From Clostridia bacterium (GTDB taxonomy: Bacteria > Bacillota > Clostridia > Oscillospirales > Acutalibacteraceae): DNA of 64,000 nt. Numbering within the stretch: the stretch's first letter is position 1; each line of letters opens with the position of its first letter. Below are positions 1 to 64,000 of this stretch, one piece after another. The notes beneath the pieces are model-generated. The model made no database searches and was not told where the DNA came from. It worked only from the letters and a program-made list of their open reading frames with translations. The stretch is from assembly GCA_017452785.1 (NCBI GenBank), contig JAFTLT010000057.1, positions 47,693-111,692 on the forward strand, written 5' to 3'. The position numbers and the translations under genes were made by a program.

Positions 1-156
1 AAGATATATTCGCTCCCATCCTGTAACCACAGTATCAAACGAAACACCGAACTGCCTTGCAGCTTCTTTGTAGCTTAACTTTTCTTTGTGCATTGTTTCT
101 ACTACTTTTTGCTTGAATTCATCTGTGTATTTTTTGTTTGGTATTCCTTTTGGCAT
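1..156 (-). CDS. IS3-family transposase OrfA, N-terminal part (cut by window edge)
   Basis: The reading frame starts at an ATG preceded by a good AGGAGG ribosome binding site and runs off the left edge of the window. The visible 52 residues begin MPKGIPNKKYTDEFKQ and continue with a helix-turn-helix pattern around KEAARQFGVS, as in IS3/IS150-type OrfA proteins that bind the terminal repeats. The gene lies just inside an IS-like terminal sequence at 191-217. Whether the element is complete cannot be judged because the rest is outside the window. Confidence 0.75.
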   Translation of the reverse strand, partial: MPKGIPNKKYTDEFKQKVVETMHKEKLSYKEAARQFGVSFDTVVTGWERIYL

Positions 157-190
157 AAAAAATCACCCCTCCTGTTAAACATTATATCAC

Positions 191-217
191 AATGTCTAAC
201 ATTTGGGGTGCATTTCA
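191..217. repeat. Probable terminal inverted repeat of the IS3-like element
   Basis: Read on the minus strand this stretch begins TGAAATGCACCCCAAATG and is followed by TTAGACATT, which resembles IS150-group ends (TG...GCACCC...). It sits about 35 bases in front of the transposase ribosome binding site, the usual distance. The opposite end is outside the window, so the pairing is inferred from family knowledge. Confidence 0.5.
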
Positions 218-242
218 GAGGAGAGCAGTTATACACTAAATA

Positions 243-725
243 TTAAAGATACATTTCCAATTCTAAACATTTCCATTCTTCGCCGAGAACAGTATATGTT
301 TCTGTCTTTTCTAAAACAACATCTTTAAAGCCAACAGCTTTATAACAATAATAAGCCGATTCATTATTTTCAAATACACCTAAAGAAACCTTTTTTGCAC
401 CATAGATTTCTTTTGCACATTTCAAACCTACCTGAAGCATTGCTTTACCGTATCCTTTGCCACGCTTTGCAGGGTCAACAACTACAAACCCAAACCTCAG
501 TTCATCAAAACTTTCTGATGGTCTTCTCATTGTAAAGAATCCTACAATCTCATCATCTTCAATAACAGTAAAAGCCATAAGATTTTCAACGAAGCAGAAT
601 TTCTTTTTGCTTATTGGATACTTACCCATAACTCCTGCAGACCACTTGTAAAAAGATATTTTATCTTTGCTCCAGGAAAGTATTATATCTGCATCATTTT
701 TGTTATAAGGTCTTAATCTTAACAT
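243..725 (-). CDS. GNAT-family N-acetyltransferase
   Basis: A 160-residue protein of ordinary length for a single-domain GNAT acetyltransferase, which moves an acetyl group from acetyl-CoA to an amine. The acetyl-CoA pyrophosphate loop is visible as RGKGYGKAML near residues 88-97, and the later SAYYCYKAVGF segment matches motif B. The substrate cannot be predicted. It starts at an ATG behind an AAGGGGGG ribosome binding site. It lies between an IS end and a HIT/Nudix pair, all on the minus strand, in an AT-rich accessory patch. Confidence 0.85.
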   Translation of the reverse strand: MLRLRPYNKNDADIILSWSKDKISFYKWSAGVMGKYPISKKKFCFVENLMAFTVIEDDEIVGFFTMRRPSESFDELRFGFVVVDPAKRGKGYGKAMLQVGLKCAKEIYGAKKVSLGVFENNESAYYCYKAVGFKDVVLEKTETYTVLGEEWKCLELEMYL

Positions 726-762
726 TTGTATCCCCCCTTAATTAACTGTTTTAATTCTATTT

Positions 763-1254
763 TCATAAGAGATTTTCCAATTCTGCAAGCAGTTTTGTTT
801 TCATATCTTCCAATTCGTCGGGAGAAGGCTTGTTATCTTCTGACCACATTATCTCCTTTGGTAACCACCAAACAGGACCTTTGCCTTTGTTTCCATAATC
901 CAACAAATCACCGGCTTTTCTCGGAAAGATATGCCAATGTAAATGAATATCGCCATTGCCGAGACATTCGTAGTTTATCTTTTCTGCACCGAAAGTATTT
1001 TTTACAGCTTCAGCTACTATTGTCATTTCAAGCAAATATTTTGTTCTGAAATCGATATCCAAATCAAAAAGCTCAACAACGTGCTGTTTACAAATGAATA
1101 ATGAGTAGCCGTAAAAATGATGATTCCATCCTAAAATAACATAGCCGGTTTCAAGTTCTTTTACAAACCACGGATTTTCACCTTTTTTGATTTGCTCAAT
1201 AACATTGCACATGTCACATTTTACTTTATTAAAAGGACTGAATTTAATTTTCAT
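763..1254 (-). CDS. HIT-family nucleotide-binding hydrolase
   Basis: A 163-residue protein with the histidine triad HLHWHIF near residues 104-110, the catalytic motif of HIT hydrolases that cleave nucleoside phosphoramidates or dinucleoside polyphosphates. An N-terminal CDMC pair could be a metal site. The start has an excellent AGGAGG site and overlaps the end of the Nudix gene by 11 bases, so the two are translationally coupled. A HIT enzyme beside a Nudix enzyme suggests nucleotide-metabolite clean-up; the true substrate is unknown. Confidence 0.85.
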   Translation of the reverse strand: MKIKFSPFNKVKCDMCNVIEQIKKGENPWFVKELETGYVILGWNHHFYGYSLFICKQHVVELFDLDIDFRTKYLLEMTIVAEAVKNTFGAEKINYECLGNGDIHLHWHIFPRKAGDLLDYGNKGKGPVWWLPKEIMWSEDNKPSPDELEDMKTKLLAELENLL

Positions 1255-1702
1255 TATTTTCTCCTCCTGAATTAGTTTTCAACTTCTCTGCATATTGTTC
1301 CAATGCCCAATTCTGCATTTCAGCAAACATTTTACCTTTTATTTCCTCATATTTGAACCACATTAAAATATGGTCTGTTTCTGTTGGCTCAGAAATTTTT
1401 TCGTTGAGTTCACCAATGTAATAACTCCGAATTGGATGGAAATACCCTAATTTAGGATGTGTGGTATAGGTTTCAGCAGAACATAATTTTTCTTTTATTG
1501 TAGCAGTATAGCCGGTTTCTTCAATACATTCTCTTTTTACGCAATCCTCGTGGCTTTCGTTTCCATCTAAACCTCCACCAAGAAGAAAGTATCCTTTATC
1601 AGTTCTTATTACACCTATTTTATTGTTATGAACAGGGATTAAATATGCACCTTCTCTATCTGCATATTCAGCTTTTTCTTTAATACCAAATACTTTATGC
1701 AT
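1244..1702 (-). CDS. Nudix hydrolase
   Basis: A 152-residue single-domain Nudix protein. The Nudix box is visible from GGLDGNESHEDC through KRECIEETGY at roughly residues 42-65, with the REx2EE core that binds the metal and hydrolyses a nucleoside diphosphate linked to another moiety. It starts at an ATG behind GGGGGTG and its end overlaps the start of the HIT gene. The substrate cannot be told from sequence; it may be a MutT-like sanitizer or a sugar-nucleotide hydrolase. Confidence 0.88.
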   Translation of the reverse strand: MHKVFGIKEKAEYADREGAYLIPVHNNKIGVIRTDKGYFLLGGGLDGNESHEDCVKRECIEETGYTATIKEKLCSAETYTTHPKLGYFHPIRSYYIGELNEKISEPTETDHILMWFKYEEIKGKMFAEMQNWALEQYAEKLKTNSGGENNEN

Positions 1703-1773
1703 ATTTGCACCCCCGTAATTCTAATAAACACATTATATCATATCAACACCACAAATTTCAATCCGTTTACATA

Positions 1774-1807
1774 CACCTGTTACCTCAAAAGTATCAGGTG
1801 CTTTTTT
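1774..1807 (+). terminator. Intrinsic terminator in the leader of the partition operon
   Basis: CACCTGTTAC pairs with GTATCAGGTG across a seven-base loop and is followed by CTTTTTTATA. No plus-strand gene precedes it in the window, so it either protects the element from outside transcription or belongs to the 5' leader of the parM-like operon. Confidence 0.65.
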
Positions 1808-1874
1808 ATATTCAAAATTCTAAATGAAAGGAAGTGTTTATCTTTAACATTCGTGACAGACCCATTTTCCCACC

Positions 1875-1897
1875 GCACCCACGAGGGTGCTTTTTTT
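1875..1897 (+). terminator. Second intrinsic terminator or attenuator before parM-like gene
   Basis: GCACCC and GGGTGC form a perfect six-base-pair stem with an ACGA loop, followed by seven T residues. It lies about 50 bases before the start of the actin-like gene. Just upstream, at 1825-1848, is a seven-codon frame reading MKGSVYL. Two consecutive terminators in one leader suggest attenuation, but this is inference. Confidence 0.65.
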
Positions 1898-1948
1898 ATG
1901 CCCAAATCTATTATCTAACAAAATTTTAATTCAAAGGAGTAATTCAAA

Positions 1949-2869
1949 ATGAAGAAATTTAACGATGTAATCATCATCGGTGTTGACCACGGTTATGGCA
2001 ACATCAAAACTGCAAACCACTGTTTCAGAACAGGCATTACAGCTTATGATTCAGAGCCGCTTTTCACAAAGGATATGCTTATTTACGGTGGAAAGTATTA
2101 TCTTATCGGTGAAGGACACAAGGAGTTCCTACCCGACAAAATCAAAGACGAGGACTATTATGCCCTCACCCTTGTGGCGATTGCAAAGGAGTTAAGTGTT
2201 GAAAACTTAACGGAAGCCACAGTTCACATTGCGGCAGGTCTACCCCTCACTTGGACTGCAGGTCAGAAAGAGAGCTTCAAAGCATATCTTACAAAGAATG
2301 AAGAAGTAACTTTCACTTGGCAGCATACGGAGTACAAAATTAAAATCGCAGGTGCAAGCATCTATCCGCAGGGATATGCGGCGGTTTCGCAGTTTGCAAC
2401 CAAAATGGATGGTGTAAACCTTGTAGCTGACATTGGCAACGGTACTATGAATGTGCTCTATGTCATTAACGGCAGACCGCAGTCAGAGAGAATGTACACA
2501 GAAAAGTTCGGCACGCATTTCTGTACTGTTGATATCCGTGAGGCCTTCCTCAGAAAAACACAGAGAGAAATCAATGAGCACATTATTGATGAGGTTCTGT
2601 GTAAGGGTACTGCAAACATTGTTCAGGCGGATATGAAGATTATCAAGGCAGAGGTACAGAAGTATGTAGCTGAAATCTTTCACAGGCTCCGTGACCACGG
2701 ATACGATGAAAATACTATGCTTCTGTGTATTACCGGAGGTGGCGGTTGCCTTATAAAGAATTTCTATAAGTTCAATGCAGACCGCATTCAGTTCGTTGAT
2801 GATATCTGTGCGGCGGCAAAGGGTTATGAGTACCTTGCCGAAACTATGATGAAAAGTGGCAAGATATGA
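1949..2869 (+). CDS. ParM/StbA-like actin-family partition protein
   Basis: A 306-residue actin-like ATPase of the ParM/StbA group that forms filaments to separate plasmid copies. Visible are the phosphate-1 loop GVDHGYGNIKTAN near residues 11-23, the phosphate-2 region LVADIGNGTMNVLYV near 160, and the adenosine loop ITGGGGCLIKNF near 260. The start follows AAAGGAG. Its stop overlaps the start of the next small gene (ATGA), the classic parM-parR style pairing. On an integrated element such a module suggests a plasmid-like extrachromosomal stage. Confidence 0.85.
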   Translation: MKKFNDVIIIGVDHGYGNIKTANHCFRTGITAYDSEPLFTKDMLIYGGKYYLIGEGHKEFLPDKIKDEDYYALTLVAIAKELSVENLTEATVHIAAGLPLTWTAGQKESFKAYLTKNEEVTFTWQHTEYKIKIAGASIYPQGYAAVSQFATKMDGVNLVADIGNGTMNVLYVINGRPQSERMYTEKFGTHFCTVDIREAFLRKTQREINEHIIDEVLCKGTANIVQADMKIIKAEVQKYVAEIFHRLRDHGYDENTMLLCITGGGGCLIKNFYKFNADRIQFVDDICAAAKGYEYLAETMMKSGKI

Positions 2870-3195
2870 GTGAGTACCGCATAAATGTCCGCTTTAATTT
2901 AAGCGACACAGAACACACGAAAATCATTGATTATCTGAACAGCCTTGATAAAGAAAAGTATAAGTCAAGAAATCAGTTTATCATTGATGCGATTAAATCG
3001 GCTATTGCTTATACAGAGAAACAGACGGCAGATGATGAACTTATCCAAAAGTTTCGTGAAATTCTGAAAGAGGAACTGTGCGGCATTTCAGTTACTGCAG
3101 CATTTCCTTCTTCGGCGGGTATTGATATGGAATTGACAGAGGAGCAGAAACTGAAAAATGATGCAGGGGCGATTGCCTTTCTTGATATGTTTTAA
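2866..3195 (+). CDS. ParR/StbB-like partner of the actin-like protein
   Basis: A 109-residue protein that starts inside the stop codon of the actin-like gene. The N-terminal half (RINVRFNLSDTEHTKIIDYL, then KSRNQFIIDAIKSAI) has the beta-strand plus two-helix pattern of ribbon-helix-helix DNA-binding proteins, as in ParR/StbB adaptors that bind the centromere and the filament. The C-terminal half is acidic and could contact the filament. The function is inferred from position and fold pattern. Confidence 0.65.
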   Translation: MSEYRINVRFNLSDTEHTKIIDYLNSLDKEKYKSRNQFIIDAIKSAIAYTEKQTADDELIQKFREILKEELCGISVTAAFPSSAGIDMELTEEQKLKNDAGAIAFLDMF

Positions 3196-3248
3196 CGGTG
3201 CCAAAACATTCAGATTTCGGAGCCGCAGACAAAAATGCAATAAAAAAC

Positions 3249-3266
3249 GGCACCGCTTACGGTGCC
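3249..3266. repeat. Short palindrome before the DUF3847 gene
   Basis: GGCACC and GGTGCC flank a six-base spacer, 22 bases before the next start codon. A further GGTGCC occurs at 3197-3202. It may be a binding site or a weak RNA hairpin; there is no T-run. Confidence 0.4.
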
Positions 3267-3287
3267 AACAGATTGGAGGTGATATTT

Positions 3288-3485
3288 ATGACCGAGGATG
3301 AGAAAAAGCTGATTCAAGCCAAGCACAGACTTGAACAGGCAGAAAACCGCAACCGTAAAAAGGAACGCACAGAGCGAAACCACAGACTTATTGTAGAGGG
3401 TGCGATTTTAGAGAAGCTGTTACCTGAAATCAAGACTATGAACTTTACTGATATTGAGGGGTATTTACTCGAAAAGCTGAATTAA
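3288..3485 (+). CDS. DUF3847-like small protein of mobilizable elements
   Basis: A 65-residue charged protein (MTEDEKKLIQAKHRLEQAEN...) that looks mostly helical and coiled-coil-like. I chose the ATG at 3288 because GGAGGTGATA stands in front of it; a longer frame reaching back to 3198 has no such site. It resembles the DUF3847 family, small proteins commonly found just before relaxase genes in Firmicute mobilizable elements. Sitting directly beside the oriT, it may act as a relaxosome accessory, but that is inference. Confidence 0.6.
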   Translation: MTEDEKKLIQAKHRLEQAENRNRKKERTERNHRLIVEGAILEKLLPEIKTMNFTDIEGYLLEKLN

Positions 3486-3505
3486 AGGCTTATATATTTC
3501 CCTTA

Positions 3506-3545
3506 AGGGCGCACTTACTCACCACCGTAAAGGCGGTGCAGTGCG
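3506..3545 (-). other. oriT: Origin of transfer (oriT), MOBQ type, nick predicted between 3510 and 3509 on the minus strand
   Basis: On the minus strand 3517-3506 reads TAAGTGCGCCCT, the nic core shared by RSF1010/R1162, pIP501 and pSK41-type oriTs, where cleavage falls after TAAGTGCG. Two bases before it is an inverted repeat: CACCGCC (3538-3532), a five-base loop, GGTGGTG (3526-3520), matching the arrangement that relaxase MobA recognises. A MobA/MobL relaxase gene follows at 4929, which fits well. Confidence 0.85.
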
Positions 3546-3648
3546 CTCTCCGAGGGTGTAGACGAAAAATCACTATTACTTCTCAGCCGTGACCGCATAT
3601 TCCTTCGATAGCAGATTTAGTATACAAATTTATTATATAATCCTCTTA

Positions 3649-4845
3649 TCAACTGTTCTTATACGCTTCATCAATGCGTTCACATACAAGTTCAGGCGTT
3701 ATTTCATCCCAATAATTAAAATATACAACTTTAATTCCATTTAATTCACTTAATTTTCTTTTCTCTTCATCACGCTTTTTTACTTTTTCATAAGCTTCTG
3801 CTCCGCCAAAAAATTCAACAGGTTCAAAGTGTTGTTTTCCCTGATATTCAACAGCAATTTTAAGTTTTGAAATAAAAACATCATATGACATTTGTCCACC
3901 GAAAGAACTGTGCAAGAAAAAAGGGCGATATTGAGAAACAACACCATAATCTCTATAGTACTTTTTGATTATCTTTAACACATATTCTTCAGTCTTCCAT
4001 TTGTACTCAGGTTTACTGTATTGTATTTTTTCTATGTAAGCAAACTTGCCTAATTTAGCTTTTTGCACACTATCTCTAACTGCATTATAAATATCAATTT
4101 CATCTCGAAAATATTGGGCAGGCAGAGAATAATAAAGCAGGTTTTCTTGTAATCTACGGAACATTCGTTGTCCTTTGTGAGAAAAAAGACTATCAACAAA
4201 ATCTTCATCAACAAATCTATTGAATTCGGATAAACCAATGCCATCCAGTCTTTTGTTTCCATATGCACTGTGAGCTAAATTATCTGCAATTTTCAAAACG
4301 AAAGGGTGCACCTTTCCTTTGATTGCATCTGCAACAAAAGAAATTTTCCCATCAGCTGCTTTGAGTTCAAAAATAACAATTGTATATGGAATTCCTTCCC
4401 AAGCATCTAATCGTTCTTTCAGCTTGATTTCGGGACAATGTTCCATAACATAGTCTGCGTGAGAAAAAATACCATTTGAAAGATATTTGGCATTGGCACC
4501 TTTAAATCTTGCATATCTAACAAATGTAGTGTATGCACCTATTTCTTCCTGTATTTCACGCATAAATGATCCGTGCTTATAATTAGGAAGTAAGGTGTTT
4601 GGTGTTAATTCCTCAATATCAACACCACAAACTCCCTCGGAAAGATACCATTTTCTATTTTCTTCAATAGTCATAAAGTCACAATGAACATCGTATTTTA
4701 TGTAAAATACCACTGTATCGGCGAAAACGACAACCATATCGTTATCAGTAATTAAATATTTTTGCATATCATAATTTTCATATAAACTGAAAAACTTTTT
4801 AACAACCATTTCGGCATATTGTCGAGTTAATGAATTTAATTCCAT
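3649..4845 (-). CDS. Protein with C-terminal Vsr-like/PD-(D/E)XK endonuclease domain
   Basis: A 398-residue protein. The last 100 residues contain YDVFISKLKIAVEYQGKQHF, then a charged helix and KVVYFNYWDEI, the pattern of Vsr/EDxHD-type nucleases in which Asp and the EYQG glutamate bind metal. The first 290 residues match nothing I recognise. I start at the ATG at 4845 because GAGGTG stands before it and a TATAAT box lies further upstream; a longer frame would overlap the relaxase. It lies antisense between oriT and relaxase, so it looks like a cargo gene, perhaps defensive or homing. Confidence 0.65.
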   Translation of the reverse strand: MELNSLTRQYAEMVVKKFFSLYENYDMQKYLITDNDMVVVFADTVVFYIKYDVHCDFMTIEENRKWYLSEGVCGVDIEELTPNTLLPNYKHGSFMREIQEEIGAYTTFVRYARFKGANAKYLSNGIFSHADYVMEHCPEIKLKERLDAWEGIPYTIVIFELKAADGKISFVADAIKGKVHPFVLKIADNLAHSAYGNKRLDGIGLSEFNRFVDEDFVDSLFSHKGQRMFRRLQENLLYYSLPAQYFRDEIDIYNAVRDSVQKAKLGKFAYIEKIQYSKPEYKWKTEEYVLKIIKKYYRDYGVVSQYRPFFLHSSFGGQMSYDVFISKLKIAVEYQGKQHFEPVEFFGGAEAYEKVKKRDEEKRKLSELNGIKVVYFNYWDEITPELVCERIDEAYKNS

Positions 4846-4928
4846 TGTTTTCACCTCGCAGAACCTTTGTTTGACAATTATACCACACCTAAACCACCAC
4901 CAACAACAACTTAACAAAAGAAAGGACG

Positions 4929-6683
4929 GTGATACCCGCAATTTATCACCTTGAAGCAAAAGTCATAACCCGTGGTGTTGGTCGCTCGGCCGTAGCCGCA
5001 AGTGCATATATGAGCTGCAGTGAAATCACTAACGAATATGACGGCGTAAAACACGATTACACCAGGAAAGGCGGTCTTGTATATGAGAAAATCTTTCTTC
5101 CGTCACACGCTCCGCCCGAATGGTGCGACAGAAGTAAGTTATGGAACGCAGTTGAGGAAACAGAGAAAACAAGGGACAGCCGTTTGGCAAGAGAGTTCAT
5201 TGTTGCTCTGCCTGTTGAAGTCAGCCGTGAAAGGCAGATTACAGAGACAGAAGAATTTGCAAAAGCTCTTGCCCGTGACGGTATGTGTGTTGATGTCTGT
5301 ATTCACGATACGGGTGAAGGTAATCCTCACGCTCACATTATGGCAACTGTCAGACCGTTAAATCCTGACGGTACTTGGCAAAGAAAAACCGAAAAAGAAT
5401 ATCTATGTATCAGAGACGGTAAGGAACAAGGCTTTACCGCCTCTGAATTTTTATGTGCAAAAAACGAGGGTTGGGAAAAGCAGTACCAATATTTTATTGA
5501 CGGTAAGAAAGTATATCTGCCACCTTCAAAGGCTGACGGTTATAAGAGAGTAAACAAATACCCGAAAAGCACAAAGTACGGCAGACAGAATCCCATAAGC
5601 GAGCGTTGGAACAGTGACGAACAGCTATATGAATGGCGAAAGCTATGGGCAGATATTGTAAACCGAGATTTAGAAGAAAAGAACATTGAGCCTATTGACC
5701 ATCGAAGCTTTGTTGCAAGAGGAATACTTCTGCAACCGACTATTCACGAGGGTGTTTCAAGCAAGAAAATGAAGAAGAAAGGCAAAGTCACAGAGAGAAT
5801 GAGAATCAACATTCTCATCCGTAAGGACAACAGCCTGATTATCAGCCTTCGTAAAACTGTTCAGGCACTTACAGAGCTTGTTATAACTGCGGCAAAGCTG
5901 CTCTTGCCTGCACTTGCAGATGCTCTTGAGGGTATCCGTGTAAGTATGATTATCCTTGAATGTGAAAGAAAGAGCATTAACCGAATGAAGCATCAGGCTA
6001 TGAATGAAGTCCGTGATGCAGATGAGTTTTATGTGTACTTTCATAAGCTGCAGGAAGATATTAAGATAGCAGAAGAAAAGCTCAAAGAAGCAAAGAAAAA
6101 ATTGAAGCTCACTCCAAAGGTTATGAAGCAGAAGTATAACGAAGCTAATTATTATGTCGGTCACTATGAATTTGAACTTAAAGAACTGAACTTTAAAATG
6201 CAGAATATTCTCTCACAAAATGAATGCGAAACCGAACAGGATATTGTTAATGCAAAATCATACTTTGAGAAAATGCGTCGGTTTGAAATTCCGAAACTTG
6301 AAGCTGAAGAAAAGAGAATGGAAGCAGAAATTCAAAAGACACTTACTCAGTACCAAGAAACCGAAAAACAGGCTGATGAAGCAGATGCAGAAGAACTGAA
6401 AAACGAAAGGATGAAAATCCGCTCCGAAAAAGAGAAAGAGGCAAGGCAAAAAGCTGAAGCAGATTACAACATCAGCGAATACGATTTCAACCGAAGCGTT
6501 GATACCGTTTCAAAGCTCATAGGTGAGCCGCCACCTCATTATCTTACCAAGGCTGAAATAGCAAGACAGGAAGAATATGCCCGATATGTAAAGCAGCAGG
6601 AAGAAAGGCAGCGGCAATTTGAAGAACGGCGTAAGAACCGTAATAATCAAAATATTAAGAATAAAAATGAAAGGAGCCGATAA
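4929..6683 (+). CDS. MobA/MobL-family (MOBQ) relaxase
   Basis: A 584-residue relaxase that would nick the oriT at 3510 and lead the strand into a recipient. The N-terminal 200 residues hold the catalytic core: a tyrosine in SAVAASAYMSC near residue 27 and the histidine motif HDTGEGNPHAHIM near 130-142. The rest is long, helical and highly charged, predicted coiled coil. The start is GTG behind AAAGGACG. The next gene begins one base after its stop codon, so relaxase, ParB-like protein and a small protein form one operon. Confidence 0.9.
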   Translation: MIPAIYHLEAKVITRGVGRSAVAASAYMSCSEITNEYDGVKHDYTRKGGLVYEKIFLPSHAPPEWCDRSKLWNAVEETEKTRDSRLAREFIVALPVEVSRERQITETEEFAKALARDGMCVDVCIHDTGEGNPHAHIMATVRPLNPDGTWQRKTEKEYLCIRDGKEQGFTASEFLCAKNEGWEKQYQYFIDGKKVYLPPSKADGYKRVNKYPKSTKYGRQNPISERWNSDEQLYEWRKLWADIVNRDLEEKNIEPIDHRSFVARGILLQPTIHEGVSSKKMKKKGKVTERMRINILIRKDNSLIISLRKTVQALTELVITAAKLLLPALADALEGIRVSMIILECERKSINRMKHQAMNEVRDADEFYVYFHKLQEDIKIAEEKLKEAKKKLKLTPKVMKQKYNEANYYVGHYEFELKELNFKMQNILSQNECETEQDIVNAKSYFEKMRRFEIPKLEAEEKRMEAEIQKTLTQYQETEKQADEADAEELKNERMKIRSEKEKEARQKAEADYNISEYDFNRSVDTVSKLIGEPPPHYLTKAEIARQEEYARYVKQQEERQRQFEERRKNRNNQNIKNKNERSR

Positions 6684-6684
6684 A

Positions 6685-7542
6685 ATGGCTAATAAAAAAT
6701 TAAAAGCACCGGTAAATATCCCGGTAGAAAAAATTCACCCCTTTGAGGGACATCCGTATAAGGTTCTTGACAATGAAGAGATGAACACACTCATTGAAAG
6801 CATACAGCAGAAAGGTGTTATCTCACCTATTGTTGTAAGACCTCTTGATAATACAAATGATGAATACGAGATTATCTCAGGTCATCGACGTCTGAGAGCA
6901 TCAGTGAAAGCAGGGCTGGAAACAGTACCTGCTTTAATTTATGCCGTAAGCCGTGATGAAGCGGCTATTATGCTCGTTGACAGTAATCTGCACAGAGAGC
7001 ACATCCTTCCTTCGGAAAAGGCGTTTGCTTACAAGCTGAAGCTTGAGGCATTAAATCATCAGGGTAAAACTTTTGGACAAGTTGGCCAAAAGTACAGCAG
7101 AGATTTAATGGCTGAGTCCGTTGATGAAAGTTCAAGGCAAATACACCGCTATATTCGTCTTACAAATCTTATCCCCGAACTTCTTGACCTTGTTGATGAA
7201 GGGCGAATAGCATTTACCCCTGCAGTAGAGCTTTCTTATCTGAACGAAGTAGAACAGGCAGATTTAGTTGAAGAAATCCGTGTCTGTGTTGCTACTCCAA
7301 ACTTATCTCAGGCACAAAGGCTTCGTGCAATCAGCAGAGAAGAAGGTTTAACTCCTGAGCATATAGGCGAAATCTTGGCTGAGGAAAAAGCAAATCAAAA
7401 GCCAACGGTAAAATTCTCTGTTGAACGCTTACAGAAGATTGCTCCTAAAATTAAAGAAAGTGACCTTGAAAACTTTGTGCTGAAAGCCTGTGAGCACTAT
7501 TACAGATATCTTCAGCGACAGCGAAACAGGGATGCGAGATAA
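6685..7542 (+). CDS. ParB/Spo0J-like DNA-binding protein
   Basis: A 285-residue ParB-family protein. The N-terminal ParB nuclease-like/CTPase box is seen in KIHPFEGHPYKVLDNEEM and ISGHRRLRASVKAGL (about residues 12-85), followed by a helix-turn-helix region around SSRQIHRYIRLTNLI. I use the ATG at 6685 because AAAGGAG precedes it; an upstream in-frame start lies inside the relaxase. In Firmicute mobilizable elements such proteins accompany the relaxase and may regulate it or aid maintenance. No ParA partner is seen here; the element has a ParM-like protein instead. Confidence 0.85.
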   Translation: MANKKLKAPVNIPVEKIHPFEGHPYKVLDNEEMNTLIESIQQKGVISPIVVRPLDNTNDEYEIISGHRRLRASVKAGLETVPALIYAVSRDEAAIMLVDSNLHREHILPSEKAFAYKLKLEALNHQGKTFGQVGQKYSRDLMAESVDESSRQIHRYIRLTNLIPELLDLVDEGRIAFTPAVELSYLNEVEQADLVEEIRVCVATPNLSQAQRLRAISREEGLTPEHIGEILAEEKANQKPTVKFSVERLQKIAPKIKESDLENFVLKACEHYYRYLQRQRNRDAR

Positions 7543-7553
7543 GGAGGTAGCCT

Positions 7554-7754
7554 ATGGGTGATGAAGTAAAAATTAATTATAGCGAAACCAATGTTAATGA
7601 TAATCTCAGCGGTGTTCTCATTTCAGAGGATGCCGCTGAATCTCTTGTCAGATGTGTTCTTCCCGATATTGTGTCATTCTTTGAAAGTGAAAACGGCAGA
7701 AAAGAGTTTAAAGAATGGGACAAGGATTGGGATAAATTAAAGGAAATCGAATAA
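7554..7754 (+). CDS. Small acidic protein of unknown function
   Basis: A 66-residue acidic protein (MGDEVKINYSETNVND...) with a strong AAGGAGG site, 11 bases after the ParB-like gene and clearly in the same operon. I do not recognise a family. No membrane segment or DNA-binding motif is visible. A stem-loop follows at 7762-7789. Confidence 0.6.
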   Translation: MGDEVKINYSETNVNDNLSGVLISEDAAESLVRCVLPDIVSFFESENGRKEFKEWDKDWDKLKEIE

Positions 7755-7761
7755 AGAAACG

Positions 7762-7789
7762 GCGGGTGCGATGTAAAAGTCGCATCCGC
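7762..7789 (+). terminator. Stem-loop after the relaxase operon, weak terminator
   Basis: GCGGGTGCGA pairs with TCGCATCCGC (one G-T pair) over an eight-base loop. There is no proper T-run, so it may stabilise the transcript end or act as a weak terminator before the recombinase gene. Confidence 0.4.
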
Positions 7790-7854
7790 ACATTTAACAA
7801 AAACAAGTATATGAATTACAATATTTACAGTAAATCAAAGGAGGTAAAATATAT

Positions 7855-9384
7855 ATGATAGGCGTTATCTACGCAAGATACTCTTCCGATAATCAGAAGG
7901 AAGAAAGTATTGACGGTCAGCTTCGTGAATGTAAAGCCTATGCCGAAAAGAATGGCATCCAAATAGTTGATACCTATATCGACAGAGCATTATCTGCCAA
8001 AACCGATAACAGACCAAGATTTCAGCAGATGATAAAAGACAGTGCTTCGAAGCATTTTGAGGTTATCCTTGTATGGAAGCTTGACCGCTTTGCCCGTAAC
8101 AGATATGACTCTGCTCATTACAAAAATATGCTTCGTAAAAACGGAGTTAAGGTTGTATCTATAACCGAAACCATATCTCAGGGTGCGGAGGGTATTCTGC
8201 TCGAAAGCTTGCTTGAAGGTATGGCTGAATACTACTCTGTTGAGCTTGCAGAAAAGGTTACAAGAGGCATGATGGAAAATGCTCTTAAGTGTAAATACAA
8301 CGGTGGTACCTTGCCGATAGGTTACAAAGTAGATAAAGAGCAGAATTATTTAATTGATGAGGTTACGGCACCTGCGGTAGTTTTAGCTTTCAAGAGCTAT
8401 GCCGAGGGTATGTCAATGCAACACATTGCAAATATGCTCAATTACCAAGGTGTACGCACTCACAAGAAAACCAAGTTGGATGTTGACATTGTTGCCCGTA
8501 TGTTACACAACCGAAAATATATTGGTGAATACAAATTTAAAGATGTTATTACACCGGGAGGAATTCCCGCAATAGTAGATAAGGAGTTGTTTGAATTGGT
8601 ACAGGAAAAAATGAAGCAGAATAAGAAGGCCCCTGCAAAGCACAAAGCGGAAGATGAATATCTTCTGACTACAAAGCTCTATTGCGGCAAGTGTCAGTGT
8701 CTTATGGTAGGTGAAAGCGGTACAAGCAGAACAAAGTTTGTACACCGATACTACAAGTGTGTTAGCGTAAAAAATCACAAGGACTGTGACAAGAAAACAG
8801 TTAAAAAGACTTGGATTGAGGATATTGTTGTTGACAGTATCCGCAGGCTCATTATGAATGATGAAACCATTGAGTTTTTAACTGACCAGGCACTTGAAAC
8901 CTTTAATAAAGAAAGCACTGTTCTCCCTATTCTGCAAAAACAATATGCGCAGACGCTTACGGCAATCAACAATCTTATTACAGCTATGGAAAAAGGTATT
9001 ATCACACCTACTACCAAAGAGCGTATGGAAGAGCTTGAAGCGGAAAAGAGCGAGCTTTCAATCAGGATTATGAAAGAGGAAATGTCAAGGCCAAAACTTA
9101 CCCGTGAGGAGATTTTATATTGGTTCTACAAGTTCCGTAAACTTAATCCAAAGAAGCTTGACCACAGAAGAACATTAATAAATAACTTTGTGAACTCAGT
9201 ATTCTTATTTGAAGACAGAATGGTAATTACCTTCAACTTCAAAGATGGTACTGAAACCATAACCTTTGCCGACCTCGAAAAGTCGGCATTGGGTTCGGAT
9301 TTGAAAGTGTCAGGTGCACCAAAACTGCTTTGGGAGAGATCTCAGAGCAGTATTTTTTCTACCAAAAACCTGCCGGGCATATAA
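7855..9384 (+). CDS. Large serine recombinase (site-specific integrase)
   Basis: A 509-residue large serine recombinase expected to insert and excise the element. The catalytic domain opens with IYARYSSDNQ, with the nucleophile serine at residue 10, and the arginines in KLDRFARNRYD belong to the active site. A recombinase domain follows, then a zinc ribbon (CGKCQCLM ... CVSVKNHKDC, about residues 279-306) and a coiled-coil C-terminus. It is the last gene of the mobilizable element. Attachment sites could not be identified. A GGAGG site precedes the ATG. Confidence 0.92.
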   Translation: MIGVIYARYSSDNQKEESIDGQLRECKAYAEKNGIQIVDTYIDRALSAKTDNRPRFQQMIKDSASKHFEVILVWKLDRFARNRYDSAHYKNMLRKNGVKVVSITETISQGAEGILLESLLEGMAEYYSVELAEKVTRGMMENALKCKYNGGTLPIGYKVDKEQNYLIDEVTAPAVVLAFKSYAEGMSMQHIANMLNYQGVRTHKKTKLDVDIVARMLHNRKYIGEYKFKDVITPGGIPAIVDKELFELVQEKMKQNKKAPAKHKAEDEYLLTTKLYCGKCQCLMVGESGTSRTKFVHRYYKCVSVKNHKDCDKKTVKKTWIEDIVVDSIRRLIMNDETIEFLTDQALETFNKESTVLPILQKQYAQTLTAINNLITAMEKGIITPTTKERMEELEAEKSELSIRIMKEEMSRPKLTREEILYWFYKFRKLNPKKLDHRRTLINNFVNSVFLFEDRMVITFNFKDGTETITFADLEKSALGSDLKVSGAPKLLWERSQSSIFSTKNLPGI

Positions 9385-9414
9385 CTCGGCAGGTTCTGTA
9401 ATATACAGTTTTTT
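9367..9414 (+). terminator. Tandem hairpins ending the recombinase transcript
   Basis: AACCTGCCG (9367-9375) pairs with CGGCAGGTT (9387-9395), overlapping the stop codon, and a second hairpin CTGTA-ATA-TACAG is followed by six T residues. Together they form a convincing intrinsic terminator between the recombinase and the convergent DUF3021 gene. Confidence 0.7.
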
Positions 9415-9433
9415 GCGTGGATATGCTCCCCTG

Positions 9434-9853
9434 TCAGCTTTTCAGCTGCTCATTTAATTTCTTGCTGACTTTACGCACGCAGACGTATACAATTCCCCAG
9501 ACGATGAAATAAACAGTGACAAATATTACGGTGAATATTGCAATCACTTGCGCCTTAAAGGGTATCCATGAGTTAATTATATAGCATACACTATATGCCA
9601 CATAAATCAGACTGAAATGACAAAGCAGTGATTTTGGCACACTCCAGTGCTCTATCTGATTAAACACGCTTGCACCTGACTGCAAAAAGGCTAAAATATA
9701 TGTAGATACCACCGCAGTGAAAATCTCAGTTCCGCTAAGTGAAAATTGCGGCAGGGTACACGATAGAATAAGCATAATTATTGACATAACTATAGGTCCG
9801 AAGCCGCCAAACATGAGACCTCTGTGTAAAAATTCTTTAAGGTATTTATTCAT
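9434..9853 (-). CDS. DUF3021-family membrane protein
   Basis: A 139-residue protein with four hydrophobic segments, at about residues 13-33, 40-60, 75-95 and 102-125, consistent with the DUF3021 family of four-helix membrane proteins. Members are usually encoded beside a LytTR DNA-binding protein, as here: its ATG overlaps the stop of the LytTR gene (TAATG). The pair is thought to act as a membrane-linked regulatory module; the signal is unknown. Confidence 0.8.
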   Translation of the reverse strand: MNKYLKEFLHRGLMFGGFGPIVMSIIMLILSCTLPQFSLSGTEIFTAVVSTYILAFLQSGASVFNQIEHWSVPKSLLCHFSLIYVAYSVCYIINSWIPFKAQVIAIFTVIFVTVYFIVWGIVYVCVRKVSKKLNEQLKS

Positions 9854-10284
9854 TATAAACCCAACCTTTCTTTAACTGTTTTCATTTGCCTTCTTGACAC
9901 ATAATCCTTGTGCGAGTTTTTAAATATAACAAGCATCGTGCCCGAAATTGATGTGTCGAATCTCTCAATCTTTCTGATATTCGCTATGCAGGACTGATTG
10001 ATTTTAACAAAGTTTTGTGATAAGGTTTCTTCAAGGTGATAAAGCCTGCATTTCAGCTGCAGCTTTTCATTTTCAGTCAATGCATAAATCTTACCTGAAT
10101 CCACAATAAAGCAATAAACCTCATCCGGTGTGAGAGCTACAGTATACTTATCTGTGTAACCAATCAGCTGAAGGTCACAGTCACTGACAAGGCGCTCAAT
10201 TTCGTCAACAAGCTTCGTTCTCTGTTTGGTGTAAACAATCACCTCCTCTTCTCTTTCGTCTGTAACATAAGCTGTAAATTTCAT
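9853..10284 (-). CDS. LytTR-type transcription regulator
   Basis: A 143-residue protein whose C-terminal 95 residues match the LytTR DNA-binding domain (DEVYCFIVDSGKIYALT ... FVKINQSCIANIRKIERFD ... YVSRRQMKTVKERLGL). There is no receiver domain, so it is not a classic response regulator. The ATG at 10284 has AAGGAGTG in front; an upstream frame lacks a site. It is coupled to the DUF3021 membrane protein, which probably controls it. The pair probably regulates itself. Confidence 0.85.
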   Translation of the reverse strand: MKFTAYVTDEREEEVIVYTKQRTKLVDEIERLVSDCDLQLIGYTDKYTVALTPDEVYCFIVDSGKIYALTENEKLQLKCRLYHLEETLSQNFVKINQSCIANIRKIERFDTSISGTMLVIFKNSHKDYVSRRQMKTVKERLGL

Positions 10285-10385
10285 GAAATCACTCCTTACA
10301 TCTGAAATATATATCATACCACCTGCTTTTTCAAGTAATTTTAAGTCTTCGGCTATTCAGACAAATTATTCGGCAGGGTACATAA

Positions 10386-10416
10386 AAAAGCAGACAACTC
10401 TGTGGCTGTCTGCTTT
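10386..10416 (-). terminator. Terminator of the putP-like gene
   Basis: AAAGCAGACA and TGTCTGCTTT form a ten-base-pair stem over a ten-base loop, with a T-run on the minus-strand side after the stem. It lies just past the stop codon of the sodium/proline symporter. Confidence 0.75.
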
Positions 10417-10432
10417 AAGCTTTAATATGAAA

Positions 10433-12037
10433 TTATTCTTCAATTGTGCCCGTTTTTGCCATTTCAAATTCGTCTTCGATTTCCTTTGAGGGCTTCTTAG
10501 TCAGAAGTGAAACAACAACTATAAATGCACATGAAACGAGGAATGCAGGCATAAGCTCATAAATTGAGAAGATGCCGCCGAATGCAGGCTTGAGAGCCAG
10601 CTTCCAGATGAAGACCATTGCAGCACCTGAAACCATACCTGCAATAGCACCGGGATAGGTTGTTCTCTTCCAGAAAAGTGAGAAGAGCATTATGGGACCG
10701 AAGGTTGCACCGAAGCCTGACCATGCGAAGGAAACTATATCAAAGATAACGCTTTCCTCATCCCATGCAATTGCTATGCCGATTATTGAAATTATTAGAA
10801 GTGCAATTCTTGACACCCACATAACTGATTTGTCATCTGCATCTTTCTTTGTCAGCTTTTTGAAAAGGCTTGTTGCCTTAGGTGACTTTTCATAGATATT
10901 CTTTGCAAAAGCTGAGGAAGCAATGAGAAGATATGAATCAGATGAGCTGATTGTTGCGGCAAGAATACCTGCCATAACAACACCTGCAAGCAGTGCAGGA
11001 AGAAGTGCCTGTGAAAGATTGATAAAGATATTCTCTGCTCCGGCACTTGAGAGAAGACTTGCCTCTGCCGGGAAGATTGCTCTGCCGATAACACCGATGC
11101 AAACTGCAGCAAAGAGTGAAATGAAAACCCATACAGTTGCAATACGGCGTGACTTCTTAAGCTCGCTTGTCTTTCTGATTGCCATAAATCTCAGAAGCAC
11201 CTGAGGAATACCGAAGTAACCAAGACCCCATGATGCAGTTGAAAGAATGGTAAGAAGACCGTATTCGCTTGCCTCGCCGAACTGAGGAACACCGTTAATT
11301 ACTGTCTGAACACCGTCAATAGTCTGGGGTGTTGCCATGCTCGTGAGTGAAAGATATCCGGGAATTGCCTGAGCATTAGCAATAACTGCATCAATACCGC
11401 CTGCGTTGATGGTACCTGTAACAAGAACCGTAACGAGAGCCACAACCATAACGATAGCCTGCATAAAGTCAGAAACGCTCTCAGCAAGAAAACCGCCAAG
11501 GAAGGTGTAGAACACAACGAAAACTGCACCGACGATAAGCATTGAATGATAGCTGTAACCAAAAAGTGTGCTGAAAAGCTTACCGCAGGTTACAAAACAG
11601 CTCGAAGCGTAAACAGTGAAGAAAATAAGAATAAATACAGCTGAAAGAGTCATAATGATATTCTTCTTTTCGTGATATCTGTTTGAGAAAAATTCGGGAA
11701 TTGTAATAGCGTTGCCTGCAACTGAAGAATATTTTCTCAGACGCTTGGCAACAACAAGCCAGTTGACATATGTACCGATAGCAAGGCCGATAGCCGTCCA
11801 CGCTGCGTCAGCAATGCCGCACCAATAAGCAACACCGGGCAGACCCATAAGCAACCAGCCACTCATATCTGAAGCTTCAGCGCTCATTGCTGCAACCCAA
11901 GGTCCGAGTGTTCTGCCACCGATAAAGTAATCCTCTGAGCTTTTGTTTGAACGTTTGGCATAAAAAAGACCGATGCCTATAACAATAAGCATATAGCCTG
12001 CCATTGCAAGAAAAATTTTTAAAGTTGATGAATCCAT
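10433..12037 (-). CDS. putP: Sodium/proline symporter
   Basis: A 534-residue member of the sodium:solute symporter family with about thirteen membrane segments. The motifs GGRTLGPWVAAMSAEASDMS near residues 40-59 and the WGLGYFGIPQ and ISSSDSYLLIASSAF segments are typical of PutP, which imports proline together with sodium. I use the ATG at 12037 because CGGAGG precedes it. It stands alone with its own terminator. Substrate assignment to proline rests on family resemblance; related carriers take other solutes. Confidence 0.85.
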   Translation of the reverse strand: MDSSTLKIFLAMAGYMLIVIGIGLFYAKRSNKSSEDYFIGGRTLGPWVAAMSAEASDMSGWLLMGLPGVAYWCGIADAAWTAIGLAIGTYVNWLVVAKRLRKYSSVAGNAITIPEFFSNRYHEKKNIIMTLSAVFILIFFTVYASSCFVTCGKLFSTLFGYSYHSMLIVGAVFVVFYTFLGGFLAESVSDFMQAIVMVVALVTVLVTGTINAGGIDAVIANAQAIPGYLSLTSMATPQTIDGVQTVINGVPQFGEASEYGLLTILSTASWGLGYFGIPQVLLRFMAIRKTSELKKSRRIATVWVFISLFAAVCIGVIGRAIFPAEASLLSSAGAENIFINLSQALLPALLAGVVMAGILAATISSSDSYLLIASSAFAKNIYEKSPKATSLFKKLTKKDADDKSVMWVSRIALLIISIIGIAIAWDEESVIFDIVSFAWSGFGATFGPIMLFSLFWKRTTYPGAIAGMVSGAAMVFIWKLALKPAFGGIFSIYELMPAFLVSCAFIVVVSLLTKKPSKEIEDEFEMAKTGTIEE

Positions 12038-12236
12038 TGATTTTCCTCCGATCAAATAAATAGGAGTTTATTCTATCACATTTTTTTAGCTTTGTAAAGT
12101 AGTAAATCGTTGAAATTAATTATTAAGTCGAAAAAAGTAATAAGATTTCTTTTCGCCAATGTTAACATCTTTCATAAAATATAGACTTTAACAGTAGGTT
12201 GTGTTAGTATATAAAAAAGTATTGTGAGGTAAAAAA

Positions 12237-12773
12237 ATGAATTTAGCAAATAAACTGACGGTCTTCCGTCTTGTACTCGTGCCGTTTTATTTGGTGTTTA
12301 TGCTTTTTGATTTCACGGCATATAACCGATATATTGCTCTTGGAATATTTATAATTGCAACCATAACAGATAAGCTTGACGGCAGCATAGCAAGAAAATA
12401 TAATATGATAACATCCTTCGGCAAATTTATGGACCCGATTGCAGATAAGCTCCTTGTTTGTTCCGCACTTGTTTGCCTGACATCACTTGACGAAATTCCT
12501 GCATGGGTGGTCATAACCATAATTGCAAGAGAATTTTTAATAAGCGGCATAAGAATTATTGCGGCTGAGGGCGGTGTTGCCATTGCAGCCTCTTGGTGGG
12601 GTAAAACAAAAACAATTGCTCAGATGGTAATGACAATTGTTATAATAGCTGATATTGATGCACTCTTTATTGTCGAGCAGATTTTGATTTATCTGTCTTT
12701 GCTGCTCACTGTCATATCTGCCGCAGACTATCTCATTAAGAACAAAAATGTACTTACATTTAAGGATAAATAA
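12237..12773 (+). CDS. pgsA: CDP-diacylglycerol-glycerol-3-phosphate 3-phosphatidyltransferase
   Basis: A 178-residue membrane enzyme that makes phosphatidylglycerophosphate, the committed step to phosphatidylglycerol. The CDP-alcohol phosphotransferase motif is complete: DKLDGSIARKYN, then GKFMDPIADK (about residues 46-72), supplying the metal-binding aspartates. Several hydrophobic helices follow. A GAGG site precedes the ATG, and TTAACA (12188) with TATAAA (12210) at 16-base spacing is a plausible promoter. It precedes metG. Confidence 0.92.
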   Translation: MNLANKLTVFRLVLVPFYLVFMLFDFTAYNRYIALGIFIIATITDKLDGSIARKYNMITSFGKFMDPIADKLLVCSALVCLTSLDEIPAWVVITIIAREFLISGIRIIAAEGGVAIAASWWGKTKTIAQMVMTIVIIADIDALFIVEQILIYLSLLLTVISAADYLIKNKNVLTFKDK

Positions 12774-12794
12774 CTTATTGATATTGACAAACAG

Positions 12795-12827
12795 CTCCCT
12801 TTATTGGTAAAATAAAGGGAGTAATTA
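12795..12827 (+). terminator. Terminator after pgsA
   Basis: CTCCCTTTATT and AATAAAGGGAG form a perfect eleven-base-pair stem with a five-base loop, followed by TAATTATTTT. A TTGACA at 12784 and TAAAAT at 12808 with 18-base spacing overlap the hairpin and could serve as a metG promoter, but the terminator reading is stronger. Confidence 0.65.
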
Positions 12828-12842
12828 TTTTGAAAGGAAGTT

Positions 12843-14786
12843 ATGTTTATGAATAAAGGTAAGTTTTATATCACCACCGCAATTGCATACACTTCAAGAA
12901 AACCCCACATCGGCAACAGCTATGAAATTGTGCTGACAGATGCAATTGCCCGCTTCAAGAGATTTCAGGGCTATGATGTTTTCTTCCTCACAGGCACTGA
13001 CGAACACGGTCAGAAAATTGAGGAATATGCAAAGAGCGCAGGTGTAACACCCAAGGAGTATGTTGACAAGGTTGCTGCTGAAATAAGAGGGATCTGCGAC
13101 ACACTCAACACCACATATGACAAGTTTATCAGAACAACAGACGATTATCACGAAAAGGTTGTTCAGAAGATATTCAAGAAGCTCTATGATCAGGGCGATA
13201 TTTATAAGAGCGAATATGAAGGTCTTTACTGCACTCCCTGCGAAAGCTTCTGGACTGAGGCTCAGCTTGTTGACGGCAAATGCCCTGACTGCGGCAGAGA
13301 AGTAAAAAAAGCAAAGGAAGAGGCATATTTCCTTCGTCTGTCAAAGTATCAGAAGCAGCTTGAAGAATATATCGAAAGCAACGATAACTTCATCTATCCT
13401 GAATCACGCAAGAAGGAAATGCTCAACAACTTTATAAAGCCGGGACTTCAGGATCTCTGCGTTTCAAGAACATCCTTTAAATGGGGCATCCCTGTTTCAT
13501 TTGACGATAAGCATGTTGTTTACGTTTGGATCGATGCACTTTCAAACTATATCACTGCTCTCGGCTATGACCCCGACGGCAGCGGTGAGCTTTACAATAA
13601 ATACTGGCCTGCAGATGTGCACATCATCGGTAAGGATATTGTGCGTTTCCACACAATTTATTGGCCCATTATGCTTATGGCACTTGGTGAGCCTTTACCC
13701 AAGCAGGTTTACGGTCACCCGTGGCTTCTTTTCGGCACCGATAAGATGTCAAAATCAAGAGGCAATGTTATTTATGCTGACGAGCTCTCACAGCTTATTG
13801 GTGTTGATGCTGTAAGATATTATCTTCTCTCAGAAATGCCTCACGCTAATGACGGCTCAATCTCATATGAAACAATCATTGAGAGATATAACTCAGACCT
13901 TGCCAACACTCTCGGCAACCTTGTTAACAGAACAGTTGCTATGACCAACAAGTATTTCGCAGGTGAAATCAAGGCTCCCACAGCTGCAGCGGCACTTGAC
14001 GATGAGCTTAAGGCATTCGCACTTGAAACACTCAAAACAGTTGAAAGCAAGATTGACTCTTATCATATGGCAGATGCTGTTGAGGCTGTTATCAACCTTG
14101 CAAAGCGTTGTAACAAATATATTGACGAAACTGCTCCCTGGGCACTTGCAAAGGACGAAGCAAACCATGAGAGACTCGGCACAGTGCTTTATAATCTCCT
14201 CGAAGGCATCCGTTATATTGCCGTTCTTCTCAAAGCATTTATGCCTGACACATCAAAGGCTATTCTTTCACAGATTAACTGTGATATTGACTCATATGAA
14301 AGCCTTGGCTCATTCGGTGCACTCCTTGCAGGCGGCAAGGTTGGCGAAGCTACTCCCCTGTTTGCCCGTATTGATGCTGAAAAGATGCTCGCTGACATAG
14401 AGGCTCAGCAAAAGGCAGCTCAAGCTAAGGAAAAGAGTATTGAAGAAATTGAAGGCGTTGCAAAAATCGGCATTGAAGATTTTGCCAAGGTTGACCTCAG
14501 AGTTGCAAAAGTCATTGACTGTGAACCCGTTAAGAGAGCTAAAAAGCTTCTTAAGCTCACACTTGACGACGGCACCGGCAAAGACAGAACTGTAGCTTCA
14601 GGCATCGCTAAATGGTACAAGCCCGAAGACCTTATAGGCAAGAGCGTTATTGTTGTGTCAAACCTTAAGCCTGCCGTGCTTTGCGGAGTTGAAAGTCAGG
14701 GCATGATTCTTGCAGCGGACTGCAGTGAAGATGATGTTAAGGTTATTTTTGTTGACGGCATTCCTGCAGGCTCAAAGGTAAGATAA
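12843..14786 (+). CDS. metG: Methionine-tRNA ligase
   Basis: A 647-residue class I aminoacyl-tRNA synthetase that charges tRNA-Met. Seen are the HIGH-type motif KPHIGNSY, a zinc site CTPCESFW ... CPDCGREV near residues 128-148, and KMSKSRGNV near residue 300. The last 110 residues (EDFAKVDLRVAKVIDC ... KSVIVVSNLKP) are the OB-fold tRNA-binding dimerisation domain. A second ATG two codons in is an equal start choice. TatD follows after one base, so the two are co-transcribed. Confidence 0.97.
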   Translation: MFMNKGKFYITTAIAYTSRKPHIGNSYEIVLTDAIARFKRFQGYDVFFLTGTDEHGQKIEEYAKSAGVTPKEYVDKVAAEIRGICDTLNTTYDKFIRTTDDYHEKVVQKIFKKLYDQGDIYKSEYEGLYCTPCESFWTEAQLVDGKCPDCGREVKKAKEEAYFLRLSKYQKQLEEYIESNDNFIYPESRKKEMLNNFIKPGLQDLCVSRTSFKWGIPVSFDDKHVVYVWIDALSNYITALGYDPDGSGELYNKYWPADVHIIGKDIVRFHTIYWPIMLMALGEPLPKQVYGHPWLLFGTDKMSKSRGNVIYADELSQLIGVDAVRYYLLSEMPHANDGSISYETIIERYNSDLANTLGNLVNRTVAMTNKYFAGEIKAPTAAAALDDELKAFALETLKTVESKIDSYHMADAVEAVINLAKRCNKYIDETAPWALAKDEANHERLGTVLYNLLEGIRYIAVLLKAFMPDTSKAILSQINCDIDSYESLGSFGALLAGGKVGEATPLFARIDAEKMLADIEAQQKAAQAKEKSIEEIEGVAKIGIEDFAKVDLRVAKVIDCEPVKRAKKLLKLTLDDGTGKDRTVASGIAKWYKPEDLIGKSVIVVSNLKPAVLCGVESQGMILAADCSEDDVKVIFVDGIPAGSKVR

Positions 14787-14787
14787 A

Positions 14788-15558
14788 ATGTATAAGAATA
14801 TTTTTGACACTCATGCACATTATGATGATGAGCGTTTCAATGAGGACAGAGATGAACTTCTGTCCTCTCTGTTTAAAGGAAGCGTTTCACACATTATAAA
14901 CTGCGGCTGCGATTTAAAATCGAGCCTTACCACAATTGAGCTTGCTGAAAAGTACCCTCAGCTTTATGCTGCAATTGGCGTTCACGCTCACGAGGCAAGT
15001 GATTGTACGGCTGAAGATTTAGCCGAAATTAAAAAGCTCTACAGCCACAGTAAGGTTGTAGCAGTAGGCGAAATAGGTCTTGACTATTATTATGATTTTT
15101 CGCCCAGAGACAGGCAGATTGAGGTTTTCACTCAGCAGGTGAAACTTGCCAATGAGCTGGACCTGCCCGTCATTATCCACGACAGAGAGGCTCACGAGGA
15201 CACCCTGAATATTTTAAAAGACCTGAGACCCAAAGGTGTTGTTCACTGCTTTTCAGGCTCAAAAGAAATGGCAGAGGAAATCGTCAAGCTAGGACTTTAC
15301 ATCGGTCTTGGCGGTGCTGTCACCTTCAAAAATGCAAGGCGACCCATTGAGGTTGCGGAGTATCTGCCTCTTGACAGACTTCTTCTTGAAACAGATGCAC
15401 CTTATATGACACCTGTGCCTTTCAGGGGCAAGAGATGCGATTCTGCCCACATAGCCTACACTGCTGAAAAAATTGCAGAAGTAAAGAGTATGGATGTGCA
15501 GGAGCTTATTGATATCTGCAACAGAAACGCAAAAAAACTCTTCGGCATAAATGAGTAA
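14788..15558 (+). CDS. tatD: TatD-family metal-dependent deoxyribonuclease
   Basis: A 256-residue TIM-barrel hydrolase of the TatD family. The metal-binding FDTHAHYDD stands at residues 6-14, with AVGEIGLDYYYDFS, PVIIHDREAHEDT, VHCFSGSKEMAE and LLLETDAPYMTP further on, all in the family order. It begins one base after metG, a linkage common in Firmicutes. Members have been described as DNases/exonucleases; the cellular role is quality control of DNA or nucleotides. Confidence 0.93.
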   Translation: MYKNIFDTHAHYDDERFNEDRDELLSSLFKGSVSHIINCGCDLKSSLTTIELAEKYPQLYAAIGVHAHEASDCTAEDLAEIKKLYSHSKVVAVGEIGLDYYYDFSPRDRQIEVFTQQVKLANELDLPVIIHDREAHEDTLNILKDLRPKGVVHCFSGSKEMAEEIVKLGLYIGLGGAVTFKNARRPIEVAEYLPLDRLLLETDAPYMTPVPFRGKRCDSAHIAYTAEKIAEVKSMDVQELIDICNRNAKKLFGINE

Positions 15559-15567
15559 AGTTTTTTG

Positions 15568-15591
15568 ATTACTTTTTTACAAAAAAGTAAT
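15568..15591. repeat. Perfect hairpin, part of a dispersed element
   Basis: ATTACTTTTTT and AAAAAAGTAAT form an eleven-base inverted repeat with a two-base loop directly after tatD. The following AAAAAGTAATGCC is shared with the repeat at 20446-20458 in the opposite orientation, so it seems to be a dispersed intergenic element that may also terminate transcription. Confidence 0.5.
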
Positions 15592-15630
15592 GCCTGCCCG
15601 GCGAGGGCAACAAAGGAAATAATAAAAGTG

Positions 15631-15665
15631 CAACCGACAGAGAGCTTTTTCTGTCGGTTGTTTTA
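15631..15665. terminator. Terminator between convergent tatD and prmA
   Basis: CAACCGACAG pairs perfectly with CTGTCGGTTG over a ten-base loop, followed by TTTTAATG on the plus side. It separates the plus-strand metG-tatD operon from the minus-strand prmA. Confidence 0.75.
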
Positions 15666-15720
15666 ATGAAGTTTTACCTCTGTGACACTCTACTCCCCTT
15701 TTCGGCAGAGTACACGCAAT

Positions 15721-16647
15721 TCATAATTTTTTCGTCTCAAAGCAGACCCAACCGCCCTTGGTGTGTCTTGCCACAATTTCAAAGCCGTACTTTGCGAATG
15801 CATCAATAACATCCTGCTCTCTTGTGTCGATAATGCCTGAGGTGATAAAAAGAGCATCGTCCTTCATAAACTTCGCCACATCCTTGCAGAACATAATGAT
15901 AACATCAGCCACAATATTAGCCACAACCACATCATATTTGCCCTCAACCTTATCTGTCAGGTTGCCCTGAAGAATGGTATATTCGGGCTCACGAAGGTTG
16001 TTAACTTCGCCGTTTTCCTGAGCGGTTTTAACGGCAAGTGCGTCAATGTCAACGCCAACTGCCTTTTCGGCACCAAGAAGAAGTGAAGCAATTGAAAGTA
16101 TGCCACTTCCGCAGCCAATATCAAGCACACTGACACCGGGCTTTATGTGCTTTTCAAGAGTTTCAAGGCAAAGGCGTGTTGTTTCGTGGGTACCTGTGCC
16201 AAAAGCAAGACCCGGCTCAATGTTGAGCACCGCCCTGCCCTGAGGGTCATATTCATCTTCCCAAGTAGGTCTTATGAGGAGCTTCTCACCAACGGGAATG
16301 GGGTGAAAATACTGCTTCCAGTTGTTTTCCCAGTCTTCATTTTTGCACTGATTGAGGATAATCTCGCTGTCAATATTTTCGGCAGAGTACCTCTCACGAA
16401 GAAATGCAACAGCCTCCATAGGATTTTCCTCAGGTGAAATGTAGACATGCACAATTGCCTTGCTTCTGTCTTTTTTGAGCAAATCCTCGTCAATAAGGTC
16501 AATGTGAGCTATCTCCCAAGCCTCTTTTTCAAGGTCACGGTAATCTTCAATATAGATGCCGTAGGGTACAACCATTGAGGCTATGTCACCTGCTTTGTCA
16601 ATATCATCTGCGTTAACGCTGATTTTTACTTCTGTCCAATCGCTCAT
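15721..16647 (-). CDS. prmA: Ribosomal protein L11 methyltransferase
   Basis: A 308-residue SAM-dependent methyltransferase that methylates ribosomal protein L11. The SAM-binding core is VLDIGCGSGILSIASLLLGA near residue 176, preceded by GLAFGTGTHETTRLCLE, the PrmA signature, and followed by VVANIVADVI. The N-terminal 100 residues form the substrate-recognition domain. Its ribosome binding site lies within the end of the upstream GH13 gene, two bases away. The stop codon falls in an AATTATGAATTGCG repeat. Confidence 0.95.
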   Translation of the reverse strand: MSDWTEVKISVNADDIDKAGDIASMVVPYGIYIEDYRDLEKEAWEIAHIDLIDEDLLKKDRSKAIVHVYISPEENPMEAVAFLRERYSAENIDSEIILNQCKNEDWENNWKQYFHPIPVGEKLLIRPTWEDEYDPQGRAVLNIEPGLAFGTGTHETTRLCLETLEKHIKPGVSVLDIGCGSGILSIASLLLGAEKAVGVDIDALAVKTAQENGEVNNLREPEYTILQGNLTDKVEGKYDVVVANIVADVIIMFCKDVAKFMKDDALFITSGIIDTREQDVIDAFAKYGFEIVARHTKGGWVCFETKKL

Positions 16648-16648
16648 T

Positions 16649-18514
16649 TTAATTCTCCTTCTTATACAGTATTGCTACATTAATTCCACCTATTTTAACC
16701 TTATCCCCCTGCACCTCATTGCCGAGAAGTGTTTTGGCATTATGCCACTCAGGCGGCAGGAAATAGTCAATTTCGTGCTCGTTACGGTTAGCAATAAGCA
16801 TAACCTTTTCATCTTTATCCTGCCTTACAAAAGCAAGACATGAAAGCATTTCGGAAACCGTATAATACTCGCCTTCCTTTAAGCAGTGAAGGCTTTTTCT
16901 TATGCTGCCGAGTTTTTTATAGTAACTGAGTAAATCTTTATTTTCATTGCCCCATGGGTAGCAGAAACGGTTAAAGGGGTCTTTATAGCCCTGCATACCG
17001 GCTTCATCACCATAGTAAAGACATGGCACACCGGGAAGCATATACTGAATAGCTGCCGCCATCTTAAGGAGCCTTACACCCTTGGCATATTGCTCATCGC
17101 TCAAAAAATGGGTGCTTTGCCACTGTCTGTCACGATATTCACAGTCTTCACCTGCAAGGGCAGTTATTGCACGCATTGTGTCATGGGTGCCTATATGGTT
17201 CATCAGCACATCAATAACACATTTGGGATAGTTTTCGAGTATTGTCATTATCTTAGAAGTGAAGCCTTCAACTCTGCCGCTTCTGACAAAATTTATCACT
17301 GCCTCTGCAAAGGGATAGTTCATAACGCTATCGAGCTCGTCACCTCTGAAATAGCGTCTGCGCTGACCGTAAGCGAATTTATTTGAAGCATCCTCCCAGA
17401 CCTCTCCTAAAACAAGTGCCTCTTTATTTTCAGCTTTGACAGCCTTTCTGAATTCATCGAGGAATATGTCAGGCAGTTCATCTGCAACATCAAGTCGCCA
17501 GCCTCTGACACCTGATCTGAGCCAACGCCTTGCAATGCCGTTTTCACCTGTGATAAACTCAATAAATTCCGGGCTTTCTTCAATTACCTCAGGAAGTATG
17601 CTTATGCCCCACCATGAGTGGTAGTTGTGAGGGTGATTTATGAATTTATACCACTTATAATACGGCGAGTCTTTTGACTGAAAAGCACCTACACTGTCAT
17701 ATCTTGCGTATTTATTGAAGTAGATGCTGTCATCACCCGTGTGACTGAAAACACCGTCTAATATAACGGAAATGCCTCTTTTTTCCGCTTCTTTGCAAAG
17801 ATGTATCAAATCCTCTTCGTTGCCGAGCAAGGGGTCAATTTTGCTGTAATCTGCCGTATCGTAACGGTGATTGCTCTGAGCTTCAAAAATCGGATTGAGA
17901 TAAATGCAGGTTGTGCCGAGACTTTCGATATAATCCAGTTTTTCTGTTATCCCTTTAAGGTCACCCTGAAAATAGTCGTTATTAAGTACCCTGCCGTCGG
18001 GAGTAGGTCTCCATATTGGTTCGCCTTCGATGTCACTTCTGAGCACTCTGCCTGAGGGAATATTATCTTTCTTTTCACCTGAAAAATAAAATCTGTCAGG
18101 AAAAATCTGATAAAACATTCCGCCCTTGAGCCAATCGGGTGTGGTGAAATTCTTTGAATAGACACTCAGCTGCCATTCGCATATACCTTTTGTGAGATTG
18201 CCTAAGCGGTCACCGCAATGCTTTATAGAGCTTCTGCCCCAAGGAGTGTTATATTCAAAATGATAAAAATAAATGTCGGGTTTTTCGGCAGTGTACCCAA
18301 GAGCCCACCACTCTTCACCCTCACCTTCCACACTGAGCCACTGCATAGGGATGTACTTATAGTTTCCCTTATCACTTCTGATAACAAGATCAACACCTGT
18401 GCACTGAAGTGAGCGTGGCAAAACAACCTTGAAGACGAAATTTTCGCCCTCTCGGACAGCACCGAATTTGCTTTTATGTAATGTATTTGAAGAATTGTAT
18501 GGGATATAGTCCAT
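16649..18514 (-). CDS. GH13 alpha-amylase family enzyme (neopullulanase/cyclomaltodextrinase type)
   Basis: A 621-residue enzyme without signal peptide, so cytoplasmic. An N-terminal beta domain resembling CBM34 (residues 1-120) precedes the barrel. The GH13 motifs are visible: VILDGVFSHTG, GWRLDVADE (nucleophile Asp), VLGEVWED (acid/base Glu) and LMNHIGTHDT. This composition points to hydrolysis of maltodextrins, cyclodextrins or pullulan fragments. A GGAGG site precedes the ATG. It is co-directional with prmA, whose site is inside its end. Confidence 0.88.
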   Translation of the reverse strand: MDYIPYNSSNTLHKSKFGAVREGENFVFKVVLPRSLQCTGVDLVIRSDKGNYKYIPMQWLSVEGEGEEWWALGYTAEKPDIYFYHFEYNTPWGRSSIKHCGDRLGNLTKGICEWQLSVYSKNFTTPDWLKGGMFYQIFPDRFYFSGEKKDNIPSGRVLRSDIEGEPIWRPTPDGRVLNNDYFQGDLKGITEKLDYIESLGTTCIYLNPIFEAQSNHRYDTADYSKIDPLLGNEEDLIHLCKEAEKRGISVILDGVFSHTGDDSIYFNKYARYDSVGAFQSKDSPYYKWYKFINHPHNYHSWWGISILPEVIEESPEFIEFITGENGIARRWLRSGVRGWRLDVADELPDIFLDEFRKAVKAENKEALVLGEVWEDASNKFAYGQRRRYFRGDELDSVMNYPFAEAVINFVRSGRVEGFTSKIMTILENYPKCVIDVLMNHIGTHDTMRAITALAGEDCEYRDRQWQSTHFLSDEQYAKGVRLLKMAAAIQYMLPGVPCLYYGDEAGMQGYKDPFNRFCYPWGNENKDLLSYYKKLGSIRKSLHCLKEGEYYTVSEMLSCLAFVRQDKDEKVMLIANRNEHEIDYFLPPEWHNAKTLLGNEVQGDKVKIGGINVAILYKKEN

Positions 18515-18591
18515 TGTTTCCTCCGAAAATGAAGTTATATTATAAAATGTTAAACATATAATTTACTGAATGATTTTATATGATTGGTGGA

Positions 18592-19083
18592 ATGAACGTG
18601 TTTGTTGTTTCCGTAAAAAGAAAAGAGATTAAATATTATGCAGCCGCAGCTTTAATATGCCTTTTTGCCGTTATAGGCGGAATTGTAAGTGTTTCTCAGT
18701 CTGCCTCACTGCCTGCAGCAAAGGTTGGCGGAGTTAATATGAGAGCAGGTAATGCCGAAGAAAGAATCGCCTTCTTTTCACAGTTCGGCTGGGAAATAAG
18801 CACTGATCCCCTTGAAGTCAAGGAAGTTGTTATTCCCGCTGAATTTGATGAAACCTATGAGGAATATAATGCCCTTCAAAAAAGTCAGGGACTTGACCTT
18901 AGCAAATATAAAGGCAAGCGTGCCAAATTCTGGAGCTATGAAATTAAAAACTATCCCGGCTATGAAAACACCGACAGCGTTATTCACGGCAATATTTTAG
19001 TCTATGAAGGAATAGTTATAGGCGGAGACATCTGCTCTGTTGAGCTTGACGGATTTATGGTCGGCTTTACAGCCGATAATTAG
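18592..19083 (+). CDS. DUF4830-like membrane-anchored protein
   Basis: A 163-residue protein starting MNVFVVSVKRKEIKYY, followed by one hydrophobic segment at about residues 15-35, so it is anchored with its C-terminal domain outside the cell. The outer part (RIAFFSQFGWEIS, then FDETYEEYNALQKSQGLDL and YKGKRAKFWSYEI) matches the DUF4830 family as I know it; function unknown. I prefer the ATG at 18592 because GGTGG precedes it; another ATG lies at 18580. It is convergent with hflX. Confidence 0.7.
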   Translation: MNVFVVSVKRKEIKYYAAAALICLFAVIGGIVSVSQSASLPAAKVGGVNMRAGNAEERIAFFSQFGWEISTDPLEVKEVVIPAEFDETYEEYNALQKSQGLDLSKYKGKRAKFWSYEIKNYPGYENTDSVIHGNILVYEGIVIGGDICSVELDGFMVGFTADN

Positions 19084-19093
19084 GAATTCAAAA

Positions 19094-20338
19094 TTAATCA
19101 ATAATGTACTGTTTGATTCTGTCCAGTAAAAGCATATCTATTGTGGCTTTCATATAAAGGCCTTCAGGTCTGTATTCCTCTTCTTCCACTACGCCTTCTT
19201 TTCTTATCTGGGCAGCAATTGCACCGGCAGAAAAAGGCAGAAGAAGCTCTGCTTTTCGTCTTGTGGGAGGAAGCTCTTTGAGAATAGCATCTAACAGCTC
19301 CTCAAAGCCTCTTTCTTTAAGGGCGGAAATCATAACGGTCTTGCCGAAGGTGGGCATCGAATAAATATCACCCACAAGGTCGCACTTATTCATAACGCTG
19401 ATTATAGGCTTGTCTTCACAGCCAAGCTCATTTAATAATTCTCTTGTCACCTCAAGGTGCTCGGCAGAGTGCTCATCACTTGCATCGCAGACGTTGAGTA
19501 TAACCGTAGCTTCAGCAGCTTCTTCAAGGGTTGACTTAAAGGCTTCGACTAACTTATGCGGAAGTCTTCTAATAAGTCCTACAGTGTCAACAAGCATAAC
19601 CTGTCTGCCGTCGGGAAGTATAAGTGCTCTTGAAGTCGGGTCAAGAGTTGCAAATAGCTTATTTTCAGCAAGCACACCTGCTTGTGTGAGTGCATTCATA
19701 AGAGTTGACTTGCCTGCGTTGGTGTATCCGACAATTGCAACGGTCTGCACTCCGTCCTTTTCTCGTCTTCTGCGCATCTGATTTCTACGCTTTTCGAGTG
19801 CTTTAAGTTCTTCCTGAAGCTTATCTATTCTTCTTCTGATATGTCTTTTATCACTTTCGAGCTTGGTTTCACCGGGGCCTCTTGTACCGATACCGCCACC
19901 AAGACGGGACAAAGCCGTGCCCTGACCTGCAAGACGTGGAAGTGAATATTTAAGCTGTGCAAGCTCAACCTGCAGCTTACCCTCGCTTGTTCTTGCTCTT
20001 GCGGCAAAAATGTCAAGTATAAGCATAGTTCTGTCAATAACACGCACCTTAGTGAGTCTCTCTAAATTTCTTTGCTGAGAAGGTGACAGCTCACTGTCAA
20101 ATATAAGCAGGTCAACAGGGTTTGCAGTTATGAATGCGATAATTTCCGCAAGCTTACCAACACCGACAAAGGTAGCCTTTTCCGGTGCTTCTTTTTTCTG
20201 TATAACCTTGCCGATAACCTCGGCGCCTGCTGTATATGCAAGCTCCTCTAATTCGTCAATTGACACCTCGGCATCAAATTCGCCTGTGTCAACACTGACA
20301 AGAAGAGCCACCTCTTTTTTTATCTCATTTTCGTACAT
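19094..20338 (-). CDS. hflX: Ribosome-associated GTPase HflX
   Basis: A 414-residue GTPase that splits stalled ribosomes. The HflX N-terminal domain includes LLIFDSELSPSQQRNLE and the glycine-rich GQGTALSRLGGGIGTRGPGE, then a coiled-coil, then the G domain with GYTNAGKSTLMNAL (P-loop, about residue 204), DTVGLIRRLPH (G3) and NKCD (G4). The start follows GGAGG. The length is normal for Clostridia. Confidence 0.95.
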   Translation of the reverse strand: MYENEIKKEVALLVSVDTGEFDAEVSIDELEELAYTAGAEVIGKVIQKKEAPEKATFVGVGKLAEIIAFITANPVDLLIFDSELSPSQQRNLERLTKVRVIDRTMLILDIFAARARTSEGKLQVELAQLKYSLPRLAGQGTALSRLGGGIGTRGPGETKLESDKRHIRRRIDKLQEELKALEKRRNQMRRRREKDGVQTVAIVGYTNAGKSTLMNALTQAGVLAENKLFATLDPTSRALILPDGRQVMLVDTVGLIRRLPHKLVEAFKSTLEEAAEATVILNVCDASDEHSAEHLEVTRELLNELGCEDKPIISVMNKCDLVGDIYSMPTFGKTVMISALKERGFEELLDAILKELPPTRRKAELLLPFSAGAIAAQIRKEGVVEEEEYRPEGLYMKATIDMLLLDRIKQYIID

Positions 20339-20358
20339 ATTAAACCTCCGGTTTTAAT

Positions 20359-20487
20359 GAAGCTTCAGCTTCAATTCATGACCATAGGTCAATTCATGGC
20401 GCAAGCCAATTCATTATTCATAATTATTCCTCGCTCGCTGCGGGGCATTACTTTTCCTGTCGTGGAAAAGCAACCAAAACGCAATTA
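20359..20487. repeat. Composite intergenic repeat with AATTCAT units and small hairpins
   Basis: AATTCATG, GACCATAGGTC, AATTCATG, GCGCAAGC, AATTCATTATTCATAATT follow one another, so short hairpins alternate with AATTCAT units. A GC-rich part (CGCTCGCTGCGGGGCATTAC) and GCAATTA close the stretch. AAAAGTAATGCC on the minus strand recurs near 15585. It lies between hflX and the M24 peptidase and contains no gene. Confidence 0.6.
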
Positions 20488-20488
20488 G

Positions 20489-21553
20489 TTATAATACTAT
20501 GAGTTTTTTCTCACAAGTTGTCAGATTTTCACAGCCCCCTGCCGTAACAAGTGCCATATCTTCAATTCTTACACCAAACTCACCGGGAAGATAAATGCCC
20601 GGCTCAACGGTGACAATGTGACCTTCTGCAAGCACTGCTTTGCTTGACGGATTGAGTGAAGGACTCTCGTGAATTTCAACACCAACACCGTGACCGAGTC
20701 CGTGACCGAAGAAGCTTCCGTAGCCTTTATCTGCAATTATATTTCTTGCCACTGCGTCAACATCCCGGCAGGGTACACCTGCTTTGATTGCCTCAAGACC
20801 CTTAAGCTGTGCACTAAGCACTGTTTCATAAACATCAATCTGCTTTGATGAAACCTCACCCACTGCAATGGTACGGGTCATATCACTGTGATAAAAGTCG
20901 GTAACAGCACCAAAGTCCATAGTAACAAAGTCGCCGCTTTCGATTTTTTTATCCGAGGGCACGCCGTGAGGCAGCGAGCTGTTTTTGCCGCTGACGGCAA
21001 TAGTTTCAAAGGAAAGAGCATCTGCACCGCCACGAAGCATATAATATTCAAGCTCAAGAGCAACTTCCTTTTCCGTTCTGCCCACAGTGATGAAGCCCAA
21101 AATATGCTCGAATGCCATTTCGGCAATGCGCTGAGCTTTCACAATTTTTGACACTTCATCGGCGTTTTTAGTCATTCTTATTTTATTAATTATATTATCG
21201 AGCTCACCGTCGCAGATTATATCGCAAAAAGAAAAAATCTTTTTAATTTCATTATATCTTGAAACGGTTACTCTTTCACTTTCGAGCATTAGAGTTTTAA
21301 CACCAAGCTTTTGGATAAAGGGTTTGAGAGTTTTTTCCATACCCTTAGTCTCAATTATCTCATCGCAGGTTTTAATTTTATTTCCTGCAGCTTCAATATA
21401 GCGTGAGTCCGTTAAAAATACAGCCTTCTCCCCTGTTACAACAAGATAGCCGTTTGAGGAGTGGAAAGAGGTAAAATAGCAAATATTTTCTTCGCTCATA
21501 ATAAGAGCTGCCGCATTTTTTTCTTTAAGATAAGCCTTGAGCTTGTTTATCAT
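20489..21553 (-). CDS. M24-family Xaa-Pro aminopeptidase
   Basis: A 354-residue metallopeptidase of the Xaa-Pro dipeptidase/aminopeptidase group, which removes N-terminal residues ahead of proline. The creatinase-like N-terminal domain covers about 125 residues. The five metal ligands are visible: MDFGAVTDFYHSDMTRT (two Asp), FFGHGLGHGVGVEIHESP (His), and the glutamates in VEPGIY and GVRIEDM. It is probably cytoplasmic and recycles peptides. A moderate AAAGG site precedes the start. Confidence 0.9.
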   Translation of the reverse strand: MINKLKAYLKEKNAAALIMSEENICYFTSFHSSNGYLVVTGEKAVFLTDSRYIEAAGNKIKTCDEIIETKGMEKTLKPFIQKLGVKTLMLESERVTVSRYNEIKKIFSFCDIICDGELDNIINKIRMTKNADEVSKIVKAQRIAEMAFEHILGFITVGRTEKEVALELEYYMLRGGADALSFETIAVSGKNSSLPHGVPSDKKIESGDFVTMDFGAVTDFYHSDMTRTIAVGEVSSKQIDVYETVLSAQLKGLEAIKAGVPCRDVDAVARNIIADKGYGSFFGHGLGHGVGVEIHESPSLNPSSKAVLAEGHIVTVEPGIYLPGEFGVRIEDMALVTAGGCENLTTCEKKLIVL

Positions 21554-21592
21554 CTATATCAACCTTTCGGGATTAGTATATGCACTAAAGAT

Positions 21593-21631
21593 AAAATCAC
21601 CCAATGAAGCCTTGGCTCAAAGGGTGATTTT
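21593..21631 (-). terminator. Terminator of rpsU
   Basis: AAAATCACCC pairs with AGGGTGATTTT around an inner AGCC/GGCT pairing. It lies directly after the rpsU stop codon and before the start of the peptidase gene. Confidence 0.7.
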
Positions 21632-21637
21632 CGTTAA

Positions 21638-21814
21638 TTACTTAAATTTGCGCTTACGAGCAGCCTCAGACTTCTTTTTTCTTGCAACTGAAGGCTTTTC
21701 GTAATGTTCTCTTTTACGAACCTCCTGGATGATGCCATCACGTGAAGTCTGTCTCTTAAAACGTCTGAGAGCGCTGTCGAGTGACTCGTTCTCTTTAACT
21801 TTTACCTGACTCAT
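21638..21814 (-). CDS. rpsU: 30S ribosomal protein S21
   Basis: A 58-residue basic protein, beginning [20 protein letters not shown] and ending in the arginine/lysine-rich tail [13 protein letters not shown], the usual size of S21. S21 joins the small subunit near the anti-Shine-Dalgarno and helps initiation. The start follows GGGAGGG. It has its own strong promoter and terminator, so it is monocistronic. Confidence 0.95.
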
Positions 21815-21873
21815 TTATATTTCCCTCCCTTACCTGTTAGCAGGGGCTTATTTCCATTAAGGATACGCCAATT

Positions 21874-21902
21874 ATTATACAATATACTTTTCATCTTGTC
21901 AA
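21874..21902 (-). promoter_or_regulatory. Consensus promoter of rpsU
   Basis: On the minus strand TTGACA (21902-21897) and TATAAT (21879-21874) are separated by exactly 17 bases, a perfect sigma-A promoter. The leader to the start codon is about 55 bases. Confidence 0.85.
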
Positions 21903-21945
21903 GAGAATTTATATAACAATAATGACATATTTCCCTAAAAATTTA

Positions 21946-24357
21946 TTATTTTACAACAATATTTACGAGTCTACCCTTAACATAGAGCTCTTTGACAACA
22001 GTTTTGCCTGCGATTTCTTCTGCTACTCTGTCATTTGCCTTTGCTATAGCAATTGCGTCGGCGGCTTCAATATCAGCAGGAACGCTGAGCTTAGCGCGTA
22101 CCTTGCCATTGACCTGAGCAACGATTTCAACCTCAGCATCAACGCATTTTGCTTCGTCATATGTGGGCCACTGTGAGCAGGCAAGCATTGTGCCACCTAT
22201 AGCCTCATTAATTTCTTCTGTTACGTGAGGAGCAAAGGGATTGAGAAGCGTGATGAATGTCTTGAGCTCTTTCTTTGTTACTGCGCCTGCATCGTAAATT
22301 TCGTTGAGCAGTGTCATAAGAGCAGCAATAGCTGTGTTATATTTGAGTGTTTCAATATCGCTTGAAACCTTTTTGATAGCTCTGTTGAAGGGAGCTTCAA
22401 GCTTCTTTGAATATTCGTCTGAATCTGTGAGGATTGTCTGAAGATTCCATACTCTGTCGATAAATCTCTTGCAGCCCTTTACGCTGTCTTCTGACCAGGG
22501 AGCTGCCTTTTCATAGTCACCCATGAAAAGAACATAGGTACGCAGCACGTCAGCACCAAATGAGTCAACAACATCGTTGGGGTCAATAACATTGCCTCTT
22601 GACTTTGACATCTTAACGCCGTCAGGTCCGAGGATAAGACCCTGAGCAGTTCTCTTTGCATAAGGCTCTGCTGTGGGCACTTCACCGATATCATAGAGGA
22701 ACTTATGCCAGAAGCGTGAGTAGATAAGATGACGTGTTACATGCTCCATACCGCCGTTGTACCAGTCAACCATACCCCAGTATTTCAGCTTTTCCATATC
22801 GGCAAAACGCTCTGTGTTGTGGGGGTCTATGTATCTGAGGAAATACCATGATGAACCTGCCCACTGAGGCATTGTGTCGGTTTCTCTTTTAGCTGCGCCG
22901 CCGCACTTAGGACAAGTGCAGTTAACAAACTCATCAATCTTGGCAAGAGGGCTTTCGCCATCCTGACCGGGCTCGAAGTTTTCAACCTGAGGCAGCTTAA
23001 GCGGAAGCTCACTATAAGGAACTGCAACCATACCGCACTTTTCGCAATGAACAATGGGAATAGGCTCACCCCAATAACGCTGACGGTTGAATGCCCAGTC
23101 TTTCATCTTATACTGAACACCCTTTTCACCGATGCCCTGCTTTTCAAGTTCTTCAAGCACACGGGCAATTGAAGACTTCTTGTCTGTGTAGCCGTTGAGG
23201 TAATCGGAATTGACCATTTCGCCGTCACCTGTGTAGGCTTCAACTGAAATATCGCCACCCTTGATTACTTCGATAATGTCAATGCCGAACTTCTTTGCGA
23301 AGTCGTAGTCTCTCTGGTCGTGTGCAGGCACAGCCATAATTGCACCGGTACCGTAGCCCATCATGACATAGTCTGAAATGAAGATGGGGATTTCCTTGCC
23401 GTTAACCGGGTTGATAGCAACAAAGCCGTCAAGCTTAACACCTGTCTTATCCTTTACAAGCTGAGTACGCTCAAATTCTGTCTTCTTTGCACATTCAGCT
23501 CTGTAAGCCTCAACATCACCGAAGTTTTTGATCATCTCACTATACTTGTCAAGCATAGGATGCTCAGGAGCCATAACCATAAAGGTTACACCGAAAAGTG
23601 TATCGGGACGTGTTGTGTAAATCTTAAGAGTTTCATCTGTATCCTTAACCTTAAAGTTAACAAATGCACCTGTTGACTTACCGATCCAGTTTTCCTGCTG
23701 AAGCTTAACGTTGGGCAGATAGTCAACATCCTTAAGGCCTTCAAGGAGCTTGTCTGCATATTCTGTGATACGAAGATACCATACGTCCTTTGATTTCTGA
23801 ACGATGTCACTGTGGCAGATGTCACACTTGCCGCCCTGTGAGTCCTCGTTTGAGAGAACAACCTTGCATGAGGGGCAATAGTTAACAAGAGTCTTATCTC
23901 TGAAAGCAAGACCGTTTTCAAACATCTTAAGGAAAATCCACTGTGTCCACTTGTAGTAGCCCTCTTCTGTGGTGTCAACAACTCTGTCCCAGTCAAATGA
24001 GAAGCCGACTCTCTTAAGCTGTGAGGTAAACTTTGCAATATTATTGTCAGTTACCTGACGGGGGTGGATGCCTGTTTTGATAGCGTAGTTTTCTGTGGGC
24101 AGACCGTAAGCGTCAAAGCCGATGGGGAAAAGCACATTATAGCCTTCCATTCTTCTTTTTCTTGACACAACCTCAAGACCTGAATAAGCCTTGATGTGAC
24201 CTACGTGCATACCTGCACCACTAGGATAAGGGAATTCTACAAGAGCATAGAACTTCTTTTTGTCAGAGCCGTCCTTAGCGTGAAAAACGCCTGCCTCTTC
24301 CCATTTATCCTGCCATTTTTTCTCACTGATTTTAAAATCGTAATTCAAATTTATCAC
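21946..24357 (-). CDS. leuS: Leucine-tRNA ligase
   Basis: An 803-residue class I synthetase that charges tRNA-Leu. The HIGH motif is in PYPSGAGMHVGHIKAYSG (residues 43-60), the editing domain lies in the middle (TTRPDTLFGVTFMVMAPEHP), and KMSKSRGNVIDP stands near residue 575. The C-terminal anticodon and tRNA-binding domains are present. It ends the long minus-strand block that starts at trmH; no T-box is seen in the short space before it. Confidence 0.97.
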   Translation of the reverse strand: MINLNYDFKISEKKWQDKWEEAGVFHAKDGSDKKKFYALVEFPYPSGAGMHVGHIKAYSGLEVVSRKRRMEGYNVLFPIGFDAYGLPTENYAIKTGIHPRQVTDNNIAKFTSQLKRVGFSFDWDRVVDTTEEGYYKWTQWIFLKMFENGLAFRDKTLVNYCPSCKVVLSNEDSQGGKCDICHSDIVQKSKDVWYLRITEYADKLLEGLKDVDYLPNVKLQQENWIGKSTGAFVNFKVKDTDETLKIYTTRPDTLFGVTFMVMAPEHPMLDKYSEMIKNFGDVEAYRAECAKKTEFERTQLVKDKTGVKLDGFVAINPVNGKEIPIFISDYVMMGYGTGAIMAVPAHDQRDYDFAKKFGIDIIEVIKGGDISVEAYTGDGEMVNSDYLNGYTDKKSSIARVLEELEKQGIGEKGVQYKMKDWAFNRQRYWGEPIPIVHCEKCGMVAVPYSELPLKLPQVENFEPGQDGESPLAKIDEFVNCTCPKCGGAAKRETDTMPQWAGSSWYFLRYIDPHNTERFADMEKLKYWGMVDWYNGGMEHVTRHLIYSRFWHKFLYDIGEVPTAEPYAKRTAQGLILGPDGVKMSKSRGNVIDPNDVVDSFGADVLRTYVLFMGDYEKAAPWSEDSVKGCKRFIDRVWNLQTILTDSDEYSKKLEAPFNRAIKKVSSDIETLKYNTAIAALMTLLNEIYDAGAVTKKELKTFITLLNPFAPHVTEEINEAIGGTMLACSQWPTYDEAKCVDAEVEIVAQVNGKVRAKLSVPADIEAADAIAIAKANDRVAEEIAGKTVVKELYVKGRLVNIVVK

Positions 24358-24395
24358 TCCGTTAAATTATTTACAGTTAAATTACTTACTAAATA

Positions 24396-24746
24396 TTACT
24401 CCACAATGTCAGAGATGTCAATAGTTTTTGCATCCTGCCAGAGTCTTTCAAGGTTATAGTATTCACGGCTTTCACCTGTGAAAACATGAACGAGAACACT
24501 GCTGTAATCAAGAAGTATCCAGCCTGTTGCTCTGCCCTCAATGTGATGAGGTACCACACCCTTTTCGCCGAGCTCATATTCAACCTCATCAGCCAGAGCC
24601 TTAACATGGGTGTTTGAGGTACCTGTGACAATAACAAAGTAATCGGCAACTATTGAGTGTTCTGTTATTTCTATAAGTTTTATGTCAGCACCCTTTTTGT
24701 TATCGAGCACTTTAACTATTTCTCTTGCGAGTTCGAGTTCAGTCAT
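24396..24746 (-). CDS. rsfS: Ribosomal silencing factor
   Basis: A 116-residue protein of the RsfS/Iojap family, which binds ribosomal protein L14 and keeps the subunits apart in starved cells. Typical segments are DYFVIVTGTSNTHVKALADE (residues 35-54), IEGRATGWILLDYSSVLVHV and REYYNLERLW. It sits downstream of nadD-yqeK and before leuS, the standard Firmicute order. Confidence 0.95.
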   Translation of the reverse strand: MTELELAREIVKVLDNKKGADIKLIEITEHSIVADYFVIVTGTSNTHVKALADEVEYELGEKGVVPHHIEGRATGWILLDYSSVLVHVFTGESREYYNLERLWQDAKTIDISDIVE

Positions 24747-24798
24747 TTAACTTCACTCCTTTCAAATATAATATTTAATATAATACCTTATTCTCGGC

Positions 24799-24842
24799 TC
24801 ACCTGAAAGGGGAGCTGTCAGCCCTGCAGCTGACTGAGGGGT
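24799..24842. repeat. Intergenic REP-like repeat
   Basis: CACCTGAAAGGGGAGCTGTC, then AGCCCTGCAGCTGACTGAGG and GGTT. An inner CAGC-TGCAG-type dyad can fold. A related CTGAAAGGAAAGGTGGC string occurs at 40332-40350, so both seem to belong to one dispersed family. It lies between rsfS and nadD-yqeK. Confidence 0.5.
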
Positions 24843-26005
24843 TATTTCCCTTTTTCGCTTATTACGAGTTCGTTATAAAAATCAACACTGTCAGTGTGAA
24901 TTATACCCTTTTCCGGTGTCAGCTTCATAAAGGTATACTGCAGTGAATAAAGAGACGCCTCTTCAAGTGAATGATTTATAGCAAGGTCTCTCATAACACC
25001 CACATCGGGATAATTTCTCTCTGCCGAGATATAATCGGCAACATAGATAATTTTTTCCAAGAGACTCATTCCTGCCTTACCCGTTGTGTGATAGCGTACA
25101 CTGCCGAGAATTTTCGGGTCAGTAATGCCAAGCTCAAGTCTGAGATAACACTCCCCTGCCATGGCATGCCACAGCTTAGGGTTATTTTTCTCTGCCTGAC
25201 TCAGGATTATACCACCCTTTTCCATTATTTGCAACTGCTCAGCCTTAGAGGCATTTTTCATAATGTCATGTGTGAGGCCTGCAAAATATGCCTTTTCTTC
25301 ATCACAACCGTAAATTCTTGCAAGCTGACTTGCCGAGTCTGCAACATTCAGTGAATGTATAAAACGGTAATCGTCAAGTCTGCTTCTGAGAAGCTGCCTT
25401 ACGAGTGTGTATTCATCGGTGTAAAGTCTATTTTCTTTTATATAAGCTGCAACCTTCAACGGCACTAAGGATGAAATATCCTCACCGCAATTTACCTTAT
25501 TTCTCACCATGGTTGAGCTGCATTCAAAAGGCTCAAAATCAATGATGATTACCTCTTTTTTTAGCACGGTGTCAGCATAATTTTTAAGCTGTGAAATGCT
25601 TATATCACCCTGCCTTGTGGTGGCACAGACAGTCACCAAAGAAAGAATATCACTGTATCTGTACCACTTATCAAAGCAAAGCAGCATATCAGAGCCCATT
25701 ATGAGAAACAGCTCATCATCGGGATAAATCCTGCTGAGCTCAGTTACCGTATCAAATGTGTAGCTCTTGCCATCTCTTTTTATTTCAAGATCGCTGATTA
25801 TATAATCCTCACCCGTAAAAGCAAGTCTGCACATCTCAAGACGATGAGCACTGTCTATTAGCTGACCGCTTGATTTATGGGGTGACAGACCCGATGGCAT
25901 AATGATTATTTTGTCAAGGTCTGCTTTTCTCTTTATTTCTTCGGCAAGCTTCACGTGACCCTTATGCACAGGGTTGAAGGCACCGCCGTAAATACCGATT
26001 CGCAT
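24842..26005 (-). CDS. nadD: Nicotinate-nucleotide adenylyltransferase fused to YqeK HD-domain hydrolase
   Basis: A 387-residue fusion. Residues 1-195 are NadD, with GGAFNPVHKGHVKLAEE (HxGH motif), making nicotinate adenine dinucleotide in NAD synthesis. Residues 200-387 are YqeK, an HD-domain diadenosine tetraphosphatase, with RFIHSLNVADSA, GLTHDIMKNA and YHTTGKAGMS carrying the metal-binding His/Asp residues. In many Firmicutes the two genes are adjacent; fused forms are known in Clostridia. Its start overlaps the stop of yhbY (TAATG). Confidence 0.93.
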   Translation of the reverse strand: MRIGIYGGAFNPVHKGHVKLAEEIKRKADLDKIIIMPSGLSPHKSSGQLIDSAHRLEMCRLAFTGEDYIISDLEIKRDGKSYTFDTVTELSRIYPDDELFLIMGSDMLLCFDKWYRYSDILSLVTVCATTRQGDISISQLKNYADTVLKKEVIIIDFEPFECSSTMVRNKVNCGEDISSLVPLKVAAYIKENRLYTDEYTLVRQLLRSRLDDYRFIHSLNVADSASQLARIYGCDEEKAYFAGLTHDIMKNASKAEQLQIMEKGGIILSQAEKNNPKLWHAMAGECYLRLELGITDPKILGSVRYHTTGKAGMSLLEKIIYVADYISAERNYPDVGVMRDLAINHSLEEASLYSLQYTFMKLTPEKGIIHTDSVDFYNELVISEKGK

Positions 26006-26403
26006 TATTTTCTACCCTTGGTCTGGCTTCTGAAATAAACCTTTTTGCCCTCTTTTTTAGCGGCATAGAGCTTTTCCTTAGCCTTTTTAGCTGCCATTTT
26101 CTTGTTTTTTTCTTTCTGAAGTGCTTTTTCTTTAAGCTCAGGGCTTTCCCTATAAAGCACTATAACACCGCCGATAACCTGAATAACCTCAGCGCCTGTT
26201 GCTTTTGCAAGCTCATCGGCTGTTTCTCTGGGTGTAATGGGTGAAGACTCAAGAAGCACCTTCACCTTTATAAGCTCTCTTGCCTTGAGAGCATCATCTG
26301 TCTGCTTAATGAGAGCGTCGGACATACCGCCTTTACCAACCTGAAAAAGAGGTTCAAGGCCATTTGCCTGAGCTCTGAAAGCTGCTCTTTCTTTACCTGT
26401 CAT
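26005..26403 (-). CDS. yhbY: CRM-domain RNA-binding protein YhbY
   Basis: A 132-residue protein. The first 97 residues are the YhbY/CRM domain (LEPLFQVGKGGMSDALIKQ ... ARELIKVKVLLESSP ... AEVIQVIGGVIVLYRES), which binds the assembling large subunit. A lysine-rich tail of about 35 residues extends beyond the usual length and could add RNA contacts. It is coupled to nadD-yqeK. Confidence 0.92.
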   Translation of the reverse strand: MTGKERAAFRAQANGLEPLFQVGKGGMSDALIKQTDDALKARELIKVKVLLESSPITPRETADELAKATGAEVIQVIGGVIVLYRESPELKEKALQKEKNKKMAAKKAKEKLYAAKKEGKKVYFRSQTKGRK

Positions 26404-26430
26404 GGCTTAACTCCTTATATTATTATATCA

Positions 26431-27015
26431 TTATATACTCGGTAATATCTTCTGTAATTCCTTAAGTGCATTGCCTCTGTGGCTGATGGCGTCCTTTTCG
26501 ACCGCTGTCATTTCGGCAAGACTTCTGTCCCCAACCATAAACAGTGGGTCATAACCGAAACCGTTTGAGCCTTTTTTCTCATAGCCGATATAACCCTCGC
26601 ACTTGCCGGTAGCTGTTAGTTCACTGCCGTCAGGGAAGCTGACACAGATTGCGCAGGCGAAGTATGCCGTTCTTTTTTCTGTGGGTACCCCCTCAAGCTC
26701 TGCTAAAAGCTTACGGTTGTTGCCGTCATCGTCGCCGTGTATTCCGCTGTATCTTGCAGAATAAACACCCGGCGCACCGCCTAAGGCATCTACACAAAGT
26801 CCGCTGTCGTCAGCTATGCAGGGCAGTCCGCTTTCCTTACAGCCTGACTCTGCCTTGATTCTCGCATTGTCAAGGAAGGTTTCACCATTTTCCTCTGCAT
26901 CTGTGAGCTCAATGCCTAAATCTGTGTCGGTCACAACCTCATAGCCCATAGGCGAAAGTATACGGCTCATTTCCTGCAGCTTATGCTTATTATGTGTTGC
27001 AATAATTATTTTCAT
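26431..27015 (-). CDS. rdgB: XTP/dITP diphosphatase
   Basis: A 194-residue house-cleaning nucleotidase of the Ham1/RdgB family that hydrolyses XTP, ITP and dITP. Typical segments are IIIATHNKHKLQEM at the N-terminus, GLPCIADDSGLCVDALGG (catalytic Asp) near residue 63, and GSNGFGYDPLFM and SHRGNALKEL near the end. It begins just after ftsY with three bases between them. Confidence 0.95.
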   Translation of the reverse strand: MKIIIATHNKHKLQEMSRILSPMGYEVVTDTDLGIELTDAEENGETFLDNARIKAESGCKESGLPCIADDSGLCVDALGGAPGVYSARYSGIHGDDDGNNRKLLAELEGVPTEKRTAYFACAICVSFPDGSELTATGKCEGYIGYEKKGSNGFGYDPLFMVGDRSLAEMTAVEKDAISHRGNALKELQKILPSI

Positions 27016-27018
27016 TTC

Positions 27019-27954
27019 TTAGTCCTCGTCTGCAAAAGTAACAGATGTGTCTTCAAAAAGAGCCTTTGCAAAAACCTTGGGCTTAAAAGGCTGCAAATCA
27101 TCAATCTGCTCACCCACACCGATAAACTTAACGGGGAGCTTAAGCTCGTTTTTGATTGTGAGCACAACACCGCCTCTTGCTGTGCCGTCGAGCTTTGTCA
27201 GTGCAATGCCTGTCAGTTCGGCAACATTCATAAATTCCTTAGCCTGATTAACTGCGTTCTGACCTGTTGTTGCATCGAGCACGAGAAGAATTTCACGGTC
27301 AGCATAGGGAAGCTCTTTTTCGACAACTCTGTAGATTTTTGCAAGCTCGTCCATAAGATTCTTTTTGTTATGGAGTCTGCCTGCAGTGTCACAGATAATG
27401 ATGTCGCAATCACGGGAAAGACCTGCGCTGATTGTATCGTATACCACAGCGGCAGGGTCCGCACCCTCTTTATGCTTGACTATATCAACACCTGCTCTGT
27501 CAGCCCACACCTCAAGCTGCTCAATAGCGGCAGCACGGAATGTATCAGCCGCACCGAGGATAACCTTTTTACCCTCTTTTTTATACATAGCAGCGAGCTT
27601 GCCGATTGTGGTTGTTTTGCCCACACCGTTAACGCCGATAACAAGGATAATTGAGGGCACTGTGATAAGTCCCATATCCTCACCGCCGTCAATCATTTCA
27701 GCAATGATGTCAGAAATAATCATCTTTGCATGCTTGGGGTTGCGCACTTCGTTTTTATTCACACGCTTGCGAAGCTCTTCAACTATATCAACGGCAGTTT
27801 TCATGCCGATATCACCCATAATGAGAGCCTCTTCAAGGTCATCGAAAAAGTCATCTGTTATTTCTTCATAAGCACCGAGAACGTCCTCAATACGCTCTGT
27901 CATGCCTTCACGGGTCTTTTTAAGTCCGAACCCGAATTTTTTAAAGATACCCAT
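27019..27954 (-). CDS. ftsY: Signal recognition particle receptor FtsY
   Basis: A 311-residue SRP GTPase that receives ribosome-SRP complexes at the membrane. The N domain is followed by the G domain: GVNGVGKTTTIGKLA (P-loop), DTFRAAAIEQL, DTAGRLHNKK, and TKLDGTARGG. The acidic A domain of E. coli FtsY is absent, as is normal in Firmicutes; the protein starts with the basic MGIFKKFGFGLKK. It follows smc by 15 bases. Confidence 0.96.
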   Translation of the reverse strand: MGIFKKFGFGLKKTREGMTERIEDVLGAYEEITDDFFDDLEEALIMGDIGMKTAVDIVEELRKRVNKNEVRNPKHAKMIISDIIAEMIDGGEDMGLITVPSIILVIGVNGVGKTTTIGKLAAMYKKEGKKVILGAADTFRAAAIEQLEVWADRAGVDIVKHKEGADPAAVVYDTISAGLSRDCDIIICDTAGRLHNKKNLMDELAKIYRVVEKELPYADREILLVLDATTGQNAVNQAKEFMNVAELTGIALTKLDGTARGGVVLTIKNELKLPVKFIGVGEQIDDLQPFKPKVFAKALFEDTSVTFADED

Positions 27955-27969
27955 AGGTTTCTTCCTCCT

Positions 27970-30900
27970 TTATTGAGTAATGCCGAGCTTTTTTGCAAGC
28001 TCTGCTGTTTTAAGTTCAAGCAGTTTTGATACACCCTGCTCCTGCATTGTGATGCCGTAAAGCACATCTGCTTCTTCCATGGTACCACGACGGTGAGTGA
28101 TAAGAATAAACTGAGTGTTGCCAGTCATTCTTCTGACATACTGAGCATATCTTGTTACGTTAACATCGTCAAGCGCTGCCTCAACCTCGTCAAAGATGCA
28201 GAAGGGTGCCGGGTTAACCTTCATAATTGCAAAGAGAAGTGCAATAGCAGAAAGTCCCTTTTCACCGCCTGAAAGTGAGTCAAGTCGCTTGACATTCTTT
28301 CCGGGAGGCTGAAGCTTTATGTCGATGTTACTTTCAAGCACATCAGTGGGGTCTTCGAGAGAAAGCTCTGCGTGACCGCCACCAAAGAGCTCACGGAAGG
28401 TTTCACCGAAATTCTGATTTATCTTTGCAAACTGCTCACGGAACTGCTGCGACATTTTGTCTGTCAGCTCTTCAATAAGTCTGATAAGCTCTTTTTTGCT
28501 CTTTTCAACATCAGCAACCTGTGAGGACATAAATTCATATCTTTCACTGACTTCCTTATATTCCTCAATTGCTCCAACATTAACAGCACCCAAATGTCTT
28601 ATGCTGCCCTTTATCTCGTGAAGTCTTCTTCTTGAGAAAGCAGGATCCTGAGACTTTTCGCCAACAGCTTCAGCTTCACGCTTTGTCAGCTGATATTCGT
28701 CATAGAGCTTGCTGATTGTGCTGTCATATTCTTCAGTCATTGTCTGCTTTCTTTCTTCAAGACGTGCAAGCTCACCGCTTATCTTTTCACGCTCTGAGGA
28801 TTTGTTTCTCTCTTCACTACGAAGTGCAGCAGACTTCTCTTCGGTTTCGCTTCTCTTTTTCTGCAAGGCAACTATTTCATCCTTTGCCTGCTTGCTCTTA
28901 TCGCCAAAGGTAGAAGCAAGACTTTTAAGCTCCTCTATTTCGGCTTCAATTTCCTTATTGCGCTCTTTGATCTTTTCTATCTCGTCAATAAGCTCTTTAT
29001 CCTTATCCTCGTGGCTGACAAGTCTTGCCTTAAGCAGACCGAGAGCCTGAGTTCTTGCCTGCATATCCTTATCAGCACCGTGAATATCAAGGCTGAGCTT
29101 TGATATAAGTGAAGTCATTTCTTCACGCTTTTTAGCAATTTCTTCTCTCTTTTCGCCCAACTCTTCAAGGCGCTTTTCGTAAGTTTCTATCTCTTTTTTC
29201 AGCTTGTCTGCTTCTTCGTTTGCCACCTCAAAGGCTCTTTGCATTGAGAAAATTCTCTCATCTGCATTGTCCTTTTCACCCTTGAGCTCGTCAAGAAGCG
29301 AAACTGCCGAATAATACTGCTCATAGGCAAGATTTTTCTGTCCCTCAAGACGGATTTTCTCTTCGCCCAGCTCAGCGAGAATCTGCTTTTCATTTTTCAG
29401 CTCTGCCTGCAGTGTTTCAATTTCCTGCGAAAGTGCGGTGTATTTTTCATCGAATACGGCAATTTCCTTTTGCAGCTTTTCATCCTTTTCCTTGAGCTTT
29501 TCTATTTCTGTACTGCGGGAAAGTATGCCTGCATTCTGTGCTGCCGAACCGCCGGTGATAGAACCGCCTGCATTGATAACCTGACCGTCAAGAGTAACAA
29601 TCTTAAAACGCTGGTCATATTTTTTTGCAATTCCTATAGCGCAGGAAAGATCCTCTGCCACAACAGTTTTGCCCAGAAGTGAAGCTATAACCTCACTGTA
29701 ACGGCTATCATAAGTGAGAAGATTGACAGCCTTGTCAACATAGCCGAGGCAATCCTCAAGACCTTCCTCATCTAGGCTTCTGCCCTTGACAGCATCAACG
29801 GGTAAAAATGTTGCTCTGCCTGCCGAAGTGCTCTTAAGATAGTTTACTGCTGTTTTTGCATCCTGCTGAGTGTCGGTCACGATATTCTGCACAGCGTTGC
29901 CGAGTGCCGTTTCAATTGCAACTGCATATTCACTCTTAACAGTGATAAGCTGTGACACTGTGCCGTGGATGCCTCTTAAAGAGCCCTTTTCGCTCTCTTT
30001 AATTACCTTCTTAACTGCTCCCGAATAGCCTTCCATATTCTTTTCAAGCTCTGTGAGCATAGTAATTTTTGAGGCAGTTCTCTGCTGATCGAAGCTCTTT
30101 TCATCAAGCTCTTTTTTAGCTGTGTCTGCCTTGCTTTCAAGTGATTCCAGCTTCATTGTGTAGCCCTTGACACTGTTCAAAACGCCTGAAAGCTCATCTG
30201 TGCACTTAGTCAGTGAGGCGTCTGCTCTTGCTTTATCCTGAGAAGCTAAGTCCACACTTTCCTGACGGGCATTGATCTGTAGGTCTATTGTTTCAATTCT
30301 TGCCTTTATTTCGGCAATTGCAGATTGAGCGGTTGATGCCTCAACACGGCGGTCTGCAAGGTTTTTAGTCAGGATGTTTATATTTACGGATATGTCTGCT
30401 GTTTCCTTGTCAAGACCTGAGCCCTCTGACTGCATCTTATCAAGCTGAGTCCTCACACCCTGAAGCTCACTGCTTTTATCGTCACGTATTTTCTTTATCT
30501 GTGAGATCAGCTTTTCTTCAGTTTCAATTTCCTTTTGAAGCTGCTGCTGACCGAGCTCAGAGTCGCTTCTGTCACGGGAAATTCGGCTGATGGTGTCGTT
30601 ATTATGTTCAATTGAGCTTCTGAGCACAGCCTGCTCACTGTTTGCTCTTGCGGCTCTCTCTTCAAGCTCTGAAATGCCCTGACGGATTTCGTCTATCTTT
30701 ATGTTGATATTCTGTGTATCGGTAACACATTTTTCGATAAGCTCCTCAATGCCCTCGAGCTCACCCTCAACGCTTTCATAGTGGTTTCTTGCTATGATTA
30801 TGTTGTCTTCCTGCTTGCGAAGATCCTCCTTGAGCTTATCGATGCTGTAAAGCCACAGACCTATTTCAAGGGTTTTCTTTTCTTCGCTGAGCACAAGAAA

Positions 30901-31542
30901 CTTCTGAGCTTTTTCACTTTGTGTTTTAAGGGGGCCTATTCTGCTTTCAAGCTCTGTGAGAATATCACGAAGTCTTATTAAATTTTCCTCAGCCTGATTT
31001 AATTTTTTCAGTGAGTCGCTTCTCTTATATCTGTATGCGGAAATACCCGCAGCTTCCTCAAACATCTCACGGCATTCCTTACCCTTGCCGCTGACCATAT
31101 CTGCAATCTTGCCCTGGCTGACCATTGAATAGCCGTCTCTGCCGAGACCTGTATCCATAAACAGCTCGTGAACGTCTCTGAGTCTCACATTTTCGCCGTT
31201 GATTTTATATTCACTTTCACCTGAACGGTAATATCTTCTCGTTACGGTAACCTCGTCGGTATCCTTGGCAATTGAACGGTCAGTGTTGTCGAGACGAAGT
31301 GTAACCTGAGCAAAGCCGTGAGCTTTTCTTATTTTTGTGCCGTCGAAAATGACGTCCTCCATTTTTGAACCACGAAGACTCTTGCTGGACTGCTCACCGA
31401 GTACCCAGCGCACCGCATCTGAAATATTACTCTTACCGCTTCCGTTAGGGCCAACAACTGCCGTGATGCCCTTGCCGAAGGTAAGCACTGTTTTTTCAGG
31501 GAATGATTTGAAGCCTTGCATTTCAAGTGCTGTTAATATCAT
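27970..31542 (-). CDS. smc: Chromosome condensation protein SMC
   Basis: An 1190-residue SMC ATPase of normal length. The N-terminal head has GPNGSGKSNISDAVRW (Walker A, residues 32-47). Two long coiled coils flank a hinge at about 510-670 (GIHGTVSQLI ... NAGGSITGGSA). The C-terminal head has LSGGEKGLSAIALL (signature) and FCIFDEVEAALDD (Walker B). It condenses and segregates the chromosome with ScpA/ScpB, which are not in this window. It stands between the radical SAM gene and ftsY, as in many Firmicutes. Confidence 0.97.
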   Translation of the reverse strand: MILTALEMQGFKSFPEKTVLTFGKGITAVVGPNGSGKSNISDAVRWVLGEQSSKSLRGSKMEDVIFDGTKIRKAHGFAQVTLRLDNTDRSIAKDTDEVTVTRRYYRSGESEYKINGENVRLRDVHELFMDTGLGRDGYSMVSQGKIADMVSGKGKECREMFEEAAGISAYRYKRSDSLKKLNQAEENLIRLRDILTELESRIGPLKTQSEKAQKFLVLSEEKKTLEIGLWLYSIDKLKEDLRKQEDNIIIARNHYESVEGELEGIEELIEKCVTDTQNINIKIDEIRQGISELEERAARANSEQAVLRSSIEHNNDTISRISRDRSDSELGQQQLQKEIETEEKLISQIKKIRDDKSSELQGVRTQLDKMQSEGSGLDKETADISVNINILTKNLADRRVEASTAQSAIAEIKARIETIDLQINARQESVDLASQDKARADASLTKCTDELSGVLNSVKGYTMKLESLESKADTAKKELDEKSFDQQRTASKITMLTELEKNMEGYSGAVKKVIKESEKGSLRGIHGTVSQLITVKSEYAVAIETALGNAVQNIVTDTQQDAKTAVNYLKSTSAGRATFLPVDAVKGRSLDEEGLEDCLGYVDKAVNLLTYDSRYSEVIASLLGKTVVAEDLSCAIGIAKKYDQRFKIVTLDGQVINAGGSITGGSAAQNAGILSRSTEIEKLKEKDEKLQKEIAVFDEKYTALSQEIETLQAELKNEKQILAELGEEKIRLEGQKNLAYEQYYSAVSLLDELKGEKDNADERIFSMQRAFEVANEEADKLKKEIETYEKRLEELGEKREEIAKKREEMTSLISKLSLDIHGADKDMQARTQALGLLKARLVSHEDKDKELIDEIEKIKERNKEIEAEIEELKSLASTFGDKSKQAKDEIVALQKKRSETEEKSAALRSEERNKSSEREKISGELARLEERKQTMTEEYDSTISKLYDEYQLTKREAEAVGEKSQDPAFSRRRLHEIKGSIRHLGAVNVGAIEEYKEVSERYEFMSSQVADVEKSKKELIRLIEELTDKMSQQFREQFAKINQNFGETFRELFGGGHAELSLEDPTDVLESNIDIKLQPPGKNVKRLDSLSGGEKGLSAIALLFAIMKVNPAPFCIFDEVEAALDDVNVTRYAQYVRRMTGNTQFILITHRRGTMEEADVLYGITMQEQGVSKLLELKTAELAKKLGITQ

Positions 31543-31546
31543 AGTT

Positions 31547-32542
31547 TTAACCTCGCACGATTATTTCATATTTTTCCAGTGTTTCGTCCTGTCGGATTTT
31601 GCATATATAGCCCATATCCTTCAGGAGGTTTATATTGCTTTTTTTCTGTCCCGTGAGCATTGAAACATATCTTTTGCCCACGCTGATTTCTATTTCACCC
31701 TTTTGTACTCTGCCGCTTTCTATAGCTTCGAGCACTCTTTTAAGATAAATTCTGCTTTCGCATATTTCTCTGAAAGCAGGATGGTATGCACCTGCAACAT
31801 AGCCTTCCTCAACATTTCCGCCTGAGTGAAGACCAAGCCTTATTACTCTTATACCCTTTTGGCGGAACATCATCAGAAGCTCTGCACAAAGTGAAGCCGC
31901 GTCCTCAACACTCTGAGGAACATATAAGCCATCATAATAAAGTCTTGCAAGCCCTGTGCCATGGAGCACAACTGTGGGATAAATTCTTGCCGTATCAGGC
32001 GAAAGAGCAATGAGCTTTTTTGCTGTTTCGATGCATTTTTTGTCAGTGTCACCCAAAAGACCTGTCATCATCTGCACACCAAACTCAAAACCGTAGCTTT
32101 TTATCAGTCCTGCAGCATTTATAACATCATCGGCAGTGTGACCTCTTTTGTTAAGAGCAAGAACCTCGTTGTCCATGCTCTGACAGCCAAGCTCAATTGC
32201 CGTGACACCGTAATGCTTTAAGATGCTGAGCGCCTCTTCATTTATACAGTCGGGTCTTGTTGAAACTCTTATGCCGGCAAAAAAGCCTTTATCTATATAG
32301 TGCTTTGCCCGTGTGAGAAGACTGACCATATAGTCCCTGTCAATTGCAGTAAAGCTGCCACCGAAAAATGCGATTTCACCTTTATTGCAATCGGCTGTGG
32401 AAAGCGCTGTCTGCACTGACTCGTCTATATCAGTGAGTGTCAGAGGCTTACTCTTACCCGATATTGTCTTTTGATTGCAGAAGCTGCAGGCATGGGGACA
32501 GCCCTCATGGGGCACAAATAAGGCAACATTTATGTGTTTCAA
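31547..32542 (-). CDS. Radical SAM protein, Elp3-like
   Basis: A 331-residue radical SAM protein with the cluster motif CPHACSFC (Cys15, Cys19, Cys22) and the GGSFTAI and GIRVSTRPDCINEE segments typical of Elp3-like radical SAM enzymes. It lacks the acetyltransferase domain of true Elp3, and the reaction is unknown. It lies between rnc and smc, a conserved place in Clostridia, which hints at a role in RNA modification or translation. Its start overlaps the end of rnc. Confidence 0.8.
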   Translation of the reverse strand: MKHINVALFVPHEGCPHACSFCNQKTISGKSKPLTLTDIDESVQTALSTADCNKGEIAFFGGSFTAIDRDYMVSLLTRAKHYIDKGFFAGIRVSTRPDCINEEALSILKHYGVTAIELGCQSMDNEVLALNKRGHTADDVINAAGLIKSYGFEFGVQMMTGLLGDTDKKCIETAKKLIALSPDTARIYPTVVLHGTGLARLYYDGLYVPQSVEDAASLCAELLMMFRQKGIRVIRLGLHSGGNVEEGYVAGAYHPAFREICESRIYLKRVLEAIESGRVQKGEIEISVGKRYVSMLTGQKKSNINLLKDMGYICKIRQDETLEKYEIIVRG

Positions 32543-33225
32543 CTTTTTATACCCATTAATTCAAGTGCCTGCTTTGCTGCCTGCTGCTCAGCAAGCTTTT
32601 TGCTTTTGCCCATGCCGTAACCAACAACATTGCTGTTGAGCATAACCTCAACCTCAAAGCGCTTGTCGTGGTCGGGGCCGCTTTCACCAACAAGAATATA
32701 TGTCAGGTGCTCATCGGGATTTTTCTGTATAATTTCTTGAAGCTCTGTTTTATAGTCACGAAGGCTGAGCTGCTTTGCCGCCGCCTCTTTGATGAAGCCT
32801 AAAACAAACTTTCTGACATTTTCAAGGCCGCCGTCAAGATAAATTGCACCTATAACCGCCTCAAAAGCATCGGCAAGTATAGAAGCTCTGTGTCTGCCGC
32901 CCGTGTTATCCTCACCTCTGCCAAGCAGCAGATATTTGCCAAGGTTTATCTGCTTTGCAAAGCCGTGAAGTGACTTCTCACAAACGCAGGCCGCTCTCTT
33001 TTTTGTCATCTCACCCTCTGGCAGATGAGCTAAATTGTGATAAAAATAGTCTGCTGTTATAACGCCTAAAACTGAATCGCCTAAAAATTCAAGACGCTCG
33101 TTGCAATCTTTGCCTGTCTGCTTTTCATTTGCATAAGATGAGTGTGTAAGTGCAGTTTCAAGCAGGCTCTTATTTTTAAATTCGTAGCCTATAACCTTTT
33201 CAAATTCACTCATATTCATTTTCAT
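32539..33225 (-). CDS. rnc: Ribonuclease III
   Basis: A 228-residue double-strand RNA endonuclease that processes rRNA precursors. The catalytic signature ERLEFLGDSVLG stands at about residues 43-54 and a second acidic cluster at DAFEAVIGAIYLDGG. The C-terminal 70 residues form a double-strand RNA-binding domain (YKTELQEIIQKN ... GMGKSKKLAEQQAAKQAL). Start and stop overlap the neighbours by four bases each. Confidence 0.97.
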   Translation of the reverse strand: MKMNMSEFEKVIGYEFKNKSLLETALTHSSYANEKQTGKDCNERLEFLGDSVLGVITADYFYHNLAHLPEGEMTKKRAACVCEKSLHGFAKQINLGKYLLLGRGEDNTGGRHRASILADAFEAVIGAIYLDGGLENVRKFVLGFIKEAAAKQLSLRDYKTELQEIIQKNPDEHLTYILVGESGPDHDKRFEVEVMLNSNVVGYGMGKSKKLAEQQAAKQALELMGIKS

Positions 33226-34535
33226 ATCCTCTTTTCAAGATATTCTCTCATATCCTCAAGTCCTCTTGAGGAAAGGGCTGCATATCTTTGCTGTTTATCT
33301 CTTATTTTCGGCTCAATGGGCGGCAAAACTCCGAAGTTTGCACCCATAGGCTGAAAGTTTTTAACACTCTCGTCACTTATATATCTTTGCAGTGCACCTA
33401 TCATTGAGGTTTCGGGCAACACGAGAGCTTCTTTGCCCTTAAGGTATCTTGCCATATTAATGCCTGCCATAATGCCCGAAGAAGCTGATTCCATATAGCC
33501 CTCAACGCCGGTTATCTGACCTGCAAAGAAAAGGTTCGGTCTTGCTCTGAAGCTGAAATCACCGTTTAAAAGTCTGGGAGAATCTATAAAGGTGTTTCTG
33601 TGCATAACGCCGTATCTGAGAAACTCTGCATTTCTGAGGGCAGGTATCATAGAGAAAACTCTCTTCTGCTCAGGGAATTTCAGGTTAGTCTGAAAACCGA
33701 CAAGGTTAAACATTGTTCCCATAGCGTTTTCTTTTCTGAGCTGAAGCACTGCCCAAGGTCTGTGCCCTGTTTTCGGGTCACGAAGACCAACAGGCTTAAG
33801 GGGTCCGAAACGCATTGTGTCTTTGCCTCTTGAAGCCATAACCTCAATAGGCATGCAGCCCTCATAGACATCCTTTCTCTTATCAAAAGAATGAAGCTCT
33901 GCACTTTCGGCATTTATGAGAGCCTCATAAAAGACTTCATACTCTTCTTTATTCATGGGACAGTTAATATAGTCACTTTCACCGCCTCTTTCATAGCGTG
34001 AGGCTGTGAAAGCATTTTCCATATCGATGCTGTCTTTTGACACAATAGGTGCTGCCGCATCAAAAAAGTGAAGTCCACTGCCGCAAAGAGTGGCTATATC
34101 CTCGCTGAGTGCATCACTTGCAAGAGGTCCTGCAGCAATTATGACATTGCCTTCGGGGATTTTAGTTACTTCCTCATGGATAACATTTATAAGTGGCTCA
34201 GCCTTAATTTTTTCTGTTATAAGCTGAGAAAAAATATCTCTGTCAACTGCCAAGGCTCCGCCTGCCGGTACCTCTGAAAGGTCAGCACATTCCATACAGA
34301 TTGAGCCGAATTCACGCATCTCCGCTTTGAGGAGACCTGCCGCAGATTCAAGACGTTTTGCCTTGAGAGAGTTTGAGCACACCAGCTCTGCAAGAGTCGG
34401 CATATGATGAGCAGGTGAAAATTTCACAGGCTTCATCTCATAAAGGTCAACCTCGATATTCTCTTTTGCCAATTGCCATGCGGCCTCAACACCTGCAAGA
34501 CCGCCACCGATAACAATTACTTTTTTGCCCATCAT
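33222..34535 (-). CDS. trmFO: Methylenetetrahydrofolate-tRNA-(uracil-5-)-methyltransferase
   Basis: A 437-residue flavoprotein that methylates U54 of tRNA using methylenetetrahydrofolate and FADH2, the Gram-positive alternative to TrmA. The FAD motif VIVIGGGLAGVEAAWQLA opens the protein, with later family segments LVCSNSLKAKRLE, GGESDYINCPMNKEEY and FAGQITGVEGYMESA. It follows topA, the usual place in Firmicutes. Confidence 0.96.
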   Translation of the reverse strand: MMGKKVIVIGGGLAGVEAAWQLAKENIEVDLYEMKPVKFSPAHHMPTLAELVCSNSLKAKRLESAAGLLKAEMREFGSICMECADLSEVPAGGALAVDRDIFSQLITEKIKAEPLINVIHEEVTKIPEGNVIIAAGPLASDALSEDIATLCGSGLHFFDAAAPIVSKDSIDMENAFTASRYERGGESDYINCPMNKEEYEVFYEALINAESAELHSFDKRKDVYEGCMPIEVMASRGKDTMRFGPLKPVGLRDPKTGHRPWAVLQLRKENAMGTMFNLVGFQTNLKFPEQKRVFSMIPALRNAEFLRYGVMHRNTFIDSPRLLNGDFSFRARPNLFFAGQITGVEGYMESASSGIMAGINMARYLKGKEALVLPETSMIGALQRYISDESVKNFQPMGANFGVLPPIEPKIRDKQQRYAALSSRGLEDMREYLEKRI

Positions 34536-34574
34536 TTCAACTCCTTTAAATGCGGAATTCCTAACTCCTCACTT

Positions 34575-36683
34575 TTATTCGCTCTTTTTACCCTTCTTTG
34601 CCGCTACCGCCTTATATCCGCAGTTTTCGTCAAGACAGCTGAGCACTGAACCCTTGCCCTTGAAAAGTGACTTTCCGCACTTGGGGCACTTCTCGTTTGT
34701 GGGTTTATCCCATGTCATAAAGTTACATTCAGGCCAGTTGTCACAGCCAAAGAAGGTGTATCCTCTCTTGGATTTCTTTGATATAACCTTACCGCCGCAA
34801 ACGGGGCAGATTGCATCTGTTTCAACAACAAAGGGCTTTGTTGTCTTGCATTCAGGGTAGCCGGGACAGGCAAGGAATTTGCCGAAGCGGCCAACCTTGA
34901 CAACCATCATTCTGCCGCATTTTTCGCAAGGAATATCTGTAATATCCTCTTTAAGCTGAATTTTAACGCCGTCCATTTCAACTTTGACCTTTTTGAGATT
35001 TTCTTCAAAATCGTCATAGAAGGTGTGAAGCATTTTGATATAATCCTGCTCTCCCTCACCTACTCTGTCAAGGTCTGTTTCCATTTGTGCCGTAAACTTT
35101 ACATTGACGATATTTTTGAATTTATCCTTAAGAAGATTAACTATTGCTTCACCAAGCTCTGTTGGATGAAGCTGCTTAGACTTTCTCTCAACATATTCAC
35201 GCTTGACTATTGTTGAAACTATTGTTGCATAGGTACTCGGTCTGCCTACGCCGTTTTCTTCAAGAGTCTTGATAAGAGACTCCTCAGTATATCTTGCAGG
35301 AGGCTGAGTAAAATGCTGATTTTTAATGAGATCCTTATGCTTTAATTTGCTGTCTTTTGTCAGTGAATCGGGCAGCTTTGACTTTTCATCACTGTCACCA
35401 AGGTCATAAAGTACCGTAAAGCCGTCGAACTTAACGCTGTAACCGCTTGCGGTGAAAAGGCAGAACCTGTCTTCGCTTTCATTCACATTCTGACTCTTGA
35501 TTTCAAGCTTGGTTGTATTTTGCACACATGAAGCCATAAGTGAAGCTAAGAAGCGCTTCCAGATAAGTGAATATAATTTATACTGCTCTGCTGTAAGGCT
35601 GGGCTTGATGCTCTCAGGTGTGATTGAAGGTACTGAAGGTCTTATAGCCTCGTGACCGTCCTGAGCGTTGCTTCTTGATTTATAATATCGGGGCTTTTCG
35701 GGCAGATACTTTTCACCGTAATTTGCCTTGATGAAATCGTTACCGGCAGCTCTTGCTTCCTCTGAGATGCGAAGTGAGTCTGTTCTCATATATGTGATAA
35801 GACCGATTGAGCCGTAACCCGGAATTGTGATACCCTCATAGAGCTCCTGAGCAACCTTCATTGTACGCTCAGGTCTCATGCCAAGCTTTCTTGCCGCATC
35901 CTGCTGCAGCGTTGATGTGATAAACGGCGGTGCAGGATTCTTTTTTCTTGTGCCGTTTTTAAGTGAGCTGATATAGTAAGCGGCACCCTCAAGACGCTTT
36001 ATATAGCTGTCTGTCTGCTCTTCGCTTTTAAGCTCAATCTTGCCTGTTTCGTCACCGTAAAACTCTGCAGTGAAAACCTTGCGGTCACTGAGTGCAAATT
36101 TTGCTTCAAGGCTCCAGTACTCTTCGGGCTTGAAGGCTCTTATCTCATTTTCTCTGTCAACAATCATTCTCACGGCAACGCTTTGTACTCTGCCGGCTGA
36201 GAGACCTCGTCTGATTTTCTGTGAGACAAAAGGACTGAGCTTATAGCCGACAAGTCTGTCAAGAATTCGTCTTGCCTGCTGTGCGTTAACAAGGTCAATA
36301 TCCACCTGTCTCGGTGATGCCATTCCGTTTCTGACACCTGTTTTTGTTATTTCGTTGAATGTGACTCTGTTTGCCTTGCCAAGGTCAAGACCTAATATTT
36401 CGGCAAGGTGCCATGAAATTGCTTCTCCCTCACGGTCAGGGTCAGTTGCAAGGAATACTTCGTCACTTTCAGCTACAGCTTCCTTAAGTTCTTTGACGAG
36501 CTTTTCCTTTCCTTTTACTATGCTGTATTTGGGTGCAAAGTCATTTTTGACATCTACACTGAGTCTTGCGGCAGGAAGGTCTCTGATATGACCCTTTGAT
36601 GCCATTATTACATAGGAGCTTCCAAGGTAATTCTTAAGTGTTTTTGCCTTGGAGGGTGACTCCACAATTACGAGTTTTGACAT
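34575..36683 (-). CDS. topA: DNA topoisomerase I
   Basis: A 702-residue type IA topoisomerase that relaxes negative supercoils. The TOPRIM domain starts at KLVIVESPSKAKTLKNYLG and has DPDREGEAISWH; the catalytic tyrosine is in GLITYMRTDSLR near residue 300. Three C-terminal zinc ribbons are visible (CEKCGR...CPGYPEC, CPVCGG...CDNWPEC, CPKCGK...CLDENC). It is flanked by dprA and trmFO in the classic Firmicute order. Confidence 0.97.
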   Translation of the reverse strand: MSKLVIVESPSKAKTLKNYLGSSYVIMASKGHIRDLPAARLSVDVKNDFAPKYSIVKGKEKLVKELKEAVAESDEVFLATDPDREGEAISWHLAEILGLDLGKANRVTFNEITKTGVRNGMASPRQVDIDLVNAQQARRILDRLVGYKLSPFVSQKIRRGLSAGRVQSVAVRMIVDRENEIRAFKPEEYWSLEAKFALSDRKVFTAEFYGDETGKIELKSEEQTDSYIKRLEGAAYYISSLKNGTRKKNPAPPFITSTLQQDAARKLGMRPERTMKVAQELYEGITIPGYGSIGLITYMRTDSLRISEEARAAGNDFIKANYGEKYLPEKPRYYKSRSNAQDGHEAIRPSVPSITPESIKPSLTAEQYKLYSLIWKRFLASLMASCVQNTTKLEIKSQNVNESEDRFCLFTASGYSVKFDGFTVLYDLGDSDEKSKLPDSLTKDSKLKHKDLIKNQHFTQPPARYTEESLIKTLEENGVGRPSTYATIVSTIVKREYVERKSKQLHPTELGEAIVNLLKDKFKNIVNVKFTAQMETDLDRVGEGEQDYIKMLHTFYDDFEENLKKVKVEMDGVKIQLKEDITDIPCEKCGRMMVVKVGRFGKFLACPGYPECKTTKPFVVETDAICPVCGGKVISKKSKRGYTFFGCDNWPECNFMTWDKPTNEKCPKCGKSLFKGKGSVLSCLDENCGYKAVAAKKGKKSE

Positions 36684-36700
36684 ATATGTTTCACCTTTTC

Positions 36701-37921
36701 TTAGATTATCTTATAACTGTTAGGTCCGTCGCAGGCAGCAAAACCAAGCATTTCCAGCTCTGTGAGAGCCACGAGCACATGCCTTATCTGCAAAGCTGAC
36801 TTTCTGGTTATTTCGTCAAGCTCATTTACACCGTCGGACATTATATTATACACTATCTCTGCGTTTTTAGAAATACCTTCAGGGAGATTTTTTGGAATTA
36901 TTTCAATTTTTTCCTGATTTTCTTCTTCCTTCTTGGTCTTTTCCTTAGCTTTCTTCTGTTTTCTCACATATTTTTTTCCTTCGTGAGACTTTTCGTCAAG
37001 TGCCGGAAAGACATTTCCCGTCTTTTCCTTCTCATATCGGGTACGCCCACCGAGCAGTGAGCAGTTTCTGAGCACATCCTCACCGGAAAAAACTGCAGTT
37101 GCGCCCTCGCTAATAAGCTGGTTTGAGCCTGAAAAATTACCGCTGTCAATATCACCGGGAAGCACATATAAATCTCTGCCCTGTCGCTTAGCGTGATTTG
37201 CAGTGCTGAAGGTACCGCTCCTGTCAGCAGCTTCAATAATTACAACGGCCTTTGACATGCCTGATATTATGCGGTTTCTTTCAGGAAAAGAGCTTTGCGT
37301 AACCGGTGAAAACGGCGCATATTCGCTGATAACTGCGCCCATATTTGCGGCATTTTTACGGAGCTCTGAGTTTTCGGAAAGATAGTTGTAGCCGTGGCCG
37401 CAGCCCATAACAACAACCGTCTTACCACCGCTTACCATAGCAGTTTTATGAGCAACACTGTCTATGCCCAAAGCACCGCCGCTGACAATCAAAGCTCCGT
37501 TTTCTGTCAGAGCCTTAACTATATTCCAAGCTGCATTTTCACCGTAAACACTGGGTGTTCTGCTGCCGATAACACCAAAGGGCACACCTTCGTTGAGGCA
37601 TTTATAGTTACCTCTGACAAAAAGCACTGCAGGATAGTCGGCTATTGTCAGCAGGTTTTTCGGATAATATTCACTGTCAGGAGTTATTATGTGCACACCG
37701 TGCTTCAAGCAAAAGTCGAGAGTATCTGAAAAATCCTCAGGTGATTTCTCTTTTGCACGCCTGAATGCACCCTTTCGCTTATTGCCAAAAAAGGGCTCCC
37801 ACTCACTTTCCCCTGCCTTATAAAAGGTAACGGCTGATGTATATTTATCTACACATTCTTTAATTCTGCCTGCAGGTTTAAAAACATATTGCAGCCACAA
37901 CCAATATAATCTCTCATCCAT
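36701..37921 (-). CDS. dprA: DNA-processing protein DprA
   Basis: A 406-residue DprA/Smf protein that loads RecA onto incoming single-stranded DNA. The Rossmann-like core has FGVIGSRTPSVYGENAAW, GGALGIDSVAHKTAM, VMGCGHGYNY and ISEYAPFSPV. A lysine/glutamate-rich linker leads to a C-terminal winged helix (EIVYNIMSDGVNELDEITRK). I start at the ATG at 37921 because GAGGTGG precedes it and an earlier start would overlap trmH. Confidence 0.94.
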   Translation of the reverse strand: MDERLYWLWLQYVFKPAGRIKECVDKYTSAVTFYKAGESEWEPFFGNKRKGAFRRAKEKSPEDFSDTLDFCLKHGVHIITPDSEYYPKNLLTIADYPAVLFVRGNYKCLNEGVPFGVIGSRTPSVYGENAAWNIVKALTENGALIVSGGALGIDSVAHKTAMVSGGKTVVVMGCGHGYNYLSENSELRKNAANMGAVISEYAPFSPVTQSSFPERNRIISGMSKAVVIIEAADRSGTFSTANHAKRQGRDLYVLPGDIDSGNFSGSNQLISEGATAVFSGEDVLRNCSLLGGRTRYEKEKTGNVFPALDEKSHEGKKYVRKQKKAKEKTKKEEENQEKIEIIPKNLPEGISKNAEIVYNIMSDGVNELDEITRKSALQIRHVLVALTELEMLGFAACDGPNSYKII

Positions 37922-37929
37922 AAGCCACC

Positions 37930-38712
37930 TCAGCGCATCATTTCCCACATAGTTATTGCCGCCGCCATAGAGGCATTGAGAGATTCAGCTCTGCCGAGCA
38001 TGGGAATTGTCACCTTTTTGCACAGTGAAAAAACTTCATCACTGACACCGTTTGCCTCGTTTCCGATAACAGCCACAATGCCGCCTGTCATATCGCACAG
38101 AGTTATTTTTTCGGCAGAGTCCTCAGGTGTGGTGGCATAGAGCTTCATGCCGTTTCCGCCTAAAAAAGCGAGGGTGTCGCTGAGGCTTTCGCAGCGGATA
38201 ACTGGCAGACGAAGCAGTGAACCCATGGCTGCACGCTGTGCCTTCGGTGAATAAATATCACAGCCACCTTCGGCTATGATGCCGCTGATGCCAAGAGCCT
38301 CAGCAGTACGGGCAACTGCACCCAAATTGGCAGGGTCCTGTATATTTTCGAGAGCTATGTATTTGCCTGAAAAATCTATATCGGCAACTCCGAAATCTTC
38401 TCTTAATCTGCAAAGGCAATAAAAGCCCTGAGATGTCTGTGTAACACCGAGCTTATTTTCCACAAGCTCACTGACAATAAAGCTGTGCTGTGCCTTTTCA
38501 GCAATAAAATCTGCATCCTCAGTGAATTTTTCATAGGCTCGTCTGCTGACAAAAAAGCTGTCTATTTCATAGCCTGTCACTGCTGCATCACGGCAAAGGC
38601 GCAGTCCCTCTAAAAAGAACATTCCGGTCTGCCGTCTTGTCTTGTTTGACGAGGCTATTTTCACTGCAGATTTAATTCTTTCATTGCTGACTGAATCTAT
38701 TGAAATCATCAT
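37930..38712 (-). CDS. TrmH/SpoU-family RNA 2'-O-methyltransferase
   Basis: A 260-residue SPOUT methyltransferase. The substrate-binding N-terminal domain (residues 1-100) is followed by the knot: ALENIQDPANLGAVARTAEA, VAVIGNEANGVSDEV and IPMLGRAESLNASMAAAI, the three SpoU motifs. It probably methylates a ribose in rRNA; the exact nucleotide is unknown. It heads the long minus-strand block down to leuS. Confidence 0.92.
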   Translation of the reverse strand: MMISIDSVSNERIKSAVKIASSNKTRRQTGMFFLEGLRLCRDAAVTGYEIDSFFVSRRAYEKFTEDADFIAEKAQHSFIVSELVENKLGVTQTSQGFYCLCRLREDFGVADIDFSGKYIALENIQDPANLGAVARTAEALGISGIIAEGGCDIYSPKAQRAAMGSLLRLPVIRCESLSDTLAFLGGNGMKLYATTPEDSAEKITLCDMTGGIVAVIGNEANGVSDEVFSLCKKVTIPMLGRAESLNASMAAAITMWEMMR

Positions 38713-38851
38713 AGAAATCCTTTCCGTAACCCACCATTAAATGGGATAAATTTTATTCAATTTAATCATAGGTCACTGATTTTAAATTGGCTTAAAAGCA
38801 CCGAAAAGAGCTAAAAACCGTGTCGTACTATAACGCTTTAAAAACACAAAT

Positions 38852-38877
38852 ACGCCCGAGAAAAATATCTCGGACGC
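38852..38877 (-). terminator. Terminator of the infC-rpmI-rplT operon
   Basis: CGTCCGAGA and TCTCGGGCG form the stem on the minus strand and a T-rich stretch follows. It comes eleven bases after the rplT stop codon. Confidence 0.75.
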
Positions 38878-38887
38878 AATGTTCTGA

Positions 38888-39241
38888 TTAAAGAGCAGCC
38901 TTTGCCTTCTCTGTGAGAGCTGTGAATGCTGCGGGGTCTGCAATAGCAATTTCTGAGAGCATCTTTCTGTTGAGGTTGATGCCTGCCTTCTTCAGACCGT
39001 TCATGAATGTTGAGTAGTTCATGCCGTTAGCCTTGCAAGCAGCTGAGATTCTTGTGATCCAAAGACGACGGAAATCTCTCTTCTTCTGCTTTCTGCCGAT
39101 GTATGCATAGTTACCTGACTTCATAACAGCCTGCTTAGCTGTCTTGAAGAGGCTGTGCTTTGAGCCATAGTAGCCCTTAGCGAGCTTTAATACTTTATTT
39201 CTTCTCTTGCGAGTCATCATTGCGCCTTTAATACGAGCCAT
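38888..39241 (-). CDS. rplT: 50S ribosomal protein L20
   Basis: A 117-residue basic protein of normal length, beginning [23 protein letters not shown] with the conserved YYGSKHSLF and [17 protein letters not shown]20 is needed for early assembly of the large subunit and represses its own operon by binding the leader before infC, which is present here. Confidence 0.98.
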
Positions 39242-39284
39242 GATTAAATACCTCCGTTATATTAAATTGATTTAGATGGTGATA

Positions 39285-39482
39285 TTATTTGTAAGGGATA
39301 AGACGCTTGATCTGCTTCTCGTTTGTCTTATCGGCAACAGTTGTCTGACGAAGACCTCTCTTGCGCTTTGTGTTCTTCTTTGTAAGGATGTGTGACTTGT
39401 TTGCATGGTAACGGATGGGCTTACCATTCTTTGAAAGCTTAAAACGCTTTTTTGCACCGCTGTGTGTTTTAATTTTAGGCAT
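39285..39482 (-). CDS. rpmI: 50S ribosomal protein L35
   Basis: A 65-residue basic protein, [20 protein letters not shown] through [16 protein letters not shown], of the expected length. It lies between infC and rplT with GGAGG before the ATG. Confidence 0.98.
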
Positions 39483-39498
39483 TGTTTATTCCTCCCTA

Positions 39499-40023
39499 TT
39501 ACTTTTTCGGCTTAGGTGCCAAGAACATCATCATTGATTTACCTTCGAGCTTTGCAGCCTTTTCAACTACGCAGAATTCACTGCAGGCATCGGCAAACTG
39601 TTTCATGGTAACAAGACCGTTTTCAGTGTGAGCCATTTCACGGCCTCTGAAGCGGATTGAAACCTTAACCTTGTTGCCGCTTGTCAGGAAACGCTTAGCG
39701 TGGTTTGCTTTAGTTTCGAAGTCATGCGTGTCAATACCCAATGAAAGACGGATTTCTTTGATTTCAACAACATGCTGATTTTTCTTTGCTTCCTTTTCAC
39801 GCTTTGTCTGTTCAAAGCGGTACTTGCCGTAGTCCATAATCTTACATACGGGCGGAGCGGCATTGGGAGCGATTTTAACTAAATCAAGGTTGTTTTCCTC
39901 AGCGATTTTCAGTGCTTCCTCCGCAGACATAATTCCGAGTACCTCACCATCACCCATGATTACTCGAAGTTCCTTATCGCGGATTTCTTCATTGATTTGC
40001 ATTTCTTTGATAGCGATGTTCAT
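39499..40023 (-). CDS. infC: Translation initiation factor IF-3
   Basis: A 174-residue IF-3, which keeps the ribosomal subunits apart and checks the start codon. The N-terminal domain has MQINEEIRDKELRVIMGDGE, the linker is lysine-rich (YRFEQTKREKEAKKNQ) and the C-terminal domain has VEIKEIRLSLGIDTHDFETK and SIRFRGREMAH. I start at the ATG at 40023, with GGAGGTGT in front; a longer frame upstream would use leader sequence. Confidence 0.97.
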   Translation of the reverse strand: MNIAIKEMQINEEIRDKELRVIMGDGEVLGIMSAEEALKIAEENNLDLVKIAPNAAPPVCKIMDYGKYRFEQTKREKEAKKNQHVVEIKEIRLSLGIDTHDFETKANHAKRFLTSGNKVKVSIRFRGREMAHTENGLVTMKQFADACSEFCVVEKAAKLEGKSMMMFLAPKPKK

Positions 40024-40173
40024 ACACCTCCATAATATTGATTGACTTTTCGCCAATAAAATCAAAGCGTGAACGCAGACACGTTCACGCAGCAATACAC
40101 TAAAAAGTTAGTCTATTGACCTTACAGGAACCTTATCCGCAAGGTGAGAACGCACACTGCTCTGCTTTGTTGT
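40024..40173 (-). promoter_or_regulatory. L20 leader (autoregulatory 5' UTR of infC-rpmI-rplT)
   Basis: The 150-base leader contains GTTCTCACCTTGCGG and AAGGTTCCTGTAAGGTCAA, as in Firmicute L20 leaders that mimic the L20 site on 23S rRNA. A perfect hairpin GCGTGAACG/CGTTCACGC (40090-40067) followed by TTTGATTTTATT is a candidate terminator. L20 binding would favour it. The assignment is from sequence resemblance and gene context. Confidence 0.75.
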
Positions 40174-40179
40174 GCAGAT

Positions 40180-40208
40180 ATATTATCACAAAGGTTCCTG
40201 TTTGTCAA
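40180..40208 (-). promoter_or_regulatory. Consensus promoter of infC operon
   Basis: TTGACA (40208-40203) and TAATAT (40185-40180) on the minus strand stand 17 bases apart. The spacer contains AACAGGAACCTT, one arm of an eleven-base inverted repeat whose other arm is inside the leader at 40124-40134. Confidence 0.8.
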
Positions 40209-40261
40209 GAGTTTTTAGCAAGATTTTTTGAGTTTTTTACCCCTCTGTCACAACTATGGTT

Positions 40262-40470
40262 GCGACATCTCCCCTTTCAGGGGCGACGAGGCTTTGCAGT
40301 ACCGACTTAGTGCTTCGTCAGCTTGCCTCGCCTGAAAGGAAAGGTGGCACGACGGAGTTTGCGGAGTCGTGACGGAGAAGTTCAATCGGCGGGGCAACCG
40401 TCGGGGACGCCGGTCCCTACAACGCGTACAAGAAAAAAGCGGTCAGTAACTGCCACAGGGCAATCACTGA
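40262..40470. repeat. GC-rich composite intergenic repeat
   Basis: The stretch has CTTTCAGGGGCGACGAGGC, later GCCTCGCCTGAAAGG as its inverted partner, then GGTGGCACGACGGAG, and CGGGGACGCCGGTCCCTAC. It has no plausible frame. Its base composition is clearly richer in GC than the surroundings. GTCAGTAACTGCC and GGGCAATCACTGAC (40442-40471) form another imperfect dyad before the M28 gene end. It appears to be a mosaic of dispersed repeats. Confidence 0.6.
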
Positions 40471-40476
40471 CACGCA

Positions 40477-40507
40477 ATTCATAATTCATTATTCATTATT
40501 CATAATT
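40477..40507. repeat. ATTCATA/ATTCATT heptamer repeat
   Basis: Four tandem seven-base units, ATTCATA ATTCATT ATTCATT ATTCATA, followed by ATTTTT. The last codons and the stop of the M28 peptidase gene are made of this repeat. Confidence 0.75.
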
Positions 40508-41737
40508 TTTCTTATAGCCTTCTTCATCATAGATGAAAAGTGCGTTAAGAGCAATTTCAAGACCTTTTTCAACTGTCTTCATATTCATATTGTCAGCTGT
40601 GTCACGTCTTGTGTGGTAATATCTCGGTGGGCCGGGATTCATAGCTGCAAGTGTAACTGCAGGAATGCCGAGCTGCTGAACAGCTGCACCGTCAGAAGCT
40701 CCGAGATAAACTGATGAATAGGGAAGATCATAGCCTGCTTCCTTACCTGCCTTTTTAAGCAGTGAGCAAACGCCTGCATCCATCTTAACGGTACCTGACA
40801 TATCACGCTGATAAATAGCAATATCTTCATAGTCTCTGAGAGTTTCGAGACCGACAAAAATTGTGGGAATCTTCTTAAGCTCATCAAGATGTCTCTTTAT
40901 GTAAGCTCTTGAGCCACGAAGACCTGATTCCTCTGAGCCTGCACTCATTGCAACAACTTCTGTTTCTTCAAAGTTAATATCGTTATCCTTGAGGAACTTG
41001 AGAATTGCAACCGATGAAAGTGTACCGGTGAGGTTATCATTTGCACCGTGTACGCAGCGTCTGAAATTGACAAAGCAAATTGCCACGATGCCTGCAGGCA
41101 TAAGACCAAGCTGTGCCCAGTAAAGAACATTGTAAGCTGCATCTTCGGGTACAATAACATCAAATGTAAAAAGCACATTGATTACACAAACTGCAATAAG
41201 TGAAATAACTGCATAGATGCCGCAGGGGAAAAGAAGACCTTTTCCGCCGAGATGTGTATAAGTCCACTCATATGATGAGTCAACATGTCCGCTGAAGATG
41301 ATTCTCTTCTTCGCTTCGCCTGTTGCTTTCTTTACACCGATAACATTGTGTGATATTGCCTTCGGGAAAATGAAATCATAAAATTCCTTATACATTACAA
41401 ACTCAAGAAGCAGGCAAACAAATGCAACTGCTGTGAGGATTGCGCTGACAACAGGCAGCTTAAGCAATGAAAAAATAACAGCAACAATAAGGAATGTGCC
41501 GCAAATAGAGATAAAGCTCATAAATGCCTTAGGAGAAAGTTTGAATTCCTCAATTGTTACCTCGTCAGCAGCAGTTCTCATCTGATCTGCTATGTATTCC
41601 TGAGCCTTTTTTTCGCTTTCGCTTCCGGCAGGTCTCGGACCGATTTCTTTACAGATTTTCTTAATCTCTCTGACAGTATAATTAGTATACATTCTGACAG
41701 AGGACGCATAGTTCTTTACGCTCTCACTCGCTTTCAA
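40496..41737 (-). CDS. M28-family membrane metallopeptidase
   Basis: A 413-residue zinc aminopeptidase of family M28. The ligands appear in order: FSGHVDSSYEW (His, Asp), GANDNLTGT (Asp), AGSEESGLRGS (Glu), SDGAAVQQLGIPAV (Asp) and YYHTRRDT (His). Three or four hydrophobic segments at about residues 70-120 and 160-210 suggest membrane attachment. I choose the TTG at 41737, because AAGGAG stands in front of it, over an in-frame TTG upstream. The C-terminus (KKNYE) is encoded by the heptamer repeat. Confidence 0.85.
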   Translation of the reverse strand: MKASESVKNYASSVRMYTNYTVREIKKICKEIGPRPAGSESEKKAQEYIADQMRTAADEVTIEEFKLSPKAFMSFISICGTFLIVAVIFSLLKLPVVSAILTAVAFVCLLLEFVMYKEFYDFIFPKAISHNVIGVKKATGEAKKRIIFSGHVDSSYEWTYTHLGGKGLLFPCGIYAVISLIAVCVINVLFTFDVIVPEDAAYNVLYWAQLGLMPAGIVAICFVNFRRCVHGANDNLTGTLSSVAILKFLKDNDINFEETEVVAMSAGSEESGLRGSRAYIKRHLDELKKIPTIFVGLETLRDYEDIAIYQRDMSGTVKMDAGVCSLLKKAGKEAGYDLPYSSVYLGASDGAAVQQLGIPAVTLAAMNPGPPRYYHTRRDTADNMNMKTVEKGLEIALNALFIYDEEGYKKNYE

Positions 41738-41957
41738 AACTATTCTCCTTTTCAAATATATTTCTCTACGGCTTCATAAAGTCTTTAATTAAGTCATATT
41801 AAGCCGCAAATCGAATGTGTTAATTGTAGCATAAACCTTTAAATTAGTCGAGAGTTTTTGTTAAAGTTAAACAATTGTTTAAAATTTAAACGATTATGAA
41901 AGTTCTGTAAACTTCCTGTTAAGTTTGTGAATTTTATGTTTCGCAAAACGAAAAATA

Positions 41958-41982
41958 AGCAGCTATGGTGAATAGCTGCTCA
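41958..41982 (-). terminator. Terminator of the Dabb-protein gene
   Basis: GAGCAGCTATTCACCATAGC folds with the following TGCT as a nine-base-pair stem and is followed by TATTTTTCGTTTT on the minus strand. The rest of 41738-41999 is AT-rich and has no gene. Confidence 0.7.
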
Positions 41983-41999
41983 CTTAATGTTACACCGTG

Positions 42000-42302
42000 T
42001 TATATTTCATAATCCACGCTTGCTCTGCCCTCTCTGACTAAAGCGACAAATGACGAAATCTTTTTATGTTCAGGGTGAACTCTGTATCGGTTTACATCCT
42101 CTAATGAGTCAAAAGCACTTATCAGCGCCGCATCATACATTCCCTCTTTTGGGTTAACATTCAATTCCACTTTCATTTCTCTGATGAAGTCTATTTTTTC
42201 AGGCAGTGCTTCAAGCATTGCTTTTACTTTCATAAGGTTTTCCTGTCTGGTTGCACCCTCAGCAAAATCCTTGAATTTCCACATTACTATATGTTTAATC
42301 AT
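42000..42302 (-). CDS. Stress-responsive alpha/beta-barrel (Dabb) domain protein
   Basis: A 100-residue protein that opens MIKHIVMWKFKDFAEG and contains FIREMKVELNVNP, YDAALISAFDSLEDVNRY and HPEHKKISSFV, the Dabb-domain pattern. Such small dimers are of unknown or varied function. It comes directly after the metallophosphoesterase gene, ten bases away. Confidence 0.85.
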   Translation of the reverse strand: MIKHIVMWKFKDFAEGATRQENLMKVKAMLEALPEKIDFIREMKVELNVNPKEGMYDAALISAFDSLEDVNRYRVHPEHKKISSFVALVREGRASVDYEI

Positions 42303-42311
42303 ATTGCCACC

Positions 42312-43211
42312 TCAGTTAATTTCATAAATATATTCGTCAAGCCACACATTGTCGGCAAAGTCTCTGATGCGTACAACAACCTCATCGCTGTAAACCTCAA
42401 CCTGAGCACCTATTCCTCCGTCATAATCTTCAAGAGCGTGCTCAGTACATTTCGGCAGATTAATATGGTTTATGCCGTAAATATTGCTGACACTGCCATA
42501 ACCGTAGGCATTGTGAGTGTGGCCGCTGAAATAAACTACGTTATCATAGTCGTCAATAACATCGGCAAGAGCAGTGTAGTTGTAATCATCGATATAGTCA
42601 ACAGGATAGTGATTGAAAATAAATATAGGCTTGCCTGTCTTTTGTGCCTCATTCAGTACACTGCCGAGCCACTGAAGCTGTGTTTCGGAAATATCCATCA
42701 GGTTCACAGTGTCACTTTCTGTTGCAAGAACGATGAAATAACAGTCGTTTATCACCTTATAATAATAAGGCTTATCAATGCCGTGATGAAAGAAGAAATT
42801 ATTATAGTTGATATATCTTTTCTCATACTTTTCATAGTCGCCGTTACCGTTGCCGAAATCGTGGTTACCTGAAGCAACAATTATTTCATCGGCAGGGTTC
42901 ACAGCATTAAGAGCACCGTAAAAAAACATGCTTTCAATATCCTGACCGTTCATGGTGTTATCCCCTAAGAAAACTATGGCATCATTGCCGCCTTCCATCT
43001 TTTTTGCATCACGCATAATCTTAAAATACATACGATAGGTTTCAAGATTATTGCTTTCAATATGCACGTCTGAGAGAACCGAAAAGGTCAGCTGTAAATT
43101 ATCTTTATCCTTCGGCATATGTTTGGCAGGGTACGGTGCAATGCAAAGAAGCATCATAGTGCACGCCACAAGACCGTGGGCAAGTTTTTTTAATAGATTG
43201 AATGTAAGCAT
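42312..43211 (-). CDS. Secreted or membrane-anchored metallophosphoesterase
   Basis: A 299-residue calcineurin-like phosphoesterase. A hydrophobic N-terminal segment (about residues 12-27) is a signal peptide or anchor. The two-metal motifs are clear: FSVLSDVHIES, VFLGDNTMNGQD, VASGNHDFGNG, IFNHYPVDY and YFSGHTHNAYG. It probably hydrolyses phosphoesters outside the membrane; the substrate is unknown. It follows the GH35 gene closely. Confidence 0.88.
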   Translation of the reverse strand: MLTFNLLKKLAHGLVACTMMLLCIAPYPAKHMPKDKDNLQLTFSVLSDVHIESNNLETYRMYFKIMRDAKKMEGGNDAIVFLGDNTMNGQDIESMFFYGALNAVNPADEIIVASGNHDFGNGNGDYEKYEKRYINYNNFFFHHGIDKPYYYKVINDCYFIVLATESDTVNLMDISETQLQWLGSVLNEAQKTGKPIFIFNHYPVDYIDDYNYTALADVIDDYDNVVYFSGHTHNAYGYGSVSNIYGINHINLPKCTEHALEDYDGGIGAQVEVYSDEVVVRIRDFADNVWLDEYIYEIN

Positions 43212-43226
43212 AAATATCCTTCTTTC

Positions 43227-44963
43227 TTATCCTAATTCGGGAGTGTCCGTGAGCTCTATTTCAGCATCACCTTTAATGCCGTCTGACTCGAATATAACTA
43301 TCTCGTTTCTGCCTTTTTTAAGCAGTGAAGCAGGAAGATACATTGTCTTCTGAGGGCCGATTTCCCAATATCTGCCAATGTTGAAGCCGTTTACAGTGAC
43401 AAAGCCTTTAGTGAAATTGTCAGTTCTGAGGAAGGTGTCAGCAGGCTCATCAATGTCAACATAGCCTTTATAAAACACACTTTTCTCCTCAGGTACTCTG
43501 CCGTCAAAGGTGAGTCGGTCAAGGTTATCCATAGGCAGTGTATAGACCTCCCAGCCGAAATGGATTTTGCTGTCAATGAGACATCTGCCTGCAATACCCT
43601 TTTTGCGCATCATCTTTGAGCCGAAGTTTGCCCTGCCCATATTTTCGCAAAGCACTGTGAGAAAATCCCCTGCTTTTGCGGTGATTTTTGTTTCAAGGCG
43701 ATCATTTATATAAAGTATGTCAATAAGGTCTTTGTTTATGTAAATCTGTGCTCTGTCACCGAGACTTTCAAAAGAAAGAGTAACATCCTCATAGTCTCTG
43801 TTTAAGACAGTACGGTATGCAATATAGCCGTAGCCGTTGCCATAGCTTTCCATTGGCTTTGGCACATCACTGTGAACAGGTGAAGATAAGTTTTCAAGCT
43901 GCGAGAAAAAGCCCACGCTTTCTGTCAGGCGTACTCTGCCGTATGCCCTCTTTTTTCTGTTTGAGGGCACTTCGGGAAGAGTGCAGTTAATATGCTTTTT
44001 AATCACATCACGCACTGCATAATATTTCGGTGTTACATCTCCGCACTCCGTGAGAATGGCATCATAATCGTAGCTTGTAACATCGGGGGCAAATTTCTCA
44101 TAGTGATTTGCACCGCTTGTGAAGCCGAAGTTAGTGCCGCCTATAAACATATACATATTAAGGCTGCCCTTTGTCAGCATATCGTCAACTACCTTAGCAT
44201 AGTCCTCTGCACTTGTTGTGTGGTGCTTTTCGTCACCCCATGCATCAAACCAGCCGTTCCACATTTCCATGCACATTTTAGGCTGTGTGGGATAAAGCTC
44301 ATCGTGAGCCTTGAAGTTTTCTTCAACTCTGCTGCCGAAATTGAGAGTTGAGAAACAGCCTTCAACACTGCCGTCAAGAAGATTTGCTTTCGAGGTACCG
44401 TCTGAAGTGAATAAGGGCACATCAATACCTCTTTTGATATATCCGTCACGAAGATATTTAAGATATTCTCTGTCGTCGCCGTAATAGCCGTATTCATTTT
44501 CAAGCTGCATCATTATAACAGAGCCACCGTTAGTGCATAAAAGAGGTCTGATCTCACTGAACAATTTATCAAGATAGCGGTCAAAGCACTCTATATATGC
44601 TTTGTTGCTGCAGCGTATTTCCATATTTTCATCTGTTTGTATCCACCAGGGAAGTCCGCCGAATTCCCACTCGGCACAGATATACGGGCCGGGGCGCACA
44701 ATAACCATAAGTTCTTCTTTCTGTGCTGTTCTTATAAATTCGGCTATATCGAGATTTCCCGTGAAGTCATACTCCCCCGGCTTCTTTTCGTGCATATTCC
44801 ACACGCAGTAGGTTTCAACACAGTTAAGACCCATTGCCTTCATCTTTTTGAAAATATCACTCCATGTGTCGGGCATATTGCGGAAATAGTGCACCGCACC
44901 TGAAATGAGCTTTATGGGCTCACCGTCTTTTATAAACTGATTTCCTTTAACTTCAAATGTCAT
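43227..44963 (-). CDS. GH35 beta-galactosidase
   Basis: A 578-residue glycoside hydrolase of family 35 without signal peptide. The barrel opens with FIKDGEPIKLISGAVHYFR; the acid/base is in MMQLENEYGYYG and the nucleophile in CMEMWNGWFDAWG. C-terminal jelly-roll domains end in GFVTVNGFNIGRYWEIGPQ. It releases terminal beta-galactose from oligosaccharides. I use the ATG at 44963 because AAAGGAG precedes it; a longer frame has no such site. Confidence 0.93.
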   Translation of the reverse strand: MTFEVKGNQFIKDGEPIKLISGAVHYFRNMPDTWSDIFKKMKAMGLNCVETYCVWNMHEKKPGEYDFTGNLDIAEFIRTAQKEELMVIVRPGPYICAEWEFGGLPWWIQTDENMEIRCSNKAYIECFDRYLDKLFSEIRPLLCTNGGSVIMMQLENEYGYYGDDREYLKYLRDGYIKRGIDVPLFTSDGTSKANLLDGSVEGCFSTLNFGSRVEENFKAHDELYPTQPKMCMEMWNGWFDAWGDEKHHTTSAEDYAKVVDDMLTKGSLNMYMFIGGTNFGFTSGANHYEKFAPDVTSYDYDAILTECGDVTPKYYAVRDVIKKHINCTLPEVPSNRKKRAYGRVRLTESVGFFSQLENLSSPVHSDVPKPMESYGNGYGYIAYRTVLNRDYEDVTLSFESLGDRAQIYINKDLIDILYINDRLETKITAKAGDFLTVLCENMGRANFGSKMMRKKGIAGRCLIDSKIHFGWEVYTLPMDNLDRLTFDGRVPEEKSVFYKGYVDIDEPADTFLRTDNFTKGFVTVNGFNIGRYWEIGPQKTMYLPASLLKKGRNEIVIFESDGIKGDAEIELTDTPELG

Positions 44964-44995
44964 AGTTTTCTCCTTTAAAAGAAATAATTCCACGA

Positions 44996-45472
44996 TTAAG
45001 ACTCTTCCACTGCTTTGCCGCAAATATGCTCAGGTGTCAATTCCAACAACAATGTTTTATGTGCATACTTTTCAATTTCTGTTTTTATATACTCATAATC
45101 CTGTGTGAATTTATAGCTGAGCTTTTCCGTAATATCAGCAATTTTTTTCTGGTCGTCAATAATCTTAACCCTGCCGAAGACAATAACGCTTTTAATATTA
45201 AGCTGCCACTGACCCGGATTGCGATATCCCTCATCATAAACACAGAAAGAAACCTTATCATCCTTTTTTAATGAATCCAATCTGTGTCCTGATTTACCGC
45301 AGTGAAAATATATCTTTGAGTCTTCTTCGTTATAAAAATGATTCATAGGCATTCCGTAGGGATAACCGTTGTCACCGCAAACTGAAAGAACGCCTCTCTT
45401 TTCTGTCTTAAGAATACAGATACATTCTTCCATAGACAGTTCATTCTTTTTTCTTAATAATTCTCTGAACAC
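44996..45472 (-). CDS. Pyridoxamine 5'-phosphate oxidase-like (NimA-type) flavoprotein
   Basis: A 158-residue split-barrel FMN-binding protein. The typical segments are RGVLSVCGDNGYPYGMPMNH (residues 28-47), IYFHCGKSGHRLDSLK and KVSFCVYDEG. Family members include NimA nitroimidazole reductases and other FMN proteins; no specific substrate can be assigned. It precedes the GH35 gene by 32 bases. Confidence 0.82.
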   Translation of the reverse strand: MFRELLRKKNELSMEECICILKTEKRGVLSVCGDNGYPYGMPMNHFYNEEDSKIYFHCGKSGHRLDSLKKDDKVSFCVYDEGYRNPGQWQLNIKSVIVFGRVKIIDDQKKIADITEKLSYKFTQDYEYIKTEIEKYAHKTLLLELTPEHICGKAVEES

Positions 45473-45577
45473 TTCAAATGCTCCTTACTATGCAAAAACA
45501 TTCTTTTATGCGGCTTTATGCCAGCCGATATAGGTATGTGTTGGATAAATGGTAAGTTGTCTGCTTCTTTAGTGAAT

Positions 45578-45922
45578 TCAATTGACCTTTTTCTTAAAAA
45601 GCCTTTTATACATAAAATAAAATCCACCCAGCCAAAACGGAATTGAAAATAATATTTGCATATATTTACCGTCAATGAAACTAATATAATCCCAGTATAT
45701 CAAAAATCCAAACCAATATATCAGAAATGCAACCACATATACTTTACTGAATTTAATAGCCAATGTCTCTTTTTTCATTATAATCAAAACATTTTTCAGT
45801 CCCAAACATACAGCAAAAATAAGAAATGGTAAAACAACAATTTTTGTCAAAAAATCGTTTGTATTAAACAGTACATTAAGTAACACCCCTGCAACAACGA
45901 TTGAAGCAATAATTTGTTTCAT
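45578..45922 (-). CDS. Small membrane protein of unknown function
   Basis: A 114-residue protein with four hydrophobic segments at about residues 3-20, 25-45, 55-75 and 85-105, and a basic tail (KRLFKKKVN). I recognise no family. A GAGGTG site stands before the ATG. It lies alone between the flavoprotein gene and a heptamer repeat. Confidence 0.6.
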   Translation of the reverse strand: MKQIIASIVVAGVLLNVLFNTNDFLTKIVVLPFLIFAVCLGLKNVLIIMKKETLAIKFSKVYVVAFLIYWFGFLIYWDYISFIDGKYMQILFSIPFWLGGFYFMYKRLFKKKVN

Positions 45923-45995
45923 ATGACACCTCTATAAATTCTTATTTATCATTCCCTCTGCGGTCAGAAAGTTCCCCCTTACAGAAAACTCCCCC

Positions 45996-46037
45996 ATAAT
46001 TCATAATTCCTCATTCATAATTCATAATTCATAATTG
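45996..46037. repeat. ATTCATA heptamer repeat
   Basis: Two blocks, CATAATTCATAATTCCTC and three perfect ATTCATA units followed by ATTGATTAAGG. The stop codon of the MFS transporter gene lies in the array. Confidence 0.75.
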
Positions 46038-47420
46038 ATTAAGGTTTGCTCCCTTAGTCTCCTTAACCTTAAGGCCGAGAATAACTGCTGCAACACTGAC
46101 AACGGGAATAGCAACAATAAGGCAGGTGAGCCATACGGGAAGCACAAGCATTCCCACAATTGTGAGTATGTAACCCACTGCAAGGCCTGCAATAACTAAA
46201 AGTCCCTCAGCACCCACAACAGATGCTCTTATGTCTGTGGGCACCTTTTCGGTCATCATAATATTCATATAGTCTCTGCCTATCCAGTAGCAGCCCTGAT
46301 AAAGTCCGCAGAAACCTCCTATAAGATAGGGATTCCACAGATTGTTTATGCCAACAGCAAAAAGAGTAAAGCCTATAACACAAAGCACACTGGCACCGAT
46401 AATGGTTTTCTTTCTGCCTATGGTGTCTGCAATAACGCCTGAGAAGAGAACGAGCACAGCATAAACTATGGGAAGAATAAACAGAGCCTTTGTTATGTCG
46501 GAGGTACTCATTCCTGCCGTATGCATTGAAGACTCAAAATAAAGAGCGATAGCAGGCATACCTGCATCAAAAATTATATGTGATATAATAAGACTTTTTG
46601 TGTCCTTATTTGCAAAGATATATTTCACTGCATTGAAAACGCCTGACTTGTTTCTTTCAGCCTGCTTTTTCTCTTTGGCTTCGAGCTTTTGTCTTTCTCT
46701 TTCTTCATAGGGAATTGACAGATAGGCTGTTCTTTCTTTGAGATAAACCTTTGTATCCTTAGCGAAAAGTATAACAAGCACAGCCGCAACAACACCCATT
46801 AATGCCGGTACGAGGAAAATTTCTCTCCATTTGCTTGCATCATTGCCCATAAGTGCATCACGCAGCATGGGAATGCACACAACACCGAATATACCGAGGC
46901 TTTTCAGCACACTGTAAATGGTACCTCTTGACCTATCGGGTGCCTCTTCGAGTATGTAGATTATCTGAATATCGTGACCATAGAAAAAGCCGATAATTCC
47001 GTAGCCTAAAAGGAAAACAAGATAGTTGGGTGAGAAGTAAATGATGAAAAGTCCCAGAGCCATGCCGAATGTGGAAATTGCAAAGAGTGGCTTTCTGCCC
47101 CACTTATCTGCAAGAGCCTTATAAAAGGGCGTGATAACGCCAAAAACATAGCTGATTACACTCACCGAAGTGTGAAGTGCAAGACCCTCCTCAAAGCTGT
47201 ACATTTTGCCGAGGAAGGGACGGTTTACGAAAAATTCCGTAACAAATGAAGACTGAACGGAAACTGAAAGGTTACTCGTTACCTCATCAATAATATTGAC
47301 AAGAGCGATGAGAAACAGCAGCACAAAAAAATAGCCTGCATAGTTGCCTTTTGCCGCCACCTTTTGCAGCTTTGAAAGCTGTTTCTGTTCTGAGGCGATA
47401 ATTTTTTCTTTTGTTTTCAT
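46029..47420 (-). CDS. MFS transporter
   Basis: A 463-residue major facilitator with twelve predicted membrane segments. The loop motif DKWGRKPLFAISTFGMALG after helix 2 and DTIGRKKTIIGAS in the second half are MFS signatures, most like the sugar/metabolite porters. The charged cytoplasmic loop (residues 220-260) is rich in Lys/Glu. I choose the ATG at 47420, eight bases behind AAAGGAG; another ATG is two codons earlier. Substrate unknown; sugar uptake is plausible given the neighbouring hydrolases. Confidence 0.85.
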   Translation of the reverse strand: MKTKEKIIASEQKQLSKLQKVAAKGNYAGYFFVLLFLIALVNIIDEVTSNLSVSVQSSFVTEFFVNRPFLGKMYSFEEGLALHTSVSVISYVFGVITPFYKALADKWGRKPLFAISTFGMALGLFIIYFSPNYLVFLLGYGIIGFFYGHDIQIIYILEEAPDRSRGTIYSVLKSLGIFGVVCIPMLRDALMGNDASKWREIFLVPALMGVVAAVLVILFAKDTKVYLKERTAYLSIPYEERERQKLEAKEKKQAERNKSGVFNAVKYIFANKDTKSLIISHIIFDAGMPAIALYFESSMHTAGMSTSDITKALFILPIVYAVLVLFSGVIADTIGRKKTIIGASVLCVIGFTLFAVGINNLWNPYLIGGFCGLYQGCYWIGRDYMNIMMTEKVPTDIRASVVGAEGLLVIAGLAVGYILTIVGMLVLPVWLTCLIVAIPVVSVAAVILGLKVKETKGANLNQL

Positions 47421-47441
47421 AGTCATCTCTCCTTTAACACG

Positions 47442-47470
47442 ATTATATATTAGAAACATTTTCCTGTCAA
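47442..47470 (-). promoter_or_regulatory. Consensus promoter of the MFS gene
   Basis: TTGACA (47470-47465) and TATAAT (47447-47442) on the minus strand with exactly 17 bases between them. Confidence 0.8.
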
Positions 47471-47492
47471 TGAAAAATATTAAGACTTACCA

Positions 47493-47521
47493 TTGTAAAG
47501 AGGTTGTTTCTTTGATATAAT
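47493..47521 (+). promoter_or_regulatory. Promoter of rsmE
   Basis: TTGTAA (47493-47498) and TATAAT (47516-47521) with 17-base spacing, 22 bases before the rsmE start. It is divergent from the MFS promoter. Confidence 0.7.
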
Positions 47522-47543
47522 AACTTCAAAAGGATGATGAAAT

Positions 47544-48296
47544 ATGTTTAATTTTTTCGTGGACCCTGCTGCAAAACAAGGCGACTGCTTTATTATAAGC
47601 GGCAGTGATTATAACCACATAGTCAATGTTCTTCGCATGAAACAAGGTGAGGAATTTTTAGTCAGCTGTAACGGCATGAGCAATCTCTGCTGCTTTGACG
47701 GTGCAGACGGCGAAAGTGTATATGCTAAAATTATTGAGGAAGATTACAGAAGCACTGAGCTTCCAATTAAGATATATCTTTTTCAAGCTCTGCCCAAGGC
47801 GGATAAAATGGAGCTTATTATTCAGAAGTGCACAGAGCTGGGAGTTTATTCGGTTATTCCCACTGAAATGAAAAACTGCGTAGTAAAGCTTGACGATAAG
47901 AAAAAGAAAAGCAAGGTTTCCCGTTGGCAGGCTATTGCCGAAAGTGCCGCAAAACAGAGCAAACGCAATATTATCCCCGATGTGAGGGATGTGCTGTCAT
48001 ATAAACAGGCTCTCACCAAAATAAAAGAGCTCGACTTAGTCTTAGTTCCCTATGAAAACGAAAGAGGTATGGCTGCAACAAAAGAGGCTCTCGGAAAAAT
48101 CGAACCGGGCATGTCCGTTGGCATACTCATCGGTCCCGAAGGCGGCTTCGAGGAAAATGAAGTAGCTCTTGCAAAAGAGGCAGGCGGCTTAGCCGTGTCT
48201 TTAGGCTCACGCATACTGCGTACAGAAACAGCGGCAATAGCGGCAGTGTCTATGTGCATGCTGCACACTGAAATGAATGTAGGTGAAGAACAATGA
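47544..48296 (+). CDS. rsmE: 16S rRNA m3U1498 methyltransferase
   Basis: A 250-residue SPOUT enzyme. An N-terminal PUA-like domain (residues 1-75, with NHIVNVLRMKQGEEF) precedes the knot domain, which has KCTELGVYSVIPTEM, SVGILIGPEGGFEENEV and SLGSRILRTETAAIAA. It methylates U1498 of 16S rRNA. Its last codons overlap the next methyltransferase gene. Confidence 0.95.
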   Translation: MFNFFVDPAAKQGDCFIISGSDYNHIVNVLRMKQGEEFLVSCNGMSNLCCFDGADGESVYAKIIEEDYRSTELPIKIYLFQALPKADKMELIIQKCTELGVYSVIPTEMKNCVVKLDDKKKKSKVSRWQAIAESAAKQSKRNIIPDVRDVLSYKQALTKIKELDLVLVPYENERGMAATKEALGKIEPGMSVGILIGPEGGFEENEVALAKEAGGLAVSLGSRILRTETAAIAAVSMCMLHTEMNVGEEQ

Positions 48297-49648
48297 AACA
48301 GCTTCCTGCAGCCTTTGAAAAGCGAATGAGAAAGCTTTTAGGTGAAGAATTTGACAGCTATAAAAAGGCACTCGAAGAACCTCCCGTAAGAGCTTTCAGA
48401 GTCAACACAGATAAAATAAGCCTTGAGGATTTTAAAAAGATAAATGAGTTTTCCTCGGAAAAGATACCCTATGTAGAAAACGGATATTATCTCAGCTATG
48501 ATAAAATTGGAAACCACCCCTTTCACCATGCAGGCATGATTTATGTTCAGGAGCCGGGTGCAATGGCTCCTGCAGAGTGCATCGACATTGACCCTGAGTG
48601 GAAAATTCTTGACATGTGTGCTGCACCGGGCGGAAAAAGCACTCAGCTGAAAAACAAGCTTTCTGAAAAGGGCATACTCGTTTCAAATGAGATAATTCCC
48701 TCACGCTGCAAGATACTCACAGGCAATATTGAAAGAATGGGCCTAAAAAAAACAGTTACCACCTGTCTTGACACAAAAAGGCTTGCATCCATTTTTCCTG
48801 ACACCTTTGACCTGATTATGGTTGATGCCCCCTGCTCAGGTGAGGGAATGTTCCGAAAAGAGGAAATTGCCATAGACGAGTGGAGCGAAGAAAACGTTAA
48901 GATGTGTGCCGAAAGGCAGGCTGAAATTCTGGACAATGCCACTGTCTGTCTTAAAAGCGGCGGATACATAATCTATGCCACCTGTACCTTTTCTGTCGAA
49001 GAAAATGAAAAAACCGTGGATGCATTTCTGCAAAACCACAGCGATTTTGAATTGATAAAGCCAAAGAAGGCTATTATAGATTCCACCTCAGAGGGCATTG
49101 CCTTCGAGGGCTGTCAGACTGAGAATATACACTACGCAAGACGCTTTTATCCTCATAAATCAAAGGGTGAAGGGCAGTTTATGGCAGTGCTTCATCATAC
49201 GGGTACGCCCCTGCTTTCAGCAAAAAAGTCAGTACCGTCAAAAGAGAAGGTTGACAAAGTTGTTTTTGACTTTTTAGATGAGGTGCTCACTGACTATGAC
49301 AAAGACAATGTGATAATGTATAACGGTAACCCTGTTTATTTCACACCTGATTTTGAGGTAAAAAAAGGCAGTGCCTTTTCCTGTGGTGTAACAATAGGTG
49401 AAATAAGAAAAAATTACATCCTGCCTCACCATCAGTTTTTTATGGCTATGAGCAAAAGCTTCAAAAGAAAAATTGAACTCTCTCCCGACAGTGATGAAAT
49501 GAAAAAGTATCTTCACGGCGAAGAAATTGCCACTGATTGCGAAAACGGCTGGGCAGTTGTAACTGTCTGTGGCTGCAGTGTCGGCGGAGTAAAGATTGTT
49601 GGCGGCAGAGCAAAAAATCATTATCCTAAAGGGCTAAGGCTGAAATAA
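48293..49648 (+). CDS. RsmF-type (NOL1/NOP2/Sun) RNA m5C methyltransferase
   Basis: A 451-residue SAM-dependent RNA cytosine methyltransferase. The SAM-binding CAAPGGKSTQLKNKL stands near residue 108, the first catalytic cysteine in VDAPCSGEGMFRK and the second in YATCTFSVEENE. A C-terminal RsmF-type extension follows. Likely substrate is 16S rRNA, by resemblance to RsmF. It is translationally coupled to rsmE. Confidence 0.9.
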   Translation: MKQLPAAFEKRMRKLLGEEFDSYKKALEEPPVRAFRVNTDKISLEDFKKINEFSSEKIPYVENGYYLSYDKIGNHPFHHAGMIYVQEPGAMAPAECIDIDPEWKILDMCAAPGGKSTQLKNKLSEKGILVSNEIIPSRCKILTGNIERMGLKKTVTTCLDTKRLASIFPDTFDLIMVDAPCSGEGMFRKEEIAIDEWSEENVKMCAERQAEILDNATVCLKSGGYIIYATCTFSVEENEKTVDAFLQNHSDFELIKPKKAIIDSTSEGIAFEGCQTENIHYARRFYPHKSKGEGQFMAVLHHTGTPLLSAKKSVPSKEKVDKVVFDFLDEVLTDYDKDNVIMYNGNPVYFTPDFEVKKGSAFSCGVTIGEIRKNYILPHHQFFMAMSKSFKRKIELSPDSDEMKKYLHGEEIATDCENGWAVVTVCGCSVGGVKIVGGRAKNHYPKGLRLK

Positions 49649-49655
49649 ACACTTA

Positions 49656-49690
49656 AGGCTGTTGCGGTGATGCAACAGCCCTTTTTTTAT
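49656..49690 (+). terminator. Terminator of rsmE operon
   Basis: GGCTGTTGC and GCAACAGCC form a nine-base-pair stem with a six-base loop, followed by CTTTTTTTATT. Confidence 0.85.
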
Positions 49691-50154
49691 TCCCTTTCCA
49701 GCATACTGAGCAGCTTTTCACAGCCCTTATAAATATCACTGTAAGCCATGGTAAAATCGCCTGTAAACCAAGGGTCAGCAACATTTCCGCCGAAGCCTGT
49801 GTATTCCAGAAGCTTATGCACCTTCTTATCAGGGTCAGCTTTAAAAATAGCCATTATGTTACGCTCATTCTGTGAATCCATAACAAGAAACAGATCATAT
49901 TTATCATAGTCACTTTTTGTCACCTGCACTGCCCTTTTACCCTCGCAGGTAATACCGTGCTTTGCGAGCTCCTTTTTTGCCGGCGGATAAACAGGATTGC
50001 CTATGTCTCCCCATATTTCTTCGGTGCTTGTGGCAGATGATGCTATAAGGTACTTATGAGCGATGCGGCGTTTTTCGGTCATATTTTTTAAAATAAACTC
50101 TGCCATTGGGCTGCGGCATATGTTGCCGTGACAAACAAACATTATTTTTTTCAT
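49687..50154 (-). CDS. Low-molecular-weight protein-tyrosine phosphatase
   Basis: A 155-residue phosphatase with the P-loop CHGNICRS (Cys8, Arg14) at the N-terminus and the general acid in ADPWFTGDF near residue 122. It removes phosphate from protein tyrosine or arginine. The ATG at 50154 has GGAAGGA in front; an earlier frame start is less likely. No partner kinase gene is adjacent. Confidence 0.9.
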   Translation of the reverse strand: MKKIMFVCHGNICRSPMAEFILKNMTEKRRIAHKYLIASSATSTEEIWGDIGNPVYPPAKKELAKHGITCEGKRAVQVTKSDYDKYDLFLVMDSQNERNIMAIFKADPDKKVHKLLEYTGFGGNVADPWFTGDFTMAYSDIYKGCEKLLSMLERE

Positions 50155-50186
50155 TAATTTATTCCTTCCTCTTTTATCTGACACTT

Positions 50187-50215
50187 ATTATATACTATAC
50201 TTTAAAAAGTTTCAA
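50187..50215 (-). promoter_or_regulatory. Promoter of the phosphatase gene
   Basis: TTGAAA (50215-50210) and TATAAT (50192-50187) on the minus strand are 17 bases apart, 33 bases before the start codon. Confidence 0.7.
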
Positions 50216-50231
50216 TCCATCTTGTTCACTA

Positions 50232-50260
50232 TTGACAAAATAATAAGCTACGTGTACAAT
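50232..50260 (+). promoter_or_regulatory. Promoter of the GH31 gene
   Basis: TTGACA (50232-50237) and TACAAT (50255-50260) with exactly 17 bases between them, 36 bases before the start codon. Confidence 0.8.
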
Positions 50261-50295
50261 TATTTTATGAATATATTTGAAAAGGAGTTTATACT

Positions 50296-53200
50296 ATGAA
50301 AATCCTTCTGACACTTATCTTTTCATTCTATTCCGTCATAGCCGCTATATTCGGCCTTGACTGGGCTACACCCTATAACCCTGCAGACACACCTGAAAGT
50401 GATTTGCCCTCACAGGTCATTGTGGGCGAGATGCGTATTCAGCTGCTTTCAGACAGCCTTGTCCGTCTTGAGGCTGAAGGTGAAAGAGGCTATGAAAACA
50501 GAAGCTCTTTCACTGTAGAAAAGCGCACAGGCTGGAAAAAAATTGATTTCAGCCAAAAGACCGAAAACGGGTACACGATAATTGAAACAGACTCTTACAG
50601 TGTTTATGTGCCCGAAGATGCCGCTTCATGTGACGGCTGCTATATTCTCAGCTCTGACGGCGATATGCTGTGGGAATTTGAAACTGACACCAACAGCAAT
50701 GTTTATCTCCCCTCACCCTCAGATGAACTCAAAAGCTGGTATTTCACCGACACACCGAGAGTTATCCCCTCAGAGGACGGCTACAGCGTAAGTGCACTGT
50801 GGCATAACCTTAACGGTTGGGATAAGACCAACTATGCTCAGGATGTGTTTGTTTTCCTGCCTCAGGGCAGCTATGAGCAATTTACAAGTGATTTTGTTGA
50901 GCTGACAGGCAGAAGTGAAATGCTCACTCTCAATCTCCTTGGCTATTGGGATTCACGCTATTATGAATACACCGAAGAAACTGCTATGCAGCAGATAAAT
51001 GACTACTATAACAAGGGCTATCCTCTTGATGTGCTTGTTATTGACACGGACTGGCGAGTTGCTACAAGCGGCACAGGCTACAGCATTAACAGAAAGCTGT
51101 TCCCGAATATGAAAAACTTCCTGAGCGATGTGCACGATAAGGGCGTCAGCGTTGTTTTTAATGACCATCCCGAACCTACCTTCGGCACTGACAATCTTCT
51201 TGATAAAAGCGAGATGATTTTCAGAAACTATAACCTTCAGCGTATTCTCAACAAAGGTCTTGACTATTGGTGGTATGACCGTAACTGGTGGACAAGTCTC
51301 AAGCCTGTAGACGAAGAGCTTTCCATTTACACAAGCGGAATGTATGCTTATCAGTGGATAACAAAGGATCATTATGAGGATGAAGCAAAGTGCGGCGAAT
51401 ATGCCCGCAGACCTCTCATAATGGCTAATATTGACGGCATCAACAACGGTGAGCAGGCTTATGCCTCAGAGCTTGCGGCTCACAGATATTCCCTGCAGTG
51501 GACAGGTGATGTCGGTACCTCTGCCGAGGCTCTCAGCGATGAAATATTCAACACGGTTTACGGCAGCAATATAATGGGCATACCCTATATCAGCTCTGAC
51601 CTTGGCGGTCACACCTCAGAAGTAACAGACGATATGTATGTTCGCTGGATTCAGTACGGTGCCCTCTCACCAATTATGCGTGTTCACTGCACAAAGCCTT
51701 ATTCAAGAATGCCTTGGCTTTACGGGGACACTGCCGAAGAGGTTACTCATAATTATGTTGATATGCGTTACCGCTTGCTCCCCCTCTTCTATTCACTCTC
51801 AAGAGAAAACTATGAAACGGGCCTTCCTCTGACAAGAAGACTTGACATTACATATCCTCAGTATGAAGAAGCATCACGCAACGACGAATATCTTTTAGGC
51901 GACAGCATCCTTGTGGCTCCCATATATGAGGGCGACCCTGAAACCACGGATTACACCTTCACAAGTGACGGCAAGCAGGGCCTCAAGGCTGAATACTTCT
52001 CAAACAGCAACTTTGAGGGCACTCCTGAAATTGTTCGCTATGAAGATGAAATCTACTATGATTGGGGTCTTGGCTCACCTGACGGACTTTCAGTTTCCGA
52101 TTACTTTACGGTTCGTTGGTCAGGTACTCTTACAGTGGGCGAAAAAGATATATTCTTCAATGCCTATGCAGATGACGGCATAAGAATTATAGTTGACGGC
52201 GAAACAATCGTTGACGGCTGGGGCACATATAATAAGACATTTATCACAGAGCCTCTCAAGGCAGGCTCAACTCACGATATTACGGTTGAATACTGTGACG
52301 GAAATGAATACGCTCACATTTATCTCACAGCTCACTGCGAGGGTGAAGCAAAGCGTAATATTTTCCTACCTGACGGAATGTGGATGGATGTATGGACAGG
52401 CGAAACCTTCGTCGGCCCCACAACAATAGAAGTTGCACACTCACTTGAAACCTCCCCCATTTTTGTTCGCATGGGCAGCGTGCTCACACTGGCTGACAAC
52501 ATGAAAAACACAAGCGAAAAAGATTGGAGTCATCTGACTCTTGATGTTTATCCCTCAGCCGATTTTAAGGGCGAAGCAATGCTCTATGAGGATGACACTG
52601 AAACAGTGGCATATAAAGACGGTCAGTACCGCAAAACCAATATCACTCTCAGCGGTGACGAAACCCAGGTCCTTACAATTGAAGCTGCAGAAGGCACCTT
52701 CGAGGGCGAGCGAGCATTTACCAAACGAAGCTACACAGTCCGCATACATCAGAGAGCTGATTGGGGCAAGCTTGAAAGGGTAACACTGAACGGCAAAACT
52801 GTTGACTTTAAAGTTATTGCAAAAGACGAAAACGCACAGCCTCTTGCAATTATCGGCGGCGCAAGAGACAACACCGTTTATGAAATCACTTTCACTGCTG
52901 ATGTTTATGAAAAGAGCGTGCTGAAATTTGAATTTGAAAGTGCAGTTAACGACGGCAGAAACAACAGCTATGACGATAGCATGATAGGTATTGAGCTTTC
53001 TGCCAACACTCTCAATAAGGATGCAGCTCACATAGAAATTGACGAAAGCTGCGATGATTTTATCCTTTACGGACTTAACTGGAACTATGACAGCGTAAGC
53101 AAGCAAAGCTCAGATAACTCACTTCAGAATATGTCCTACAGAGGAAATCTTGACATTTTCGATGACAACTACCCCATTTCATGGAAGGACGGAGATATTA

Positions 53201-53490
53201 TCTCAGAGGGCACCACAACTAACGGTATTGTCGGCTATCACGAGCTCACAACCACAATTAAATGTGACGGTGAGGATGAATTCAGATTTTATGTCGGCGG
53301 TCACAAGTCCGTAGCAACCTTCACAGTCCGTGACCGAAGCGGCAACACTGAAACAATATCCTTCGGTAACATTGACGGCAACTATCATAAGGAGGTTGTT
53401 TTAAACACTGTCGGTGACGGCGAGCTTTATGTTTCATACACCCTTCAGTGCGGTCATAATATAGCCGCTGCAGGATGCGTTAAAAACTGA
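50296..53490 (+). CDS. Large GH31 glycoside hydrolase with PA14 domain, probably secreted
   Basis: A 1064-residue enzyme. Residues 1-18 are hydrophobic and look like a signal peptide or anchor. A mutarotase-like domain leads to the GH31 barrel: the likely nucleophile is Asp328 in WWYDRNWW and the acid/base Asp405 in QWTGDVG, followed by ISSDLGGH and RMPWLY. A PA14 carbohydrate-binding domain (about 560-680, EYFSNSNFEGTP ... DDGIRIIVDG) is inserted, then beta-sandwiches. It acts on alpha-glucosidic or alpha-galactosidic chains; the exact specificity is open. Confidence 0.88.
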   Translation: MKILLTLIFSFYSVIAAIFGLDWATPYNPADTPESDLPSQVIVGEMRIQLLSDSLVRLEAEGERGYENRSSFTVEKRTGWKKIDFSQKTENGYTIIETDSYSVYVPEDAASCDGCYILSSDGDMLWEFETDTNSNVYLPSPSDELKSWYFTDTPRVIPSEDGYSVSALWHNLNGWDKTNYAQDVFVFLPQGSYEQFTSDFVELTGRSEMLTLNLLGYWDSRYYEYTEETAMQQINDYYNKGYPLDVLVIDTDWRVATSGTGYSINRKLFPNMKNFLSDVHDKGVSVVFNDHPEPTFGTDNLLDKSEMIFRNYNLQRILNKGLDYWWYDRNWWTSLKPVDEELSIYTSGMYAYQWITKDHYEDEAKCGEYARRPLIMANIDGINNGEQAYASELAAHRYSLQWTGDVGTSAEALSDEIFNTVYGSNIMGIPYISSDLGGHTSEVTDDMYVRWIQYGALSPIMRVHCTKPYSRMPWLYGDTAEEVTHNYVDMRYRLLPLFYSLSRENYETGLPLTRRLDITYPQYEEASRNDEYLLGDSILVAPIYEGDPETTDYTFTSDGKQGLKAEYFSNSNFEGTPEIVRYEDEIYYDWGLGSPDGLSVSDYFTVRWSGTLTVGEKDIFFNAYADDGIRIIVDGETIVDGWGTYNKTFITEPLKAGSTHDITVEYCDGNEYAHIYLTAHCEGEAKRNIFLPDGMWMDVWTGETFVGPTTIEVAHSLETSPIFVRMGSVLTLADNMKNTSEKDWSHLTLDVYPSADFKGEAMLYEDDTETVAYKDGQYRKTNITLSGDETQVLTIEAAEGTFEGERAFTKRSYTVRIHQRADWGKLERVTLNGKTVDFKVIAKDENAQPLAIIGGARDNTVYEITFTADVYEKSVLKFEFESAVNDGRNNSYDDSMIGIELSANTLNKDAAHIEIDESCDDFILYGLNWNYDSVSKQSSDNSLQNMSYRGNLDIFDDNYPISWKDGDIISEGTTTNGIVGYHELTTTIKCDGEDEFRFYVGGHKSVATFTVRDRSGNTETISFGNIDGNYHKEVVLNTVGDGELYVSYTLQCGHNIAAAGCVKN

Positions 53491-53502
53491 ATAACAGGAT
53501 TA

Positions 53503-53541
53503 AGGACGGCACCTCAACAAGAAGTGCCGTCCTGTTTTTTT
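53503..53541 (+). terminator. Terminator of the GH31 gene
   Basis: AGGACGGCAC pairs perfectly with GTGCCGTCCT over an eleven-base loop and is followed by GTTTTTTTCT. Confidence 0.88.
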
Positions 53542-53544
53542 CTC

Positions 53545-53679
53545 TTAATCTGTAGCCTCAATAGCCGTGTCAAGCATAGTCTCAGCAAAAATACCGTATC
53601 CCCTTTGCGGGTCATTGATAAGCACATGAGTTACGGCACCAACCAGCATACCGTTCTGAATAATGGGCGAGCCTGACAC
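53545..53679 (-). pseudogene. spoIVB: 3' fragment of the sporulation protease gene spoIVB, split by the mobile element
   Basis: Reading the minus strand, 44 codons are left: [20 protein letters not shown], then [19 protein letters not shown] and a stop. This is the C-terminal end of SpoIVB (peptidase S55), whose active-site serine lies in GMSGSPI. The frame upstream continues through foreign AT-rich sequence to a TAG without a usable start codon. The break falls at the codon before SGSP. SpoIVB triggers sigma-K activation across the forespore membrane; the rest of the gene should be on the far side of the element. Confidence 0.85.
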
Positions 53680-53702
53680 GAGTGTGTCAATATAGGACCA
53701 AC
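53678..53702. repeat. Left end of second element: copy 1 of a 25-base direct repeat
   Basis: ACGAGTGTGTCAATATAGGA, then CCAAC, matches 53834-53858 at 22 of 25 bases. It starts exactly where the spoIVB similarity ends, so it probably is the attachment-site half (attL or attR) recognised by the recombinases. Confidence 0.55.
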
Positions 53703-53826
53703 AAATTTTTTTAGGAAATTTTGATACCTAATTTACCGCAAAACACGCTTAAAATAACCTTTTTTGATTGATTTGAGTGTATTTTAGACTTAAAAAAATA
53801 ATTTTTAAGGCATAATAGGAATTTGA

Positions 53827-53873
53827 AAAACAAACGAGTGTGTGATAATAGGACCAACACTCGTCTGTTTGTT
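53827..53873 (-). terminator. Terminator of the DUF4160/DUF2442-HTH pair
   Basis: On the minus strand ACACTCGT's partner arms AAACAAACAGACGAGTGT and ACACTCGTTTGTTT pair with a small bulge; T residues follow. Between here and 53703 lies AT-rich sequence without a gene. Confidence 0.65.
53834..53858. repeat. Copy 2 of the 25-base direct repeat
   Basis: ACGAGTGTGTGATAATAGGA, then CCAAC, 156 bases inside the element. It overlaps the stem of the terminator for the DUF2442-HTH gene. Confidence 0.55.
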
Positions 53874-54311
53874 TTAAGTGTTTACGGGTTCTCCATACTC
53901 GCGTTTCATTGCATCTATGGAAACAATCCACTGTTTACCAAACTTACAAACATCAACACCATTAATGAGTTTTCCGTAGGTTATCGCTTTACGCAACGTA
54001 CTCTCATTCAGGTTCCATAATAATGTCGCATCGCTAAATGCCATCAGACCATCAAACGGTGTATCTATTGTTTTTCCGTTAGCCCAGAGTTCATCACAGG
54101 AAATGTCGATATCATCATTCCATACAATACCATAGCCGCCCTGATCAACAACCACATCATTAAATAATACAGGCTTTTCTTTAAGCGGAAGAAACATCAT
54201 ATGCTTATCGAACAATTTACTTACATCATAGATTTTTGTAACGCCTTCGGCAAACTGAACACACAGTTTATACTCCGGCAGAACATTGACACACTTGACT
54301 TTATGAAACAT
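53874..54311 (-). CDS. DUF2442 protein with C-terminal helix-turn-helix
   Basis: A 145-residue protein. Residues 1-85 match the DUF2442 pattern (KVKCVNVLPEYKLCVQFAEG ... VWNDDIDISCDELWANG). The C-terminal 55 residues (AFSDATLLWNLNESTLRKAI ... FGKQWIVSIDAMKREYG) look like a helix-turn-helix DNA-binding segment. I start at 54311, with AAGGAGG in front. It is encoded right after a DUF4160 protein; such pairs are often listed as toxin-antitoxin-like. It is the most likely self-repressor of the pair. Confidence 0.72.
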   Translation of the reverse strand: MFHKVKCVNVLPEYKLCVQFAEGVTKIYDVSKLFDKHMMFLPLKEKPVLFNDVVVDQGGYGIVWNDDIDISCDELWANGKTIDTPFDGLMAFSDATLLWNLNESTLRKAITYGKLINGVDVCKFGKQWIVSIDAMKREYGEPVNT

Positions 54312-54322
54312 ATATAACCTCC

Positions 54323-54577
54323 TTATTCCAAAGGACTCAAAGCTGTGAACTCCTGCGTTTCCCAAATATTTAAGAGAGCTTCCTTGTGGATTTTATTCCA
54401 TTCCAAAACCATTTCCAAAGCTTTCTGTGGAAGATATCCCTCCAGGATCTTACCGTCCTTTATACTAACTGCCGCCACATGCTCCCCGTAGATAGCATGA
54501 AAATGAGGCGGGTTGTGTTCTGATTGCTGAAAATACATACGGATTATGATTCCGTAAAACCTTGATAATACCGGCAT
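54323..54577 (-). CDS. DUF4160-family protein
   Basis: An 84-residue protein with the DUF4160 pattern: GIIIRMYFQQSEHNPPHFHA, then YGEHVAAVSIKDG and LPQKALEMVLEW. The HNPPHFHA histidines could bind a metal. It is the first gene of a pair with the DUF2442-HTH gene, eleven bases apart. Its promoter bears an overlapping palindrome. It may be the toxin-like partner, but no activity is known to me. Confidence 0.78.
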   Translation of the reverse strand: MPVLSRFYGIIIRMYFQQSEHNPPHFHAIYGEHVAAVSIKDGKILEGYLPQKALEMVLEWNKIHKEALLNIWETQEFTALSPLE

Positions 54578-54594
54578 TTGTCTTCTCCTTTCAT

Positions 54595-54623
54595 ATTATA
54601 TCACGATACCGTGATATTGTCAA
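54595..54623 (-). promoter_or_regulatory. Consensus promoter with palindromic operator for the DUF4160/DUF2442 pair
   Basis: TTGACA (54623-54618) and TATAAT (54600-54595) stand exactly 17 bases apart on the minus strand. The spacer is almost filled by the palindrome ATATCACG-ATAC-CGTGATAT (54598-54617), so a bound repressor would block polymerase. This supports autoregulation, as in toxin-antitoxin modules. Confidence 0.8.
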
Positions 54624-54689
54624 TGTCATTATATGTCTTACTGGTTACAATATTTCTTCAAAGTCAAGTATTGTCATAAACCAAATTGA

Positions 54690-56300
54690 TCAGACTGCTT
54701 CATAGTCTACATAGCTTGGCACCTCAATAATTTTTGCAATTTCATCTGTGAAATTCCACTCTATGCGGATAGAACCATCCTGCTTTACTATAATTCTTTT
54801 AATCAGTTCCTTAGTCAACTCCGGTGTCAACTTGTCAATCTGGTTATATCGAATAAAAGGATCCGTTTCGTCTATATTGTTTATGCTAAGCCTCATTTTT
54901 TCGCGAACATCTTTCATCTTATTCTCAGATACTGATAATTCAAGTTTGAGCTGTTCTGTGGCTAAAGACACCTTCTTCTTTTGTGCAATATATTCTTCCT
55001 TTGTAATTTTCATTTCAACGTAATCTTCGTAAAGACTCATTTTGGATTCTTCAAGCTGTGACAGCCTCTGTCGCATAGTCCGAATTTCTCCGGATAGGAT
55101 TTGTTCACTTGATTTTGCCATATTACTGTTTTCTCGGAGTCTCTTTATTTTTATATCAAGAATCTGACATTGCATCATTACAGCTCTTAGAACAATTTTT
55201 TCAAGAAGCTCTTCCGAAATTCGCACGTCAGAACAACCGATTGATGATGAGTAACGATGTGAAGTACACATCCAGTGTTTGTTCTGCTTTTTGCCCTTTG
55301 TCAACTTATTGCCACAACATTCACAGACCAACAAGGATGAGAAAGGATTATTGTGCGAAACACCTTTTGTTTTCTTTGTGGATTTTATCACCAACCTGGC
55401 CTGATAGTATAGTTCACGAGAAATAATTGCCTCATGGGTGTTCGGAATAATGGTTTGTTCTTCCTCTGGAATCTGCTTAACACGATTGCTACCAACTCTT
55501 ACAACATGAGATTTAAAAGGAACCGTATCCCCAGTGTAGATTCTGTTAGCAAGAATATTTCGAACTGATTCGAACGTCCAAAACTCCCTTGTCTTATACT
55601 TTCCCCTAACAGGTGCAAGGTAAACTGATGGCGTTTTAATGCCGAGGTCATTAAGTTTTCGTGCTATTTCTGTAATTGTTTTTCCGGATGCGGCCCATTC
55701 AAAAATATTCTTCACGACATCGGATACAATTTGATCAATTACGATGGTGTTTTTCTTTTCACCTTTCTTGTATCCGTAAGGTGCGGTGCCATAAACGTAT
55801 TCACCGTTCATCTTTTTTAAATCGACAGCGCTTTTTATCTTCTTTGATAAATCCTTACTATATAGTTGATTGATGAGGTTATGAATGGCAAGTTCAAGTC
55901 CGGCTGTGCTTTCACCATATTCATTACTATCATAATTATCGTTTATTGAGATAAATCTGATATCGTATGCAGGAAACACAAATTCAAGATAGTGACCTGC
56001 CTCAAGATAATTGCGAGCAAAACGTGACAAATCGCGTACAATAATTGTGCGTACTCGGCCCGCTTCAACAAGTCTTAGCATTCTCTTCATACCCGGTCTA
56101 TCCATTGAGGTACCGGAGAAACCATCATCGACTATCTCCTCAAACGTGGACGGATCAAATCCTTTCCTTCGCAGGTACTGCTCGATACATTTGCGTTGTG
56201 AACCAATACTGCAGCTTTCTTCAATCGCTCCTGATTCTACGTCGCCATCCTCTTTGGATAGTCTAAGATAGTTAATATCAATTTTTTCATTAAACAGCAT
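54690..56300 (-). CDS. Large serine recombinase, third of three
   Basis: A 536-residue large serine recombinase. The nucleophile is Ser15 in INYLRLSKEDGD; VRDLSRFARNYLEAGHYLE carries active-site residues. The recombinase domain is followed by a zinc ribbon (CECCGNKLTKG ... CTSHRYSSSIGC) and a coiled coil. It overlaps the preceding recombinase gene by eleven bases, so the three are made from one transcript. The element end lies about 1 kb downstream, in spoIVB. Confidence 0.92.
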   Translation of the reverse strand: MLFNEKIDINYLRLSKEDGDVESGAIEESCSIGSQRKCIEQYLRRKGFDPSTFEEIVDDGFSGTSMDRPGMKRMLRLVEAGRVRTIIVRDLSRFARNYLEAGHYLEFVFPAYDIRFISINDNYDSNEYGESTAGLELAIHNLINQLYSKDLSKKIKSAVDLKKMNGEYVYGTAPYGYKKGEKKNTIVIDQIVSDVVKNIFEWAASGKTITEIARKLNDLGIKTPSVYLAPVRGKYKTREFWTFESVRNILANRIYTGDTVPFKSHVVRVGSNRVKQIPEEEQTIIPNTHEAIISRELYYQARLVIKSTKKTKGVSHNNPFSSLLVCECCGNKLTKGKKQNKHWMCTSHRYSSSIGCSDVRISEELLEKIVLRAVMMQCQILDIKIKRLRENSNMAKSSEQILSGEIRTMRQRLSQLEESKMSLYEDYVEMKITKEEYIAQKKKVSLATEQLKLELSVSENKMKDVREKMRLSINNIDETDPFIRYNQIDKLTPELTKELIKRIIVKQDGSIRIEWNFTDEIAKIIEVPSYVDYEAV

Positions 56301-57996
56301 CCTTCATCACCCCGATTTCTTCGAGATAACCTAGCAATTCCTTAAAAGGATCGGCATAATTTAAAATGATTTTAATTTCTTTATTACCAGATACATATAT
56401 CTTATCAATCAGCAGTTCAACAATTTCTCGGTCAATGGCCGGAAGCTTGTGAAACCTTTTTATGGATTGAATCCATTTCGATGAAGATACGATAGCCATA
56501 TCCAGTTTCTTTATCTCGCTGAAGGTTCTGGATTCATCAAGAAGGATTGCATCGTATTGCGCGCTGTACTTTGCCTTCATCTGGCTGTATTCTTCTCTAT
56601 CAATGATGCGGTCAGTAAGATCTACAAGAAGTTGCTCGATTTTTGATTCCATATTCTTTCGTTTTGTACGGATTTCTATCAGCTTCTTCTCGTGTCCAGC
56701 AAGATGTCCGGATATATAGGGATTGGATTTAATCTCATCAATAAACTGTTCCATATCAATTGCGAGACGCACCTGTTGTTCAAGAAGTTTTTCAACCTTC
56801 TCCAGTATTAACGTCTGATTGACATAATGATTGCTGCACTTGATATGCTGTGAATCAATATACATACGGCAATTGTAATAAACGCGGCTGGGAAGTTTTG
56901 AAGTTGGTCTTGCGCATCCTTTTTGACCAATAAGTCGAGACCCACAATCCATACAATAGAGCTTATCTCTAAATATATCTCGGCTGTCTGTTTTGACCGG
57001 AGCTCGCTCATCAAAGTTTGCTCTTTTTTTCTCTTCTTCAGCGATGATCATCTGAACTGAATCAAACAATTCCTGCGTGATAATAGCGGGGTGTGCATTA
57101 GAAATGATGATCCATTCATCCTCAGATCTACGCTTCTTTTCTAAGCCAACCTTATCACGTTTCACTCGACCGTGAATCCTATTTCCAAGATAAACGATAT
57201 CCGACAGTATCTTTCTGACCGTTTTCCTAACCCAAATTGCATTTTCATACTTGGGATTAACCGTAATCCCTCGAATATATCTCAGTTTACCCGGGGACGG
57301 AATTCCTTCAAGATTCAAAGACTTACAAATAGCATTGATACTTTGACCGGATGATTTCATTTCGAATATACGTTTTACTACCGGTGCCGCAACTTTATCA
57401 ATGTCAAATGTGTTTGATTCAGGATTTCGGAGGTAACCATACGGAATACTGCCTGACGATGGTAGATAACAACCGTCATCAATTTTTGCGTTGATGCTGC
57501 CTCGAATTTTACGCGAGATATCCTTAACGTAATAATCGTTCATTACCATCTTTAAAGGTAAGGTAAGCGCAGTGCTATCTGCCTCTTCATTAGAACTGTC
57601 ATAATCGTCATTAACGCTTATAAGTCTTACATTCATTTCAGGGAAAATACTTTCAACATATTCGCTTGTTAAGATAAAATGACGACCAAGTCTGGAGATG
57701 TCCTTAATAATGACACAGTTGATCAAACCTGAACCAAGATCATTTATCATACGCTTAAAATCCGGCCTGTTGTAGTTCATTCCAGTGTATCCGTTGTCAG
57801 AATAGAAGCCAACAACCTTAATTTCAGGATGATCTTTTAGAAAATCCAACACGATCTTCTTTTGATTGCCGATAGAATTTTGTTCCTCATCATCTCCGTC
57901 TTCCACAGACAATCTGGAATAGATACCGCAAAGACATTCAAAGTTCGTAATTACTGTGGATTGATGCATATTATTAAATCGACTTTTCCGAGCCAT
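56290..57996 (-). CDS. Large serine recombinase, second of three
   Basis: A 568-residue large serine recombinase. The catalytic Ser30 stands in GIYSRLSVEDGD; VIIKDISRLGRHFILTSEYV follows. A zinc ribbon is seen at CMDCGSRLIGQKG ... CRMYIDSQHIKC, then the coiled coil. The start codon overlaps the stop of the first recombinase (TAATG). All three differ clearly in sequence, so they probably form a heteromeric integrase and excisase rather than recent duplicates. Confidence 0.92.
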   Translation of the reverse strand: MARKSRFNNMHQSTVITNFECLCGIYSRLSVEDGDDEEQNSIGNQKKIVLDFLKDHPEIKVVGFYSDNGYTGMNYNRPDFKRMINDLGSGLINCVIIKDISRLGRHFILTSEYVESIFPEMNVRLISVNDDYDSSNEEADSTALTLPLKMVMNDYYVKDISRKIRGSINAKIDDGCYLPSSGSIPYGYLRNPESNTFDIDKVAAPVVKRIFEMKSSGQSINAICKSLNLEGIPSPGKLRYIRGITVNPKYENAIWVRKTVRKILSDIVYLGNRIHGRVKRDKVGLEKKRRSEDEWIIISNAHPAIITQELFDSVQMIIAEEEKKRANFDERAPVKTDSRDIFRDKLYCMDCGSRLIGQKGCARPTSKLPSRVYYNCRMYIDSQHIKCSNHYVNQTLILEKVEKLLEQQVRLAIDMEQFIDEIKSNPYISGHLAGHEKKLIEIRTKRKNMESKIEQLLVDLTDRIIDREEYSQMKAKYSAQYDAILLDESRTFSEIKKLDMAIVSSSKWIQSIKRFHKLPAIDREIVELLIDKIYVSGNKEIKIILNYADPFKELLGYLEEIGVMKDAV

Positions 57997-59654
57997 TATC
58001 CCACCTCCTTTGTTTTTTCCTCTATGAGTTCATAGATATACTCCAACTCATTTCTGTAGTTGAACTCAATTTTTACACGTTTGTCCTCATACACGTATAC
58101 TTTATCTATTAGAGTTACAACAAGCTCTCGCGTGAGCTCAGTGACACCTTGGAACCTTTTAAATTCCTGTATCCAATCCGTATTGATTGAGGAAATTTCT
58201 TGCTCCTTGGCATACTCTTCGCGAAGACGACAAAGCGCTGCTTCCTCTGCTTCAAGTTGAGTTGTATATTTCTGGCGCATTTTATCATATTCTTCACGGT
58301 TAATAAGGTTATCGTTATATGCTTCATAAAGATTCATCCTCATATCTTTGCATCTATCGATATCCTTCATTTTCTGTGAGATAAGAACATCAATTCTTTG
58401 GAGTTTGGCATCCTCCAATATACCATGTCCAACCTCATTTAAAAGCTCGTCTAATTCTATAACAAGCTTTATTTGATTAGTGATCGCATTCATAACAACG
58501 CCTTCTAATCGGCTTTGCTCGAAATTGTGAATGGTACACGTTTTTCTATTTTTAAAGGATGAGCAGACATAATAATAAAACTTCTTTTCACTGCGGGTCA
58601 CAGTACGTAGTACCATTGCTCTCTCGCAATCCGCGCAGTACAATACACCCGCAAGTGGATTAACAGTCTTGCTGTTTGGCGACCGTCGCGTATCACGCTC
58701 AAGTAATCTACCAACAATGTAGAAAACGAGCGGGTCTACAATTGCAGGATGATTGTTTTGAACAACTATCCAGTCATCTTCATCACGATATTTCATTTTT
58801 TTAATTTTATAATTTGCTGTACCACGCTTTCCTTGAACAAGAGTTCCAATATATAGCGGGTTTGTCAAAATTCTTGTGACAGCAACAGCGCTCCATTTAT
58901 ATTTGGAAGTGCCCTTAAAACCACTTTTATAACTAAGCCCGATACTTTTTTTGTATTCTGCAGGCGGTAAGATTTGCTCGGAATTTAAGAAATCAGCAAT
59001 GCCGTTTTGACTATAGCCTCGTATTTTGAGCGAAAAAATCCCCTTTACAACCTCTGCAGCATATTCGTCAACCACAAGTTTGTGTTTATCCTCATCAGAC
59101 TTTATATAACCGTAGCTTGCAAAATTACCAATAAATTCACCATTACTACGTTGAATTCGAAATTGTTTACGTAAATTCTTGGAAAGCAAACGGCAATACG
59201 ATTCATTCATAATATTCTTGATAGGGATGATAATGTCATCCGAATGTTTGCTATTACTGCTATCCACATCATCATTGATAGCGATGAATCGAATTCCTAA
59301 TGATGGGAAAATCTCTTCAAGATATCTACCCATCTGAATATATTCTCTTCCAAGTCGAGAAAGATCTTTAACAATGACGCAATTTACCTTTTTTTGCTCT
59401 ATTGCGTCCATAACAGCACAAAAACCGGGACGATTAAAATTCGTTCCGGTATATCCATCATCATCTGCCTCAGCAACCAACTTGATGTTGGGATGTTTCT
59501 CCAAAAAGGCAGAAATCAACTTACGCTGATTGGCAATACTATCGCTCTCATTCTTACCTTTATCATCTTTGGATAAACGGTAGTAAGCGATAGCATAATA
59601 TTCAATTTTATCCTTCAGCATTGCCAAAGAATTAAGCGTATCAAGTACCTTCAT
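57996..59654 (-). CDS. Large serine recombinase, first of three
   Basis: A 552-residue large serine recombinase with catalytic Ser28 in AIAYYRLSKDDKG and VIVKDLSRLGREYIQMGRYL. The zinc ribbon is CADCERAMVLRT ... CSSFKNRKTC. A GGAGG site precedes the ATG. Three consecutive genes of this kind are the hallmark of so-called triple-serine-recombinase integrative elements in Firmicutes. Confidence 0.92.
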   Translation of the reverse strand: MKVLDTLNSLAMLKDKIEYYAIAYYRLSKDDKGKNESDSIANQRKLISAFLEKHPNIKLVAEADDDGYTGTNFNRPGFCAVMDAIEQKKVNCVIVKDLSRLGREYIQMGRYLEEIFPSLGIRFIAINDDVDSSNSKHSDDIIIPIKNIMNESYCRLLSKNLRKQFRIQRSNGEFIGNFASYGYIKSDEDKHKLVVDEYAAEVVKGIFSLKIRGYSQNGIADFLNSEQILPPAEYKKSIGLSYKSGFKGTSKYKWSAVAVTRILTNPLYIGTLVQGKRGTANYKIKKMKYRDEDDWIVVQNNHPAIVDPLVFYIVGRLLERDTRRSPNSKTVNPLAGVLYCADCERAMVLRTVTRSEKKFYYYVCSSFKNRKTCTIHNFEQSRLEGVVMNAITNQIKLVIELDELLNEVGHGILEDAKLQRIDVLISQKMKDIDRCKDMRMNLYEAYNDNLINREEYDKMRQKYTTQLEAEEAALCRLREEYAKEQEISSINTDWIQEFKRFQGVTELTRELVVTLIDKVYVYEDKRVKIEFNYRNELEYIYELIEEKTKEVG

Positions 59655-59784
59655 GAAACATACCTCCTAAAATTCTTCAGGAAATCTGTTTCCGGTGCTT
59701 ATCTTTTTATGGCCGACCAAGCCATATCATTGACCACTTATATTATCTGCGTTTAAGAACTCTATGTCAATAACTCCACCGGCA

Positions 59785-60033
59785 TTACCACAAATTACCT
59801 GAACCCTTGTCAATGTTACTTGCATATGAAAGAAGCCTTTCACGCAGGCTCACCTGGGTATCAGCATACCCGATTTCAACAACAACGCCGTTATCCAAAT
59901 AACAGTAGGGATTACCGATTTGCTTAACATAGTTCCTTACTCTATCATTACACGGCTGAGAAGTATCAATTACAACATCATTTATATCTTTAAGCAGAGA
60001 ACGGTCTGCATTTTGGGCAGTAATTTTCTCCAT
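59785..60033 (-). CDS. Small element-associated protein, family uncertain
   Basis: An 82-residue protein (MEKITAQNADRSLLKDINDV ... NDRVRNYVKQIGNPYCYLDN ... SLRERLLSYASNIDKG). I have seen similar small proteins next to recombinases in Firmicute conjugative elements (possibly the DUF6870 family), but no function is known. AAGGAG precedes the ATG. It is 130 bases before the recombinase genes and may belong to their operon. Confidence 0.6.
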   Translation of the reverse strand: MEKITAQNADRSLLKDINDVVIDTSQPCNDRVRNYVKQIGNPYCYLDNGVVVEIGYADTQVSLRERLLSYASNIDKGSGNLW

Positions 60034-60442
60034 AAATAACTCCTTTCAACTACATTTCAATTATTACCAAAATTTCGATTTGCTATTCAGCAAGTATTTT
60101 AACGTCCACCCGGCGCCTGCAGCTAACAGGTCCATAGGAATCTCACCTTCCCGCCTTCATTATGGCCGGACCGCGAATTACGGAAGTATCATTATCCCAA
60201 ATTCGCGTCATGGCGTAATGCAGGAGCTACCCGCATATTATTACTCTTGGTTCTGTTTGCCACTCAGACGGATAGGCGCTCGGCGAAAATGGAAAGTACC
60301 GGTTCTGGACTATTTATTTTTCAAGGTGCAATAAAAACATAGGGATGCTTTCATAAGGTAAAAACACATAAAAAATCGCAAATATAGTCAGTCCGGCAAA
60401 TTTTTTAAAAAAAAGACTCCGGATTTCTCCGGAGCCTCTTTC
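60034..60442 (-). other. 409-base non-coding stretch with strong dyads; candidate structured RNA or regulatory region
   Basis: No convincing gene is present. CGCGAATT (60172-60179) and AATTCGCG (60200-60207) form a perfect eight-base-pair stem with a 20-base loop. GGCCGG-type and TGCGGGTAGC/GCTCCTGCA pairings flank it. A tiny minus-strand frame, MDLLAAGAGWTLKYLLNSKS plus KFW, with GGTGAG before it, lies at 60062-60133. Its base composition is higher in GC than nearby intergenic DNA. Confidence 0.4.
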
Positions 60443-60634
60443 TCAGATATTAAATTTACTGATCTTGAGGGCAATTCGCATGAGTATGTACTGATGTAAA
60501 TCCTCATCATATTTGCCGTTGATATAGCAATGATGCTCAATAAGCGGTGCATACAAATCAATTATCTTCTCAAAATCATCATGATTACCCGCAACAGCGC
60601 CTTGTAAGGTAATTCGGAATAAATCCCTATCCAT
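60443..60634 (-). CDS. Tn916-like helix-turn-helix protein (ORF8 type)
   Basis: A 63-residue protein, MDRDLFRITLQGAVAGNHDD through DLYAPLIEHHCYINGK, matching the helix-turn-helix domain of conjugative transposon ORF8-like proteins, which pair with the ORF7 sigma-like factor. I start at the ATG at 60634 with AAAGGTGG in front. It overlaps the end of the sigma-like gene by eight bases, so the two are coupled. Confidence 0.75.
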   Translation of the reverse strand: MDRDLFRITLQGAVAGNHDDFEKIIDLYAPLIEHHCYINGKYDEDLHQYILMRIALKISKFNI

Positions 60635-61055
60635 TATCATCACCACCTTTGGACATCTTTTTGCGAAGATGCTTCAGTCCTTTTTGCTTTTGGTCCGAAA
60701 CATACTGAGCAGAGCAGTGTAGTTTCTTCGCGATTTCCCCCACTGTCAGTTCGTCCACGTAAAGGAACTTTAGGATTTGTTGCCTCATCAACGGTAATTC
60801 CGCATAGGCTGTTGCGAGCCGCTCTTCCTCAAAATTAAAGTCATTTTCTTGATATAAGAGCTGACGCATCCATACATCCTCAGTGATGGGGATATTCTCC
60901 TCGAACAGTTCTTCCAAGGACACAATATCAATCGGAATCTCTGTTTTTCGGAGATAATTAAGCTTTGCACGCCGTATAAGCGTGTCGAGCCATGCGGTAA
61001 ATCTCGCACGAAGCTCGTCTCGATCAGAATCGTTTTGTCGGTAGTCCAAATACAT
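60627..61055 (-). CDS. Sigma-70-like regulator (Tn916 ORF7 type)
   Basis: A 142-residue protein. The C-terminal half has LPLMRQQILKFLYVDELTVG and KKLHCSAQYVSDQKQKGLKH, a sigma region 4 helix-turn-helix; the N-terminal half resembles region 2. Tn916 ORF7 and relatives are such sigma-like factors that help switch on transfer genes. The ATG at 61055 has AGAGGAGG in front. It probably controls recombination or conjugation of this element. Confidence 0.82.
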   Translation of the reverse strand: MYLDYRQNDSDRDELRARFTAWLDTLIRRAKLNYLRKTEIPIDIVSLEELFEENIPITEDVWMRQLLYQENDFNFEEERLATAYAELPLMRQQILKFLYVDELTVGEIAKKLHCSAQYVSDQKQKGLKHLRKKMSKGGDDNG

Positions 61056-61170
61056 GCCTCCTCTTGGGCATGCCACCGAGCAAAACCATATATACAACAT
61101 GCCACAGTGGCATGCCGTGAATTAATTTGATGTTCATCTGCGATCACAGCACTTAGAACATGGGTCTCAC
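61056..61170 (-). promoter_or_regulatory. Leader of the sigma-like gene with repeated GGCATGCCAC dyads
   Basis: GGCATGCCAC, TGTGGCATG and GGTGGCATGCC occur within 60 bases before the start codon, so at least two alternative hairpins can form; one contains the ribosome binding region. Upstream, GGAGGTGAGACCC precedes ATG TTC TAA, a two-codon frame. This looks like a regulated leader, but the mechanism is open. Confidence 0.5.
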
Positions 61171-61192
61171 CTCCCTCCGTCATGACAATAAA

Positions 61193-61232
61193 AAATCGGC
61201 TGCACAATGATAAAACACCGTACAACCGATTT
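61193..61232 (-). terminator. Terminator between the XRE gene and the sigma-like gene
   Basis: AAATCGGTTGTAC pairs with GTGCAGCCGATTT (one mismatch) and TTTATTG follows on the minus strand. It could end the XRE transcript or attenuate transcription into the sigma-like gene. A wider AAAAAGAACC/GGTTCTTTTT dyad lies at 61249-61307. Confidence 0.7.
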
Positions 61233-61343
61233 AAAAAATGCAAAAAGAACCCCTTGAATATATCAATAGTCATCTGTATCCTTTTGAGTTCATTTAGGTT
61301 CTTTTTATTATTAAATTATTCTCCTTGTTGAGCTTTTCATATT

Positions 61344-61679
61344 TTACTCTCCAAACTTTTCCAAAGTATCCAAATATGTAATAAGTCCTTCACATGCCTT
61401 AATTCTTTTCTTCAAATGATATTTTTCAATTCTTTCAAGAACTTCCTTTAGAAATACTTTTTCCGGAGAAGCATAACTGGTACTAAGCAGCTGGTCAACC
61501 GTTACTTCTAAGGAATTCGCTATTCTTACCGTCATTTCCAGACTCGGTATGCCACGTGCGTTTTCGATCTGTCCGATATGACTGTTTGTACAATCACACA
61601 TCACCGCCAGATCCTCTTGTCGGAGTCCTTTCATATGCCGATATTTTCTAATGTTTTTGCCAAGGGTTATGTAGTCCAC
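61344..61679 (-). CDS. XRE-family transcription regulator
   Basis: A 111-residue regulator. The helix-turn-helix is LGKNIRKYRHMKGLRQEDLA, then HIGQIENARGIPSLEMTVRI (residues 6-55). The C-terminal part may dimerise. The start is GTG, eleven bases behind AGAAGGAG. In integrative elements such a protein often keeps the transfer genes silent, and its place next to the sigma-like gene fits that. Confidence 0.85.
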   Translation of the reverse strand: MDYITLGKNIRKYRHMKGLRQEDLAVMCDCTNSHIGQIENARGIPSLEMTVRIANSLEVTVDQLLSTSYASPEKVFLKEVLERIEKYHLKKRIKACEGLITYLDTLEKFGE

Positions 61680-61706
61680 TGTTTCATCTTCTCCTTCTAG
61701 TTTTAT

Positions 61707-61762
61707 TATAGTGGAAAGTCGAGTTTAACGGAAGAAAGCATAATTCCACTACTCGCACTATA
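61707..61762 (-). promoter_or_regulatory. XRE promoter region with nested dyads
   Basis: A TATAAT box is present at 61707-61702 on the minus strand. TATAGTG (61707-61713) is mirrored by CACTATA (61756-61762), and GTGGAA (61711-61716) by TTCCAC (61744-61749). These could be binding sites for the XRE protein. No good -35 box is seen. Confidence 0.45.
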
Positions 61763-61799
61763 AGTTTGTTTATCACAATTTTCTTTGATTTCTATCAAG

Positions 61800-61837
61800 A
61801 AAAATAGAAAAAGCCTGACGCAAAGTGCATCAGGCTT
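61800..61837 (-). terminator. Terminator of the second partition pair
   Basis: AAGCCTGATGCA pairs with TGCGTCAGGCTT (one mismatch), followed by TTTTCTATTTTT on the minus strand. Confidence 0.85.
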
Positions 61838-61851
61838 ACTATAAATTCATT

Positions 61852-62211
61852 TCATCCAAACAGATCAAGGTTATCCAGCATTGTTACAACATCTTTTTCG
61901 AGCGTCTCTGTTGCTTTCTCAGCTTTCGGGGTGGCAGTTCCCGAAAGCTGAAGCAACGCCATCTTTTCCTCGATGATGGTCCTAACGATTTGCTCCACCC
62001 TGTCTTGACTAAAATTGGATCCAACCTTAACCTCTATCTTACAATAAGGAGATTGAAGTTCCGGATGTGTAATCATATACTCATTAAGCGCTGCAATTAT
62101 GACTGCGCTTTTCTTATTGCCTAGGCGTTCCAGCAGTTCACCAGCTTGATATTCTTCGTCAGTTTGTGAACCGAACTGTAGTGTGTATCTATATTTACCG
62201 TCTTTTTTCAC
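61852..62211 (-). CDS. ParR/StbB-like partner of the second actin-like protein
   Basis: A 119-residue protein: MKKDGKYRYTLQFGSQTDEE, then AGELLERLGNKKSAVIIAAL, a ribbon-helix-helix-like N-terminal part, followed by a helical region and an acidic tail ending LDNLDLFG. I choose the GTG at 62211 because GGTGGAGG stands eight bases before it. It directly follows the ParM-like gene, as in the other element, so it is probably the DNA-binding adaptor. Confidence 0.65.
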   Translation of the reverse strand: MKKDGKYRYTLQFGSQTDEEYQAGELLERLGNKKSAVIIAALNEYMITHPELQSPYCKIEVKVGSNFSQDRVEQIVRTIIEEKMALLQLSGTATPKAEKATETLEKDVVTMLDNLDLFG

Positions 62212-62228
62212 AGAGCATCCCTCCACCC

Positions 62229-63146
62229 TTATGCATTGGGGCGGAGCATCTGCGTTCTACCGAGCATCTCATAACCCACGGCATTAGCATTCGGGGAGTC
62301 CACGAAGCTTCCTCTCATAACCATAGGAGAATCCTCAAGGAACGGGCGAAGTAAAATGCTACCACCACCGACGAAGATCGCCGGGTTTGATCTGAGATCA
62401 ACCTGTAATTCACGAAGTTGGTTCAGAATGTTACTTGCGTGCTGTTTAGTGGCACTCGTAATAGTTTCAACGACATCTGCTGGCAAACCGATATCTTTTC
62501 CGCATAATACATCACTGATATGCTCATCTTCAAGAAGCATATCGTGATAAGAATTGACTTTGCGAATGATTTCGTTATTCATTGTGATGACGCCGGACTC
62601 AAGACTTCTACAGAACTGAAAGTCCAATTTACCGTTCTTAAGCAGAAGCACGTCGGTTGTGTATCCGCCGATGTCAACAATAAAGATACGCGGTGTGTTG
62701 ACGATCAAGCTACTCTGCGGTACTACCGCTGCGTATGCTTGCGGGAACACCATAACCTTGTCGATCATTATACTATAAGGTCTATCCTTATAGATAAAAT
62801 TGATAGGACCGTCCTTTTTGAAGTAGTTGGCAAACTTATTTTTAAGCACTCCGTAGTGTTCAGGAGGAAGACCAACAGCAAGTTGGATCTGTTCGAACGG
62901 CATATTCCTACCAGCTGTCTCCAACTCTTTAGCAATTGCGATGAGGGTTAGGATGAAATATCTCTCATCGTTGGTCTTATCTTTCATATAGCTTAGTCGC
63001 TTTCCCGCAAGAGTCCAGAACTTGCCTCCGATTTCCAAAACCTCATCGGTCATGGGTGGTTTCACCGTATGCTCGGCAAGTCCGGCTACGAAAGAATGGT
63101 TCACGGTTTTAATGGCAAAATTGCCATGGTCGATTGCGATTAACAT
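62229..63146 (-). CDS. ParM/StbA-like actin-family partition protein of the second element
   Basis: A 305-residue actin-like ATPase. The phosphate-1 loop is IAIDHGNFAIKTVNH (residues 3-17), phosphate-2 is FIVDIGGYTTDVLLL near 155, and the adenosine loop FVGGGSILLRPFL near 260. It shares the domain order of the copy at 1949 but only low sequence similarity, so the two elements acquired different versions. GGAGG precedes the ATG. Confidence 0.87.
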   Translation of the reverse strand: MLIAIDHGNFAIKTVNHSFVAGLAEHTVKPPMTDEVLEIGGKFWTLAGKRLSYMKDKTNDERYFILTLIAIAKELETAGRNMPFEQIQLAVGLPPEHYGVLKNKFANYFKKDGPINFIYKDRPYSIMIDKVMVFPQAYAAVVPQSSLIVNTPRIFIVDIGGYTTDVLLLKNGKLDFQFCRSLESGVITMNNEIIRKVNSYHDMLLEDEHISDVLCGKDIGLPADVVETITSATKQHASNILNQLRELQVDLRSNPAIFVGGGSILLRPFLEDSPMVMRGSFVDSPNANAVGYEMLGRTQMLRPNA

Positions 63147-63198
63147 TATTGATTACCTCCAGGTTTTTATTTGTACATCTAAATTACACGATTCATTG

Positions 63199-63221
63199 TG
63201 AGTATTTACAACAGGAATACT
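63199..63221. promoter_or_regulatory. Palindrome upstream of the second partition operon
   Basis: GAGTATT and AATACTC stand nine bases apart, some 55 bases before the ParM-like start. It may be an operator or part of a centromere-like site bound by the partner protein. No repeated iterons were seen nearby. Confidence 0.4.
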
Positions 63222-63245
63222 CATAAACCGTAAAAAAGCGCACAG

Positions 63246-63275
63246 AAAAAGGGTGAAGCAAAATTTGCTCCACCC
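63246..63275 (-). terminator. Terminator of the DUF3854 gene
   Basis: GGGTGGAGCAAA pairs with TTTGCTTCACCC (one mismatch) and is followed by TTTTTCTG on the minus strand. Confidence 0.85.
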
Positions 63276-63288
63276 AATTCTGTTACTG

Positions 63289-64000
63289 TTACTGTGAACG
63301 CTTTCTTTGGAAGCAGCACTCCCAAATATAGTCGTCCAGACCTTTATACGTTGGATCCCACACATAGGTTCCGTATCGAAAACCCATATTTCCCAACAAA
63401 TCGAGCAAACTGTTATATCCATTCTGCACGTGATGGTTAATAGCAAAATCCATATCAAAGGCAGTTTTGATCTCTACCAAGCCCTCGCGACGTAGCTCTG
63501 TCAGAGTAAGCTCTAACTGAGTAAGAGTGTTTACGCCGGGAACAGCCAGTACCGTCATTCCGGTGAGTGCATTGATTACGTCCGCCTTCATCGGTCCCTC
63601 AGTCAGTACCAAAGTCGGTCTGACAGAACCAACGAGATGCGTCCATCCCTCAGCACGACATCCGTCTTCCTGGTCTGTACTGGAAATCCAACGAAACTTT
63701 CTCTTTGTTACATTGTCGCGTCGGACCTGTAGGCCCTGTATTCTGCCAAGGTGATCACGAACTGGTATCAGGATGCCGCGTTTCTCGTGGATAAAACACC
63801 ACGAACCGCTTGTGTCTCGATAGAACCCCGGTACACCTGCCAAATAATGTCCTTCCGAACGAAGTTGCTTTGCGAGAGCACTCATACCGATAACCGGAGT
63901 TGTTTTATAACCCAGTCTCTCGATATCTGCATCGGTAAGTCCACGGTTAAGCAGGTTTTCTCTGTGATCTGCAGCAAGGGACAGCTTAGAGAGCAATGCG
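63289..64000 (-). CDS. DUF3854/TOPRIM-like protein, cut by the window edge
   Basis: At least 237 residues, open at the right edge so the true N-terminus is outside the window. The visible part has RGILIPVRDHLGRIQGLQVR, then TLVLTEGPMKADVINAL, FDMDFAINHHVQNG and YKGLDDYIW, the DUF3854 pattern related to the TOPRIM fold of primases and replication proteins (acidic EG and DMD motifs). It may help replication of the excised element. It precedes the partition genes. Confidence 0.75.
   Translation of the reverse strand, partial: ALLSKLSLAADHRENLLNRGLTDADIERLGYKTTPVIGMSALAKQLRSEGHYLAGVPGFYRDTSGSWCFIHEKRGILIPVRDHLGRIQGLQVRRDNVTKRKFRWISSTDQEDGCRAEGWTHLVGSVRPTLVLTEGPMKADVINALTGMTVLAVPGVNTLTQLELTLTELRREGLVEIKTAFDMDFAINHHVQNGYNSLLDLLGNMGFRYGTYVWDPTYKGLDDYIWECCFQRKRSQ

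Follow-up and report, generated by a model that had tools for sequence, protein, structure and literature searches.

Several mobile elements that carry a recombinase gene are known from inside sporulation genes. Like the element described here, skin (in sigK), SPbeta (spsM), vfbin (spoVFB) and yin (yabG) all interrupt such a gene, and their recombinases are of the serine type where they are described (PMC10747680; PMC4191935). In the available parts of these sources the four are prophage-like, with one recombinase each, and lie in mother-cell genes where this is stated. The interrupted sporulation genes discussed there and in the account of gin are mother-cell genes (PMC4191935; PMC5595907; PMC10747680). 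The gin element in gerE of B. cereus resembles the present one in being no phage, in encoding three serine recombinases and in splitting a sporulation gene; its precise excision restores gerE, as joining the halves in silico restores the spoIVB frame here (PMC5595907). As described in the same source, gin differs in having no conjugation genes, in excising specifically during sporulation from a mother-cell gene and in using a 9 bp core (TG here); its recombinases do not stand in a row, and girC, which lies apart, does the work together with GirX (PMC5595907).

The triplet-serine-integrase ICEs of Streptococcus form direct repeats of 2–8 bp, and their integrases group by position in the triplet (Ambroset et al., 2016; PMC4701971). 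According to the part of that account available, they share with the present element three serine integrases in a row in the orientation of the target gene, orthologues that keep their position in the triplet and a disrupted target; they carry a conjugation module, of which VirB4-type and VirD4-type genes were found here, and the direct repeat of 2 bp found here falls within their range. Their targets are mutT, traG and hsdM, whereas here it is the catalytic Ser region of spoIVB, and no mention was found in that part of the account of arrays of displaced 3' ends such as those described below (PMC4701971).

Unlike the skin-type elements, the one in spoIVB is very probably an ICE, and the gene that it interrupts is active in the forespore in the species studied. 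SCC elements use serine recombinases, occupy a fixed site in a conserved gene and form composite elements. The rows of displaced spoIVB 3' ends resemble such SCC accretion (compare the available part of PMC5595907). The present elements differ from SCC in their triplet of different integrases, in a site inside the catalytic motif rather than near the gene end and in that no triplet homologue was found between displaced spoIVB ends (12 loci, L036-L047). An earlier note on this DNA had suggested that a triple-serine-recombinase element in spoIVB would be a fresh variation on the theme of skin; with gin, an element of three serine recombinases in a sporulation gene was already known (PMC5595907, as far as available). 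As far as our searches go, what is new is the target spoIVB and a group of ICEs and derivatives specialised on it; among the open-licence papers listed, no title or opening of an abstract describes an element in spoIVB.

The split spoIVB gene and its insert

Numbering refers to the window, the whole 64,000-nt stretch of DNA that was analysed, which is the end of contig C48. The host genome (G000) is a draft of 2.44 Mb in 74 contigs and is 89.8% complete. The features are as follows.

53545..53676, minus strand: spoIVB 3' part, 43 codons and stop, catalytic Ser codon TCA first
53677..53678, minus strand: crossover dinucleotide TG (attL), common to both junctions
C36:20792-20793 (contig C36, same genome): TG of the other junction, matching the attL TG
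53677..64000, no strand: left 10.3 kb of the ICE, contig end at 64000
C36:1-20793: right 20.8 kb of the ICE
53677..53703, minus strand: element left arm TGTTGGTCCTATATTGACACACTCGTG; the same or a related sequence precedes displaced spoIVB 3' ends in other genera
53833..53859, minus strand: second, subterminal arm motif, about 155 bp in from the left end; G327 and G114 have it as well
53874..54365, minus strand: DUF2442 and HTH_59 protein (domain search)
54323..54577, minus strand: DUF4160 protein (domain search)
54690..56300, minus strand: serine integrase R1, external in the triplet (Resolvase, Recombinase, Zn_ribbon_recom; G249 orthologue 54%)
56290..57996, minus strand: serine integrase R2, middle (domain search, G249 match)
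57996..59654, minus strand: serine integrase R3, internal (domain search, G249 match)
59742..59770, minus strand: sigma-A type promoter TTGACA-17-GATAAT upstream of the triplet
59785..60033, minus strand: DUF6870 small protein, candidate accessory factor
60627..61100, minus strand: sigma-70 region 4 protein (domain search)
62229..63146, minus strand: actin-like (ALP/MreB-like) protein (domain search)
63289..63996, minus strand: DUF3854 protein at the contig end (domain search)

The 3' part of spoIVB reads SGSPIIQNG... on the minus strand from 53676 to a stop codon ending at 53545 and matches positions 175-210 of PF05580, the last 36 of the SpoIVB peptidase family (E 1.6e-16). The earlier note had given the remnant as the last 44 codons at 53545..53702. 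The 3' end is indeed present, with 43 codons and a stop at 53545-53676; the V preceding SGSP in this frame is encoded by element DNA, 53677-53678 being the crossover TG and 53679-53702 belonging to the element. The change to foreign DNA right before SGSP was thus placed correctly by that note, and the three serine recombinases that it saw close by occupy 54690-59654.

The 5' part, which the earlier note had suggested looking for next to the other end of the element, stands on C36 at the far end of the foreign DNA. The segment C36:20792-21295 matches PF05580 positions 2-175 (E 3e-57), and its frame of 358 codons ends in ...GGIVQGM before running into element DNA with a stop. With both halves and the element arms located, the proposal of a mobile element in spoIVB at the active-site Ser region is upheld. 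When the halves were joined in silico, GM-SGSP was in frame and the gene was unbroken over 401 residues. Over 372 residues the joined protein has 82% identity with the intact SpoIVB of the congener G005. Against the same gene, dN/dS was 0.12 (0.13 for the 5' part and 0.06 for the 3' part), a strong constraint by which the insertion is recent on that scale.

A second complete spoIVB, which would have spoken against the earlier note, was looked for with PF05580 and was not found in this 89.8% complete genome. Contig C66 also carries the spoIVB 5' part; it was rejected as an alternative arrangement and assigned to assembly redundancy, since it lies wholly inside C36 at 99.985% identity. The genes downstream of the break are syntenic with those of G005 at 81-95%, after one extra gene. 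A 1064-residue protein that resembles glycosidases is encoded at 50296-53490, convergent to spoIVB; this gene is absent behind spoIVB in G005, where the following genes are syntenic.

The Ser after GM was taken to be the catalytic residue of SpoIVB. The solved SpoIVB chain 9lnf aligns GMAGAP at GM-SGSP, with Ala where the catalytic Ser is expected, and S378A variants are described as made for structure work in the available parts of the sources (PMC12502668; PMC6581720).

The dinucleotide TG is the only sequence common to both junctions and falls in the Met codon that precedes the codon of the catalytic Ser. The junction on the C36 side reads GGGTA-TG followed by TGAGTGTGTTATAATAGGACCAACA, and that on the window side TGTTGGTCCTATATTGACACACTCG-TG followed by TCAGGC. 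Set around the TG, the element ends form an imperfect inverted repeat in G000 (21/26 positions), G249 (21/26) and G151 (18/26; all three are raw counts without a shuffled control), as expected for the attP of a serine integrase. A conserved stretch of about 120 bp between the subterminal motif and the left arm is common to six left ends. Neither this genome nor IMG/VR showed a circular form or an unoccupied site; in IMG/VR, two pattern scans for the circular form or the right junction returned 0 contigs.

The insert was seen over 31 kb, the left 10.3 kb in the window and the right 20.8 kb on C36, with the middle unassembled; the matching arms suggest that the junctions on C48 and C36 are the ends of one element. 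R1-R3 are adjacent, lie in one orientation and each carry Resolvase, Recombinase and zinc-ribbon domains. A short frame resembling the DUF6870 gene was recognised by eye upstream of the triplet in G249 as well. The C36 part encodes VirD4-type, VirB4-type, PrgI and NlpC/P60 conjugation proteins, as well as a long protein rich in repeats that continues beyond the start of the contig. No relaxase was seen in the 10.3 + 20.8 kb of the element, the middle of which is missing from the assembly. The insert fits the ICEs with a triplet of serine integrases. Outside it, another serine recombinase, distantly similar to R2 (25%), is encoded on the plus strand at window 7855-9384.

Recurrence at the same codon

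PF05580 was searched in 35 genomes of the genus (G000 included) and in 398 genomes drawn from the family. Matches were obtained in 31 of the 35 and in 329 of the 398; the gene is full-length in 29 of the 35, so the intact spoIVB that the earlier note had proposed to seek in related genomes does exist. Re-examination covered 29 family genomes (25 with several matches and four with a single weak match) and G014 from the genus set, G000 having been seen earlier. Breaks or displaced 3' ends at the same spoIVB codon, with related arms, were found in 24 genomes of 16 genera (23 of them belonging to the 398, G014 coming from the genus draw). Weak 3'-end fragments (G071, G109, G331) and contig-edge fragments without a break at position 175 (G094, G143, G188, G193) were left out of this count.

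Eighteen of the 24 carriers have an intact spoIVB together with displaced 3' ends; in the other six no intact copy was found. The former, with full-length spoIVB and the left arm before 3' fragments, are G014, G164, G218, G230, G108, G082, G320, G368, G159, G350, G285, G185, G114, G314, G200, G256, G223 and G142; the left arms have diverged in G164 and G350, and an internal stop interrupts the 3' fragments of G223 and G142. Among the latter, G000, G249 and G151 have both halves of spoIVB with the left and right arms. In G416 the right arm adjoins the 5' half, in G327 the left arm adjoins the 3' half, and in G171 a left-arm-like sequence accompanies a degenerate 3' part. A DNA pattern of the left arm plus the SGSP codons (at most one mismatch) matched 15 sites in 11 of the 398 genomes, all at spoIVB 3' ends; the reversed control pattern gave 0 matches in the 398. 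With related insertions at the same codon in many related bacteria, spoIVB looks like a shared landing site.

At E<=1e-120, R1 was matched in two of the 398 family genomes, G000 and G249, both with a split spoIVB (at most three candidates were scored per genome). In G249 all three integrase genes, in unchanged order, lie 1 kb from the 3' part of spoIVB, and the best matches of R1, R2 and R3 are the members at the same triplet position (654, 614 and 722 bits; a comparison of scores, not of a tree). Of the six genomes in which no intact copy was found, two thus show the triplet beside spoIVB. In G151, G327, G171 and G416, whose contigs break near the junction, no triplet was found; at E<=1e-60, R3 had no match in G151, G327 or G171 and a single distant match with a stop in G416. 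G249 has 16 R3 matches at E<=1e-60 (contigs C65, C84, C79, C92, C90 and C60), with further neighbouring serine recombinases on C65 and C84.

The left-arm pattern was also found in 14 IMG/VR contigs, of which three have a spoIVB 3' part; all three have adjoining triplet integrases, the stored stretch of one showing two. The other 11 have no spoIVB 3' part and were discarded as chance matches. A search of IMG/VR with one R1 gave four contigs, three with a spoIVB 3' part. An alignment of four R1 sequences gave 44, the single-R1 contigs included, and 20 of these have R1 at 50% identity or above. Read by eye, the left arm leads into a spoIVB 3' part in eight of the 20, which represent about five kinds of element, L128/L133 and L153-L155 being close kin; the other 12 end or stay in element DNA, where no other target gene was recognised by eye. 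No spoIVB 3' part was present in the 24 more distant R1 contigs or in L078. A scan of GTDB species genomes gave a single distant integrase (41%) with no adjoining spoIVB 3' part.

L128 and L133, which by name come from different metagenomes, have 0 mismatches in 6586 bp through the TG and then differ at 23 of 71 exon positions. Similarly, L153 and L154 have 18 mismatches in 3726 bases and then differ at 28 of 100; L155 is more diverged. Since the identity of L128 and L133 extends up to the TG and gives way there to diverged exons, these sequences are most simply read as one element that recently entered before different spoIVB 3' ends at the same bond in different hosts; less simply, such pairs could be the ends of one array. 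The contigs with triplet integrases and a spoIVB 3' part (L128, L133, L136/L156, L153-L155, L165 and L166) are filed as viral in IMG/VR; from their kinship to the window element they may be conjugative elements. L152, which belongs to the 20, ends in right-arm-like sequence and 16 bases, a very short stretch that is possibly the spoIVB 5' side in the opposite orientation. On L168, arm-like repeats lie between R1 and the contig end (5502-5808), with no spoIVB part within these 307 bp.

It is very probable that a triplet-integrase ICE entered spoIVB by one crossover at the TG in the Met codon before the catalytic Ser. This is argued by both junctions, the near-symmetric site, the conjugation genes, the same-order integrases of an independent element and the occurrence of one element before two different 3' ends. 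The integrases would recognise the DNA of the conserved GM|SGSP motif, attB being the conserved coding sequence for GM-SGSP, which would explain a broad host range. For practical use, these conserved codons provide a ready-made attachment site together with its natural integrases.

Integrase expression and rival explanations

Sites similar to the sigma-A type promoter at 59742..59770 lie upstream of the triplet in G249, L128 and L157, so that four of five elements including G000 have one, roughly 90-120 bp from the triplet start; none was found in the scanned stretch of L156. A loose promoter scan of the 551 bases before the triplet gave one site (mean 1.7 in shuffles), whereas a strict sigma-A match occurs twice in the left 10.3 kb (0.04 in shuffles). 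Because the loose scan does not exceed the shuffles, the case for the promoter rests on the strict match and on its recurrence in other elements. Sporulation-sigma consensus sites were absent from the five upstream stretches, and in the left 10.3 kb two were found (1.96 expected in shuffles; B. subtilis consensus). From this promoter, integrase expression looks vegetative.

While the ICE is integrated, SpoIVB would end before the catalytic Ser. In B. subtilis a spoIVB null mutant is blocked in the formation of mature spores (PMC11392383, available part), and by analogy the spores of the present host would be incomplete. The gene would be restored only in cells or lineages that lose the ICE precisely, and excision would be an ordinary vegetative event tied to conjugation, with transfer by few growing cells and spoIVB off in the rest.

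The earlier note had considered a developmental switch like skin, in which the element leaves spoIVB at a set stage of sporulation and the gene is restored. The precise junctions would restore the frame, and elements of this kind exist in sigK, spsM, spoVFB, gerE and yabG (PMC10747680 and PMC5595907, as far as available); the congener G012 has a split sigK-like gene. A vegetative integrase promoter is compatible with such excision, since in SPbeta and skinCd only the directionality factor is described as being under sporulation control (PMC5595907, available part). Furthermore, SigE/SigK-type matches at E<1e-70 occur in five of the six genomes in which no intact spoIVB was found, names that are tentative as none of the nine genomes tested reaches the curated cut-off of the model. 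Against this stand the sigma-A type promoters in G000, G249, L128 and L157, the number of sporulation-sigma sites, which is no greater than in shuffles, and the cell in which spoIVB acts. In B. subtilis and C. difficile it is a forespore gene made under sigma-G, which speaks against excision in the mother cell (PMC11392383, available part). If the same is true here, timely restoration would remove the element from the genome of the future spore. A programmed switch in spoIVB is for these reasons distinctly improbable.

Simple loss of sporulation, with the insertion as one of several decays in the host line, was weighed on the sporulation genes that remain and appears unlikely, if somewhat less so than the switch. 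In its favour, no SigE/SigK match at E 1e-30 was found in this genome, whereas 33 of the 35 genus genomes have at least one, G000 and G017 being the exceptions. G000 is, however, only 89.8% complete, and its assembly also lacks SpoIIGA and a sugar kinase, the neighbours of sigE in the nearest relative, which makes a missing contig likelier than a loss of SigE/SigK. Moreover, G000 retains SpoIVA and what we take, from its resemblance, to be a SigG-like sigma factor, and both of its spoIVB halves are unbroken frames. G249 (99% complete) and G151 (93%) also have a split spoIVB, yet SpoIVA and SigE/SigK-type factors are present; SpoIVA was found in all nine genomes tested, including the six without an intact spoIVB. 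As to a chimera, in which the assembler would have joined foreign DNA to spoIVB, the draft is in 74 contigs, one of them redundant, but independent genomes from several genera, and contigs of IMG/VR as well, have a junction at exactly this base, flanked by identical or related arms. An artefact was therefore rejected, its probability being negligible.

In G012 the sigK-like halves lie about 16.5 kb apart on one contig (L144 = G012:C28:38501-58000, about 1113-18272) with two serine-recombinase-like frames between them, as judged by eye, which amounts to a skin-like element in the genus. Partial sigK-like matches occur in G019, G020 and G025. In G218, which also has a row of displaced spoIVB ends, the halves of a sigK-like gene lie on two contigs (C65:7790-8134 and C8:128-478).

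Intact spoIVB with displaced 3' ends

Behind the intact spoIVB, on its own contig and strand, G218 and G230 each have three displaced 3' ends and G108 has two, separated by cargo genes. The four fragments of G164 are on a different contig from its intact spoIVB; one is short and another has a decayed arm. When 15 displaced ends of nine genomes were translated, 14 were found to terminate at roughly the normal length, and the remaining one, from G230, has a frameshift. Homologues of R1-R3 were absent from the 12 displaced-end loci (tblastn at E<=1e-6; phmmer on ORFs); outside these, locus L052 of G171 has a distant one (27%).

A sample of 44 proteins was chosen from the 128 ORFs between displaced ends. 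The families assigned (25 of 39 shown) include AraC-type regulators (four proteins), dehydrogenases, transporters, other metabolic enzymes and leucine-rich and collagen repeats; one of the 44 proteins matches a PADLOC defence model. To see whether the last displaced 3' end is the native one, synteny with congeners was sought for 13 segments of five genomes with displaced ends; one segment gave a weak match (42% over 83 residues) to the downstream gene of a congener, too little to trace the origin of the 3' end in use. Among 28 congeners, the downstream side matched in 75 of 351 pairs (27 loci) and the upstream side in 108 of 300 (25 loci), a weak difference in a comparison with unequal flank lengths from which loci with short flanks were dropped, and no argument for a more variable downstream side is based on it.

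We favour the explanation that small derivatives of the element carry a new spoIVB 3' end with them; they would be moved by the integrases of the ICE. In carriers with an intact gene the incoming DNA would have brought a replacement 3' end, and the cost of disruption would explain why most carriers (18/24) have an intact gene and one or more displaced 3' ends. More tentatively, and as a possibility that we regard as somewhat doubtful, spoIVB might be a platform for exchangeable 3'-exon cassettes. Units of 3' end, cargo and left arm would move at GM|SGSP with triplet integrases supplied by the ICE, so that SpoIVB remains complete as its last 40-odd residues and the cargo change, while a full ICE would switch the gene off and sporulation would select cured spores. 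If so, and given that spoIVB acts in the forespore, completion of a spore would need a cell that has lost the ICE, the reverse of skin.

On the reading of spoIVB as a shared landing site, a gene needed to finish spores where it has been studied would be a repeated target of conjugative elements across the family, and horizontal gene transfer would be coupled to sporulation, a matter of importance to anaerobes that disperse in spore form. The spoIVB elements also bear on the idea that intervening elements survive in mother-cell genes because excision affects a cell that is going to die, so that the element is retained in the spore; they are a natural set whose target gene presumably works in the opposite compartment, the forespore. 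Finding spoIVB disrupted in a draft genome is not sufficient reason to class the organism as a non-spore-former. Right behind the displaced spoIVB 3' end of L133, a further serine recombinase is encoded at 6843-7873 and possibly belongs to a second element in tandem.
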